Below, piece after piece: positions 1 to 64,000 of a stretch of 64,000 nt of DNA. The position numbers and the translations under genes were made by a program. The first letter of the stretch is position 1. Each line of letters starts with the position of its first letter. Source of the DNA: Papaver somniferum (taxonomy: Eukaryota; Streptophyta; Magnoliopsida; Ranunculales; Papaveraceae); assembly GCF_003573695.1 (NCBI RefSeq), contig NC_039361.1, forward strand, positions 94,428,279-94,492,278, in the 5' to 3' direction. Under the pieces are notes generated by a model that saw only the letters and a program-made list of their open reading frames with translations, had not been told where the DNA came from and ran no database searches.

Positions 1-317
1 TAGGATTTTATTTTTGTAATTTTTCTTTTCCTTTTTGGACATTTTTACTTTTGGACTTTATTTTTGGACTGGACATTATTATTATTTTGAAACCCTAAGG
101 AAGGGTTAAAAATTAAATATAAACTGTTTGCAGGGAAGGACGACAGTTACGATACTGTCTCGGCCCCTCGGGTTCGTACACTGACATTGGAGTCGGTGGC
201 CTGAGTCGACTTCAACGGTTCATCGTTTGTCTGGTATGGGAGGTAAGACTCTATCCACCCACGAATCCCCTGTCAGTGGGTTTTATTTTGTGTGACAACT
301 CACACCCCTGCAGTAGA

Positions 318-1154
318 ATGTCGAACTGGTATTACAATAGCCAATACAACGAATATCCGACTGAGTTTCAAAATGGACGTTACTACTTTAACCATAGTGT
401 GAATAGTGTTTGGGAACATCATCCTTTTGAAGGTTATGGTCCATACCATGGTGAGCCCAATTACTATCCATACGCCCACCGGTCATACGATTCTTCTCTA
501 CTAGAGTCCGCATGTAAGTTAGCTGAGTCGACACAAAAGTTACTAGAGTCGACACATAGTTCAGCTGAGATGAATAAATTAGTTATGAATAAAAGCAATG
601 CAACGTGTGAACCTTCTTTCCTAAATAAAATCAGGAAGTCATGTGAGTCGACTCAGAAAATGTTGTTAGAGGCCCAGGAAAGAACTGCTCAAGATAGTCT
701 TAATTTCCAATATAGTGTTTCCAATAGTACCCTTGAAAATGAGGATAGTTATTTGCATAATCAAGATGACGAGGATATAATTAGTAACACTACTTGTTGT
801 TTAGATGAGGTTCAACCATTTTCATGTTATTATAATGATTATGATGAGGATAGTGTTGATGAAGAATTTGAAATAAATAGGCATAGTGATCAGGAATTTG
901 CTACTCCAACTGAGCTTAATAATAATATTATTTCTAGTTCAAATCCAAATAATTTTAATAATTATTCACCTATTCAAAAGGACGAGGATTTGACTAGAGA
1001 TACCCCCGTTTTAGACGATGTAGTATTTCCTTTTGATTACGAAGCTAATAATGGTTTAGAGGAACGAGTATATTTTGAGTCTAGCGATTTAGAAACAATA
1101 GACTTAGAAAAAGAAAATGAACTCGTCGAGATGAGTGAGGATGTACCTGACTGA
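318..1154 (+). CDS. Extra ORF of the family D gypsy element, first part
   Basis: This reading frame is open from ATG 318. An in-frame ATG at 276 is less likely, because the residues before 318 look like leader sequence. The product is about 278 residues, acidic and rich in Asn, Ser and Tyr. A Tyr-rich N-terminus (YYNSQYNEYP and similar) is followed by two short LAEST/LLEST repeats around residues 60-75. A long Asp/Glu-rich tail follows. There is no signal peptide, membrane segment or catalytic motif. Such extra ORFs near the 3' side of Athila and Tat elements are known as a class, mostly without assigned function. It ends at 1154, apparently by a small frameshift, because the frame entered at 1135 continues the protein. 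I do not recognise a function. Confidence 0.55.
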   Translation: MSNWYYNSQYNEYPTEFQNGRYYFNHSVNSVWEHHPFEGYGPYHGEPNYYPYAHRSYDSSLLESACKLAESTQKLLESTHSSAEMNKLVMNKSNATCEPSFLNKIRKSCESTQKMLLEAQERTAQDSLNFQYSVSNSTLENEDSYLHNQDDEDIISNTTCCLDEVQPFSCYYNDYDEDSVDEEFEINRHSDQEFATPTELNNNIISSSNPNNFNNYSPIQKDEDLTRDTPVLDDVVFPFDYEANNGLEERVYFESSDLETIDLEKENELVEMSEDVPD

Positions 1155-1920
1155 ATTAGATGACCTTGAAATTAGACAAGTTGTGACTAGTCTTTCTAGA
1201 GACACTGAAAACTCTAAGTTTGGGGGTGATTATCATTCTCCATGTGATTTAACTCTTAGAAAGGTCCCTCACTTGGGACTTGACATATGTGCTTCAACCA
1301 TTTTACAAGATTATCTTCATACACGTTTTCCTGAACCTAGTGATGTCCACAAGAAATTTCAGTTATTAGAAACCCATCCTCTGGTTGATGTGGTTTACCC
1401 AGGCTATGATACCCAGATTGACTTTGTTTTCCCACCAAATATTTTTCTTCCAAATGTGGGAATGTTTGATTTTCAAATGTGTCGAATATTAAGTTTTGAG
1501 ACTAAACCTAATTACTTTAGGAGATTAGGGTCGACATACTTGTTTAAGGAAGATCACCACTCTCATTGTGGTCAGCTGTGTAAGTCAAATCTGATTGACT
1601 TAGAGGATCCTCAATTATTCAGGTTATTATTATGTGCTTCTAAGTTTTTATTTGAGTTTTTACAGACTCTAGAACCTGAACATTTGGATCTAACCTATGA
1701 GGAAATGCAACCCATGAAAATATTTTATTTGGACCCAGTTATAGAACCTGAACCTGAACCACAGCTAGATGTAGTTTTCTTAAACAGGAAACTAGACAAG
1801 GGTGTGCTTTATTTGTTTATTTTCTTGACAGATTGCAGATTCCTTTTACTTGTGATAGCTCTATTTGGTTTTGATGACCCACAGATATTTCGGCTATTAC
1901 TTTATGATTTTATAAGGTGA
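1135..1920 (+). CDS. Extra ORF of the family D gypsy element, second part (frameshifted continuation)
   Basis: This frame overlaps the end of the preceding ORF by 20 bases and probably continues it: the acidic run EDVPD is followed by ELDDLEIRQVV in the shifted frame. It gives about 260 residues with hydrophobic stretches near the C-terminus (LYLFIFLTDCRFLLLVIALFGF, roughly residues 225-247) that could be one membrane segment. Gag-pol motifs are absent. Conserved-looking Cys, His and Trp-poor blocks occur around residues 110-150 (MFDFQMCRIL and HHSHCGQLCK). The stop at 1920 is followed by the usual cttcttgggaggtaaccca motif of this group. An env-like role is sometimes proposed for 3' ORFs of Athila elements, but nothing here proves it. 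Confidence 0.5.
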   Translation: MRMYLTELDDLEIRQVVTSLSRDTENSKFGGDYHSPCDLTLRKVPHLGLDICASTILQDYLHTRFPEPSDVHKKFQLLETHPLVDVVYPGYDTQIDFVFPPNIFLPNVGMFDFQMCRILSFETKPNYFRRLGSTYLFKEDHHSHCGQLCKSNLIDLEDPQLFRLLLCASKFLFEFLQTLEPEHLDLTYEEMQPMKIFYLDPVIEPEPEPQLDVVFLNRKLDKGVLYLFIFLTDCRFLLLVIALFGFDDPQIFRLLLYDFIR

Positions 1921-2096
1921 CCAATCCTTTCTTAGTCCGGCTGAAGACATTAAACTTATCACTTCTTGGGAGGTAACCCAATATTCATGTGACACGGTAA
2001 TATCTTTCCTTATCTCTTTTGTTTCAAATGGTAACAGTTTCTCTTTGTTCATGCTTTTAATTTCACCTTTGGAACATTGAGGACAATGTTAGATTT

Positions 2097-2109
2097 AAGT
2101 TTGGGGGTA
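2097..2109 (+). other. First polypurine tract-like site of family D
   Basis: The 13-mer aagtttgggggta occurs here and again, identical, at 3111-3123 directly before the LTR. The upstream copy follows the conserved ggacaatgtt motif. It may be a secondary plus-strand primer site. Confidence 0.5.
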
Positions 2110-2528
2110 TGGGAGAAACTTTTTAGTTGCATTATTAAACTCCGGAGCCTAGAAATTTATGCTTATTAAGGATGGCACTAACCAGTCTAAGTGGATGGAA
2201 GCATATTGGTTGTAGGAGTTAAGGGACCAATCTGATTAGATGGAAACATCTAAAGAGTCTATTCATAAAAGCACATAGCTCAGGTGTTAAAAATAACATG
2301 GTAGTTTCGCCATGTCTCATTGAGTCCTTTTCACTTCTATTTTTATTTTTATTTTTTATTTTTAAAATATGTTTCTCTAAGTGATTAGGTGGGGCTCACG
2401 ATTCAAGTTGTTACCATTGCTAGGGTGAAATAGAGTGATTGAGATAGCCATATAAAAAAAAATAATAATAAAAAAAAATAGAGAAATTGAGACCAGACCA
2501 TCAGACCAACTGGAATAAATTCAATAAA

Positions 2529-2625
2529 GTCGACCACTGGAACCCTTGTATATGCCAGTTGTGTTGACCTAGAGTTAGAATTATCGACCACTGGTACCCT
2601 TGTATATGCCAGTGTGTTGATATTA
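2529..2625 (+). repeat. Direct repeat of about 54 bp period, two copies
   Basis: Two copies of tcgaccactgg followed by acccttgtatatgccagt, starting near 2530 and 2584. They differ by a few bases. Confidence 0.7.
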
Positions 2626-3110
2626 GTCAGACCGGTATCTCAGTCCATTAGTATAGGTTCATTATGGCAGTGGCCTTCAGACAGATATGAGAAACACCGT
2701 TCACCTTAGTCAACATCAAAACCACCTATGTTTTTCTATATCCATCTTCTTAATCTATCCATGTGATTTGTTTGATTCTGAGTTTGGATGCGACTATCTG
2801 AGTAGAGATCTGTCACTTTATATGAATTTTAGTATGCTTGAGTGCATCAGGGTACTTCCTCCTGTAGTCAATAAGTATGCCAACCACGGAGATTCTTTAG
2901 TGCCTTCCAAGATTTTGCGTAGATAGCTGGGGTCTGGAGTAAAGGTTTTGTGGGTATATCTCTTGTAAGCCCTCCCGAGACTATAACTTGGCCACTAGGG
3001 CCACCTAGGGGTTTAAAGGATTATTGCATACGCTAAATGCAATCGACGATGCCTGCGACAGTGAGTTAGGATTTTATTTCACTTGATTTGCTCGAAACCT
3101 AGCAAATAAT

Positions 3111-3125
3111 AAGTTTGGGGGTATT
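3111..3125 (+). other. Polypurine tract of family D 3' LTR
   Basis: aagtttgggggtatt lies directly before the TGATAG start of the LTR at 3126, the normal place for the plus-strand primer of a Ty3/gypsy element. Confidence 0.75.
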
Positions 3126-4090
3126 TGATAGACGCATTTATGTGTCTATTTTGATCCCAATTGTATATATTGTTAGTGCTCGATTTTGTGCTTATTTGGT
3201 TATTTTATGTCTTTGTAGGTGTTTTTGGAGAAATAAGCTTTTGCGGGAATATTGGCTCGAAAAGTGGTATTTGCGCTCGTGGGAGAAAATTACTATTCGG
3301 ATCCTAAGTGTGGATAAGGGGCACTTAAATTCCTAAGTGGTGACCCCAGGGAACCTACTATTAGCAAACCGGTACTGGATAGGGGGAGGTCATCTTCCAA
3401 AATTCAAATTCGGTAAAAAGGCGGGAAAATTTGTTGCAGTGAAGAACAAATTAGGGTTCTTGATTTGGAGGAGTTTGAGGTCGATTAAACCTCTGATTTT
3501 CATAGGATAGACTCCTTATGGGTCTCGGAATCTGATATGGGTGTTGAAATCGATTAGACTGGGCTCAATCGACGAATTTTTATCACAACAGAAATATATG
3601 GAAAGTCACGTGTGTGACCTGTTTTAGGGAATTTTAGAGAGATTAAAGTGCTATGAACCTTCCCAAAGATTTGTATCTATCTAAGGAAGATTTTAGAATA
3701 AAAAGGAAAGCTCAGAAACGTGTAGAAATTCTAAAACAAGAAATTGCCGCAACTTTGCCGTGAAGAGAGGGGAAGAGATTTTGGAAGATTTGGGAGAGAC
3801 TTAATCAGTATTTTTGATATAAATAGATTGTTTGGGTCATATATAAGGGATGTATGGAGTTTTGGGACCTGAGGAGAGCCAGAGAAGAAGAAATCAGAGT
3901 TTTATCAAACTCTGTTTCTGCTGCTGCTGCTGCACAGCTCAAGAACGCGAAGAACATTGACGCACAAAAAACAGTCGCAGAACAGTATCGTTGTTAAACA
4001 GCAGAAGAGCAGTAACGTTTATATTCATCAGCTAATCATTTTTCCTCTTTGTACCAGAGATCTGTAACACTTTTACGCTGTTCCAAATAC
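3126..4090 (+). repeat. 3' LTR of family D gypsy element, truncated
   Basis: It begins TGATAGACGCATTTATG after the polypurine tract. A TATA box (tataaata, 3818-3825) is followed by a short CTG repeat (ctgctgctgctgctg, about 3920). The TG...CA end is missing: at about 4090 the sequence runs into a reverse family A LTR. The visible length is about 965 bp. The solo LTR at 58002 has a similar TGATAG start but is otherwise a different family. Confidence 0.75.
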
Positions 4091-5564
4091 AATACAACTA
4101 ATCGGTTCATACTTCGTGTGATTGTCTATGGATACGAGATCGAGACAATATGACAAAAAGATAACTTGCGTGATTGACTATGGATACAAGATTGACACAA
4201 TACAACAACGAAGTATGTTTACTTGATAAATGGTTCAGACTTAACCAAACACAATAGGATTACTATCAAGTAAATAGGAATTAAAGTTTGTGTAATTTAC
4301 TTTAAATTATAATAACAACAATTATAATTGCGGAAAATAAAAGTAAATGACACATCAAGATTTTGTTAACGAGGAAACCGCAAATACATAAAAACCCTGG
4401 GACCTTGTCCAGAATTGAATACTCTCAGGATTAAGACGCTATACAAAATCAAACCAACTTCGTATAGTTGAGACCAAGCAAGTAAACCTATAGTTCACCT
4501 AGTTCCGTCTGTATCCCTGCGCTTCCAACTTGTTAATAAGTCACGCACTTGGAACAATTCCTTTGGTTCGTATTCCAAACAGTAAAGGAACAACAAATCT
4601 GTTCGGTAACAACTCTTTTCAACCAAGTGATATGAGTTCGACAAAAGGCTCTTCCGTTTATCCCAATAAACTCCTTTGTCAGGTCCTTAAATCTATCTAA
4701 TAACAACTACCAAAGTAATTGTCAAGATTTTGCAATCAATACTTTGAATCAAAAAAATTGTATTGATGTCGATCTACTCAACTAATCAATCCAATCTACA
4801 ACAAGGATAAACCGATTATAGTTGGATCCTCTTTACCCGAAACAAGTATTATGCACACCAAAGATTATGAACCCAAATCAGAAATCTTCTTCGTCTTCAA
4901 ATCTTCTTAGATATCCAATAAACACCTGCAGACAATCAACTTGATTATCTTCTGACCAATCACACACAGAATGAAGTCTATTAACAATGGATTATCACAA
5001 GACGTCTTTAGATCTACAAACAGTATAAAGATCCCCGTCGAAACTTCGATCTAGTTTGAGTGAATCTTATATCAGAAGAGAAGATTCTCAAGCATAAACA
5101 AAGTAGGTGTAATCAAAGTTCAACAACCATTAGTCAATCAAATCAGTCGAAAACTAATAATAAACCTCAATTATCAAGTTTCCCACCAACGGTACTAATA
5201 GAGCTTCTCAATCCCAAAGAAGTCTTCAAACCGAGCGGCGTAAGAGATTTCGCCTAATTAGGTTACTTTCCTCTCCAAATAGGCGGCTCCACCAGTAACA
5301 ACACAACTAGGTAGTTTTGATGGCTATGAGGATTAGTTTGCCCGAAATGCAAACTTTGATATTTATAGACCAAGGAAGTTTGGACACCAAGGAATTTCCA
5401 AAACCGAAAATATTCTCAAGATATGCAATATATTTCCGTATTCGGTTTCCATAATTCCTGGAAATGCTTTGTCCAAATATTGACCCAAATCTCTTAGAAA
5501 ATCTCCAATTAGTAAATGCACATTACTAATTTTTATTTTCCAAATATAAAATTAAAAACCTTAA
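4091..5564 (-). repeat. Truncated family A copia LTR, reverse orientation
   Basis: It matches, by eye over its whole length, the LTR at about 31525-33003 in the same orientation. It lacks roughly the first 95 bp next to the primer site and everything beyond the central aaccttaa. A TATA box on the minus strand lies at 5360-5367 (tatttata). It ends exactly where a forward family A LTR begins (5565), giving a back-to-back LTR junction. Confidence 0.8.
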
Positions 5565-6299
5565 TGTTAGAGCATAGCTCGGTTGAACCCACCAAGCGTT
5601 GGTATGTCAAGTTTGGTTGTCATATTTTAGTGAACCAAACTTCATTTAAAGAGTCACTTGATTATGTACTAGAGTCAACTTCGTATAGGTTAGCTTGAAA
5701 GTATAGGATATGAGACATTACAAGTATTGCGAAGACTTGAAGAAGTGAAGAAGTAAGGAGCTACAACGACAACATCATCCTTCCACTTGAGGTTAGTGAT
5801 ATTTGAGTTGAACTGTTTCATTCCCTAACGTATATTTCAAGTCGTGCATATTGAAAACATAAATGCGAAGCATGAATAATTACACTCTAGTTAGATATTG
5901 TATTAAGGAATACAATACGAAGTATAATGCTTATCTTTTGAACTTCGTATATAAGACATCGACATAATCGTTTGAATGCTATTATGATTATGTATGGGTA
6001 TGAGGTGAAGATTTCATCCTAGGAAACAATGTTTTACATTAGTTTAACGGAAGTAAATTCATGAACTTGTTTCGTGAATCGAAAAGTAAATTGCTAGGCT
6101 TATTGGTAATGTTATTCATTGCATATATTTTGAACTACCAATATGTGTGATTAGTATAACCGCTCATGACTTGTTTACGTTCTTGGTAAACTATTCACAA
6201 GCCCTGATTTTTGTATTGGTATGACTTTTATTAGTGAAACCGATTTTAAGTAATCACCTGAGATGGTATGATCGATTTAGTGTTATTGATATGACCAAC

Positions 6300-6510
6300 T
6301 CTAGGCAAAGGGGAACCGATCCTATAAAGAGGTGCAACCGATCACAAGAGGGGAATCGATCCTTGTAAGAGGTGCAACACGTTTTTAGTAGATGGAGGAA
6401 CCGATCCTATGAACATGTGCAACAAGTTTTTAGTGAAAGGGGAAGCGATCCTATGGACATGTGCAGCAAATAAAAGTAGTTACCATAAGTATGCGGGGAA
6501 TCGATCCTAG
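6300..6510 (+). repeat. Short direct repeats with ggaaccgatccta motif in LTR A
   Basis: Five to six degenerate copies of a 35-50 bp unit carry gg(g)aaccgatccta and gaggtgcaac or catgtgcaac. The same array appears in reverse in the other A LTRs at 33345-33540 and 39945-40140. Confidence 0.7.
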
Positions 6511-6848
6511 TACCTAGTCAACCGAATTTTTTGAAAGCTAGTGTGACTATGCACAATACTCACATGGAGGTAGAATCGAAACTTTTTTTGGTAGAACCGT
6601 GAAACCCATGATTTGTGATTGAGTGTTCTTAATCAATCACATAGTTTTTGAAAGTCATATGAACCAATTCTTAACTCGTTTGGAAGTGTGAAAAATCGGT
6701 TTCAAGATTTTAAGTATGAAAGATGACTTACAAAGTAAACATGTTGACATACTTTGAACATGTGCAGTAACGCTTATCTTTTATTGTTCAAAGATATTCC
6801 TTAATAGCTAAAGGAAAAATCCCGGATCTAAAAATAAGTTGAGAATCT

Positions 6849-9263
6849 TGTTAGAGCATTGTTCAGTCTAACTCGCATGCGTTGCTATCTCAAGCATGTT
6901 TGTCAATGTTAGTGATCAAAACTATAAGTCTTGATTTCTAGTCTACTATAGCTAAGTCTCGGACTAGGATAGAAAGTGTAGTTGAGATCAAGGACTTCAT
7001 GGCGATTCATCATACAAGAAGAAGAACTACTCAAGGAACCGGTGGAACTTCTCGACAAAAAGGTATGTGAAGACTTGAACTTATCTGTCACTCAAAAGTA
7101 TATCTACTCTATCTCCTACTTCTTGAGACAAAAAGTCGTATGCTATATATATAAACTTAGATTATACACATTTGGTATTTCGAGCCGAGTATACTTCGCC
7201 TATCTATATCTCGAAATATGTATTGGTAAGCGTTTTGCTTCGATCATGTTTATCTTTACCTAGTGACGAAAGTCATGATATGTTTCAATCACTTTGAAAA
7301 TTGCTTTGACGAGAAATGGTGTAACAACTAAGGACGTTTCAATGGTTGGAATGAGAGTTTAGATTACATAACCAATGATGGACATAAGTGTTGTTGTGGA
7401 AACACATATGTGCATAAGTCTTATCCCTTGAACCAAAGTTTGCGAACTTTGTTGATCAAGAGAAATCGGAAGAATGGCTTGTTGCCAAGTCCGCGAACTC
7501 AGTCCGCGAACTGCCAAACTTCTCATCCCGAGAAATTTTATTGGAGTTGACAAACTTTTTGCGTGAGTACCAGTCCGCAAACCCAGTCCGCGAACCGGCG
7601 GAAAGTCTTTGCCGAGATTTTCTGCTGGAGTTTGTAAACTCTTCTCGGTTGCTTAAGTCCGCGAACCTAGTGTGCGAACTTAAGAAGGTTATATATCTGA
7701 AGATGATTTCTGAACTTAAACTTATAAAGACTAAGGAATGCAGTTTGCAAACCGTGGCTATAAAATTTCATGAACCGATTCAAGTGAATCAAATCATCTT
7801 TGCTTCAATTGTGTCTTGTGTAGTACATAAGATTTCCATTCAATTAAACAACTCTGTAACTAGTTCATTTCAACTAGTTATGGTGAAGAAGAATATGGTT
7901 TGTATGAAATGCGCATATGGCTAACCTTTTGGTTAACTATTGTTGAACCAACAAATGTACACGTTTGGGTACGGTTAACAAACCTAGAAGCGTGAATTTC
8001 ATTTGTGTATAACAAGCTAAGTTTTCGATCTAACGGTTGAGAAATATTGGCTTGAATCTAAATAAGGCTTTCATCTAACGGTGGATATTGTTTGCTTTGT
8101 GACCAAGGTGAAACCCTGATTTGAAATACTATATAAAGGAGATATCTAGTATTGTGCAAAACTAATACCCACACTTCACGTGTGATACTAGTTTGCGTGC
8201 TAGAGTCGATTCTCCTTTAACCTTTGGTTTTCTTCTTCTACTACCAGGTTAACGACTTCATTGGGATTGTGAAGCCAGACCGGTACTACTTTTATTGTAG
8301 TTGTGTGATCTGATCTTGCATCTTCTATCGTACGAGTACAATCAGATTTATTGGCTTGAGATTAATATCTTCGATAGGCAAGATATAAAAAGTAGTCACA
8401 AAACATCTTCGTCTCATTGTTTGTGATTCCACAACATCTTATTTCGCTACCATACGATTAAGATTGTTGTGATGTGATTGATTTATCTAGGCTGTTCGTC
8501 GGGAATATAAGACCGGATTATCAATTGGTTCCTGTCCACCTTGATTATTATCAAAAGACGGAACAAAAACTTTAGGATTTTTCTGTAGGAAACAGATTGA
8601 TCCTTTGATAGACTTGTCTGTGTGAGACAGATTTATTTATTGTCAAAGCCTGCGATTTTGGGTCATAGCAACTCTTAGTTGTGGGTGAGATCATCTAAGG
8701 GAATCAAGTGCGCACTATCCTGCTGGGATCAGAGGCGTAGGGAGTACAACTGTACCTTGGATCAGTGGGAGACTGATTGGGGTTCAACTACAGTCCAGTC
8801 CGAAGTTAGCTTGGAGTAGGCTAGTGTCTGTAGAGACTTAATACAGTGTGTGTTCAATCTGGACTAGGTCCCGTGGTTTTTCTGCATTTGCGGTTTCCTC
8901 GTTAACAAAATTTCTGGTGTCTGTGTTATTTCAGTTTCCGCATTATATTATTTTATCTTTATAATTGAAATAATACAAGTTGTGCGTCAGATCATCAATT
9001 AGAGTAATTCAACCTTTGGTTGTTGATTTTCATTGATTGATCCTTGGATATTGGTCTTTGGTACCATCCAAGTTATTCCTTGTATTTGATTAGTACTGGA
9101 AGTTTTTGTTTGAGGAAATCAAATCAAGAGAGAGAGATATAAACTCGTGGATGTACTTTTAATTGATTGAGTCTTGTTGATTCTCTTAAAAGTATATTCG
9201 AGTTTGTCCATACAGATTGCTAAGTGAAATATTGGGTGGTGTTGTTAGACCCCCGCTTTTTCA
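6849..9263 (+). mobile_element. Solo LTR of family B copia, inserted in LTR A
   Basis: It begins TGTTAGAGCATTGTTC and ends ccccgctttttCA, 2415 bp. It is flanked by the perfect 5 bp duplication aatct (6844-6848 and 9264-9268). Removing it restores the family A LTR, as checked against the uninterrupted copy near 32990-33030. A TATA box (tatataaa) lies at 8130-8137. It is similar in reverse to 28164-30632. A lone LTR with intact target duplication is the normal product of LTR-LTR recombination. Confidence 0.9.
7490..7680 (+). repeat. Cluster of gtccgcgaac motifs in LTR B
   Basis: Six or so close copies of gtccgcgaac or a one-base variant lie within 190 bp, about 450 bp upstream of the LTR's TATA box. 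The reverse copies in other B LTRs are at 27890-28080 and 29790-29990. The position suits a transcriptional element, but no factor can be named. Confidence 0.6.
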
Positions 9264-9470
9264 AATCTTTTAATTAAGGTTTTTAATTTTATTTTCGAAA
9301 AATGAAAATTGGTAATGTGCATTTACTAATTGGTGATTTTCTAAGTGATTTTCGATCAATGTTTGGAAAAATCATTTCCAGGAATTATGGAAACCAAATC
9401 TGGAATATATTGCATATCTTGAGAATATTTTCGGTTTTGGAAATTCCTTGGTGTCCAAACTTCCTTGGTC

Positions 9471-9478
9471 TATAAATA
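9471..9478 (+). promoter_or_regulatory. TATA box of forward LTR A
   Basis: tataaata within ggtctataaatacc, about 1.3 kb before the LTR end. The same box recurs in the other A LTRs (minus strand 32795-32802, 39401-39408 and 5360-5367). Confidence 0.6.
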
Positions 9479-10800
9479 CCAAAGTTTGCATTTCTAGCAA
9501 ACTAATCCTTAGAGCCAGCAAAACTACCTAGTTGTGTTATTACTGGTGGAGCCGCCTATTCGGAAAGGAAAGTAACCTAATTACGCGAAATCTCTTACGG
9601 CTGCTTAGTTTAAAGACTTCTTTGGGATTGAGAAGCTTTATTAGCACCATTAGTGGGAAACTAGATAATTGCGGTTTATTATTAATTTTCGATTGATTTG
9701 ATTGACTAACGGTTGTTGAACTTTGATCGCACCTAGTTTGTTTATGCTTGAGAATATTCTTTTCTGATATAAGATTCACTCATACTAGATCAAAGTTTCA
9801 ACGGGGACTTTAGACTGTTTGTAGTTCTAAAGACGTCTTGTGATAATCCACTGTTAACAGACTCCATTCTGTGTGTGATTGATCACAAGAGATTCAAGTT
9901 GATTGTGTGCAGGTGTTTATTGAAGATCTAAGAAGATTTTAAGACAAAGAAAACTTTGAACATTTATAATTTGGGTTCATAATCTTTGGTGTGCACAATA
10001 CTTTTTTTGGTTAAAGAGGATCCAACTATAATCAGTTTATCCTTTTGGTAGATTGGATAGATTAGTTGATTAGATCGGCATCAATACGTTTCTTTGATTC
10101 AAAGTATTGATTGCAAAATCTAGACGATTACTCCGGTAATTGTTAGTAGATAGATCTAAGGACCTGACAAAGGAGTTTATTGAGATAAACGGAAGAGCCT
10201 TTTGTCGAACTCACATCACTTGGTTGAAAAGAGTTGATACCAAACATATTTGTTGTTCCTTTACTGTTTGGAATACAAACCAAAGGAATTGTTCCAAGTA
10301 CATGTCTTATTACAAGTTGGAGGCGTGGGAATACATACATAACTAGGTGAACTATAGGTTTAGTTGCTTGGTCTCAACTATACGAAGTTGGTTTGATTTT
10401 GTATAGCGGCTTAATCCTGAGAGTATTCAATTCTGGACAGGGTCCCAGGGTTTTTCTGCATTGGAGGTTTCCTCGTTAACAAAATCTTGTTGTGTCTTGT
10501 ACTTTTGTATTTCCGAAATTATAATTGTTTTTATTATAATTAGAAGTAAATACACAAACGTTAGTTCCTATTTACTTGATAGTAATCCTATTGTCTTTGT
10601 TTAAGTCCGAACCTCTTATCAAATAAACATGCTTCATTTTTGTATTGTCTCGATCTCGTATCCATAGACGATCACACGAAGTGTGAACCGATTAGTTGTA
10701 TTGTCTCGACTCAGTCCATAGACCATCACTTTCGGAGAAAGGACTTATAGGTGGAAAAGTTTTAGATTGAGGTATATTTGGGTACCCTCGTCTTTTCAAT

Positions 10801-10812
10801 TGTTATCAGAGC
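10801..10812 (+). other. Primer-binding site of forward family A element
   Basis: tgttatcagagc lies 2 bp after the LTR end. It is one base away from TGGTATCAGAGC, the complement of the initiator-Met tRNA 3' end used by plant copia elements. The two reverse copies in this window (28150 and 38021) have the exact motif, so this copy is mutated. Confidence 0.8.
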
Positions 10813-10859
10813 ATGCAAACACGAAAAGATCTAACAATCTGTGTTTGGTGAGATCCAAC

Positions 10860-11262
10860 CTATAAGAAATTAAATCAGATGAACGATTCGATTAACATTT
10901 TAAAGATTTTAGATGGTCTGAAAGAAGACTCTGAAGAATATCCCTCTGCTCTTGTTAAAATGTTAGATAAAAGGATTGAACATAACTAGTCATATACTGA
11001 TGAGATCAGTAATATCATGATTGATAGAAAACTGGTGAAAAATACAGAAGAGTCTAAATCAAGAGATTCTCAAAGATGCTCAATTCTTTCATCTCGATAT
11101 CTTAAACAGTCTAATAAGAGTCAAACCAGGAACCGTTTTCAAAAGGGATGAAATTGTTTAATTCAGAATATTTGTCATACAAAATATCTGATTAACCGTG
11201 TTAAGAAACTTTTTAAGAACATAACAAACCATCCTAAATCTGGTGAACAATGTCTTGGAGCA
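10860..11262 (+). pseudogene. gag: Decayed gag remnant of forward family A element
   Basis: The normal place for gag, between primer site and protease, is only about 0.4 kb instead of 1 kb or more. It has stops (for example near 10988) and no CCHC zinc knuckle. Most of gag is deleted. The reverse A element keeps the gag part (36879-37900), so the two copies hold complementary halves. Confidence 0.5.
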
Positions 11263-11690
11263 TTTGCGCTTAAAACAACCTCACAATTCCAATGGTTTCT
11301 AGATAGTGGATGTAGTAGACATATGACAGGTGATCTTTCTTGGTTTACAAAAACAGAAGACTACAAAGGAGGATCAGTGACCTTCGGAGATGGAAGCAAC
11401 TGTCTTATTAGCAAAAAGGTTACTATCAAACTTCCAGGTATTCCCGAAATCCATGATGTTGTTTATGTTAAAGGAATGAAAGCTAATCTTCTGTCTGTCA
11501 GTCAAATTTGTGATAAAAGACACAAAGTTATCTTTAATATGAGAGGTTGTGGTATTGAAGATAAGTCCGGAAAAGTAATTTTTCGAGGACGTAGAAGTAT
11601 GAATTATTGTTATCTCCTTGATATACAATCCAATTTATATCGTAACTTGACTAAGGTTGAGTCAACTCATTTGTGGCATTAACCTCTTTG
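11263..11690 (+). pseudogene. pol: copia pol: aspartic protease and GAG-pre-integrase part
   Basis: The frame contains the copia protease active site: FLDSG with the catalytic Asp at 11302-11304, then CSRHMTGD. The typical VYVKGMKANLLSVSQ block follows at about 11465-11505. It should run into the GAG-pre-integrase and the integrase zinc-binding His residues. A frameshift at about 11680, after LWH, breaks the frame, and the next piece carries on in another frame from about 11657. The protease would process the Gag-Pol polyprotein in the particle. No intact product is possible here. Confidence 0.85.
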
Positions 11691-12440
11691 GTCATATCAA
11701 CTACCGAATGCTAGGAAAGCTCATTAACCGTGAACTTGTCAAAGGCGTTCCAAAAATTAACACTAAAGTAGAAGGTGTTTGTGGTGCATGCCAAAATGGT
11801 AAGCAAGAAAAAATTCCACACAAACTTTCTCGAGACATAGCCACTCGTGCTCCTCTCGATCTTATTCATATGGATCTTTTTGGTCCGATCCAACAAGCAT
11901 CTGTTGGAGGAAATAATTATGCTTTAGTAATGGTAGATGACTATACACGTTTCACATGGGTTGCTTTTCTGAAGCAAAAGAATGACACTCTTGAGGAGTT
12001 CAAAATTATTGTGAATAGAATTCAAAATGAACAAGGTCGCAGATTAAGAAGATAAGAAGTGATCGTGGTACAGAATTCAAGGATACGAAAGTATATGAAT
12101 ACTGTAATAATGTTGGAATTAGTCATCAATTCTCTGCTCCTATTACACCTCAGGCAAATGGTGTAACTGAGAGAAAGAATAGAAATATTCAAGAAATGGC
12201 AAGAGTAATGCTTCATAATAAAAACCTACCATTAACATTCTAGGGGGAAGCTGTATTTACAGCCTGTTATCTTATAAACAGAGTCTATTTAAGATCTAAA
12301 ACTCTAAATACCCCATATGAATTATGGTATAGAAGAAAACCCAATCTAAGCTATTTAAGGGTTTTCGGAAGCAAATGCTATATTCTCAAAGACAGAGAAC
12401 ATAGAGGAAAATTTGATTCCAAAAGTGATGATAGGAATTT
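11657..12440 (+). pseudogene. pol: copia pol: integrase core (rve), broken
   Basis: The zinc-binding part has GHINYRML and CGACQNGK. The catalytic triad is visible as Asp in HMDLFGP (about 11870), Asp in SDRGTEF (12061-12063) and Glu in NGVTERKNR (12169-12171). The frame is broken by a small frameshift at about 12050 and by an in-frame TAG at 12241-12243, where TFWGEA is expected, so a Trp codon was lost. Another shift near 12435 sits in a run of T. Integrase normally inserts the cDNA into the genome. Confidence 0.88.
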
Positions 12441-12479
12441 TTTTTGGCTATGCTTCTGACAGTCGTGCCTTCAGGGTAT

Positions 12480-13336
12480 AAAATCTCAGAACCAAAATCA
12501 TGATGGAATCAATCAATGTGGTTATTGATGACATTAGCAATTTTTTCCAAGACAATCACACTGCAGCAGAGCTTCCTCCCTCTGAAACTTTTATTAAAGA
12601 AAAGCAGACTGAAGTCGAACCATTAGTTATTCCTTTAATTAGTGACACAGATGATAAAGACGATAATGAAAGTATTATTGAACAACCTAATGATACAGAA
12701 AATATTTTCCAAAAACCTGTTAAACGGGTACATCAAAGACACTCTTCTGAAGACATCATTAGAGATGCCAATGCTAGAGTTATGACTCGAAGAGAACTTC
12801 ATAACGCCTGTCACTATTCATGTTTTCTCTCTTCAATAGAGCCGAAAAACATTGAGGAAGCACTCAGTGAACCTTCTTGGGTAAACTCAATGCACGAGGA
12901 ACTTAATCAGTTTAAAAGACAAGAAGTGTGGGAACTTATTCCTAAGCCTACAAGAGTAAACATTGTTGGAACAAAGTGGATCTACAAGAACAAATCAAAT
13001 GAATTCGGGACGATTGTCAGAAATAAAGCTAGGCTCATTGCTCAAGGATATTCACAAATTGAAGGTATTGATTTTGATGAAACTTTTGCTCTTATTGCTC
13101 GTTTAGAATCAGTAAGACTTTTACTTGCCTACGCTTGCTGTCTTAAGATAAAACTTTTTCAAATGGATATTAAATCTGCATTTATGAATGCGGATTTAAA
13201 AGAAGAGGTATTCGTTGCTCAACCTAAAGGATTTGAAGATCCATTATTCCCAGATTATGTCTTTAAAATTAAGAAGGCCTTGTATGGTCTAAAACAAGCT
13301 CCAAGAGCTTGGTATGATAAACTGACATCCTTCTAG
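12480..13336 (+). pseudogene. pol: copia pol: reverse transcriptase (RVT_2), C-terminally truncated
   Basis: About 280 residues are open from 12500. An acidic linker is followed by the RVT_2 start (EPSWVNSMHEELNQF, then WELIPKP and GTKWIYKNK). Next come KARLIAQGYSQ and the first catalytic Asp in QMDIKSAF (about 13160). The last block is YGLKQAPRAWYDKL (about 13280-13320). The YVDD box, thumb and RNase H are missing because family B LTR sequence replaces the rest from 13336. The last bases (tagaaaaa) are shared by both sides, suggesting a microhomology join. Confidence 0.9.
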
Positions 13337-14865
13337 AAAAAGTGGGGGTACAACAACCACACCCAATATTTTTCTTAGCAATTTGTATGGACAAACTCCA
13401 ATATACTTTCTAGAGAATCAACTAGACAGTCAGACTCAATCTAGATAAAAGTATATCAAAGAGTTAATATCTCAATCTCTCGATTTGATCTAAACTCAAG
13501 CAAATAGAAATCTGCGAGTCTTTATCAAATACTAGAGAGATAACCTTGATGGTACCAAAGACCAATATCCAAGTGTCAATCAGTTTAAATCAACAACCAA
13601 AAGGTCGGATACTCTAATTGATTAAACAACGCACAACCTGTGGTATTTCAATTATATAACAAAATATAATGCAAAATAGAAATAACACAGACACCAGAAT
13701 ATTGTTAACGAGGAAACCGCAAATGCATAAAAACCTCGGGACCTAGTCCATATTGAACACACACTGAATTAAGCCGCTACAGACACTAGCCTACTACAAA
13801 CTAACTTTGGTCTGGACTGTAGTTGAACCCCAATCAATCTCACACTGATCCAAGGTACAGTTATGCTCCTACGTCTATGATCCCAGCAGGATGCTATGCA
13901 CTTGATTCCCGTAGCTGATCTCACCCACAACTAAGAGTTGATACGACCCAAAGTCGGAGACTTTAATAAACAAATTTGTATCACACAGAAAAGTCTACAG
14001 TAATAGATAAATCCGTCTCCCACAGATATGCCTACGAGTTTTGTTCCGTGTTTTGATAAATCAAGGTGAACAGGAACCAATTGATAACCCGGACTTATAT
14101 TCCCGAAGAACAACCTAGAATTATCAATCACCTCACAATAATCTTAATCGACGCGGGAAAGAAGATATTGTGGAATCACAAATGATGAGACGAAGATATT
14201 TGTGACTACTTTTATATCTTCCCTATCGGAGATATCAATCTCAAGCCAATCTTTGCGATTGTACTCGTACGATAGAAACAGCAAGATCAGATCACACAAC
14301 TATGAGAAAGTAGTATCGGCCTGGCCTCACAATCCCAATGAAGTCTTTAAGTCGTTAACCTGGTTTAGAAAAAGAAACCAAAGGTTAAAGGATAATCGAC
14401 TCTGGATTACACAACTAGTATCACACGTAAGGTGTGGGAATTAGGTTTCCTAGTTGCTAGAGTTCTCCCTTATATAGTCTTTCAAATCAGGGTTTGCAAT
14501 CAATGTTAGCTTGGTAACAAAGAATTCAATATTCACCGTTAGATGAAAACCTGATTAGATTCAAGCTAATATCTTTCAACCGTTGGATCAAAAACTTAGC
14601 TTGTTACACACAAATGAAATGCACGTTTCTAGGTTTGTGTAACCGTACCCAAACATGTACATTTGTTGGTTCAACAATAGTTAACCAAATGGTTAGCCAT
14701 ATGAGCAATTTCATATCAACCATATTTTTCTTCACCATAACTAGTTCAAATGACTCAGGTGAACTAGTTATAGAGTTGTTCAATTGCTTAGATCTTATAG
14801 AAGTATACAAGACACAATCGAAGCAAAAACGATTTGATTCACTCGAATCGGTTTATGAACTTTAT
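13336..14865 (-). repeat. Family B LTR fragment, reverse orientation
   Basis: It matches the primer-site half of the full reverse B LTR (28164 to about 29706). It begins gaaaaagtgggggtac and lacks the terminal TG and the primer site. It stops abruptly near gaactttat at about 14865, where an unrelated minisatellite begins. Confidence 0.85.
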
Positions 14866-14879
14866 AGCGGAGCGGCTGC

Positions 14880-15050
14880 TAGAGCGAACGTTGAAGCGGA
14901 TCCGCTGCTGGAGAACGTTGAAGCGGAGCCGCTTCTGGAGAACGTTGAAACGGAGCGACTTCTGGAGAGAACGTTGAAGCGGAGCCGCTGCTGGAGAACG
15001 TTGAAGCGGCTCCTAGAGGGAAACGTCGAAGCGTCTCCCAGAGAAAACTC
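14880..15050 (+). repeat. 27-bp minisatellite (9-codon repeat)
   Basis: Six units of about 27 bp (26-29) are built on gaacgttgaagcggagccgc plus ttctgga. In one forward frame it reads as a repeat of NVEAEPLLE. A decayed unit (gaggacgttgaagc) is present at the other end of the C2 block, 27550-27564. Confidence 0.8.
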
Positions 15051-15079
15051 CAGTGAGGGCGCTATTAACCCTTGACTTC

Positions 15080-16137
15080 AAAAAACTACTTGATACAATA
15101 TGGCATATGGGAAGACGTCACAGATATTGTTGGTCGGAAAGTCGTGTTTTTCTCCTCATGGGAAAGAATACGCTTCTTCTGTTTGATTTTCCCTTGCAAC
15201 TCTCAGAGCCTTAACGATTACAATGTTGAAGTCGGATGCCGCTTCAATTAGCATGTTGTCAAACTCGACATACTTCAAGTGAACAGTGGTTAGGAGTCCC
15301 CAGTTCCATCTATCAATCGTTCTTTCCAGGAGAGGTTGGGGTTTGGGAACGGATTCCCTGGCAACTACTTTCCTAATGTAGTGCGGTTGAGGGATGCAAA
15401 TATGTCTTGACGTTGCGCCTTGGAGAAATACAGAATCTCACATAAATTTTTCATCATAGACTGCACAATTTTGTGGGCGAAGTCCCCAGAAATCATGCAG
15501 CTCCTACGGGAAGAGGGTCTCTGTGAACTCAGGAGGGTTGCTGATTTTCTTTGCCTCTATTTTGGAAAAGTCGTTCCTGATCTTCACGTGTGATGAAACT
15601 GTATTATTGATCCCTTTCTACTGGGTGTTCAAGAGCAACGCGAGCCTCTTCATCTATAAATGCGCGTCCTGCTGAAGTTCCTGCACCGGATGTTAAAAGT
15701 ATTCCTTGTCATCTCCATCCGGGGTTGACGTGACTCTTGTGGTAGCCGCTCCATTAGTGTCTTGAGGAAAATATGTATATTTTTCTGAGTTGTAGCCATG
15801 TATGTCAGAGCCTTACGAGAACCTTTTGTCTTTCCATCAAATCAACAGTGGTAAAAGGAGATCGGCTTCTTCTGGCTCCTCCAGTCTCTCGTCCTGATGG
15901 TGAAGTAGCAGCGGCTCTGGTGATGGTTGGAGCTGTCACACTTGAAGAAATGTTGTGAGTGGCGGCAGCGGTTCTGGCTCTGGTGATCAGCGGCGTAACA
16001 CCTGAAGGAACATTTTACGCGTCGCTGGTGTTGGCAGGTGGCGTATTAATGCCACTAGAAGGAACGTTAGTACTGGGGATGATTTCAGTGCTAGTGTTCT
16101 CAGGGTTTGTTGCTGATCCAGACCTGAGTTCTACCAT
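15080..16137 (-). pseudogene. gag: Tat-like gag remnant of C2
   Basis: On the minus strand an ATG at 16137-16135 lies about 60 bp after the primer-binding site. It starts a Ser/Thr/Pro/Ala-rich N-terminus (MVELRSGSA, then TSTEIIPSTN), the usual style of Tat/Ogre gag starts. A stop near 16018 and several later stops and shifts break it. Further in, about 15310-15200, a readable stretch has DFNIVIVKALRVAR. A diverged copy of this stretch (DFNIITVEVLRAAR) lies on the minus strand near 26420 on the other side of the LTR. No zinc knuckle, RT or integrase is seen. Confidence 0.5.
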
Positions 16138-16196
16138 CTTAATATCTAGGTTGAAAAAAAAAATTGTAAATTGATATTGCAACCGAGAGATTAATC

Positions 16197-16213
16197 TCCC
16201 ACTGTGGTCGCCA
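16197..16213 (-). other. Primer-binding site of C2
   Basis: The minus strand reads tggcgaccacagtggga, identical to the site after the C1 5' LTR (53218-53234). TGGCGAC is typical of Tat/Ogre elements, which are thought to be primed by an Arg tRNA. Confidence 0.75.
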
Positions 16214-16586
16214 ATTTTTTGTGGGTGAAAACTGCTTCTGCCGGTTTTGGTAAATTCGTGTGTGTGGTTGAGAAACGAGTCTAGACCCTAAAAAATGTAC
16301 TGCACGGGAGTACTTTTGATTCGAGAGATCAATATATACAATCCTGGCCTAAACCAAGAAATGGCCGTTCCAGGATTGCTTCGGTCACAAAGTGAATGAG
16401 AAGGGTTGGTATTAGGGAGGGAAGCGAAGAGTGTTGAGACCAGAATCGTTGATTCTGAAGGTGTGGTTGTTTATGACTTGTATCCGAAAGTAGAACTGGC
16501 TAGCAGAATGGAAAGCTACCAGGTGATTTCTAGATACTGTGTTGTTGCCGACCAAAACTCGTTGTTTGGTGAAAATAGGTGAAGCC

Positions 16587-16594
16587 TATTTATA
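16587..16594 (-). promoter_or_regulatory. TATA box of C2 LTR
   Basis: tataaata on the minus strand in the context cttgtataaatagg shared with the C1 LTRs (52837-52844 and 63555-63562). Confidence 0.6.
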
Positions 16595-16954
16595 CAAGTC
16601 ATATTGAAACGTACCCTGGTCTCATAGGAAGTGAAACGATTGAGTGGTGGAAGAAAATAGTAACGTGTAACCTTCAGACGTTATGCTTCCATGATGAAGG
16701 AAATGAATTCGTTTATACCGTAACTTTTTACCTCCACTAATTGTCCCACTTCATGACACTTTCTTGTAACGGGCGCATTGCACGCCGCATGCTGTAAGCC
16801 GCCAAACCAATACCCTGATGAGCATCCCCCAGTTTGTGACGAGTTTGATGTCTCGAGTGTTTTCATGGAAAACATGTAGCACTTCTCTACGTGCGGCAAG
16901 TCAAAGTCAAGGGACTTAACGCAGGAAAATAACATGTAAGCTGTTAGGCTGGTC

Positions 16955-17300
16955 TCCTAAAACTTGCCACAAGTTTGTCAGTTCGGCGACGAACTTCGAT
17001 GACTGAGATCGCATCTCATGAAGGAGGGTATCCGTCGATTATGGATACCTTGTGTTGGTGCCTGATGATGGCGCGGTGGCGTTTTGGTATACGCCAGTGG
17101 CAATATGGCATGGATGGCATGACTCATGCATGCCAGTGGCACGGTGGTGCAAGTGGCGCCTGGCGTAGCCATGGCCACTAGATTTAGGCAGCTGGTCGCC
17201 TGAAACTTGCCACAAGTCTGTAAGTTCGGTGGCAAACTTGGATGCCCGAGATTGCATCTCATGAGGAAGGATGGCCATTGATTATGGCCGCATATTGTTG
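16955..17300 (-). repeat. Imperfect tandem duplication of about 245 bp in C2 LTR
   Basis: The block starting cctaaaacttgccacaag (16957) is repeated as cctgaaacttgccacaag (17201), each followed by a similar gcatctcatgaaggagg block. The second copy is less complete. Confidence 0.65.
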
Positions 17301-17670
17301 TGTAGCGGAGTGGCGCCATTGGCATAGTGACATTGTAGTGGCACGCCAGTGGCGTAGCGGCATGCCAGTGGCATTGTGGCATGTCCAAGGATAGGGTTTG
17401 GCGCCATGGTGTTGGACCCACATGTGGCAACATTGGCCCTGTTTCTATATCAACTCCACTGCTCTGGGAAACGTTGTTTGGCTTTGGTTGGCGTAGCAAC
17501 TTTTCCCAAATTAGGGTTTGGCATGTCGAAACCTTAATTAGTGCGTGTGGCATGCGGAAAATATAAAAAAAAATAAAAAAAGCAAAACCTAGGGTTTGGA
17601 CGGGAAGGAGCTCCGGTTTTTTCTTCCTTTCTTTTCTTTGCGATTCACGTTTTCTCGGTTTTGCGCGTTC

Positions 17671-19021
17671 ATGGCGCAAAATCAAGTTCCGCCTGATTTA
17701 GGTAAACAATCACAACCTGCATATCATGCACGTGTTCGTTTCTTCAACAATGCTAACCATGTTAGATCACGACAGTTCTATAGGCCGAAGGAAAATTCTA
17801 ACCATAACCCTAATTCTAGCGGTTTTGGAAAGCAGGTTGTAGATGGTAATATGGTTGCGGGTGATGGTGGTAATCGATCATGGGCATCCGTAGTTAAGAA
17901 GAGAACTCATGTTCTTTCTAAGATTGATGCGGACTCTTTGTCTCATCCTCCAGTTAGAACATCAACATGTGAAGTTTTTATTACAATTCCACGTGAAACT
18001 CATGTTAGAATTAAAGATGTTTGGAAGTTTAGTTTGGTTAGTCGTTTAGATTTTAGAACACTCAAATTTGATGATGTTAAGAAGGAGTTATTCAATCAAA
18101 GGAACCTGGGAGGTTCGGTTCAATTTATTCCATGGGTTAAAGGTTATTTTTTTATCAAGTTATACAAGGAGGATGATCGCAAGAGGGTTAGCTATGATGG
18201 TCCGTGGAAGATTAATGAGAAACGGCTTAAAATTCAGCCGTGGACGCCAATGTTTGATCCTGAGTCGGACAAGGTTACAAGGGCTGCTGTTTGGGTTCGT
18301 TTTCCAGCTCTTCCATGGGAATATTGGGATGACGAATCATTGATTAGAATGGCTAGAGGTTTAGGTAAGACATGTGCGGTTGATCCGCGAACCTTAAATT
18401 ATGAGTATGGTTATTTTGTTGCGGTTTTGATTGATATTGATTTCTCGAAGCCACTTGGTAAGATTATTATTAATGGTGAAGAGGAATCTGGCCCTTGAGC
18501 AGAAGAAGCAAGCTGAGATAAATTTTGTTCAAGATAGTATTGAAAACCTTGTTGAAACTATAGCTACATGTTTGCTCCCTACAAATTCTGTGTTGGAACC
18601 TGTTGACGAGGCTGGTTTTAGTGATGCTACTAAAACATTTAGAAGATCATCTATGGCAAATTCTGTTGATAATATAACTTTATCAAACAGATTTGAATCT
18701 GGCACTGAGGAAAAAGAGGCGGAGGAGGTTGTTTCTGATATTCCTCCTGATACTTCGAAACCAAGTACTAATCATGTAGATATTGAATCTAAGAATCTTG
18801 AATGGAGTGCTCTGATGGATCAAGAGGAGCGGGAAAAGAAGGCAGCGGCAGACAAATCGAAGCAAGAAACTTTGGAAAAGAAAGCGGATGGCACTACAAA
18901 AACTAAACCAAAAAATAAACCGAGCACTAAACCTGCGAAGAGTACTAGCCATGTTGAAACAAGAAATAAGATGAAATTAAGGGGTTCAGCAAGCCCTCCA
19001 CGTGATAGGGGTAATCAATGA
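17671..19021 (+). pseudogene. LINE ORF1 (DUF4283-like nucleic-acid-binding protein), frameshifted
   Basis: The start is ATG 17671 (MAQNQVPPDLG), chosen because sequence upstream is leader-like. Residues about 90-220 match the DUF4283 type common in plant LINE ORF1: VWKFSLVSRLDF, then GYFFIKLY, PWKINEKRLKIQPW and VWVRFPALPWEYW. YGYFVAVLIDIDFS follows. A classical CCHC knuckle is not visible. A frameshift near 18485 separates this from a Lys/Glu-rich C-terminal part (18490-19021). The stop TGA at 19019-19021 overlaps the ATG of ORF2 as ATGA. The protein would bind the element's RNA in the ribonucleoprotein. Confidence 0.82.
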
Positions 19022-20316
19022 GGGTCTTCTATTGGAATGCTCAAGGCTTGTCCAAAGATGGTGCAAAGGACAAGTTAAAGGAGCTCTATCACAAAACCTG
19101 ATGTCATTAATGAGGATGCTGGTGAAAAAGGTAACATATGGGTTCTGTGGAAGAATTCTTTGGCAAGACTAGGTATTTTATCTTCTTATAAACAAGCAAT
19201 TACTTTATACTTTGATGGTGTTTGGATTACGGCTGTTCATGCTTCTTGGGATCCAGTTACAAGGAGATTATTGTGGCAACAATTGGGGTTTGGTTTTATA
19301 TTTATTTCTTGGTTGGTGCTTGGTGATTTTAATTGTGTTCTTCGTCTGGATGAAAAGAAGGGCGGTAGGCCAACTTTAAGTACTTATATGAATGAATTTC
19401 GAAGTTGGATTTCTGATAATGGGATAGTGGAAGCGGATTCGATTGGCAAAAAATACACTTGGTCTAATTGTCAGAGTGGTGATCGTCGTATTGTTTCAAG
19501 GAATGATAGGGAGATTGTGAATGATGCTTGGAGTTACAAATATGAAAATTGGAGGTGCAAAGCTTTGCCAAGGATCTGTTCAGATCATTCCCCTCTTTTT
19601 GGGTTTGCTTTTGACAGTCCAAGGCCGGAAAGAGCTCTATTTCGAATCCAGAAGATGTGGTTTGATCATCCGGGTTTTATGCAGCTGGTAGAAGATAACT
19701 AGAATTTGTGCCTTGTTCGTGCGCCTCCTTTTGTTTTTGCTGGAAAGTTAAATCGTTTGAAGGAAGTCTTGAAGCTATGGAATAGAACTGTCTTTGGTGA
19801 TGTTCAATTTCGTTTGAAACATGCTGAACTTAGTCTTGAATCTGAAAATGATTTTCTGGATTTAGATCCGGAGGATGAAGTCCAATTCACCAAGGTGGCA
19901 GATGCAAAGAATGATGTGGATACAGTGCAGACTGATTTTGCAGTAATGCTTAAGATGAAATCGAGAGTTACTTGGTTGGAGGATGGTGACCAAAACACTC
20001 GATTTTTTCATAATAGCATTCGAATAAGGAGAAGTCAAAATACAATATCTAAACTTCGGATTTCATCTAACTCTACTTTGGTTTTGCAGGATGAAATTAA
20101 ATATTTCATTGTCAATCACTATAAGGATAAGTTTAATGGTGGAGCGGCTGTCATTGATCCAAATTTGTTTGAGTTTGAGCATGAAAGAATCTCAGACCCT
20201 GAAAGTTCTTTTATGGATGATGTGCCAACTCTAGACGAGATTAAGAGAATTGTTTTTGACTTGGGAGCGGATTCGGCGCCTAGCCCATATGGTTTCTCAG
20301 GTTCTTTCTACAGACA

Positions 20317-21306
20317 TTGTTGGAATATATTGCTACTGATCTTTTTAGTGCCATTAAAAATTATTGGTTGATGTGGAAAATTCCTAATGGCATTAATTCT
20401 AGTTTTATTGTTCTCATTCCAAAAAACACAAGGTCGGATGCTATTAAGGATTTTAGGCCTATTGGTTTGAGTAATTTTTTCTTCAAAATCATTACAAAAT
20501 TTTTGACTACCAGGCTTGGTGCGGTTCTGGATAGACTGATTTCTGAAGAACAAGTGGCTTTTATGAAGGGAAGGAACATTCATGAAAATATAGCTCTTGC
20601 ATATGAATTGATTAATGAGATTTCTACGCCAAGGAACTTTGGTAATGTCGGCTTAAAACTTGACATTTCTCAAGCTTTTAATATTGTAAGTTGGGAGTTT
20701 ATAACTGAAGTTTTCCGTCAATATGTTTTTTCTGAAACCTGGTGCTCTTGGATTCATATTATTCTTAGTTTGGCTAGGATTTCTGTGCTAATAAATGGCA
20801 GTCCAGAGGGTTTCTTTAGCATCACTAGAGGGTTGCGCCAAGGTGATCCTCTTTCACCTTTGATTTTTGTTCTTATTGAATATATTTTGAGTTGTAATCT
20901 CTCTAAATTGTTTGCTAATAGAAGTATGCACAACATGGTTAGTAAGAAAGGTGTGGCTCCAACACACCTTCTCTTTGCGGATGATATTCTTGTTTTCTGC
21001 AGAGGTATTCTTCATAGTTTGCAAAATTTGAAGACTATGCTTAGTGTCTATGAGAAGGCTTCATGCCAGTGCGTAAATTATGTGAAGAGCAAATTTTATT
21101 ACGGCGGTGGCACTTATTCTCGGAGTATTGCTATTGCTAATTATTTGGGCATAGAAAGATATTTATTTCCGGATAAATATCTGGGAATTCAATTGAAGCC
21201 TGGCAGGTGCGGAACATTCATGTCAGGCAGGTGGTTGAAAAGATTATGGGCAAGTTGGATGGTTGGAAGGGTAAACTCTTATCTTTTCAATCTAGACTGG
21301 TTTTGA
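20317..21306 (+). pseudogene. LINE reverse transcriptase domain
   Basis: Non-LTR RT motifs in order: LIPKN, then FRPIGLSNFFFKIITK (about 20450), EEQVAFMKGRNI (about 20550), KLDISQAFN with the first Asp (about 20660), GLRQGDPLSP (about 20830) and the catalytic FADD (20974-20985). The expected thumb continues in another frame from about 21207. Confidence 0.92.
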
Positions 21307-22529
21307 TCAGATCGGTGATTGCTAGCTATGTTATTCACTCTATGGATGTTTATAAATGGCCTTGCAGTATCATTAAACAGGTTGAGAGGGCCATTAGGAA
21401 TTTTCTTTGGTCGGGTGATACGGAAAAACGTAAGTTCTTTACGGTTTTGTATGACAACCTGTGTTGTTCAAGACGTGAAGGTGGTCTAGGCCTTAGAAGA
21501 TTGGTTGATGTTAACAAGGCTATGCTTATGAAGTTATGGATTTCAATTCGTGATTCGAACAAGACTTGGGCCATATTTTTGAGGGAGAAGTACTTCAAAT
21601 TGAATGTTGTTTTGATTGATTACAAACTTGGTTCTACGGTTTTTCCTGGAATCAGGTGGGTTTATGATTTTGTGCAGCAATACACTAGGACAATTATAGG
21701 TGATGACGCTAATACTTCCTTATTCTTTGATAATTGGGTTGGTGATTTTTCGATTGCGAAGAGATTAGGTATTACTTCCAAAGGCCCTAATGACTTTAAG
21801 GCTAAGGTTAGTGATATCATTGTTGATGGTGCTTGGGATATTCCTCAAAGCACTCGGGATTTGATGGATCGGCTCAATATTGATGTTGGAAACTTTCCTA
21901 TTATTGCTGGGGCGATGACTATAAGATTTGGGATTTAGATAGCAAAGGAGTCTTCTCAGTTAAATCTGCAAAGGCTGCCATTAGAGAGAATGCGGAAACT
22001 CTGCCAACTGCAACTTTGTTTTCTCGGCCAGTTGTGCACCCTACTCTAAGTGTTCAATATTGGAAGATCTGGGAAAAGCAGTGTTGTTCTAGTGATGATA
22101 ATGTCATTAAGAAGACTGGGAGGTGTTTTCCTTCAATGTGCCGTTTGTGTAGACGGGATTGCGAAACTCTTATCCATATTACTTGGCAGTGCAGATTTGC
22201 AAAGAGAATTTGGGCTTGGGAGGCTCGTATTTTTAATCTGCAACCAAGAGAAGATTTGGTGGCTTCATATAAGGCTGCTAAGGGGTGCAGCAGGATGATT
22301 AAATATCTGTGGTTGGTTGCTAATCTTGCAATCACTACGGAGTTATGGAGGCTACGCAACAAAGTTTATTTTGAAGAGGCTGTTGTACATTGGCTAGGTT
22401 TTAAAAGTAGAGTTTATCAGTTAATTCGTGATAACTCAATACGGATGAAGGGACATATGAATAATACAATGGAGGATTTACACATCTCGAATTATTTCAA
22501 AGTGAAGCATAGATCGTGCAAAGTTTCTT

Positions 22530-23001
22530 CTCCAATTGAGGTAAGGTGGTGTCCTCCTAACCAAGATGAAATCATGATTTGCGTGATGGTGCATCCCTTG
22601 GAAATCCAGGCCCGGCTGGTGCTGGCGTTACTTTTCGTGATGCGAACGCAGCTATTTTGGGTGTCCTCTGCGTTGGCCTGGGATTGCGGACAAAATTTTA
22701 TGTGGAAGTGTGCGCAGTTATATATGGTGTTATGTTGGCCAGAAGGTGGAATTTTAGGAGTATCTGCGTACAATCTGATTCGATGAGTTGCATTCAAGCT
22801 TTTCAAAATAAGGGTTTACCTTGGAAATTAAATCAGAAGTGGATATTGGCGAGGAGTTTCTACTCCAATATTCGCTACATTCATAAATATAGGGAAGTTA
22901 GTTTTTCTGCAGATGCTTCGGCTAAGCAAGCATGTTTGCTAGATGAGGACATTTTTGAGTTTTATGAGGGGAGGCCAATTTCAATGCTTTCTGTAGAATG
23001 A
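22530..23001 (+). pseudogene. LINE C-terminal RNase H (plant type, RVT_3)
   Basis: DGASLGNPGPAGAG at about 22582 is the first catalytic block of the plant LINE RNase H. Glu in YVEVCAVIYGV and Asp in VQSDSMSC follow in order. The stop is at 22999-23001. A shift just before 22580 separates it from the preceding WCPPNQDE block. Confidence 0.85.
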
Positions 23002-23584
23002 CCGGGTGAGGTTTATTTCCGTTTTAAATATGCTAGTTTTGTTGGTAGCCCATGGCTATCTCATTATAGCCTAGGACCTGTACAATTTTTGCTTTTTTAA
23101 TCTATTTTTTTGACCGAAAAAAGGCATGCGGCATGGAGATACATTTGTGCAAATGATGCCATGGCTATACCAAAGAAACTATGGCAAGGCCATAGTGTGG
23201 AAACGTCCGCAGGAGTAGGGATTGCCGTAGGTGGCTATGATGTGGCGCCAACCCTAGGGGCTTCCTGGGTCCCACATGGCTCGTGGCATGTTGCGGGGGC
23301 GAAGTGGCATAATTTGTGCCACGACTGGAAATTAGGGCTTTGGTTAATGCATAGGCGTGCTTTTGACCAGAAAACCTTAATCTTAAGCTTTTCATGGCGT
23401 TGGCCACAAACAGGAGGTAAGTTAGCACATAGGGCGCTATTTATGGCAGGTTGCCACGAAGTGGCATGTTGGAATGTTACCGCGGCAGAGTGGCATGTTG
23501 GCATGTTACCTCGGCATAGTGGCATGTTGGCATGCCGATCAATATGTTGTTGTGGCAGGGTGCGTTTGGCCTTTAATGTATGGT

Positions 23585-23900
23585 GGAAAGTTTAGAGCGA
23601 CTTGATTGGCCAAGAAAAGGGGGTCGGCCAAAAATAAGGCACGACTACACTTCTGGTGAGAGTGTGGCGGCTTTAGAGCGACCTGATTGGTCGATTAAAA
23701 GAGGTTCGGCCAAGCATGGGCGTGGCTACACTTCTGGCGAGAGTGTGGCAGCTTTAGAACGACTTGATTGGTCGATGGGAAGTGGGGCCGACAAGTAATG
23801 GCCAGCCACAACTTATGTGCGCGTGGCGAGTTTAAAGCGACTTGATTGGTTGAAGGAAATAGGGTCGGTTTAGGATGGGGCGTGGCCAATGGCAAGTGGC
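23585..23900 (-). repeat. About 80-bp tandem repeat in C2 LTR, four copies
   Basis: The motif tttagagcgacttgattgg recurs near 23590, 23671, 23753 and 23832 with related flanks (ggcgagagtgtgg). Copies diverge to the right. Confidence 0.75.
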
Positions 23901-24526
23901 TCCTGCTGGCCTAAGGCATGGCCACACCTCCCTTTGATGCTGCGGCTCCCTGTTTTTCTGATTCTGGGCAGGGTTTTGCACCTACTAATCCATGGCGGAT
24001 TAATTTCCTAGTTTTCCTAGGCTTACTTTCGTTAAGCAAGGTCTGGTATATTGCGCGAGGCGCGAAACCCTAACTTCTGCAAGTTAGTCAGGGCAATTGG
24101 TTGAATTATATGTGTTGACACAGAGTTCTTTTAAGTTCATTTCCAGAGAGAAGCATGCTTTTCTGATTGAATACCTTATGCAAAGACCTTATCCTTGATA
24201 TTTAGAAATTCATGCTACTCTGCTGCGAGTGAACACAAATCGTCATGCCATATCAACATTAAGGGTTTGTCCGGGGAACATAGCATAAAAGGCATTCAAA
24301 GGAACTTATATTAAGTGAATATAGGCAAGGCGCTGAAATTTACAGAACATCTGGGATGGTTGCTACATTCGCCAGTCTGGATAAATTTCATGTAGATATA
24401 TTGAACGACTCAATAAATATGCCACCGGAGAGGTTAGCACTCACGGCTTTCTTTCCTTACAGAGTGACGTCACATCAGATGCAAGGTTTTATGATTTTAA
24501 CCCTAAGATAAAAACCACCTTTAACA

Positions 24527-24541
24527 TTAAGTCCCCTGCTT
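24527..24541 (-). other. Polypurine tract of C2
   Basis: The minus strand reads aagcaggggacttaa directly before the LTR start. The same type is present in C1 (57862-57876) and C3 (44576-44590). Confidence 0.75.
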
Positions 24542-24949
24542 AGCACGTAACAGTGGCATTGTTGCGGGGTAAGCATGAGATGGTGAAAGACAAGAGTAAA
24601 ATCGAAAGTGCAAGACGTGAAGAGGTTGCCGAGGAAATTTAACTAACCTTTAGCGAAAGGCATGAGGAATCCGTGGTCCCTGTGTTGGCGGCTCTGAGTA
24701 ATTATGACTTGGCCATAGGGTGTTGGCGTCAGCGCAGAAACTTTGGCTACTGATTGGCAGAGATGGCACTGTGATTTGGTCCGCGAATCGGTGAATGGCG
24801 CTAGCTGTCTAGGTCACGGAACGTATGGAGATGGCTCTGCTTTGAACGGCCAGGATGGCGCTTCCTTGGCTGGTGGGGATGACGCTGCTTTGAACGGCTA
24901 AGATGGTACTAGCTAGGTCATGGAATGGTGGAAACTGGCTTCAGTCCAT

Positions 24950-25270
24950 GGAATGGTGGAAATATGGCGCCGGAACTTTGTCTACCAAATGGTGATGATG
25001 GCATTGGAACTTTGGCTACCAAGCGGTGATGATAGCGCTGAAACTTTGGCTACCAAGCGGTGATGATGGCACTGGAACTTTATCTACCAAGCGGTGATTT
25101 TGGCTACCAAGGGGTGATGATAGCGTTGGAACTTTGGCTTCAAATGGTGATGGTAGCGCTGGAACTTTGGCTACCAAGTGGTGATGATGGCATTGGAACT
25201 TTGGCTACCAAGCGGTGATGATAATGCTGGAACTTTGGCTTTAAATGGTGATGGTTGCGCTGATGGCGTC
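24950..25270 (+). repeat. 34-bp tandem repeat
   Basis: Eight or so copies of a unit of about 34 bp built on ggaactttggctaccaagcg followed by gtgatgatggc and a short linker. Copies differ in length and by point changes. Confidence 0.8.
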
Positions 25271-25344
25271 AGTCCGTGGAATGGTGGAAATGGCACTTGG
25301 AAGGCTTGCTGTCTAGATCATGGGATGCTGGAGCGTTGGCGCTA

Positions 25345-25485
25345 ACTTAACCATAGAGTGCTGGAGTCATGGAGAGTTGGCTTGACCACGGAGTGCTGGA
25401 GCAATGGAGAGTTGGCTTGACCACGGAGTGTTGGAGCCATTGAGAGTTGGCTTGACCACGGAGTGCTGGAGCCATGAAGCGTTTG
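25345..25485 (+). repeat. 35-bp tandem repeat
   Basis: Four copies of a unit of about 35 bp: ccacggagtgctggagc followed by atggagagttggcttga. Confidence 0.8.
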
Positions 25486-27568
25486 TAGGTTGAGCGACTG
25501 GTGTTCCTCGTGCTGGCGCGCTGCTGGTTCGGTCATGGAGCGGAGGTATTGGCACAGTACTTGTTCAGCTATGGAGCATGAGTGTGGTGCGTCCAGTCAT
25601 CTATTCCTGTTCTTTGAGCAATAAGGAATCCTTATTCTGTTCAAACTCTAGAAATTGTGTTCGTATGAAAAGGGGTATCGACCCTCTTTTGTTTTTTGTT
25701 GTTCATCCGGCTCCGTGCTTTCATCTGCAGTATCTGGCTCCTCTTCGTCATTTGTTAGCGGTGGTAGAACGAGCATTAATGGCAACAAAACAACCTCCAA
25801 TAGTTATAATCAGCAGCAAGGAAAGCCAGGAGAACTCAAAGTAGGTGCTCTCGCATGTATCCACCCAACAGTACCATCGATCTTTTCCAGAATGTGTAAT
25901 AAGGTTCTGACTCCAGAAGAATGAGTATCTGACCTCTCCAGTGGATTTCAAAATTTAACAAAATCCATTGACTCTTGGGATGGATGGATGAAATAATGTC
26001 AGGGCTAATCTTGGAGATTGTAGTTGCGTTGTTGGTTCATCCTTGACTTTAGGATATTTGGTACATAGACTTTCTGATTGCGATGATGATATGATGTGGA
26101 TGCTTGTATGGTCGAAATCTTCCGAGCCATTGGGTGAAATAGATGAGTTAAGAGACGTTCCATTGCCGATGTTCTGCTATCAAGTCTTCAACGACTTCGT
26201 TCCAAACGACATCAACTATCTTCTGAATCTTGGGCTATTGCATGGAATGGGATGCGGTAAGCAGTCCCCAGTTATACTTCTGTTAGATCCGATGGCGTGG
26301 CCGGATATGTGAATGTATCTCTGTGGCGGGCTTTCGGAGTCTTTGATGCACGTGTACGGCTTCATGTTAAAAAAATTCTTGCGGCTCGTAAAACTTCAAC
26401 AGTGATGATGTTGAAATCGGGAATAACCTGGTTGAGGGTAGTGAAGGCATGCCATTCTGGTAGTCCCCATGTGTAATTATCTTGAGCCTATTTTCTCGTG
26501 GAAGATGTGCTTCTGCTGCATTCACTGGTAAGGTAGTGACTGCGTTTAAGCTTCTAAATATGAAGGAGGCTTCAATCCCCAGGTGTAGTCTACTTTAATT
26601 GCATCGCCTTGAATCCAAGCCTAAGAGATTTGATAAAATCTTATCATACTCTCCTGGATGTGATGTTGGGATGCTTGGAATATAACATGGAAGAAACATT
26701 CTGGATAACAAAGAGGTAGAAGTGAGAGAGTTATGTCGTTAATCGTGGCTCCCTCTGTCTCTTCAAGAAAAATGTTTCAGCCGCGTATCTGGAGTTATCT
26801 CATGAATGCTTGATTTTTTTCGGGAATGGACCGTGATGAGCAGTCCCCGGTCGCACTTCTCTTTGGTTATTGAAGTTGTTTTCTCTGAGTAGGCTTGGGA
26901 TCCGCCGCGGCCACGTAAAGTATTGCAGGCGCCTTATAGACAGAGAGGTGATGATATTCTTACGCTACACCTTTGAAGGGTGGATGACCTTGTCGTGGCT
27001 ATGACTTTTTGGTGGACCGTGTCTTCTGAGCTTTGACAGTGAAGGGATCCCGTGTAGATCCCCAGTCCCCAAGTCTGGTTTACATGTTTCTAACTTGTAT
27101 GGTCGGTGAGTTGACCACGATAAAGACATCATCTTGCATCCTCACTGGTGACTCTATTACTTCTTCCACGTGAAACTTTGTAGTGGTTGTTGCTATGGAA
27201 AAGATCTTGCTGGTATCGACAAACGAGCAACAACAGTTCTTGGCAGCAGATGTGATCAGAAGAGACTACATCGTCGCAGGAACCAAAATAGGTTGCTTGA
27301 ATTGCATGGGCGTCCATGGAAGCAAAGGGATCGGCTGGATGCGTAAGCGAGTAAACTGTCCACGACCACGAGGTTTGGCGATATGGATCAAAAGTGGCCA
27401 CAACCGCGATCCTTGGTTGGCTGTGATTACGATCCTTGACAGGGAGGAGTGTGGTAGCTACGGTCACGAACCTTGGAAGGAAGGGGTGTGGCGGTTATGG
27501 CACGATCTTTGGCAGGAAGAAGTAGCGTTGAAACTCCTTCGACTCTTGGAGAGGACGTTGAAGCTTAT

Positions 27569-28127
27569 GGACCGTACCCAAACGTATGCACTTGTTGGTT
27601 CAACAATAGTTAACCAAAAGGTTAGCCATATGAGCATTTCATATCAACCATGTTATTATTCACCTTAACTAGTTCAAATGACTTCAAATGAACTAGTTAG
27701 AGAGTTGTTCAATTGCAAAGAAATCTTATGTATTACACAAGAAACAATTGAGGCAAAGATGATTTGATTCACTTGAATCGGTTCATGAACTTTTATATCC
27801 ATGGTTTGCAAACTGCATTCCTTAGTTTTTTAAAGTTTAAGTTCAGAAATCATCTTCAGATATATAACCTTCTCAAGTTCGCAGACTAGGTTCGCGGACT
27901 TAAGTTACCGGATAAGTTTACAAACTCCAGCAGAAATTCTCGAGTATGAGAACTTCGCCGGCTCGCGGACTGAGTTCTCGGATTAGCTTCACGCAAGTAG
28001 TTTGTCAACTCTAGCAGAAGTTCTTGGGTTTGAGAACTTTGGCAGTTCGCGGAATTGGCTCACGCCATTCTTCCGGTTCTCTTGATCAACAAAGTTCGCA
28101 AACTTTGGTTCAAGGAATAGGACTTAT
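27569..28127 (-). repeat. Family B LTR middle fragment, reverse orientation
   Basis: It matches about 29484-30050 of the full reverse B LTR, including the cluster of ttcgcggac motifs. It begins at ccgtacccaaac beside the C2 minisatellite remnant and ends at ggacttata, 22 bp from the primer site of the next LTR. It overlaps by about 220 bp with the B fragment at 13336-14865, so the two are not halves of one LTR. Confidence 0.75.
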
Positions 28128-28149
28128 AAGGTCTTTAACGTATTTGCCT

Positions 28150-28161
28150 GCTCTGATACCA
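28150..28161 (-). other. Primer-binding site next to reverse LTR B
   Basis: The minus strand reads TGGTATCAGAGC, the exact initiator-Met tRNA complement, 2 bp beyond the LTR end at 28164. Only about 22 bp of leader (28128-28149) follows before other sequence. Confidence 0.85.
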
Positions 28162-28163
28162 AT

Positions 28164-30632
28164 TGAAAAAGCGGGGGTACAACAACCACACCCAATATTT
28201 CGCTTAGAAATCTGTATGGACAAAACCCAATATACTTTCTAGAGAATCAACTAGACAGTCAGACTCAATCTAGGTAAAAGTATATCAAAGAGTTTATATC
28301 TCAATCTCTCGATTTGGTATATACTCAAGCAAATAGAAATCTGCGAGTCTTTATCAAATACTAGAGAGATAAGTTGGATGGTACCAAAGACAATTATCCA
28401 AGTTTCAATTAATTTATATCAACAACCAAAAGGTCGAATATTATAATTGATTGAACAACGCACAACCTGTGATATTTCAATTATATAAAAAAATATAATG
28501 CGGAAAAGTAATAACACAGACACCCGAATTTTGTTAACGAGGAAACCGCAAATGCAAAAAAACCCCGGGACCTAGTCCAGATTGAACATGCAATATATTA
28601 AGCCGCTACAGAGACTATCCTACTCCAAGCTAACTTCGGACTGGACTGTTGTTAAACCCCAATCAGTCTGCCACTGATCCAAGGTACAGTTATACTCCCT
28701 ACGCCTCTGATCCCAGTAGGATACTGCACACTTGATTCCCTTAGCTGATCTCACCCACAACTAAGAGTTGCTACGACCCAAAATCGCAGGATTTGACAAT
28801 AAATAAATCTGTCTCACATAGACAAGTCTATCAAAGGATCAATCTGTCTCCCACGGGTAAACCCTAAAGGTTTTGTTCCGTCTTTTGATAATAATCAAGG
28901 TGAACAGGAACCAATTGACAATCCGGTATTATATTCCCGAAGAACATCCTAGAGTTATCAATCACCTCACAACAATCTTAATCGTATGGTAGCGAAACAA
29001 GATGTTGCGTAATCACAAACAATGAGACTAATATATTTGTGATCACTTTTTATATCTTTCCTATAGGAGATATCAATCTCAAGCCAATCAATCTGATTGT
29101 ACTCGTACGATAGAAGATGCAAGATCGGATCACACAACTACAATAAAAGTAGTATCAGTCTGGCTTCACAATCCCAATGAAGTCTTTAAGTCGTTAACCT
29201 GGTTTTAGAAGAAGAAAACCAAAGGTTAAAGGAGAATCGACTCTAGCACGCAAACTAGTTTCACACGTAAGGTGTGGGGATTAGTCTTGCACAATACTAG
29301 ATGTCTCCTTTATATAGTCTTTCAAATTAGGGTTTGCAATCAATGTTAGCTTAGTAACAAAGCATTCAATATTCACCGTTAGATGAAAACCTGATTTAGA
29401 TTCAAACTAATATTTCTCAACCGTTAGATCGAAAACTTAGCTTGTTACACACACTTGACAATGCACGCTTCTAGGTTTGTTAACCGTACCCAAACGTATG
29501 CACTTGTTGGTTCACAATAGTTAACCAAAAGGTTATCCTTATGAGCATTTCATATTAACCATGTTCTTCTTCACCATAACTAGTTCAAATGACTTCAAAT
29601 GAATTAGTTAGAGAGTTGTTCAATTGCAAGGAAATCTTATGTACTACACAAGACACAATTGAAGCAAAGATAATTTGATTCACTTGAATTGGTTCATGAA
29701 CTTTTATTTCCACGGTTTGCAAACTATATTCCTTAGTCCTTTTAAGTTTAAGTTCAGAAATCATCTTCAGATATATAACCTTCTCAAGTTCGCAGACTAA
29801 GTTCGCGGACCTAAGTTACCGGACAGAGTTTACAAACTCCATCAGAAATTCTCGGGTATGAGAACTTCGCCGGTTCGCGAACTGGGTTCGGAGACTGAGT
29901 TCGCGGACTTAGCTTCACGCAAGTAGTTTTTCAACTCCAGCAGAAATTCTCGGGTTTGAGAACTTCGGCAGTTCGCGGACTTGGCTCACTCCATTCTTCC
30001 GGTTCTCTTGATCAACAAAGTTCGCAAACTTTGGTTCAAGGAATATGACTTATACATAAATCTGTTTCCACAACAATTCTTATGTCCACCATTGCTTATG
30101 TAATCTAAACTCTCATTTCAATCATTGAAACATTCTTAGAGGACGTTATATAGTTGTTACACCATTTCTCGTCAAAGCAATTTTCAAGATGATTGAAACA
30201 TATCATGACGTTCATCACATGGTAAAGATAAACTTGATCGAAGCGAAAATCTTACCAACACATATTTCGAGATATAGATAGGCGAGGTATACTCGGCTCG
30301 AAATACCAAATGTGTATAATCCAAGTCTATATATATAGCATACGACTTCTTGTATCAAAGATTAGGAGATAGAGTAGATAGACTTTTGAGTGATAGATAA
30401 GTTCAAGTCTTCACATACCTTTTTGTCGAGAAGTTCCTCCGGTTCCTTGAGTAGTTCTTATACTTATATAATGAATCGCCGTGAAGTCCTTGAGCTCAAC
30501 TACACTTTCTATCCTAGTCCGAGACTTAGCTATAATAGACTAGAAATCAAGACTTATAATTTTGATCACTAATATTGACAAACATGCTTGAGATAGCAAC
30601 GCATGCGAGTTCGACCGGGAAATGCTCTAACA
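28164..30632 (-). repeat. Complete family B copia LTR, reverse orientation
   Basis: On the minus strand it begins TGTTAGAGCATTTCCC (30632) and ends gctttttCA (28164), 2469 bp. A polypurine-tract side lies to its right and a primer-binding site to its left, so it serves as a 3' LTR on one side and a 5' LTR on the other. A forward solo copy is at 6849-9263. Confidence 0.85.
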
Positions 30633-31428
30633 AAAGCTAATACTCCCCCTAAATGTAAGATATGTAGATTTTCAATCCGCACATCTTTGTTATTCCCTTT
30701 GTAGTTTAGATAACCATAAGTATCAATATGGTATGTTACACCCCCTTAATCTATGCTTTACTCTTTCGTTAGATATAACGTTTAAGAACCACTGTCCTTT
30801 CCTTAGTGATACCAAATCACTTGCTTACTCCATATATTTCTCCCCCATTTTTTTACAAAATGACAAAGGTACGAGCAAATAAAAGACAAACAGAAAGGAT
30901 CTTACAAATCTTAAAAGACTTGTAACCTATAAAAGTTAAGCTCGAGGGTTCCACACATCATTTTTAGATAACTAATATCAAAACCAGAACTACAAAGTAA
31001 TTCTGTTTTGATATGTTACCAAGGAAACAATTTCCCAAAGCAATTTTCCTTAATAGTTTAGCAAATTAAAAAAAAACCTAAGCATCTTAGTTCTTTTGCT
31101 AAACCGATTGTAAAAAAACTATCGATTGTTTGACAAGACCAAAATAATGATCAGAATTAACTCTATTTTTCTCATCAGGTTCGACTTATTCAAATAATAA
31201 CTTAGACCTTTCACTTTTAAACAATTAAAGTACTAGGTTGGTGAACTAGCATTTCTTATTAAGGCATTCGATTAGACTTGAATAACTGAAACCTCCACTT
31301 TGATAAGTCTAACTAAGACCAGAATTAACTTAGTTTCTCTTATCCGGAATCGAATTGGACTAAACAATTGATCCCGAAAACTTTTTTCTTAAGCCATAAA
31401 CAATTCATACAAACCGAAAAATCAACTT
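30633..31428 (-). other. 3' internal region of family B element (non-coding)
   Basis: On the minus strand the last bases before the LTR are agggggagtattagcttt, the polypurine tract. The sequence resembles 34440-35220 of the reverse A element, showing that A and B share an internal 3' region. No gene is visible. It is cut at 31428 by insertion of the reverse A element. Confidence 0.65.
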
Positions 31429-34292
31429 TGAAAAGACGAGGGTACCCAAATATACCCCAATCTAAAATTTTTCCACCTATAAGTCCTATCTCCGAAAGTG
31501 ATTGTCTATAGACCGAGTCGAGACAATAAAACTAATCGGTTCACACTTCTTGTGATCGTTTATGGATACGAGATCGAGACAATACGACAACAAAATGACT
31601 TGCATGATTGACTATGGATACAAGATTGAGACAATACAACAACGAAGTATGTTTACTTAATAAATTGTTCGTACTTAAGCAAACACAATAGGATTACTAT
31701 TAAGTAAATAGGAATTAACGTTTGTGTAATTTACTTTAAATTATAATAACAACAATTATAATTGCGGAAAATAAAAGTAAATGACACAACAATATTTTGT
31801 TAACGAGGAAACCGCAAATGCAGAAAAACCCCGGGACCTTGTCCAGAATTTAATACTCTCAGGATTAAGCCGCTATACAAAGTTAAACTAACTTCGCATA
31901 GTTGATACCAAGCAACTAAACCTATAGTTCACTTAGTTCCGTCTGTATCCCTGCGCCTCCAACTTGTTAATAAGTCACGCACTTGGAACAATTCCTTTGT
32001 TTCGTATTCTAAACAGTAAAGGAAAAACAAATATGTTCGGTAACAACTCTTTTAAACCAAGTGATATGAGTTCGACAAAAGGCTCCTCCGCTTATCCCAA
32101 TAAACTCCTTTGTTAGGTCCTTAGATCTATCTAATAAAAACTACCAAAGAAATTGTCAAGATTTTGCAATCAATACTTTTAATCACAAAGAATTGTATTG
32201 ATGCCGATCTACTCAACTAATCAATCCAATCTACCACAAGGATAAACTGATTATAGTTGGATCCTCTTTACCCGAAACAAGTATTGTGCACACTAAAGAT
32301 TATGAACCCAAATCAGAAATATTTTTCGTCTTCAAATCTTCTTATATCTTTAATAAACACCTGCACACAATCAACTTAAATCTCTTGTGATCAACCGCAC
32401 ACAGAACGGAGTCTGTTAACAATGTATTATCACAAGACGTCTTTAGATCTACAAACAACTTAAAGATCCCCGACGAAACTTCGATCTATTTTGAGTGAAT
32501 ATTATATCAGCAGAGAAGATTCTCAAGCATAAACAAACTAGGTGCAATCAAAGTTCCACAACCGTTAGTCAATCAAATCAATCGAAAACTAATAATAAAA
32601 CGCAATTATCTAGTTTCCCACCAACGGTTTTAATAGAGCTTCTCAATCCCAAATAAGTCTTTAAAACGAGCGGCCGTAAGAGATTTCGCCAATTAGGTTA
32701 CTTTCCTCTCCGAATAGGCGGCTCTACCAGTAACAACACAACTAAGTAGTTTTGCTGGCTCTGAGGATTAGTTTGCTCGAAATTCAAACTTTGATATTTA
32801 TAGACCAAGGAAGTTTGGACACCAAGGAATTTCCAAAAACCGAAAATATTCTCGAGATATGCAATATATTTCCAAATTTGGTTTCCATAATTCCTGGAAA
32901 TGTTTTTTCCAAATACTGACCAAAATCTCTTAGAAAATCTCCAACTAGTAAATGCACATTACTAATTTTTATTTTCCAAATATAAAATTAAAAATCTTAA
33001 TTAAAATGTTCTCAATTTATTTTCGATCCAGGATTCTCTCCTTTAGCTATTAAGGAATATCTTTGAACAATAAAAGATAAGCGTTATTGCACACGTTCAA
33101 AGTATGTCGACATCTTTACTTTGTAAGTCCTCTTTCATACTTATAATCTTGGAATTGATTTGCCACACTTCCAAACAAGTTTAGAATTGGTTCATATGAC
33201 TTCCAATAACTATGTGATTGATTATCCTATCAAATCACCAAACATGGGTTTCACGGTTCTACCAAAACAAGTTTCGGTTCTACCTCCAAGTGGGTACTAG
33301 AATTAGTCACGCTAGTTACCAAAACTTGGTTGACTAGGTACTAGGATCGGTTCCCACACATAAATGGTATCTAACTTGTATTTTTTGCACCATGTCCATA
33401 GGATCGGTTCCCAATAACTAAAAACGTGTTGCACATGTTCATAGGATCGGTTCCCAATAACTAGAAACTTGCTGCACCTCTTCCAAGGATCGATTCCCAT
33501 CTTGTGATCGGTTGCACCTCTTACTAGGATCGGTTCCCCTTTGCCTAGAGTTGGTCATACCAATAACACTAAATCGATCATACCGTCTCAGGTGATTACT
33601 TAAGATCGGTTTCACTAATAAAAGTCATGCCAATACAAAAGTCAGGCCTTGTGAATAGTTTTACCAAGAACATAAGCTAGTCATGAGCGGTTATACTAAT
33701 CACACATATTTCTAGTTCAAAAGATATGCAATGAATAATAATACCAATAAGTCTAGCGATTTCCCTTTCGATTTACAAAACAAGTTCACGAATTTACTTC
33801 CTTTAAACGAATGTAAAACATTTTTTCCTAGGATGAAATCTTCACCTCATACTAATACATAATCACAATAGCATTCAAACAATTATGTCGATGTATTATA
33901 TACGAATTTCAAAAGATAAGCGTTATACTTCGTATTGTATTCCTTAATACTACGTCTAACTAGAGTATAATCATTCATAGCTTCGTAATTTTGATTTCAA
34001 TATGCACGACTTGAAAGAGACGTTAGGGAATGAAACAATTCAAGTCAAATATTATTAACCTCAAGTGGAAGGATGATGTCGTCATTGTAGCTCCTTACTT
34101 CTTCACATTCTTCAAGTCTTCACGTAATACTTGTAATGTCTCATATCCTAATACTTTCAAGCTAACCTATACGAAGTTGACTCTAGTATACATAATCAAG
34201 CGACTCTTTAAATGAGTTTTGGTTCACTAAAATATGAAAACCAAACTTTACATACCAACGCTTGGTGGGTTCAACCGAGCTATGCTCTAACA
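31429..34292 (-). repeat. 3' LTR of reverse family A element
   Basis: Minus strand: starts TGTTAGAGCATAGCTC at 34292 and ends cgtcttttCA at 31429, 2864 bp. TATA box on the minus strand at 32795-32802. An array of ggatcggttccc motifs at about 33345-33540. Confidence 0.9.
33340..33545 (-). repeat. Array of ggatcggttccc motifs in LTR A
   Basis: Five copies of aggatcggttccc or a close variant spaced about 46-48 bp apart, each followed by caataactagaaac or similar and a gttgcac block. Same array at 39945-40140. Confidence 0.75.
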
Positions 34293-34307
34293 ATCTTCCC
34301 CTTTGTC
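34293..34307 (-). other. Polypurine tract of reverse family A element
   Basis: Minus strand gacaaaggggaagat directly before the LTR start. Confidence 0.75.
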
Positions 34308-36878
34308 AATTTTAGTGACAAAACTCTTACATCATACGGATAAACAAATTACAAGAATTCATTACACATACACTTGATTCCCAAATTCAACAACACAATA
34401 ATCTGTATACATTCAATCCATAAATGCCGCCGTTGACATTATAATAACAAAGCTAATACTCCCCCTAAAGGTAAGATAGGTAGATTTTCAATCCGCACGT
34501 CTTTGTTATTCCGTTTGTAGTCCATGTAACTAAAAGTATCAATATGATATGCTACTTCCCCTTAGTGTATGCTTTACTCTTTTGTTAGATAAAACGTTTA
34601 AGCATCATTGTCCTTTCCCTTAGTGATACCAATCAATATAAATCAATACCAGTATCACTTGTTTACTCCATATATTTCTCCCCCTTTTTGTCACAAAATG
34701 ACAAAGATACGAGAAAATAGAAGACAAACCGAAAGGATCTTACAAATATCAAAGACTTGCAACCCATAAGAGTTAAGCACGAGGGTTCCACACACCATTT
34801 TTTATAACCAACATCAAAACCGAAACTACAAAGTAATTTTGTTTTGATATGTTACCAAGGAAACAATTTCCCGAAGAAATTTTCCCTAATAGTTTAGAAA
34901 ACCAAAAAATCGACTAAGAAATTTAGTTCCTTTGCGAAACCAATTGCAAAAATAAAATTGCTTGTTCAATAAGACCAAAATAAAGATAACTCTATTTTTC
35001 TCATCGGGTTCTAATTATCCATATAACTTAGACCTTTCACTTTCTTGTTAAGGCATTCTATTAGACTTGAATAACCGGAACCTCCACTTTGATAAGTCTA
35101 ACTAAGATCAGAATTGACTTAGTTTCTCTTATCCGAAATCAAATTGGACTAAACAATTCATCCCGAATACCTTTTCTTTTGTTAAGCCATAAACAATTCA
35201 TACAAACCAAATAAATCAACTTGCATAATTATTTACCTCAACCAGAAACAATCGAAACAACATAGACATTAAAGCACCGCAATTGCACCGAAATTTTGTA
35301 AGCCTAAACGATTAATACCAAACAATAAAGCAAGATAACAATCGTTTTTATTGACCGGAAATAATTGAATCACACACATATCCATACGCAAATAATGGAA
35401 TAAACATCAATTGTACCGAAATTTTGTTAAGCAAAAGCAATAAATATATGCAATAAATTCCGTCTTTTCTTAAACAGGAAAATGATTAACTAACAAAGTC
35501 GTTACCTCAAATTTTGCATCCTCTTCTCCAATAATGTTTCCATCTTCTTTCCAGGGAGAATTGATACCTAAATATCATTATGTTGTCATCCTTATGCAAG
35601 ACAAAAGAACAAAAACAACCAACCTTTACCAGAGAAAGGTTGAAAACCGATTTTAACTATTGCAAGCAAAAGTTGAAACCCCGAAACACATATGCTTTTA
35701 TGCTAAACCAAACGATTGAACATATTCTGACTTTTTCTCATATTGTTTCAATCAGAACCCCTCATGATCCTATGATAAAGCCAACCAACATGGGATAGAA
35801 CTTAATCATGTTAAACCAAAAAGTCATCCAAACCATAAGGGTTCACACATATGAGATCGAATATTAAGGTCATGAAAACCGAAATCAAACATCCCATAAA
35901 CATACATAGTAATAAGATAAAGCATTCAAGTACAGGCTACGTAATCAAAAAACTATCACACGAAAAATTATAAACCAATAATTTTATTCATAAATAAGAT
36001 AGTTTTATTCATAATAGACCAAATACAATTATTGAAAGAAATCAAAAATTGATGTCTATTTTTCCTTCTCAATTCTTGTGAAGATTGCTTTTAAAAACTG
36101 GATTCAAATTCTTCTGAGCACTTCCCTTTTCAGTAGATAATTTGTTCATCTCAAACAGTTGATAATGAAGATAGCTAGTACTTCTTTTGAATCCTTTATC
36201 ATCAGCTCATGCTATCTAATGCAACCTTTAACAGTAAGAATCTGTTTTCTTAGATAATCTTGAGAGTTATCATGAAGAGAGACATCATGAGTTTCAGTCA
36301 TAACTGATGCACAGAGTGCTAAATCATCAAGAGATAACCCTTCTTTTACCGATTTCTCTATTGAAATAAAATAGTCTTCTTTCGGACATGAAGAAGGTAT
36401 ATAAGATGGGAGAAAATCAAGGAATAATTTGGTTTATGGAAACCGAAACTATTTTTCCCAAAATAAAATATATCTATTATTTTTCACTACAGAAACATAC
36501 ATGAACAACTTGCCTAGATTTATGCATCCTCACAATCAGAATTTTGGGCAACAAGTGAGGATGCACATTTCAACACAATCAGTGTGTGTTGAGGTGAGAA
36601 TTATTCTCACCATAGTTAACAAATACATCCTTAGGATCCTTAGGATGACTTATAAATACAATAGACTGTGTTTCCTTTTGTTCTTTCTTTCTCTTGTAAT
36701 TGCAAGAGTTTGCAATTTCCTTTTGAGATCTCATAAACTTACCAGTCTTCTTTATCCCCTTGCGAAGTGCTTTGATAAGTTTATTTCCAAGGAAGATTGC
36801 AGTGTGATTATTTATTCCACATGAAGAACTTATTATTTAATCAGAAAAACTAGTTTCCGATTCTCTTGGTTTTTCACC
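34308..36878 (-). other. Non-coding or decayed internal region of reverse A element
   Basis: About 2.6 kb, A/T-rich, between gag and the polypurine tract. Part (about 34440-35220) is shared with 30633-31428. On the minus strand around 36370-36180 a short readable stretch (LSLDDLALCASVMTETHD) is followed by stops, perhaps the decayed tail of a gag-linked ORF. I see no integrase or RT motif in any frame. Confidence 0.55.
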
Positions 36879-37900
36879 CTATTTTTCTTGTTCAGATTTT
36901 ACCATACGGGTTTTATCTGAAAGGAATTTCAAAAGGTTTTCAAGTACTAGGATTAACCTTTTATTTTCCTTAATTTCCAACTCAAGTTTTTCTAGGATTT
37001 GATTAGACTCGTAGGGTTCATCATTGTTAGAGTTGGCAAGAAGTGCATTACAGTTAGACATTCCTTCATTGGATTCTTCCTCCGGAATATCATCAAGAGT
37101 AGAGACATACGCCTTTCTGCACTTCTGTGATCTTCTGCTGGGACAATGTTTTGCCATATGTCCGAATTTACGGCACTTGAAGCATTGTACTTCTTCATTA
37201 CCCTTTTTATGACAAAAAGATAATGTATCAAGATTACGTTTATCATTAAATAAGATGTCCTTAATTCGTTGCGCTAGAAGCACAATAGTTGAGTCAATCT
37301 CTTTTTCAACAGGTACCTTGTCCTCTTGGAAACGTTTCTCAGTTTGATTCTTCAACAGAATTTCTCTATCAAAGATCTTTAACTTTCTACAAGAGAGATT
37401 CGAGAAAGTATAAAAAGATCATTTACTTCTATTATGGCATGTTTCTTAGACTCGTATCTGGATGATAACGATCTGAGAATTTTGCATACTATTTCCTTTT
37501 CAGGTATGGCCTTTCCAAGAAAAAAAAAGCATTAACAATCTCAGAAAGTTTAGAGTTAAACTCCTCGAAAGTATCGTTATCATCCATTTTGAGGTGTTCC
37601 CATTCAGATGAAAGGGAAAGAAGTCTAGCTTTTTTTTTCAGAATCATATCCCTCGAATATAGTCTCAAGAATATCCCATGCTTCTTTAGAAGTTCTACAA
37701 GTCAGCACATGATGTAGAAGATCATGACTAACTGCGTGTATGAAGGCTTTCAAACCATCATAATTCTTCTTTGCAAGAATCCTTTCTTCATGAGTATAAA
37801 AACGCTAAATGTTTGCAATAATCCATCGGTTGTTGATATCCGTCTTCGATTAATAACCAAGTATTAAAATCTCGGGATTGAAGAAAAGCTTTCATAGCAT
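36879..37900 (-). pseudogene. gag: copia gag (UBN2-type) with CCHC zinc knuckle, frameshifted
   Basis: On the minus strand about 37790-37540 reads as the UBN2-type gag core (KEAWDILETIFEG, LSSEWEHLKMDDNDTFEEF). A shift in a run of A (near 37635) and another near 37400 break it. From 37355 the frame is open for 158 residues. It has the knuckle CFKCRKFGHMAKHC (CX2CX4HX4C, about 37185-37145), then an acidic part, then a heptad-like C-terminus (LEKLELEIKENKRLI) that may be a coiled coil. Gag forms the particle that packages the element's RNA. The product is shorter than a normal gag-pol and no protease follows. Confidence 0.85.
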
Positions 37901-38020
37901 ATTTCCATAATGGGTAGTTTGTCCCATTGGTAGTACGTTAACTGAATCACTCATTAGATTCATTTTCTTATAGGTTGGATCGCACCAAATACAGATTGTT
38001 AGATATTTTTGTGTTTTCCT

Positions 38021-38032
38021 GCTCTGATACCA
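38021..38032 (-). other. Primer-binding site of reverse family A element
   Basis: Minus strand TGGTATCAGAGC, exact initiator-Met tRNA complement, next to the LTR end at 38035. Confidence 0.9.
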
Positions 38033-38034
38033 AT

Positions 38035-40318
38035 TGAAAAGACGAGGGTACCCAAATATACCGCAATCTAAATATTTTCCACCTATAAGTCCTTTCTCTG
38101 AAAGTGATTGTCTATAGACCGAGTCGAGACAATACAACTAATCGGTTCACACTTCGTGTGATCGTCTATGGATACGAGATCGAGACAATACGACAACAAG
38201 ATGACTTGTGTGATTCACTATGGATACAAGATCGATACAATACAACAACGAAGTATGTTTACTTGATAAATGGTTTGTACTTAACCAAACACAATAGGAT
38301 TACTATCAAGTAAATAGGAATTAACGTTTGTATAATTTACTTTAAATTATAATAACAACAATTATAATTGCGGAAAATAAAAGTAAATGACACAACAATA
38401 TTTTGTTAACGAGGAAACCGCAAATGCAGAAAAACCCCGGGACCTTGTCCAGAATTTAATACTCTCAGGATTAAGCCGCTATACAAAGTTAAACTAACTT
38501 CGCATAGTTGAGACCAAGCAACTAAACCTATAGTTCACTTAGTTCCGTCTGTATCCCTGCGCCTCCAACTTGTTAATAAGTCACGCACTTGGAACAAATC
38601 CTTTGGTTCGTATTCTAAACAGTAAAGGAAAAACAAATATGTTGGGTAACAACTCTTTTAAACCAAGTGATATGAGTTCGACAAAAGGCTCCTCCGCTTA
38701 TCCCAATAAACTCCTTTGTTAGGTCCTTAGATCTATCTAATAAAAACTACCAAATAAATTGTCAAGATTTTGCAATCAATACTTTTAATCACAAAGAATT
38801 GTATTGATGCCGATCTACTCAACTAACAATCCAATCTACCACAAGGATAAACCTATTATAGTTGGATCCTCTTTACCCGAAACAAGTATTGTGCAAACCA
38901 AAGATTATGAACCCAAATCAGAAATCTTCTTCTTCTGCAAATCTTCTTAGATCTTCAATAAACACCTGCACACAATAAAATTGAATCTCTTGTGATCAAT
39001 CACACACAAAACGGAGTCTGTTAACAATGGATTATCACAAGACGTATTTAGATCTACAAACAGTCTAAAGATCCCCGTCGAAACTTCGATCTAGTTTGAG
39101 TGAATCTTATATCAGCAGAGAAGATTCTCAAGCATAAACAAACTAGGTGCAATCAAAGTTCCACAACCGTTAGTCAATCAAATCAATCGAAAACTAATAA
39201 TAAAACACAATTATCTAGTTTCCCACCAACGGTATTAATAGAGCTTCTCAATCCCAAAGAAGTCTTTAAACCGAGCGGCCGAAAGAGATATCGCCTAATT
39301 AGGTTACTTTCCTCTCCGAATAGGCGACTTCACCAGTAACAACACAATTAGGTTGTTTTGCTGGCTCTGAGGATTAGTTTGCTCGAAATGCAAACTTTGA
39401 TATTTATAGACCAAGGAAGTTTGGACACCAAGGAATTTCCAAAACCGAAAATATTCTCAAGATATGCAATATATTCCCAAATTCAGTTTCCATAATTCCT
39501 GGAAATGCTTTGTCCAAATATTGACCGAAATCTCTTAGAAAATCCCTAACTAGTAAATGCACATTACTAATTTTTATTTTCCAAATATAAAATTAAAAAA
39601 CTTAATTAAAAGATTCTCAATTTATTTTCGATCCGGGATTCTCCTTTAGCTATTAAATAATATTTTTGAACAATAAAAGATAAGCGTGACTGCACATGTT
39701 CAAAGTATGTCGACATCCTTACTTATTAAGTCCTCTTTCATACTTACAATCTTGGAATCGATTTTCCACACTTCCAAACAAGTTTAGAATTGGTTCATCT
39801 GACTTCCAAGAACTGTATGATTGATCTTCCTATCAAATCACCATACATGGGTTTCACGGTTCTACCAAAACAAGTTTCAGTTCTACCTCCATGTGGGTAC
39901 TAGAATTAGTCACGCTAGTTACCAAAACTTGGTTGACAAGGTATTAGGATCGGTTCCTGCATATATATGGTATCTAACTTGTATTTGTTGCACATGTCCA
40001 TAGGATCGGTTCCCAATAACTAAAAACGCGTTGCACATGTTCATTGGATCGGTTCCCAATAACTAGAAACTTGTTGCACCTCTTACAAGGATGGATTCCC
40101 CTCTTGTGATCGGTTGCACCTCTTACTAGGATCGGTTCCCCTTTACCTAGAGTTGGTCATACCAATAACAATAAATCGATCATACCATCTCAGATGATTA
40201 CTTAAGATCGGTTTCACTAATAAAAGTTATACCAATACAAAAGTCAGGTCTTATGAATAGTTTTACCAAGAACATAAGCAAGTCATGAGAGGTTATACTA
40301 ATCACACATATTGGTAGT
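38035..40318 (-). repeat. 5' LTR of reverse family A element, 5' end missing
   Basis: Collinear with 31429-33720 of the 3' LTR. It lacks about the first 570 bp of the LTR because a forward A LTR starts at 40319. TATA box on the minus strand at 39401-39408. Motif array at 39945-40140. Confidence 0.88.
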
Positions 40319-41081
40319 TGTTAGAGCATAGCTCCGTTGAACCCACCAAGCGTTGGTATGTAAAGTTTGGTTGTCATATTTTAGTGGGCCAAAACTCATT
40401 GAAGAGTCGCTTGAATATGTACTAGAGTCAACTTCATATAGGTTAGCTTGAAAGTATTAGGATATGAGACATTACAAGTATTGCGAAGACTTGAATAAGT
40501 GAAGAATTAAGGAGATACAACGACAACATTATCCTTCCACTTGATGTTAGTGATATTTGACTTGAACTGTTTCATTCCCTAACATGTCTTTCAAGTCGTG
40601 CATATTGAAAACATAACTACGAAGCATGAATGATTACACTCTAGTAAGACATAGTATTAAGGAATACAATACGAGGTTTATTGCTTAACCATTAAACTTT
40701 GTAGATAAGACATCGACATAATCGTTTGAATGCTATTGTGATTATGTATGGGTATAAGGTGAAGATTTCATCCTATGATATCGTATGCAAAAGATATGTC
40801 AAAAACAGTTTAGTATTGTGATCCTTCACTACATGGACACCGATCCTAGTGAGAGGTGCAATATGAAGGAGTGTAAAACTGTTTTGCCTATAACTTCTTC
40901 GTCCGAACTCGGAATGACCTCATTCTTTTTGCGTTGGTTTCGTAATTCAATTTACTAAAAAATTGAGGTAATTGAAATAATTGATTTTATGTTGAATTTT
41001 TATGGTGTATTCTAAATTGACTTATGGGATGTTTGATTTCGGTTTTATGACCTTAATATTCGATCTCATATGATGTGAACC
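40319..41081 (+). mobile_element. Forward family A fragment inserted in the reverse A LTR
   Basis: It begins TGTTAGAGCATAGCTCC and follows the forward LTR A start for about 460 bp (compare 5565-6020). It then diverges at about 40778. Its last 60 bp (about 41020-41081) match in reverse the internal non-coding sequence near 35850-35910. It is therefore an A element with a large internal loss, cut at 41082 by the C3 LTR. Confidence 0.65.
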
Positions 41082-43009
41082 TGTGGATGGGGAAAAACGA
41101 TTCTCTGGTTTTTAGGGAAGTGAAGAGACAAGCGTTTTGTTGAGACTCCTCAACCGAGAAAACTGTTCAACCTTACACAGATGCACTGCAAAGGGAGTGC
41201 TTAGATTCGAGAGATCAATCTGTAGGACTCCGACCTAAACCAAGTGAATCGCCGTTCCAGAGTCAATTCGGTCGCAAAGAGGGAGACGGGTTGATCTATA
41301 GGAGGGAAGCTGAGAATTATGTGGGATCAATGATGATCAAGGATTGTGGATGTGTTGAAGGTTTCTGCCAGTTTCTGTGAACTGATGAGATCGAATAAGT
41401 TCTGGTAGTTTGATGAATTCTTGAGAGTAATTACTCGAGAAATTATGTGTAGACGACTGTTGATGTCTTTCAATCATGGATTCAGAGATTTATTTATATT
41501 GTCAGAATAGTAAACACCTTGATCCCTGTAAGTGTGACGGTTTCTCGAGTGAAAGAGTGGAAAGTGGAAGATCATGGTGAAACCAGTTCCAGGTCGTGCG
41601 GAGACTTGGTTAACCGTCCACCCACTACTTTGCTAACTCCTTCAACCGTTGCACGACTTACTCACATTTCTCATCGTGGATGAATCCACGTGCCGTAGGC
41701 CACCAGACCAAAACCCTAATTGATATCCCCCATGTGACGTGATTGATCTCTCACGAATCGTGGACTCTGCATGACAGACATGTATTTAGTTAGTCAGTTG
41801 TTGACTGATTAGACAATGAGTCTAGGTTTTGTTGAGTTGAGCATGAATGACAAATGCTCAGTGGTTCACGAATCGAACATGTCTGTTGAGACGTAGTTCT
41901 TTGAATAATGTTGACATTGCGCGTATTAGCAAAGATTGTAAATTCGGCGACTGAGCGTCGATTTGAAGAATTACCGAATATTGATAGTTTGAGCAATATT
42001 CAAGAAACTGATCAAGTATTGCTCAATTCGACAATTACTGATAAATTACTGAATATTGATAGTTGGATCAATATTCGACCAATTGAGCAAGTATTGATCG
42101 ATTCGACGGATTACTTATTGGTAACGTGACCCAATAAAATATTAATTAAAATATTGGTAGATTACCGAATATTATATGATTGATCCAGATGTTGATTGCT
42201 GGATCAACATAAACTTATTAGTGTTTGAACTTTCTCAGAATGATGATTTGTGGAGCGTTTGTTCAAAATCCTAATTTTTGATCAATTGTTTGTCAATTGA
42301 CGAATCGCTGAGAATAGGTCATGAGTGTGGGAGGAACCGACCACATGGGACGATGGACGTCCATGTGGTTCCCAAGTGCTCGAGTGAGCATGCACCAAGG
42401 TCCTTAGTTGACCGGTTGGTGAAAGAATGATGATTAAATGCCGGTTTCATTATTTATTGAAATAGTGCTCGATCGAGCATTAGGTGCTAAAACCTAATTA
42501 TGGAAAAGTGAGGGACCGACCAGGAGGTTATGAGACCGGCCCTTGGTGGTCACGGGACCAATGATGGTTGTTTGAGAAAATTCCAAGTCGGTTGGAAAGA
42601 GTTTGGGACCCAATATGAGTAATTGAGCAAATTAGGTCAAAATTGTGAACATGTGTGGCACCGGCTCTTTGCAAGCCTTAGGGACGCCCTTGGTAGGTCG
42701 AGGGAGCATGCCCGTGTCACCATAATGTCCACGTCTCAACCCTGAGAGTTTCGGTATTTTCTGGTGTGCGTTTGAGCAATATTGTGGATTTTCAGAAGAG
42801 TTTGATCTTGACTGAAATTCTTGATTTTTTGCTCGAATGAGCAAGTATGCTCGTTTGATCAATATTTCGTGAATATTAAAATAATAATATTTTAATATAT
42901 TTTCGTGAGTATCTTAGTCGGTCGTGTGACCATATTGAATTTTGGCTTTTTCATGGTTTGAGAAATATTTGAGAAAACATGAAGAAACCATGATTTTTGC
43001 TCAAAATGA

Positions 43010-43540
43010 AGAGTTTCATGAGATGAGGAAAATAATAATTATGAAATACTAGGGATTGCAAGGTGTGGGACCGGCCACGGCTAGGGCATGGCCGGCCGTC
43101 CAGGTAGCCCGGTCCCACACCACCTTTTCCGTGTTTTGTATTATTATTTTTCATGAAACCGTGAAAGTAAAGAGAAACCATGAATTTTGTTGAAACGGAG
43201 GAGTTTCATGAGATTAGAGAAATAATAATTATGAAAGACAAGGGATTGCAAAGTGTGGGACCGTCCACGGCCAGGGCATGGCCGACCGGCTAGGTTGCCC
43301 AGTCCCGCAACACCTTTCCCTATTTTATATTATTATTTCTCATGAAAGCATAAAAATATGGAGAAACCGTGAGTTTTGCTCAAACAAGGAAAGTTTCTAT
43401 AATGAAGGAGTTTTCATGAGTTCATGAAAATAATAAAAATAAGGAAAAGTAATGGAAGAGGCATGGGACCGGCCACGGCTAGGGCACGACAGGCCAGCCG
43501 GTGGGACCGGCCCATGAGCGCCTCTTTATTATTATTTTAA
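43010..43540. repeat. About 200-bp tandem repeat with GC-rich foldback, three copies
   Basis: Three units start near 43010, 43200 and 43400. Each has gtttcatgag, a run of aataataat, then a GC-rich core. In the first unit the core arms aaggtgtgggaccgg (about 43060) and ccggtcccacacc (about 43109) are complementary, with tattattatttttcatgaaac as the outer arm. The second unit keeps most pairs and the third fewer. Confidence 0.75.
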
Positions 43541-43779
43541 TATTATTATTTTCTATATCCTGTTTTGTGTAGGATTCCTCATTGGTCCATATTTTTCAAT
43601 GCTCGTTTGTGCATTCGGGTGCTCGGTCGTGCATCATTGTTGAGTGTACTTACACCATTTTATGGTGCTTACTCAGTGATGGTCCATATGCCCGATTGTT
43701 GAGTATTTATTACTAATTTATGAAATTCAGTGGAGAATGATTCATGAAACTGAGTAATAAAAGTGAGTAGTTTTTTATT

Positions 43780-44030
43780 ATCAATCCATAGGATCAGCCG
43801 TGGATTCGACCATGAATTCGGAATAATAAAACGAGTATTACCATTTCATGGGATCGTGGGTTCGACCATAGAATCGGAGTAATGAAAGTAGTTATTACCA
43901 TCCCATGAGATCATCCTTGGATTCTATCATGAAATCGGAGTAATGAGATTATCTATTACAATTCTATGCAGCCGTGGATTCGATCATGAAATCAGAGTAA
44001 TGAGATAAAATAGATTATCTTCTAGGAATT
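43780..44030 (-). repeat. About 62-bp tandem repeat in C3 LTR
   Basis: Four degenerate copies of gaatcggagtaatga followed by ttattaccatcccatg and a gtggattcgacc block. Confidence 0.75.
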
Positions 44031-44099
44031 CAGTGGTGAATGTCACGGTAGAATTAATCTATCACAGAAGGGATATTAGCTAGTTAAAGCGTCATACCC

Positions 44100-44415
44100 A
44101 TCCTGAAAGGTGCATAGTCAGTAAACAGCGAGTGTTGTCGAAGTCCTGAAGGCGTTATTGCTCTCAATATCACGGAGAATCTCCTGAATCCATACACGGT
44201 CTCTCTACATAGTCAGGGAACAGTGAGTGTCACCGATGTCCTGAAAGCGTTGTTTCTCTCAATCTTACGGAGAACCTCCCAATATTTCTTCTATGTAGAG
44301 GTGGGTCTCTCTATATAGCCAGGGAATAGCGAGTCACCGACGTCCTGAAGGCGTTGTTGCTCTCAATCTTACGGAGAATCGCCCAATTACGTTAATCTAC
44401 ATAGAGGTCATGATG
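44100..44415 (-). repeat. About 115-bp tandem repeat in C3 LTR
   Basis: Three copies of the block catagtcagggaacagcgag ... gtcctgaaggcgttgttgct ... cttacggagaatc, at about 44105, 44212 and 44315. Confidence 0.8.
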
Positions 44416-44575
44416 AAATGCGAGGAATCGAACGTTCAGCTAGTGGAGGCCTTTCGAGAAACATATTCATCATGGATCGTAAAATATGAATCGTCACATG
44501 CCTGAAAGTCGCGTCAGAAACATGCAGTGTCATGATTTTACGATTTTGACCTTTGTTGAAAATCCACCATCTACA

Positions 44576-44590
44576 TTAATTCCCCTGCTT
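44576..44590 (-). other. Polypurine tract of C3
   Basis: Minus strand aagcaggggaattaa directly before the LTR start. Confidence 0.75.
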
Positions 44591-44896
44591 AGTGAGGGAC
44601 AGTCAGGTTCCGCAGTAAGCATTAAATGGTGATTTTCAGTCGCCGAGATCGATGGTTGAACTCAGTTGCACAAAAGTATTTTCCAAATCCTCAGATTTGC
44701 TCCAATGGTGTCATGTACAAGCAAATGTTCGGGTGAGGACCCTGATAGTATGATAGAGTGTCATCCCGTGAACACGGAGAGATGAGGCACTGCTGATTTG
44801 GACCCCCGGAAGCTCAGTTCTGGTCGGTTTAGGATTTATGGGCCCGAGTCCAAAAAAGGAAACCCATGTTTTATTAGGTTTTGGAAACAAAATTGA

Positions 44897-45062
44897 TATA
44901 AAAGGTAAGTAACCCGAAAAAAAAATTTATTATTGATTGACCGACCACCCTCTCTTCTCCCTCACGCTCGAGAAGAATTTTTTTTTTTTTTTGTGAACAC
45001 CGGAGCTCCACCTCCACCGACTGCCGCTGGCCAATTTCCGGCGAACTCCGGCACCGACAAAG
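44897..45062 (+). promoter_or_regulatory. Promoter and leader exon of the PMD gene in C3
   Basis: A TATA-like tataaaag (44897-44904) is followed by a CT-rich leader (ccctctcttctccctcacg, about 44948) and a splice donor AG|GTACAT at 45062/45063. A leader intron would run to an acceptor just before ATG 45972. C1 has the same plan: TATA on the minus strand at 57208-57215 and a donor near 57118. Inference from sequence signals only. Confidence 0.5.
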
Positions 45063-45971
45063 GTACATAAATTTTTTTTTGTTGTTGTGTGTTTTTTTAT
45101 TTCATGAGTTGTTCATAAAACAAAATTCCCATAGTTGTATGCATGCGTAGGTTTTATGAAGAATTTTTTTTCAAAAACGTATATATGCTTGTTCGTTCGT
45201 TAGTTTAAGAAACGAGCAAAAATCCCTAATATGAAAGAGATACATGAATTATTGAATAGACATGGTCTAGTTGCAGTAGAGAAAATTTTGTTTATGAGGT
45301 TTCATGAAAATCCAAATTTGTTTTAAAAGCATGAACTTTCGCAAATACTTTTAGAAACGTAGGTTCGTTCGTAGTAAAAGTAATAAATAATGATCCTTAG
45401 AGTTAAAGGAATTTTGAAAAGACTTGTAGTTCATGATAAAATTTATTTGTGAGCTTTCAAAATTTTATTTGGAATATGTGGACCCTTGCAAAAATAGAAA
45501 AGACCCTAATTTCATAGACAAATGCTTGTTTGAGCAAAACAAGGTTTTTTTTTTTATTAACTCACGTAAAAGAGGAATTTTTTTTTACACATGAGTTTTA
45601 ATTTTTGATAAAAAATAAAATAGCAATTTTTGAGTAACTATTAGAGATAAACAATTTTATTTTATGATGTGTGTTTGCGGCATAAATCATGGAACGTTCA
45701 CATGCAGAGTTTATGTGAATTGTTCATAATTTCGTGAAAAGTCAGTGTTTACTCTTGAATGATAGGTTTTTTCTCACTTTCGTAGGTTTGAAAGAGTAAA
45801 AAAGTTTTCGGAGTTTTACGTTGTTATCACTAAGTTCGTGAAACTATAAATAGGTAATATTTGAGGATTACCATTTTGTAGACGCTGATATGAGCATCAT
45901 AATTATTCAGCTGCTTTAATTCCATTGTGTTGACGAAATTCATGTATGGATGTCACAACAACTTTGCAAAG

Positions 45972-48900
45972 ATGACTCATTCTCGTGGTAGCGCTTCTGA
46001 AGATGATGTTTCTAGATAGGGAACTCCCAGAGAGGATGTTTCTACAGACGCGTCTTCCAGGAATGATGATTCTTCCAGAAATGATGATTTTGAGACTTCT
46101 CAGGAGAAAGAGGAAACTCCCAAAACTAAGAACTTTCCAAATGCTGAGGACAAATTCTTTGTGTATCTGTATAGGCCCAAAAACCGTCCCTTAGGTTCCT
46201 CGTTTAGGCTGCTTATAAATCCCAGGAGCACTACTCAGAACAAGTTGGTATCTCCTCCAGCAATAACTCGGTTCTGTTTGCAAGGGAAACATAATTTGGC
46301 TTCACATGTGGAACTCAAACTTTCTCGGAAGCCTCTGACACATTTCTCTAGATGGGCGAGACACATGCTGGGTCACAGCCGTGTAAAGACCTCGCTGGAT
46401 CGTGCACATGTGACACGAGCTATTCAAGCTGCTGAGGATTTAATCATTAATCATGATATACCAGGTATTGTGGATTTACTTGCGCGTTCGTGCATTCCTA
46501 ATAATACTTTCATATGCAGATGGGGAGAATTCACCGTTACTTTAGAAGATGTAGTTGCTTTGTTGCATCTTCCAGTCACTAGCAATTTCCCTGAAGAGAT
46601 CTCAGCTGAAGAAAAGGTGATATCATGCGTATTGGAAGCTAAAATGCACAAATTCAACGAGTCTCCCAAAATTTGCCATGCTCAATGGTTGAGATACTGG
46701 TGGCCGAGAGATGGAGTTCTTGAAGAACCTGTTGATGGTACCTTGAACATTGCTGCTTTCTTATGCTTGTGGCTCTCCAGAGATGTTCTTGAAGACAGTG
46801 GACATTTGTTAAAGACATTTGTGATTCCTTTCACCATAAAGATGGATAAAGGTGAGAAGATTCCCATTGGTAGTCTATTTTTGGATTCACTGTTTGCCAA
46901 TTTAGACTCCTTAGTTATAGACTCCAGCATCTCCAACGGCTTCATGAAAGTCGAAACATATGCTAATACTATGGTCCTCCAAGCCTTGATGTTGGAGCAT
47001 CTTGAGAGTTATGATCCAATTCCTCATAGCGTTTTGCAAGGACCCAATGTTGATACTCGTCCTGCTTTCCTCGAGAAGAATAATGCCAGGATTATGCATT
47101 GGTCTACAAAGCAGCCACAATACAACATATGCCTCACTGACATTTTAGACATCGAATCCGAGTTCAACTTTCGCCCCTGGGTGTCGGTCCCTCCTCTTTT
47201 CTCACAATTGATCAGTTTCAATACTGCTGAAGAAAATGTCATGTTGAGGACTAGTGCTGACCTGAATGACGGAGAGAGATCTTTTATATTGAGTTGCACT
47301 CCTGCTTACTTAGTATCAGTAATGCATGGAGAATTCCAGGTAGAAGAATATAACATCGATAGGGCAGCTCGAAAAATGGGAGTCGAACAGTGTGTTCCGG
47401 GTCATCGAATGAACAAGCCGTCAGTTGAGCATCTGAAGGCTCACTTAGATTGCACACATGTGGAGGGAGATGATTATTTATTCCCATGCTTTGACCGAGC
47501 TACCTATGTTACTCCGGGTTACATAGACTTATAGCGTCAACAACTTGAGAGCTTATATAAGTTTACGATGGATGTCCAGTCTTCGGTACGAGAATTTCCT
47601 CCCCCTGACATGATTTCTGATCGACCAAGGTTGAAATATCTTTCCCTTGGTGACAAAAGGAAAACGTCTCCAGAATATGCACAGGGAAGTGCTTCCCTCA
47701 TGATTTTTACAAAGGTATGACGATCGCACTTTAATTATTCATTGACTTTGTGATAGGATGGCCGTGCTGTGAGACCTCGAATCCATGCAAACTTCTTAGA
47801 TCTTCAATAAAGTCCCCAGGGCGGAGAAGGAAGGAGAAAGACATCTTATAGGATGATACCGAATAATGTGCAGTTCCCAGCCACTTCTTTGGTGAGTTGT
47901 TAGCACTTCCCTTATCGTTGAGATTTTCTTATCCATGTAATTAGGATCCTAAAAGAGTATTGTTAATTTGTTTCAGAATTTTGCTCCATCGACCATTGAC
48001 GGTCTTCACCTTGTTTCTAAAAGAACAATCCAGGAATCCAGCACCGATGATGAAGTGGATGTAAGTATCCTTTGTGTAAATGATTATGGATTTTCCTTGA
48101 TTGAAGTAATGACGATTATTGTTGACGTATACAGGAGGAGATTGTTGTGTAAATCCAACATGGTCATGCTATTCATTCGTCTTTGAATGGTGGTGAGAAA
48201 GAGAATCCTCAAGAATCGCGACTGAATGGAGATAATGGCGCTCCCAATGTTGATGCCGACCCTGTTAACCTTTCGAATGACTTGGAGACCCCTCAAGTAA
48301 GTATCCATTTTGTATTATCTTCATATAAGTATAAGGTTTCTGATTTGTTGATATAAAAATAAGAATTCCCATGAATAAGTGAAAAAATTTACCGAAATAC
48401 ATCACCAGAAAATTCAGAACTCAACATTTAGTAAAATTGCCATAAAATCTTCATCTAATGTCGGATTTTCGCGATCTACCCATGTATCCTCATACCCAGG
48501 AAATTTCCAAGCTTTTTCAAAGAAACTTTTTGAGTTTTGAGCAATTTTAGGGGTCGAAATAAGCAAAATAATAAACTTCCAGGAGACTTTCAGAAAAATT
48601 TCAGCTTGCATGTAGTTCGATGTTTTGGTCACATCGTTTTACTCGTTTATCCAATTGCTATGAAATTATGATATGTTGTAGAAAACATCTATACAAAGAG
48701 AATGGTATATGACGTAACCTTATATTCCTTACCAATTGCTCCCAGTTCGTCGTTTTATACAGGAAAGTGTAAAACTTCTTCAGACGAGCTTGTTGAAAAA
48801 CGTGTTTTTATGACTTCAGTGTTGTTTGCCCATATATTGAGCATATAATAAAGAACTTAGATGGTGTTCACTCAAATTCTAGAGTTTATGATTTCCTTTG

Positions 48901-49693
48901 GTTCTTATGCTTGAATCCTTCTAATCTCATGTAACCTTTGTATTAGGCGCCAAATGCCGAAGTTGAGAATAACAGAACCAATGTTGATGATTTGAGCAAT
49001 ATGGAGAATCAAAGTAGTGGCATCACCAGCTCTGCACCTTAGGGTCATGAGAATATCACTGCTGAAGCCGTTGAGGAAACTGAGACTTCAGTTGCTGTTG
49101 AAGTCGAGCAAAGAGCAGAAGAGACTGTTCTAGAAGAAGATGTTACAATGACTATAGAGGCTTCTCCAGTAGTTGACAATCGTATAGTAATACACGAATA
49201 TCCCAATGCAGGAATTATTTTTGAGCCTCCATTTGGTGCGCTACTCATATATCACGTATCTGTTGGCGGATTCAGCGTTCCCACTGGGTACGCCAATATG
49301 TATGTGAAGTTGTGGAAGATGTATGGTCATATTGTCGTTACAAGAGACGTTGTACACAGCTACTTCCTGATAATGCAATTAGGAAACATATTGCGTGTCA
49401 TAGATGATATTCGTACCAGGGCCAGAAGTACCGTCACTCGAGATGTACTCTTTGATTGGGAGTAAAACTTGGATAAATCTGAAGAACTTGGTTTTAACTT
49501 GAAGTGGCTTCGTCAGAAGATCAACACCATCAAGGATGCATTAGTGAAGAACATACCTTTTACCAGTGATGCTATGGTGAATAAAATAGTCAGGATTGCC
49601 AAGTTGACTGAATAGATGGAGTTGGAAAAAGCGGCCTTGCAAGTCTTGGATAATGTTGAGAAGCAAAAATCATACTTTGACGGCTTCCTTTAA
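45972..49693 (+). pseudogene. Plant mobile domain (PMD, PF10536-like) gene carried antisense in C3
   Basis: Five exons are supported by GT-AG sites: 45972-47714, 47757-47891, 47977-48060, 48135-48296 and 48947-49693. An acidic N-terminus is followed by the PMD (about residues 65-480): PGIVDLLARS, FICRWGEFTVTLEDVVALLHLPV, NIAAFLCLWLSRDVL, IPIGSLFLDSLFANLDS. The last exon encodes a separate conserved part (IIFEPPFGAL and GGFSVP) and a coiled tail. In-frame stops lie at 46017, 47532, 47808, 49040, 49463 and 49613. PMD proteins of plants (MAIN and MAIL1) act in the nucleus in silencing and gene expression, and PMD genes are known to be carried by transposons. This copy is antisense to its element. 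The longest intact stretch is 457 residues (46161-47534). Confidence 0.85.
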
Positions 49694-50069
49694 TTTTACT
49701 TTCCATAATCTCTTGAACTTTGAACTTCTGAGAGATGTAAGATCTTATTTTAGTTTTGGTTTTCTTGTTGGTTTTGGATAAGTGAATGACTGGGGATTTT
49801 CTTTTGGATTTTGGATTTGATAGATATTTTTCTTAAATAAAAGAACTTTGATAAATTGTTGAATTCAAATACTGAATGCAAGTATTGCAAACGTTTTGGA
49901 GGAATTGAAAATACAGGTAAAGAAAATCCTAAGATGCAAACTCCAGATGTCTTGAGCATTTTTCATGGATATAAAACACGCAATGTTGAATGTTTCAGGC
50001 GTCGAAAATCTTGAGCTAATTCTCATGAATCACTGGTATACTTGTCTTGCCCTTCATGTCAGCCAATTT
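49694..50069. other. Spacer between PMD gene and retroelement ORF
   Basis: About 375 bp, A/T-rich, with no gene seen. On the plus strand it would hold the 3' end of PMD transcripts. Confidence 0.4.
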
Positions 50070-50780
50070 TTAGTATCCTCCAACTACTGACTTAGCAATC
50101 ATAAAAGGCCTTTCCCAGTTAGAATTCTTTGTGGAATGAAAATTACGTTTAGTTGCCTTAAGAACCAAATATCCTTCACATAACTTGTTAGGCTTTGTTG
50201 CTCGTGCCCTGAATATCTTATGTTGGTTTGGAATTCCTCGTACGGTGGGATTCCATGTTGGTGAAGCTTTCCAATTCTGCAGCACATGTGGACACTCGTG
50301 CAAGGGAGAATATTTAGGATATTGATTGTGAAACTCGGTCATTATTCCAGCAATGACTGTGTTAGTGAGACGATGGATTCGTAGAGGTTCTGTATCTAAC
50401 CATTTGGTGAAGTATTGTTGAGGTGAGACTAACCACTCATAACATTTTATGATAGCTTGGTCATGAGTAAGATTGAGTCCCCGGATAAAGGTAGCATATT
50501 TGAAAGTTGATAATATAGACGCATGAGGGAGAATAAAACTTACCTGAGTGCGGAATCTTCTGACAAATTCATGTGCGCTTTCTTCAGGTTTTTGTGTAAG
50601 TCCTATCAGGGCTTGGACTTTCTCCAGATGCTTGAATGGTGGAGCATCCTCTATTTCTTCCGAGTCGGAGATTTCCTCTGAGTTAGAGCTTTCAATAACA
50701 TATAAGTGTGCAATTGAAGATATTGGAGTTACCTTTTCAGCATGAATCCATTTCCGTATAAGGATCATATCATATCCTGG
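50070..50780 (-). pseudogene. Mosaic retroelement ORF of C3 (protease-like, gag-like and integrase-tail parts)
   Basis: A 232-residue frame is open on the minus strand from ATG 50768. The first residues (DMILIRKWIHAEKVTP) resemble the end of a Tat-type retropepsin region (the ILLGRPWIH style). An acidic linker follows, then a gag-like block (KPEESAHEFVRRFRTQ, then ATFIRGL). The end (GYLVLKATKR and NSNWERPFMIAKSVVGGY) resembles the integrase C-terminus. The order is abnormal, so it is probably a deletion mosaic. The frame remains open upstream across the C1 insertion into 63939-64000. The assignment of each block is by resemblance only. Confidence 0.55.
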
Positions 50781-50989
50781 TGTTGATGGTGGTTTTTAGC
50801 TTATGGTTAAAATCGTAAAACCGTACAACTGGCATGACATCACTATGACCATTAACACATTTATTGAATCGATCAGCATGCCTACGTAAGAATTACCAGG
50901 GTACCTTTTTTATGTGTCATGTTCCACGGAAGAACCCTTAACATTGACCGAAATCATCTATGCCAAACCCTAATTCTCATGCTTCCGCG

Positions 50990-51400
50990 CCAAGGCATGC
51001 CAACCATGCCAGCCGCACCACTGTGCCAATGGCAAACCATGCCAGTCGCACCACTGTGCCAATGGCAAACCATGCCAGCCACATCTCCGCGCTAAGGCAT
51101 GCCAACCATTCCAGCCACACCACTGTGCCAATGGCAAACCATGCCAGCCACATCTCCGCGCCAAGGCATGCCAACCATGCCAGCCGCACCACTGTGCCAA
51201 TGGAAAAACATGCCAGCCACATATCCGCGCCAAGGCATGCCAACCATGCCATCCGCACCACTCTGCCAATGGAAAACCATGCCAGCCACATCTCCGCGCC
51301 AAGGCATGCCAACAATGCCATCCGCACCACTGTGCCAATGGAAAACCATGCCAGCGACGTCTACCGCGCCAAAGCATGCCAACCATGCTAGCTGCACCAT
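50990..51400 (+). repeat. 69-bp tandem repeat in C1 5' LTR
   Basis: About six copies built on ggcatgccaaccatgccagc, cgcaccactgtgccaatgg and ccacatctccgcgccaa. The period of 69 is a multiple of three, so several frames stay open across the array on both strands (23-residue repeats). Those frames are a by-product of the repeat. Confidence 0.9.
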
Positions 51401-51499
51401 GCGCCAATGGCATGCCAAACCCTTGGCTCCACCATGCCAAGCCAACCACACCTTTCCTTGGCCCCAACCATGCTAGCCGCACCATGCGCCAATGGCATG

Positions 51500-52510
51500 C
51501 CAAACCTTTGGCCCAAAACCCTAGTTATGGCCACGCCAAACCGCGCCAAGGCATGCCAATCACCTTGCCGCGCCATACCATGCCGACCTTCCCCATGTGG
51601 CTACCAAAACGAAGGCGTGCGACGATCAACGGTCACCCTTCCATCCTAGATGCAAATCCTAGCCGTCCAAGGTCGCCAAACAACGCATGGTAACCTTTGG
51701 CCCAAAACCCTAGTTTTGGCCACGCCAAACCGCGCCAAGGCATGCCATCCCACATGTGCCAATGGAATGCCAACCACCTTGCCGCGCCATACCATGCCGG
51801 CCTTCCCCATGCGGCTACCAAAATGAAGTCGTGCGACGATCAATGGCCACCTTTCCATCCTAGATGCAAATCCTAGCCGTCCAAGGTCTCCAAACAACGC
51901 ATGGTAACCTTTGGCCCAAAACCCTTGTTTTGGCCACGCCAAACCGCGCCAAGGCATGCCATGCCACATGTGCCAATGGCATGCCAACCACCTTGTCGCG
52001 CCATACCATGCCGGCCTTCCCCATGCGACTACCAAAACGAAGGCGTGCGACGATCAACGACCACCCTTCCATCCTAGATGCAAATCCTAGCCGTCCAAGG
52101 TCGCCAAACAACGCTGGTAACCTTTGGACCAAAACCCTAGTTTTGGCCACGCCAAACCGCTGCCACATGTGCTAATGGCATGCCAACCACCTTGCCGTGC
52201 CATACCATGCCAGGCCTTCCTTATATTTCTACCAAAACGAATGCTTGCAACAATCAACGACCACTTTTTCATCTAAGATGCAGATCTTAGCCGTCCAAGG
52301 TTACCAGCTAACGCATGACAACCTGTGGCCCTAGTTTGGTCGCGCCTAAACAAATCCAAAACCCTAACTTTTGGACGTGCCTAAACTGGGCCATATTAAA
52401 GCCTTACTGATCATACTTTCATGCCACTGGCTACCAAACGAAAGGTTGCAATAATAGACGGATACCTTCCTCTTAAGATGCAAAATCTCGACCGTTGAAG
52501 GTCACCACCT
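51500..52510 (+). repeat. About 216-bp tandem repeat in C1 5' LTR, five units
   Basis: The marker ccatcctagatgcaaatcct recurs at about 51641, 51855 and 52069, with decayed units near 52270 and 52470. Each unit also has ggccacgccaaaccgcgcc and a ctaccaaaacgaaggcgtgc block. Confidence 0.88.
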
Positions 52511-52836
52511 ATCCGGCAAGTCTCTCAAGCTCAACTTTCCAGACAACAACAACATGCTACATGTTTTCCACGAAAACACTCGAGACATCAACACATGTCA
52601 CAAACTGGGGGATGCTCATTGGGTATTGGTTTGGCGGTTTATAGCTTGCGGCGTACACTACGCTCGTTATAAGAAATTGTCATAAGGATGAGGCGGTTAG
52701 TAAATACAGGGATTAATGGTGAAACGCTTTCTTTTATGGAACATCAATTCCAAGCATTACCGGTTACCACCACCTTCCATTTACTCACCCGTTTTCCATT
52801 TCTTAATGAGACCAGAGTACGTTTCACTTCGACTTG

Positions 52837-52844
52837 TATAAATA
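52837..52844 (+). promoter_or_regulatory. TATA box of C1 5' LTR
   Basis: tataaata in cttgtataaataggc, identical context in the 3' LTR at 63555-63562. Confidence 0.65.
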
Positions 52845-53217
52845 GGCATTACCTATTTCCACCGAACAACAAGTTCTGGTCAGGAGCATACGACACTCAG
52901 AAAACGTTTGCTAGCCTTCCCATCTGTTAGCTTCCAACTTTTTGATACAAGTCACAAAAAAAATACTCTTCCAGAACCAACTATTCTGGTCTCGACACTC
53001 TCTTCGCTTCCCTCCCCAAAACCAACCCTTCTCCTCCTCTTTGTGACCGAAGCAAGTCTGGAACTGCCGTTTCTTGGTTTAGGCCGGATTTGTACAAATT
53101 GATCTCTCGAATCTAAAGTACTCCCTTGCAGTACATTGTTTAGGGTTTAGACTCGTTTCTCACCCACACGCCCGAAATTACCGAAATCAGCAGAAACCGT
53201 TTTCACCCTCAAACAAT

Positions 53218-53234
53218 TGGCGACCACAGTGGGA
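53218..53234 (+). other. Primer-binding site of C1
   Basis: tggcgaccacagtggga 2 bp after the LTR end, the same as in C2. Tat/Ogre-type site. Confidence 0.8.
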
Positions 53235-53879
53235 GATTGATCTTTCGGTTACAATGTCAATTTTTGACCATCGATCTCATGCTTCGACCCAGACATCAAG
53301 GCGGTAGAAGCAGGCGGTCCGCTCAGGGATCGACGACTCAGTTACCAGACGACCCGATTATCAGTCTTGACACGACGAGGAATGACTGTGGACTGCCTAG
53401 AGGTTAAAAGAGAATGATCCAACCAGGGGTCGACGACTCGATTATCAGATGAGACGACTGGGGACTTTCCACAATCACGGAGGTGCCTCCCGTAAAACTC
53501 GGTCTTACACCCGGAAGATTCCCTTTTCATCAGGAGACCTGAAAAACCGAGTAAGTCTTACCTAGACAATGGTTTGTTATTTCAAGTTTTCACGGGAATG
53601 ATAAAACCGAGAGCCATGTTATATTTCACCCCATGTCATCTATCGACACACAACACTCACGGTTCCATGGTTTTCCTGGGATGTTTACGTCACTTGCAAT
53701 CGTAACCAAGACAACATCATTCCCAAAAAAATCCATTCCAAAAGAATAATCCAAAACCCTCAAGGTAACATTTGTCTATCAACCCAAAAATCCAGGAAAT
53801 CAAAACCATAAACTAGGCGTTTCATTTTCCTTTCAAAAAAAAAACCTAAAAATAAGAAGTTCAGAAGACAGAAATACAT
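53235..53879. other. C1 region between primer site and PMD gene 3' end
   Basis: A short start-like frame (MLRPRHQGGRSRRSAQ, ATG 53279) corresponds in place to the gag start of C2 but stops at 53407. An imperfect direct repeat (tcgacgactc with attatcag) lies at 53331 and 53430. Otherwise I see nothing. Confidence 0.4.
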
Positions 53880-56566
53880 TCAAGGAAAGTTTTTCAACAG
53901 TGGCTTGCTCTTCTTAGCAAGAGCCTCCTTCGTGCTTTGGAGATCCGCCCTCTTCAACTTCAGCTTCCTGGAAAAATTTTCGACTTCTTCTTCCTGCTTC
54001 TTCACCATATCCGTAGAAGGACCTTCGACTATTTCGACCAACAACTTTTCAACCTCAGAGAAACCTTCAACGAACCAAGGAACATTGAACTCGAAGTTTA
54101 CACACATGTTCCGATGGAACCTCGAGCTCGAGATTACATCCTTAGAAATAGTATTACCGGTCATGTTGCACATATCGTCAATCAAAGACAAAATTTCCTC
54201 CACACGCTTAACCAACGCATGTTTGGATGGAACGATAAATCCCCCGATCAACACATGATCCGAATAAGGAACCAGGTATGGAGGGTTGAAAGTGGCGCCC
54301 GCGTCTACATAAAAAACCGGCAAGGGATTCCTAACGACAATTGCACATGCGACCGCTAGAGTACTCTCCATTGTCTGAGTCACAACGATGTTTTCATCTC
54401 GATCAACATCCATTTCAAGGTCGCCCGGTGCGGCTGCCACAATTGGAGACAAAGCTGTATCACCACCAGTCTCTGTCTCAGGGCCATCTTCAGAAATGGT
54501 TTCACCTTATGACATCACGGATTAGATATTTTCCAAAGAGAAAGAAAAAAAAACACATGCGGGAGACTCACTGATTCGCTTTCAGACTGGCTAGAGGAAG
54601 ATTCAACACTGCTGTCAGAAAAACTACTCTCACCACCACTGAACTCTGAGCTTTCATCCTTCTCGAGTTCCTGATCGCCACGGATAGGCTCAGCACCGCC
54701 ACCCTCCGTCTCGAGCAGCGATGTTTTATGACTACTTGCAAGTTTGGTAAAGGCGTTCACGTTGCTGAGACCCTAGGCAAGATACAAAGACGGATACTCA
54801 GGAAAGAAACAAGGATATACACGATCCAACTAAAGTCAAGAGGAAATCACACGTACCTGCATATTGGACGAACTGAAAGTCGGTAGGGATGTAAGAAACT
54901 GACTGGGAACCATCTGCACAGCTTTTAGATCTTCGGTCCTTCACTTGGGGACTATCTACATTCGGGCTAACGGATTTTCTCTCGGGCGAAGAAGGATCCC
55001 TCAGCAGTGGATGCTCCGCTAAAACCGCAGGAGAAGGCTTACCGCGACGGTTTTCTACCACATCATTCACGAATCCATGGAAAACGAGAAACTCATTCTG
55101 CCAGAATATGTTATATTTGGAGGTTGTAGATGGATTTCGTTCCGCAAGCAGGAAAGGGAGACTTTTACCCGACACAAGAACAGTAGCATCGAGAACAGTT
55201 GGCAACGAGACTTCTGGAACAACCGGCTGACGAACAAGTGGGATCCCTTGGTCAAAACCCATATGCCGATCCGCCATATCGATATTATAGGAGACTGCTT
55301 TGCAAGATCCTCGAAAGAAAGACGGCACATAACCGGGCGTGCAGCTTCGCATGAATACCATCTCTCCAACACTCATATCCTCTTTATCAGAAGACAAAGA
55401 CATTCTCGGAGCAGGAGCAACGGTACTGATATGAGTTATGGACGCATGCACTGGATCCCATGGAGGAAAATTGACCGTGTGCAAGTTTTCAAGGAATCCA
55501 ACCAGGTTCGAACCAATCTTTGGGAGCCTATCCGACCAGCGCAGTATCCTAGAGCCACCCTAAGACTCGGGAAGTACGGCCAACGGTTTTGGAGCATACC
55601 TTTCGAAGTGCTCCCACATCCATGCTTGGAGAAAGGCGGCATGAACATACGAATCCACTTTCATGTAACCATTTGAAGCGCACATGTCCGCGACCTGCTG
55701 ATCCAAGTGTGTGTACAGAGAACCAAGAAACAAGCCGCCAATAGGGAGAACGACACCTTTTTCCAATTTTATGGAAAACTTGATAAGTTCCAGTCTTATC
55801 TCCTTCTTACCCGAGACGTCATCGAAAATATCTCTGGATAACCAAAGAGCCAAGAACGCCGCGACATGAAGCGTACTATTCTTCTGATTCGGCTCCAACC
55901 CATCAGGAAACCACTGAGACACCCACCATCCATAGAAGAACCTCATCTCGTTTTATTTCCGAACGAATCCTTTTGATTTCACAACCAGAGCGGTGCACAT
56001 TTCTTCTTCATCTGCAGACAATTTGACATCGAGGTTTCCTATTACAGGAAGGTTCAGCAACACGGCCACGCTCTCTAAGGAGATAGTCATTTCACCCCAC
56101 CTGCATATGGCCATGTGAGTGTCTGGACACCATCTAGAAATAAAAGCAACCAAGCCTGGAATATCTTTCCTATTTGAAGCACTGCGGAAGCCGCAACATC
56201 ATCAATGATCTGCGCCTTGGTCAAACTGGCTTTTACACATTCCTGGCTCATCATGAATCACATCCATTTCTCAAAGGGATGCAATGGAATCACGGAGATT
56301 TTAAAGTCAATAGGAGAAGCATGATACTCTTTCCTCTGAAGACAAAATCTTATTACACCTCGTGGCCGAACCGACTGGGCCTCTCCTTCACTTTTCGGAC
56401 CAGTCAGAAGAATCGACACATACTTGGGATGATTTCTCCTAATCGTGGCGGATGTTGTAAAGAACTCATCATCTATGTTTGGATTGGAATTTCCAACATC
56501 TTTCGGTACGGCAGAACTTTTCTCAAATGATATCCTAACAAAAATTCTCTCACGCTACTTCCACAT
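53880..56566 (-). pseudogene. Plant mobile domain (PMD) gene carried antisense in C1
   Basis: Exons on the minus strand: 56566-54857, 54772-54573 and 54505-53880, with GT-AG borders. Exon 1 encodes the PMD: VIRFCLQ, then IPGLV, CRWGEMTISLESVAVLLNLPV, VAAFLALWLSRDIF and LPIGGLFLGSLYTHLDQ. Exon 2 is Ser/Glu-rich. Exon 3 encodes the same C-terminal part as the C3 copy (FNPPYLVPY, GGFIVPSKHA) and a Lys/Glu-rich coiled tail (EEEVENFSRKLKLK). Breaks: TAG at codon 4 (56557-56555), a TGA near 56247, a frameshift near 56180, TAA at 55955-55953, TAG at 55562-55560. It is homologous to the C3 copy but clearly diverged. The reading of the start codon is an inference. Confidence 0.8.
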
Positions 56567-57109
56567 TCGAAATAACTACAATGGAAAAATACGAAGAGAA
56601 ATTATTACGGAAAGTGCATGGAAATTATTTTATCAGACACATGAGATCCATCCTGGATGCAAGTTAATTTGTTTCAAAGTCATAATGCGCATAGGCAAAG
56701 AAATAGGGACAGAAAGACCCTGCATCACCTCCTTATGGCAAGACCGTACCCTGCAGCGGGAAATTTGCGCCCGGCCGAGGAGGCACGCCCCACCACGGGA
56801 ACCATACACACGGTCACACCTGGAAAAAGAAGTAAACCCTAGAAGCTAGGTTTTCGCGGGAAGGGAATGTCAATTACCAGCTCATGCATGCCTACTTTGC
56901 ATGGTAATTGAGGCGGCCAACATTACTACGGTGTTCACGCCTAAATGTTACTACAAGTTTGTGCAAAGCATACCTACCGCTAGGATTCATACCAACGCAG
57001 AAGGAACATTTATACAAGTTCATGAAAAGGTACGCCTACATCTAGGGTTTGCACTAACACAAAAAAAAAACAAAAAAACAAGAAAAGCAAGTCAAAGAGG
57101 AAGTGTTGG

Positions 57110-57215
57110 AAGACGTACCTGGGATTCGCTCGTCCGCTTTACTGTTACCACACGGACAGAATAAAAAAAAATATATAGGTGTGAAGTAAAAGAAGAGGCC
57201 GGCCCTCTTTTTATA
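57110..57215 (-). promoter_or_regulatory. Promoter and leader exon of the PMD gene in C1
   Basis: On the minus strand a TATA box (tataaaaag, 57215-57207) is followed by a leader and a donor CAG|GTACGT near 57118. An acceptor (ttccattgtag) lies about ten bases before ATG 56566. The layout equals that in C3, which supports a real captured gene with its own promoter. Confidence 0.5.
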
Positions 57216-57299
57216 GGCGTAATACTTGGAGGTTTGAATAAGGAAAAGACTTCCTATTTGAGTCAAGTAAGGAAAAGAGGCAACCGGGCCCGCGAAGAC

Positions 57300-57640
57300 C
57301 AATCACCATGCCAAGACCGTCCGCGCCATTTCCTTGGCCCCACCACGCCAAGTCGTCTGCCATGAGGACCGCGCCATGCCTTGGCCCCACATGTCAAGCC
57401 GTCCGTTGCCTCACCAAACCGCGCCATTGCCTTGGACCCACCACGCCAAGCCATCCGCCATGCTTGCCTCGCCAGGACCGCGCCATGCCTTGACCCCACA
57501 TGCCAAGACGTACGTGCATGCTTTGCCTCACCAAACTGCGCCATTGCCTTGGCCCCACCATGCCAAGCTGTCCGCGCCATGACTTGTCGCACCAACACCG
57601 ACAACTCGCCAAGCCAGCGTCATGATGTTCCCTAACCCAG
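57300..57640 (+). repeat. GCC-rich degenerate tandem repeat in C1 internal region
   Basis: Four or five degenerate units of about 80 bp with cgcgccatgccttggcccca, ccacgccaagccgtccg and similar. Related in style to the LTR arrays but a different unit. Confidence 0.7.
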
Positions 57641-57861
57641 CCAAGGTGATGCATAGCCATACTAAGCCGACGATCTTCATCTCACCACTTCACGGTCTAC
57701 ACCATGAATAGAATCTACGCAAGGACGCCAAACACGAGGATCATGGACTCTCCTTACCTCTCAAAAAAGGTTAGTCGGATCTTCCTGACCCGCCGCTTCG
57801 ATTTTGTCCTTGTCTGTCACCATCTTATGCTTACCTCGCAACAATGCTCCTGTTCCGAGCT

Positions 57862-57876
57862 AAGAAGGGGACTTAA
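57862..57876 (+). other. Polypurine tract of C1
   Basis: aagaaggggacttaa directly before the 3' LTR start. Confidence 0.8.
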
Positions 57877-58001
57877 TGTTGATGGTGGTTTTTAGCATAG
57901 GGTTAAAATCGTAAAACCGTACAACTGACATGACATCACTATGACCATTAGCATATTTATTGAATTGATAAGCATGTCTACGTAAGAATTATCAGGGTAC
58001 C

Positions 58002-60969
58002 TGATAGGGTGTAGAATACATCCTATTTATTATCTATTGTTTATGCTTTCTATGCTATTTTTCTTGTAAATTATGTATTTTACGCATGTTTTTGAGTTAT
58101 TAGGTACTTTGGAGTCGCACGGAGAAAAAGAAGAAGAAATCACCCAAATTGAGCCGAAAGAGCAAAAATGTCATTTCATGGGAGAACACTATCTAGAGCC
58201 CAGTCAAGCTTAAGGGGCAACTGTTGGGAGGAGTGCTAAATACAACGAACTGTGGTTAAGGGGTGGCCACATGTTATAGGATATCCACTAGGGTATCCTC
58301 CTAGCCTGCAGTGGGGTACCGTTATCCATCCCTAAACCACCTAACCCTAAAACCGAGAGTTTATTCTCTCGTTCCTCATTTTCTCAATCATTAGTTACAC
58401 CTGAAACAAAGAAACGGAGGCACAACCATGGTGGATTTAGATCCAGAGAGAAACCAAAAAGAAGATGGTTGAAGGTGATGAAATTCAGAGCTACAGAAAA
58501 TGGTGATGCTTAATAAAGTCGAATTGCAGTAGAAGATTGATGAACCAAGGAATGTTGGGTTCGATTTGAAATCAGGAAACTAGGTTTTAATGGCTGTAGT
58601 GGAATCGAGAATGGGTTTGATGGTGCTATTGGTGGAATCGAGAATGGGTTTGAATCAAGAAAGAGGATCTGAGATTTATAGAAATCGAAGATGGAAGAAT
58701 CTGTTTGAATAAAAAGAAGTTGAAATGGGTATAGACTGGATAAGAATCAGGGTTTGTTTGAGAAGATAAAGATGATGGTCATCTTGAAGTTCAGATCGAG
58801 AAGTGAAGAAATCTGCTGCAGTCCAGCTCGATAATTGAGTAGCATATGCAAATGGGGTTTGAAATGGATCTATGATTTGAATTCAGCACAAAAGAGATAG
58901 GTTCTGTTTCTGTTGATGAATCCGAGAGATGATGATGTTGCAAATGGAATTGATGGGGTTCTGGTGATGAAGACATGGAAGAATTGATGTCGTTGTTGAT
59001 TCGAGCAAGACATGGAGATGAAGAATGGTTCTGTTGTTGTTCGAAAGAGAAGAATTGTTGAGAAGCAAGGATGAATTGATGGGTTCTCGCTGCAATTGGG
59101 TTTATGGTGGAACTGAATCTGAGAGATGCTGGTGTTGTTGGTGACGCTCAAGGGTTGGCTGAAATTGATGTTGTTGTGAGTTTGGAAACAAATAGAGAAG
59201 AAATGGGAGTTGCTGTACAGGGAATGGTTTATGGGTGGAGGTCTGAAATGTTGATGTTGTTGGTAGTGTTTTTGTTTTTGAATTGAAGAACAACAAGACT
59301 ACAGGAATGAAAGAAGAATTGTAGTGTGTGAAATCAAGATATGATAGATGTTGGTGATGCTGTGAAGAGATGGAATTGATTATATCAGAAGGGGTTGTGT
59401 TGGTGCTGCAGCAAATCTCAAGAACCGAGTAGCAGATGATTATGGGTGTGTGACTGTGCTGTTACAGGGATGAATGAAATGTTGCTTGAGAACTAGATGC
59501 ATGTTAGGATTGTCACAGGAGAAGACCAAAAATAGGCCTGAAGTTGGACTGAAATCGCCCTGAAACGGAGGAAACTCTGTCTAAATCTTCCCTCTGATGA
59601 GTCGACTCAGAGATTCAGATGATTCGTAAGGCCTAACTCAGCTGAGTAAGACCAGTTAGCCGAGTAAGATGCTAAATCGGTGTCTGACTTCCCCTTTCTT
59701 TGACCCAGTTGACTAACATAAGACCGTTAGCTCAGCTGTTAACTTTAACGTCCTCCGACGGAATATTCCGTGACTGAGAAGAGGATTCTTGCGACCGGCA
59801 GCACTATTCCGGTGTCGTTTCAGTCCGGATTCCGGTGATCCCGAGTACTTTTCCAGGCGAACAAAAGTGCATATATTTGTGAAGAATTCTCTAGACTCAT
59901 GGGTTTGAGGAATTGGGATTGGATATGGAAAGAGAAGATGGAAGATTTGAGAAAGACTTGGATTTGGAAGTTGAGCTACAAAGGGAAAGGGATTGTATTC
60001 CTAAGAGGATTGCAAGGATATTGAAGCCTATAAATAGAGAAGTTCTCTACACACTTTTGCACACCTCTCTACACACACAACATTTGTGTTTTTGCTTGCT
60101 TTCAAAATTCTTCTTTTAATTATTTGTATGAACTTTAAAAATTCTCCCTTTAATTATTTGGGTGAATTTCAAAAACATGAGTAGCTAATTTTCTTATTGA
60201 TTGAGGATGAATTCCTAGTTCTTAACATGTTTTGAGTTTTGATTTTAAATCTACTTTGAAGTTTTTCACATGATTATCGTTTGTTTTTACTAATAGGAAT
60301 ATTTATACATTCATGGTCGATTGATAGATTGTTTAGGAGGCCAACTAAATTGATTTTTTAATTGATCTAGAGATAGTGAAAGTTAGGGGATAAGTAATCT
60401 TTTCTTGACTCTTTATATAAGTAGCAAACACGAGACCTTGCGGGGGGATCCCGTGGAGCAATTGTGTGTGGAAACAACGTTAGCAAGTAGACCTTGAGCT
60501 AAGAGTCTAACTACTAATATCAACCTAATAAATTCATAAATCTTAATCCGTTTAACTAAATTACATCATGAGTGAGCTACTACTAGGTGGTTTGGTGAAT
60601 AGAATCCGGTAGTCGAGAACTTCTGTATCCAGTGATACTAGGGATTTAGGGGTTTAGCACTGAGCTAGATGCTTTACCTACGGTTGGTGATAATCTGTGA
60701 CTAATAAAATGTGGAAAAGAACATAACTTGAATCATTGTTTTGCAACGAAGAAGGATTCCTTGATCTAATCTCTCTTATTGATTTCAACTTAAACTTTTA
60801 ATTGTTTTATTTACTTATTTTTTTAAGTCTAAAACCAATCCTCCCTTTTTGTGACAACTAAACAACTAAAACCTCTTGGTCCTCGTGGGAACGAACTTGA
60901 CTACACTATATTACTTGTTAATTAGGTGGAAAAATATTAATTAATTTGTTGTGGTTACGACTCGCATCA
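58002..60969 (+). mobile_element. Solo LTR of an Athila/Tat-type gypsy element, family E
   Basis: 2968 bp from TGATAGGGTG to gactcgcatCA, flanked by the perfect duplication gtacc (57997-58001 and 60970-60974). The 5' LTR of C1 shows the unoccupied site. A TATA box (tataaata) lies at 60029-60036, and the end carries cctcgtgggaacga, common near LTR ends of this group. No primer site or coding region lies beside it. The open frames inside it are short and unconvincing. Confidence 0.93.
60029..60036 (+). promoter_or_regulatory. TATA box of the E solo LTR
   Basis: tataaata in gcctataaatagaga, about 0.94 kb before the LTR end. A possible outward promoter toward the right part of the C1 LTR. Confidence 0.55.
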
Positions 60970-61059
60970 GTACCTTTTTTTTAAGTGTCATGTTCCACGG
61001 CAGAACCCTTAATATTGACCGACATCATCTATGCCAAACCCTAATTCTCATGCTACCGC

Positions 61060-61540
61060 GCCAAGGCATGCCAGCCATGCCAGCCTCACCACTGTGCCAA
61101 TGGAAAACCATGCCATGCACATCTCCACGCCAAGGCATGCCAACCGTGCCAGCCGCACCAATGTGCCAATGGAAAACCATGCCAGCCGCACCACTGTGCC
61201 AATGGAAAACTATGCCTTCCACATCTCCGCGCCAAGGCATGCCAACCATGCCAGCCGCACCACTGTGCCAATGGCAAACCATGCCTGCCACATCTCCGCG
61301 CCAAGGCATGCCAACCATGCCAGTCGCACCACTGTGCCAATGGCAAACCATGCCAGCCACATATCCGCGCCAAGGCATGCCAGCCGCACCACTGTGCCAA
61401 TGGAAAACCATGTCAGCCACATCTCCGTGCTAAGGCATGCCAACCATGACAGCCGCACCACTGTGCCAATGGCAAACCATGCCAGCCACGTCTACCGCGC
61501 CAAGGCATGCCAACCATGCTAGCCGCACCATGCGCCAATG
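61060..61540 (+). repeat. 69-bp tandem repeat in C1 3' LTR
   Basis: About seven copies of the unit seen at 50990-51400, with some copies shortened. All frames without stops here come from the repeat structure. Confidence 0.9.
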
Positions 61541-61639
61541 GTATGCCAAACCCTTGGCCCCACCATGCCAAGCCAACCGCACCTTTCCTTGGCCCCAACC
61601 ATACTAGCCGCACCATGTGCCAATGGCATGACACACCTT

Positions 61640-63230
61640 TGGCCAAAAACCCTAGTTTTGGCCACGCCAAACCGCGCCAAGGCATGCCATTCCACATGTG
61701 CCAATGGCATGCCAACCACCTTGCCGCGCCATACCATGCCGGTCTTCCCCCTACGGCTACCAAAACGAAGGCGTGCGACGATCAAAGACCACCCTTCCAT
61801 CCTAGATGCAAATCCTATCCGTCCAAGGTCGCCAAAAAACGCATGGTAACCTTTGGCCCCAAACCCTAGTTTTGGCCACGCCAAACCGCGCCAGTGGCAT
61901 GCCAACCACCTTGCCGCGCCATACCATGCCGGCCTTCCCCATGCGGCTACCAAAACGAAGGCGTACGACGATCAACGGCCACCCTTCCATCCTGGATGCA
62001 AATCCTAGCAGTCCAAGGTCGCCAAACAACGCATGGTAACCTTTGGCCCAAAACCCTATGCCACATGTGCCAATGGCATGCCAACCACCTTGCCGCGCCA
62101 TACCATGCCGGCCTTCCCCCTACGGCTACCAAAACGAAGGCGTGCGATGGTCAACGACCACCCTTCCATCCTAGATGCAAATCCTATCCGTCCAAGGTCG
62201 CCAAAAAACGCATGGTAACCTTTGGCACAAAACCCTAGTTTTGGCCACGCCAAACCGTGCCAAGGCATTCCATGCCACATGTGCCAATGGCATGCAAACC
62301 ACCTTTCCGCGCCATACCATGCCGGCCTTCCCCATGCGTCTACCAAAACGAAGGCGTACGACGATCAACGACCACCCTTCCATCCTGGATGCAAATCCTA
62401 TCCGTCCAAGGTCGCCGAACAACGCATGGTAACCTTTGGCCCAAAACCCTATGCCACATGTTCCAATGGCATGCCAACCACCTTGCCGCGCCATACCATG
62501 CCGGCATTCCCCATGCGGCTACCAAAACGAAGGCGTGCGACGATCAACGGCCGCCCTTCCATCCTAGATGCAAATCCCAGCCGTCCAAGGTCGCCAAACA
62601 ACGCATGGTAACATTTGGCCCAAAACCCTAGTTTTGGCCACGCCAAACCGCGCCAAGGCATGCCATGCCACATGTGCCAATGGCATGCCAACCACCTTGT
62701 CGTGCCATACCATGCCGGCCTTCCCCATGCGGCTACCAAAACGAAGGCGTGCGATGATCAACGACCACCCTTCCATCCTAGATGCAAATCCTAGCTGTCC
62801 AAGGTCGCCAAACAACGCATGGTAACCTTTGGCCCAAAACCCTAGTTTTAACCACGCCGAACCGCGCCAAGGCATGCCATGCCGCATGTGCCAATGGAAT
62901 GCCAACCACCTTGCTGCGCCATACCATGCAGGCCTTCCTTATGCGGCTACCAAAAAGAAGGTCTGCAATAATCAACGACCACTTTTTCATCTAAGATCCA
63001 GATCTTAGCCGTCCAAGGTTACCAGCTAACGCATGGCAACCTTTGGCCCTAGTTTGGTCGCGCCTAAACAAAGCCAAAACCCTAACTTTTGGTCGCGCTT
63101 AAACTGGGCCATATTAAAGCCATGCTGATCATAATTTCATGCCACTGGCTACCAAACAGAAGGTTGCAATAATCGACGGCTACCTTCCTCTTAAGATGTA
63201 AAATCTCGACCGTTGAAGGTCACTACCGAG
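61640..63230 (+). repeat. About 216-bp tandem repeat in C1 3' LTR, eight units
   Basis: The marker ccatcctagatgcaaatcct or a close variant is at about 61797, 61987, 62167, 62390, 62559 and 62772, with decayed units near 62988 and 63187. Three units are shorter (about 170-190 bp) because a ggccacgccaaaccgcgcc block is missing. Confidence 0.88.
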
Positions 63231-63933
63231 CCGACAAGTCTCCCAAGCTCAACTTGCCAGATAACAACAACATGCTAAATATTTTCCAGGAAAACACTCG
63301 AGACATCAACACATGTCACAAACTGGGGGATTCTTATTATGTATTGGTTTGGCGGTTTACAACGTGCGGCGTACACTACGCTCGTTATAAGAAAGTGTCA
63401 TAAGGATTAGGCGGTTAGTAAATACATGGAGTAATGGTGAAACACTTTCTTTTATGGAACATCAATTCCAAGCGTTACCGGTTACCACCTCTTCCCATTT
63501 ACTCACCCATTTTCCATTTCTTAATGAGACCAGAGTACGTTTCACTTCGACTTGTATAAATAGGCATTACCTATTTTCATCGAACAACAAGTTCTGGTCA
63601 GGAGCATACAACACTCAGAAAACATTTGCTAGCTTTCCAATCTGTTAGCTTTCCACTTTCTGATACAAGTCACAAAACAACTACTTTTCCAGAACCAACT
63701 ATTCTGGTCTCAACACTCTCTTCGTTTCCCTCCCCAAAACCAACCCTTCTCCTCCTCTTTATGACCGAAACAAGTCTGGAACGGTCGTTTCTTGGTTTAG
63801 GCCATATTTTTACAGATTGATCTCTCGAATCTAAAGTACTCGCTTGCAGTACATTGTTTAGGGTTTAGGCTCGTTTCTCACCCACACGCCCGAAATTACC
63901 AAAATCAGCAGAAACCGTTTTCACCCTCAAACA

Positions 63934-64000
63934 CTTGGATCTTCTCTGATTATGTGAAACTTAGTGTCTGACCATGTTGAATCAATTTTCACCTTGAGAA
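63934..64000 (-). pseudogene. Upstream part of the C3 retroelement ORF, beyond the C1 insertion
   Basis: After the target duplication cttgg the minus strand stays open (KVKIDSTWSDTKFHIIRED) in the same frame as the ORF at 50070-50780. This shows that C1 inserted into this ORF. The rest lies outside the window. Confidence 0.6.

What the first reader, a model, noticed from the sequence alone, without database searches (positions are those of the whole stretch)
44897..57215. Two LTR elements carry the same kind of plant mobile domain gene, antisense and with its own promoter
C3 (reverse) and C1 (forward) both have a PMD gene on the strand opposite to the element. Both genes show TATA box, leader exon, leader intron, long PMD exon, then short exons and a conserved C-terminal part. 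They are clearly diverged, so the cargo was present in the family before the two copies split. Known: PMD genes occur both as host silencing factors (MAIN, MAIL1) and within transposons, and Tat elements often have extra ORFs. Inference: the element may spread or use a host-derived silencing-related protein.
Basis: partly seen in the sequence, partly recalled or inferred. Interest (0 to 1): 0.85.

Follow-up and report, generated by a model that had tools for sequence, protein, structure and literature searches.

The report
Poppy retrotransposons with antisense PMD genes
Two decayed jumping elements in the opium poppy genome each carry, on the strand opposite to the element, a plant-mobile-domain gene with its own promoter signals; both belong to families that lack the copying enzyme in the copies examined, and in one of them the gene was clearly kept by selection.

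Summary
C1 (forward) and C3 (reverse) are real LTR elements, and each carries a Plant Mobile Domain gene (PF10536) on the opposite strand beside the 3' LTR. Antisense extra genes, and PMD genes in Ogre/Tat elements, are published, so the kind is known. What the tools add: the genome is opium poppy. C3 is complete (TSD GGTTC), with gag and PMD but no recognisable pol; E5, E7 and E9 share this layout. C1 has neither gag nor pol; the 39 other C1-type copies scored (of 4652 candidates) run LTR end-PBS-PMD without gag. TATAAAAGG is conserved in C3-type (4 of 4) and in C1 relatives (3 of 3). In C3-type copies dN/dS falls from 0.45 (close pairs) to 0.12-0.14 (distant pairs): long purifying selection in a lineage without pol. 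Within the young C1 burst dN/dS is 0.83-0.96, so no selection is visible there. C1 and C3 PMDs are cut off from the other poppy PMDs sampled by a long, fully supported branch, which argues against separate captures. Both window genes are broken. A protein acting for the element in the nucleus is the likeliest role; function is untested. New variant of a known kind.

The parts
50781..53215 (+). C1 5' LTR (TGTTG...CAAACA); TSD CCTGG at 50776-50780
53218..53235 (+). C1 primer binding site TGGCGACCACAGTGGGAG (tRNA-Arg type; the tRNA identity is recalled)
   Evidence: same site in E9 and after the C2 LTR
53883..57215 (-). C1 antisense PMD gene from TATA (57215) to the end of the conserved C-terminal exon (53883); broken by stops and a frame change; lacks about 70 bp near 54219 that the other copies have
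54798..56554 (-). C1 PMD exon region; one open frame of 585 aa in relatives L060-L063, PF10536 at 120.6 bits in L061 and 113.8 in L063
57862..57876 (+). C1 polypurine tract AAGAAGGGGACTTAA
57877..63933 (+). C1 3' LTR, interrupted by a 2.97-kb insertion at 58002-60969 (TSD GTACC); right TSD CTTGG at 63934-63938
41082..44575 (-). C3 3' LTR (its 5' LTR lies beyond the window, L039:5295-1967; 93.9% identical over ungapped columns)
44576..44590 (-). C3 polypurine tract AAGCAGGGGAATTAA
44897..44905 (+). TATA box TATAAAAGG of the C3 PMD gene, invariant in C3, E5, E7 and E9
44925..45062 (+). leader exon of the C3 PMD gene (start approximate); donor GT at 45063
45942..47693 (+). C3 PMD exon (ends approximate); ORF 46023-47531 is PF10536; its 3' donor is not GT in C3
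47757..49692 (+). short downstream exons and the C-terminal exon (about 48947-49692) of the C3 gene
50070..50775 (-). C3 gag-like C-terminal part (Retrotrans_gag 15.9 bits, below cut-off); continues at 63939-64000 and in L039 on the other side of C1
16216..24526 (-). C2: one LTR with PPT on one side and PBS on the other, split by a LINE
25887..25986 (+). PMD relic of C2 about 1.36 kb from its PPT
   Evidence: 68.6% over 105 bp, E 3.5e-8

Best explanation
C1 and C3 are dead copies of two non-autonomous, probably Ogre/Tat-like, LTR retrotransposon families of opium poppy. Both descend from an element that carried a PMD gene beside the 3' LTR, on the opposite strand, with its own TATA promoter and several introns (signals shown, transcription not). 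C3-type elements kept gag and PMD and show no pol; C1-type elements kept PMD alone (shown for the copies examined). They must therefore borrow pol in trans (inferred). Because the gene is antisense, the genomic RNA carries its introns reversed, so they are not spliced out and survive reverse transcription (inferred; the introns are present in the copies compared). The protein would be made from its own mRNA, act in the nucleus and favour the element's own expression or persistence, most likely by competing with or redirecting host PMD-dependent chromatin control (inferred, weakest step, about 0.35).
For: PF10536 in both. Ends, PBS, PPT and TSDs. C3 collinear with E5, E7 and E9 over gag-PMD-PPT at 64.5-65.4% DNA identity (6.16-6.48 kb aligned), with no pol among the 10 open frames scanned and no room between gag and PMD. 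Of 19 gag-PMD rows within 20 kb, 18 (the window's C3 included) have gag downstream and on the opposite strand, 12 of them with a gap of 2.42-2.71 kb; 2 of the 6 longer gaps were read, both nested insertions at the same junction. C1-type: 3 of 3 copies read and 39 of 39 other scored DNA matches run from LTR end over PBS into the PMD C-terminal exon. TATAAAAGG conserved in both types and 7 of 9 splice sites checked in C3-type. Median dN/dS falls with divergence to 0.12-0.14 in C3-type PMD; tree-wide 0.26; gag part C3 against E7/E9/E5 0.17/0.18/0.32. C1 and C3 PMDs apart from the other poppy PMDs sampled.
Against: Within the C1 burst dN/dS is 0.83-0.96, so selection on the PMD-only unit is not shown. 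No transcript evidence was available. No helper element with pol plus this PMD was found; the one element read beside an RT-like motif has a different antisense gene. The gag label rests on Pfam hits below cut-off. Absence of pol rests on layout, on the scanned frames and on a negative tblastn with one 50-aa RT-like piece. PMD function is unknown even for the host proteins; no 'DOWN' motif enrichment. The structure model failed (pLDDT 30.7). C1 LTRs (92.6% identical) are no younger than those of C3 (93.9%) although C1 sits in C3: dates are rough.
Confidence: 0.72

Rival explanations
1. Hidden masters: autonomous gag-pol-PMD elements exist in poppy and bear the selection; the pol-less copies are repeated by-products.
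For: Neumann 2019 reports PMD in 57% of Ogre elements (passages), and LTR_Stream lists an Ogre set in Papaver (section 7). Close pairs look near-neutral.
Against: C3 and E5/E7/E9 (synonymous sites near saturation) align through the gag-PMD junction, so one old pol loss is simpler.
Confidence: 0.2
2. Passenger: the PMD gene has no function in these elements now and is only copied along.
For: C1-type dN/dS 0.83-0.96; many copies with stops; both window copies broken.
Against: C3-type distant pairs at 0.12-0.15 and conserved promoter and splice signals; 15 of 20 PMD exons fetched had no stop, but I chose mainly stop-free rows.
Confidence: 0.15
3. The antisense transcript, not the protein, matters: it makes dsRNA that tunes the element.
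For: Proposed for antisense aORFs by Vicient and Casacuberta 2020 (passage).
Against: Would not conserve amino acids over synonymous sites.
Confidence: 0.05
4. C1 and C3 captured host PMD genes independently.
For: MULE elements captured PMD-C genes twice according to Ikeda 2017 (passage).
Against: Same place, strand, TATA box and C-terminal domain; both cut off from the 15 other-class loci and the two-copy L031/L032 PMDs in the tree. The tree is unrooted: the long branch leaves from the C1 side (support 94), so a root inside the C1/C3 side is not excluded.
Confidence: 0.03

Closest known systems
PMD extra ORFs of Ogre (Tat) elements; PMD-A1/A2 clades (Steinbauerova 2011, not read; Ikeda 2017 and Neumann 2019, passages)
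   Same: PF10536 gene in an LTR element with a tRNA-Arg type PBS
   Different: Neumann's survey classifies elements by their polyprotein domains; here pol was not recognised in either family, and C1-type lacks gag too; introns and promoter signals are shown by comparison
Antisense aORF-3R with its own promoter (maize Grande gene23, rice RIRE2, Retand TRP28)
   Same: Antisense gene between coding region and 3' LTR; own promoter and nuclear protein in Grande (as reviewed in PMC7264820, passages)
   Different: Domain is PMD, not TRP28; TRP28 had 0 matches among 41 candidates in this genome, but the control genomes were silent too, so its absence is not shown
Papaver Retand non-autonomous Group I (GAG+PROT) and II (no GAG), PMC12582370 (section 7 and passages)
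   Same: Pol-less families in the same species, one mainly GAG and PROT; C3-type may well be a Group I sublineage (inference)
   Different: The words 'mobile domain' and 'antisense' do not occur in the main text; C1-type shows neither GAG nor PROT
TR-GAG / LARD elements (recalled; TR-GAG seen in a search listing only)
   Same: Non-autonomous LTR units without pol, mobilised in trans
   Different: As recalled, they are not defined by an extra protein gene

Membership tests
Plant mobile domain (PF10536) | HMM score over the curated cut-off | tested here: met
   96.9 and 44.0 bits against 34.9; C1 relatives 120.6 and 113.8
Ogre lineage (Ty3/gypsy Tat) | tRNA-Arg type PBS | tested here: met
   TGGCGACCACAGTGGGAG; tRNA identity recalled, link of Ogre to tRNA-Arg from PMC9289625 (passage)
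Ogre lineage (Ty3/gypsy Tat) | RT-RH-aRH-INT phylogeny | not testable with these tools
   no pol recognised in C1, C3, E5, E7 or E9, nor between LTR end and PMD in L060-L062
Ogre lineage (Ty3/gypsy Tat) | PMD eORF | tested here: met
   found in 57% of Ogre elements in PMC6317226
Retand | antisense TRP28 (PF04195) ORF between pol and 3' LTR | tested here: inconclusive
   PMD instead; TRP28 0 of 41 candidates in the genome, control genomes silent too
Antisense aORF-3R with own promoter | antisense gene next to the 3' LTR with promoter and splice signals | tested here: met
Antisense aORF-3R with own promoter | antisense transcript | not testable with these tools
   no RNA data held
Non-autonomous LTR element | LTR, PBS, PPT and TSD present, pol absent | tested here: met
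   absence of pol with the limits given in the Against line
Host MAIN/MAIL (PMD-C) | groups with genic PMDs | tested here: inconclusive
   C1/C3 lie across a branch of 2.2 substitutions per site, support 100, from 15 other-class loci and the two-copy L031/L032; no named MAIN/MAIL reference, tree unrooted

The most novel reading that the evidence does not exclude
These are accessory-only retroelements: units that shed their whole replication machinery (C1-type) or all but gag (C3-type) and persist because the one protein they keep, an antisense spliced PMD protein, acts mainly in favour of its own family, for example by shielding it from PMD/MORC-dependent silencing.
Probability: 0.2. Interest if true: 0.75.

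Novelty: new variant of a known kind. Interest (0 to 1): 0.45.

Why it matters
Selection on a protein gene in elements that cannot copy themselves is hard to explain unless the protein helps its own family; poppy offers thousands of first-look candidate copies in one genome to test that (16431 and 9849 for the two PMD queries; only 85 and 150 were scored). It also bears on the question left open by Ikeda 2017, whether host silencing PMDs came from retrotransposons or the reverse.

Tried and rejected
Tried without result: PDB sequence search of the C3 PMD, one hit at E 0.044 to a thioredoxin, not credible. AlphaFold model from a 10-row alignment, pLDDT 30.7, not used; second job not spent. Three searches of the 5.8-billion protein set gave only Papaver proteins where a source named the organism (in 24 and 39 only about 8000 candidates were scored), so no named host PMD was obtained for a tree. 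Plasmid tblastn: none. The 'DOWN' motif printed in PMC9899485 is not enriched: no exact copy, two one-mismatch copies over eight regions. NCBIfam: none. One element read beside an RT-like motif for the same PMD: none there; the RT label is a recalled motif, and Pfam gave no hit to the 50-aa piece.

Considered and rejected: that C3 is forward and shares an LTR with C1 (PPT, PBS and TSDs show nesting); that the long gag-PMD gaps hold pol (2 of 6 read, both nested insertions; 4 not read).

Known weaknesses: 5 of 12 C1-type rows were out of frame in their 5' part, which inflates dN; one search repeats the test on the in-frame 252 aa. Sequence choice favoured stop-free rows (15 of 20). The gag comparison covers 125 codons. 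In one search the PMD-exon donor was looked up at a wrong column; it is taken. The TATA search in the C1 relatives used C1's own string and missed their form, which one search shows.
Full report
What is there. The window is part of G000 contig C4 (94428279-94492278); contig lengths equal those given for Papaver somniferum LOC113 proteins (for example 176451499 and 216867838), so the genome is opium poppy. C1 runs from 50781 to 63933 in forward orientation, with LTRs, a tRNA-Arg type PBS, a PPT and a 5-bp TSD with one mismatch. Its 3' LTR holds a 2.97-kb insertion with its own TSD GTACC. C1 lies inside the gag region of C3. C3 is reverse and complete: its 5' LTR, degraded PBS and most of gag lie in the 8 kb to the right of the window (L039), its 3' LTR ends at 41082, and GGTTC flanks both ends.

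The PMD genes. C3's ORF 46023-47531 and C1's piece 55560-55952 pass the PF10536 cut-off. The genes share a second conserved C-terminal exon region. The C3 gene is broken by stops and has a non-GT donor after the PMD exon; the C1 gene has stops and a frame change. A third element, C2, keeps a short PMD relic 1.36 kb from its PPT. In a four-way alignment of C3, E5, E7 and E9, ATTAGGTTTTGGAAA and TATAAAAGG are among the four longest invariant runs of a 5' region with 33% invariant columns, and 7 of 9 splice sites checked are GT or AG in all four; one acceptor is not AG in E5 and the PMD-exon donor is not GT in C3. E7 and E9 are near-identical, so this is three independent lineages. In the C1 relatives L060, L061 and L062 the TATA place also reads TATAAAAGG, while C1 reads TATAAAAAG.

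Architecture of the families. E7 and E9 have perfect TSDs (CTTAC, CTAGT) and LTRs 95-97% alike; E5 is a tandem LTR-internal-LTR-internal set whose left flank reads like a gypsy RT (recalled motif; Pfam silent on the 50-aa piece). All three read LTR-PBS-gag-antisense PMD-PPT-LTR. Ten open frames from the gag side of E5, E7, E9 and C3 gave no RT, RNase H or integrase; gag is supported only weakly (Retrotrans_gag 21.8 bits in E7 and 15.8 in E5, an aspartyl protease hint of 17.9 bits in E9, all below cut-off; the two L039 frames of C3 gave nothing). A 50-aa RT-like piece found no match in the window, L034-L039 or L060-L062. C3 aligns to each of E5, E7 and E9 across 6.16-6.48 kb including the gag-PMD junction. 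Between the 85 PMD places (85 of 16431 candidates scored, the window's own included) and the 150 gag places (150 of 12750), 19 rows lie within 20 kb; 18 have gag downstream of the PMD gene and on the opposite strand, 12 with a gap of 2.42-2.71 kb; the other row pairs a PMD with a neighbour's gag. Two of the six longer gaps were read and are nested insertions; four were not. The remaining PMD places are untested, not lacking. C1-type: 40 of 4652 candidates were scored with a DNA query running from LTR end to the PMD C-terminal exon; apart from the window itself 38 of 39 match in one piece from the LTR end to query base 1064-1070, and one in two abutting pieces. L060, L061 and L062 are collinear with C1 from the LTR to upstream of the TATA box and have no gag there.

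Selection. 33 C3-type PMD exons (C3; 20 of the 84 other places, 15 of these stop-free by my choice; the 12 of 30 loci that match C3, E5/E7/E9 among them) gave 528 pairs. Median dN/dS by dS bin: 0.45 below 0.2 (71 pairs, range 0.19-1.32), 0.24 (36), 0.19 (39), 0.15 (79), 0.14 (22), 0.12 for 1.0-1.5 (35), 0.14 above 1.5 (239); the other 7 pairs fall in no bin (saturated). Pairs are not independent. One ratio over the tree is 0.26. The gag part of C3 against E7, E9 and E5 gives 0.17, 0.18 and 0.32 over 125 codons; E5 against E7 and E9 0.20 and 0.21; E7 against E9 0.49. C1-type: 12 copies, tree ratio 0.83 on the long frame (5 rows out of frame in part) and 0.96 on the in-frame 252 aa, median pairwise 0.91 at median dS 0.07. 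C1-type against C3-type differs at codon positions 1/2/3 by about 0.47/0.41/0.67, so the gene was constrained before the burst. The simplest reading is that source elements are selected and copies decay neutrally; for C1-type no selection since the burst can be claimed.

Origin. On 162 columns, C1-type and C3-type PMDs lie on one side of a branch of 2.2 substitutions per site with 100% support; 15 of the 18 loci that do not match C3, and the two-copy L031/L032 PMDs (perhaps genic), lie on the other. The tree is unrooted, holds no named MAIN/MAIL protein, and the long branch leaves from the C1 side (support 94). This argues against separate captures and leaves open which way the gene moved between host and element.

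Known and new. PMD in Gypsy elements and in 57% of Ogre elements, antisense aORFs with their own promoter, and non-autonomous GAG/PROT Retand groups in Papaver are all published (PMC5418596, PMC6317226, PMC7264820, PMC11963269, PMC9289625: abstract or passages; PMC12582370: section 7 and passages). In searches of the held library I saw no listing of pol-less elements with PMD as their kept gene, nor of its dN/dS there; most listed papers were not opened, subscription papers are mostly not held, and Steinbauerova 2011 and Gomez-Orte 2013 were not read.

How it may work. Shown: position, strand, promoter and splice signals, selection in C3-type. Inferred: helper pol in trans; introns survive because the gene is antisense to the genomic RNA; nuclear action. 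Ikeda et al. speculate that MULE-captured PMDs serve anti-silencing, and MAIN/MAIL1/PP7L sustain MORC1 expression and TE silencing (PMC9899485 passages), so interference with that route is my preferred but weakest step.

Noticed in passing
window 58002-60969: About 2.97-kb insertion in the C1 3' LTR, ends TG...CA, TSD GTACC; probably a solo LTR or short LTR element.
   Followed up: partly
window 16216-24526: C2: a single LTR with PPT on one side and PBS on the other (internal-LTR-internal), split by a LINE (DUF4283, RVT_1, zf-RVT).
   Followed up: partly
L033/L034: E5 is a tandem LTR-internal-LTR-internal PMD element whose left flank reads like a gypsy RT.
   Followed up: partly
L073:832-4630: The region downstream of an RT-like match carries a different long antisense, partly coiled-coil-like gene and no PMD.
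   Followed up: partly
P0012, P0018: Poppy gene models that join a PMD piece to other domains (PF02992/PF13963; an SDH assembly factor): probable annotation chimeras.
   Followed up: no
L001-L010, L012, L015, L016, L018-L021, L026: 18 PMD loci that do not match C3 at E 1e-3; most form a separate multi-copy class scoring higher against PF10536 than C3. Their carrier was not determined.
   Followed up: partly
places such as G000:C9:30138049: PMDs whose two halves (profile about 13-183 and 179-347) match separately, some hundreds of bases apart; likely an intron or insertion shared by a further class.
   Followed up: no
window 4089-15075 and 27571-40775: Several nested Copia-type fragments in both orientations.
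   Followed up: no
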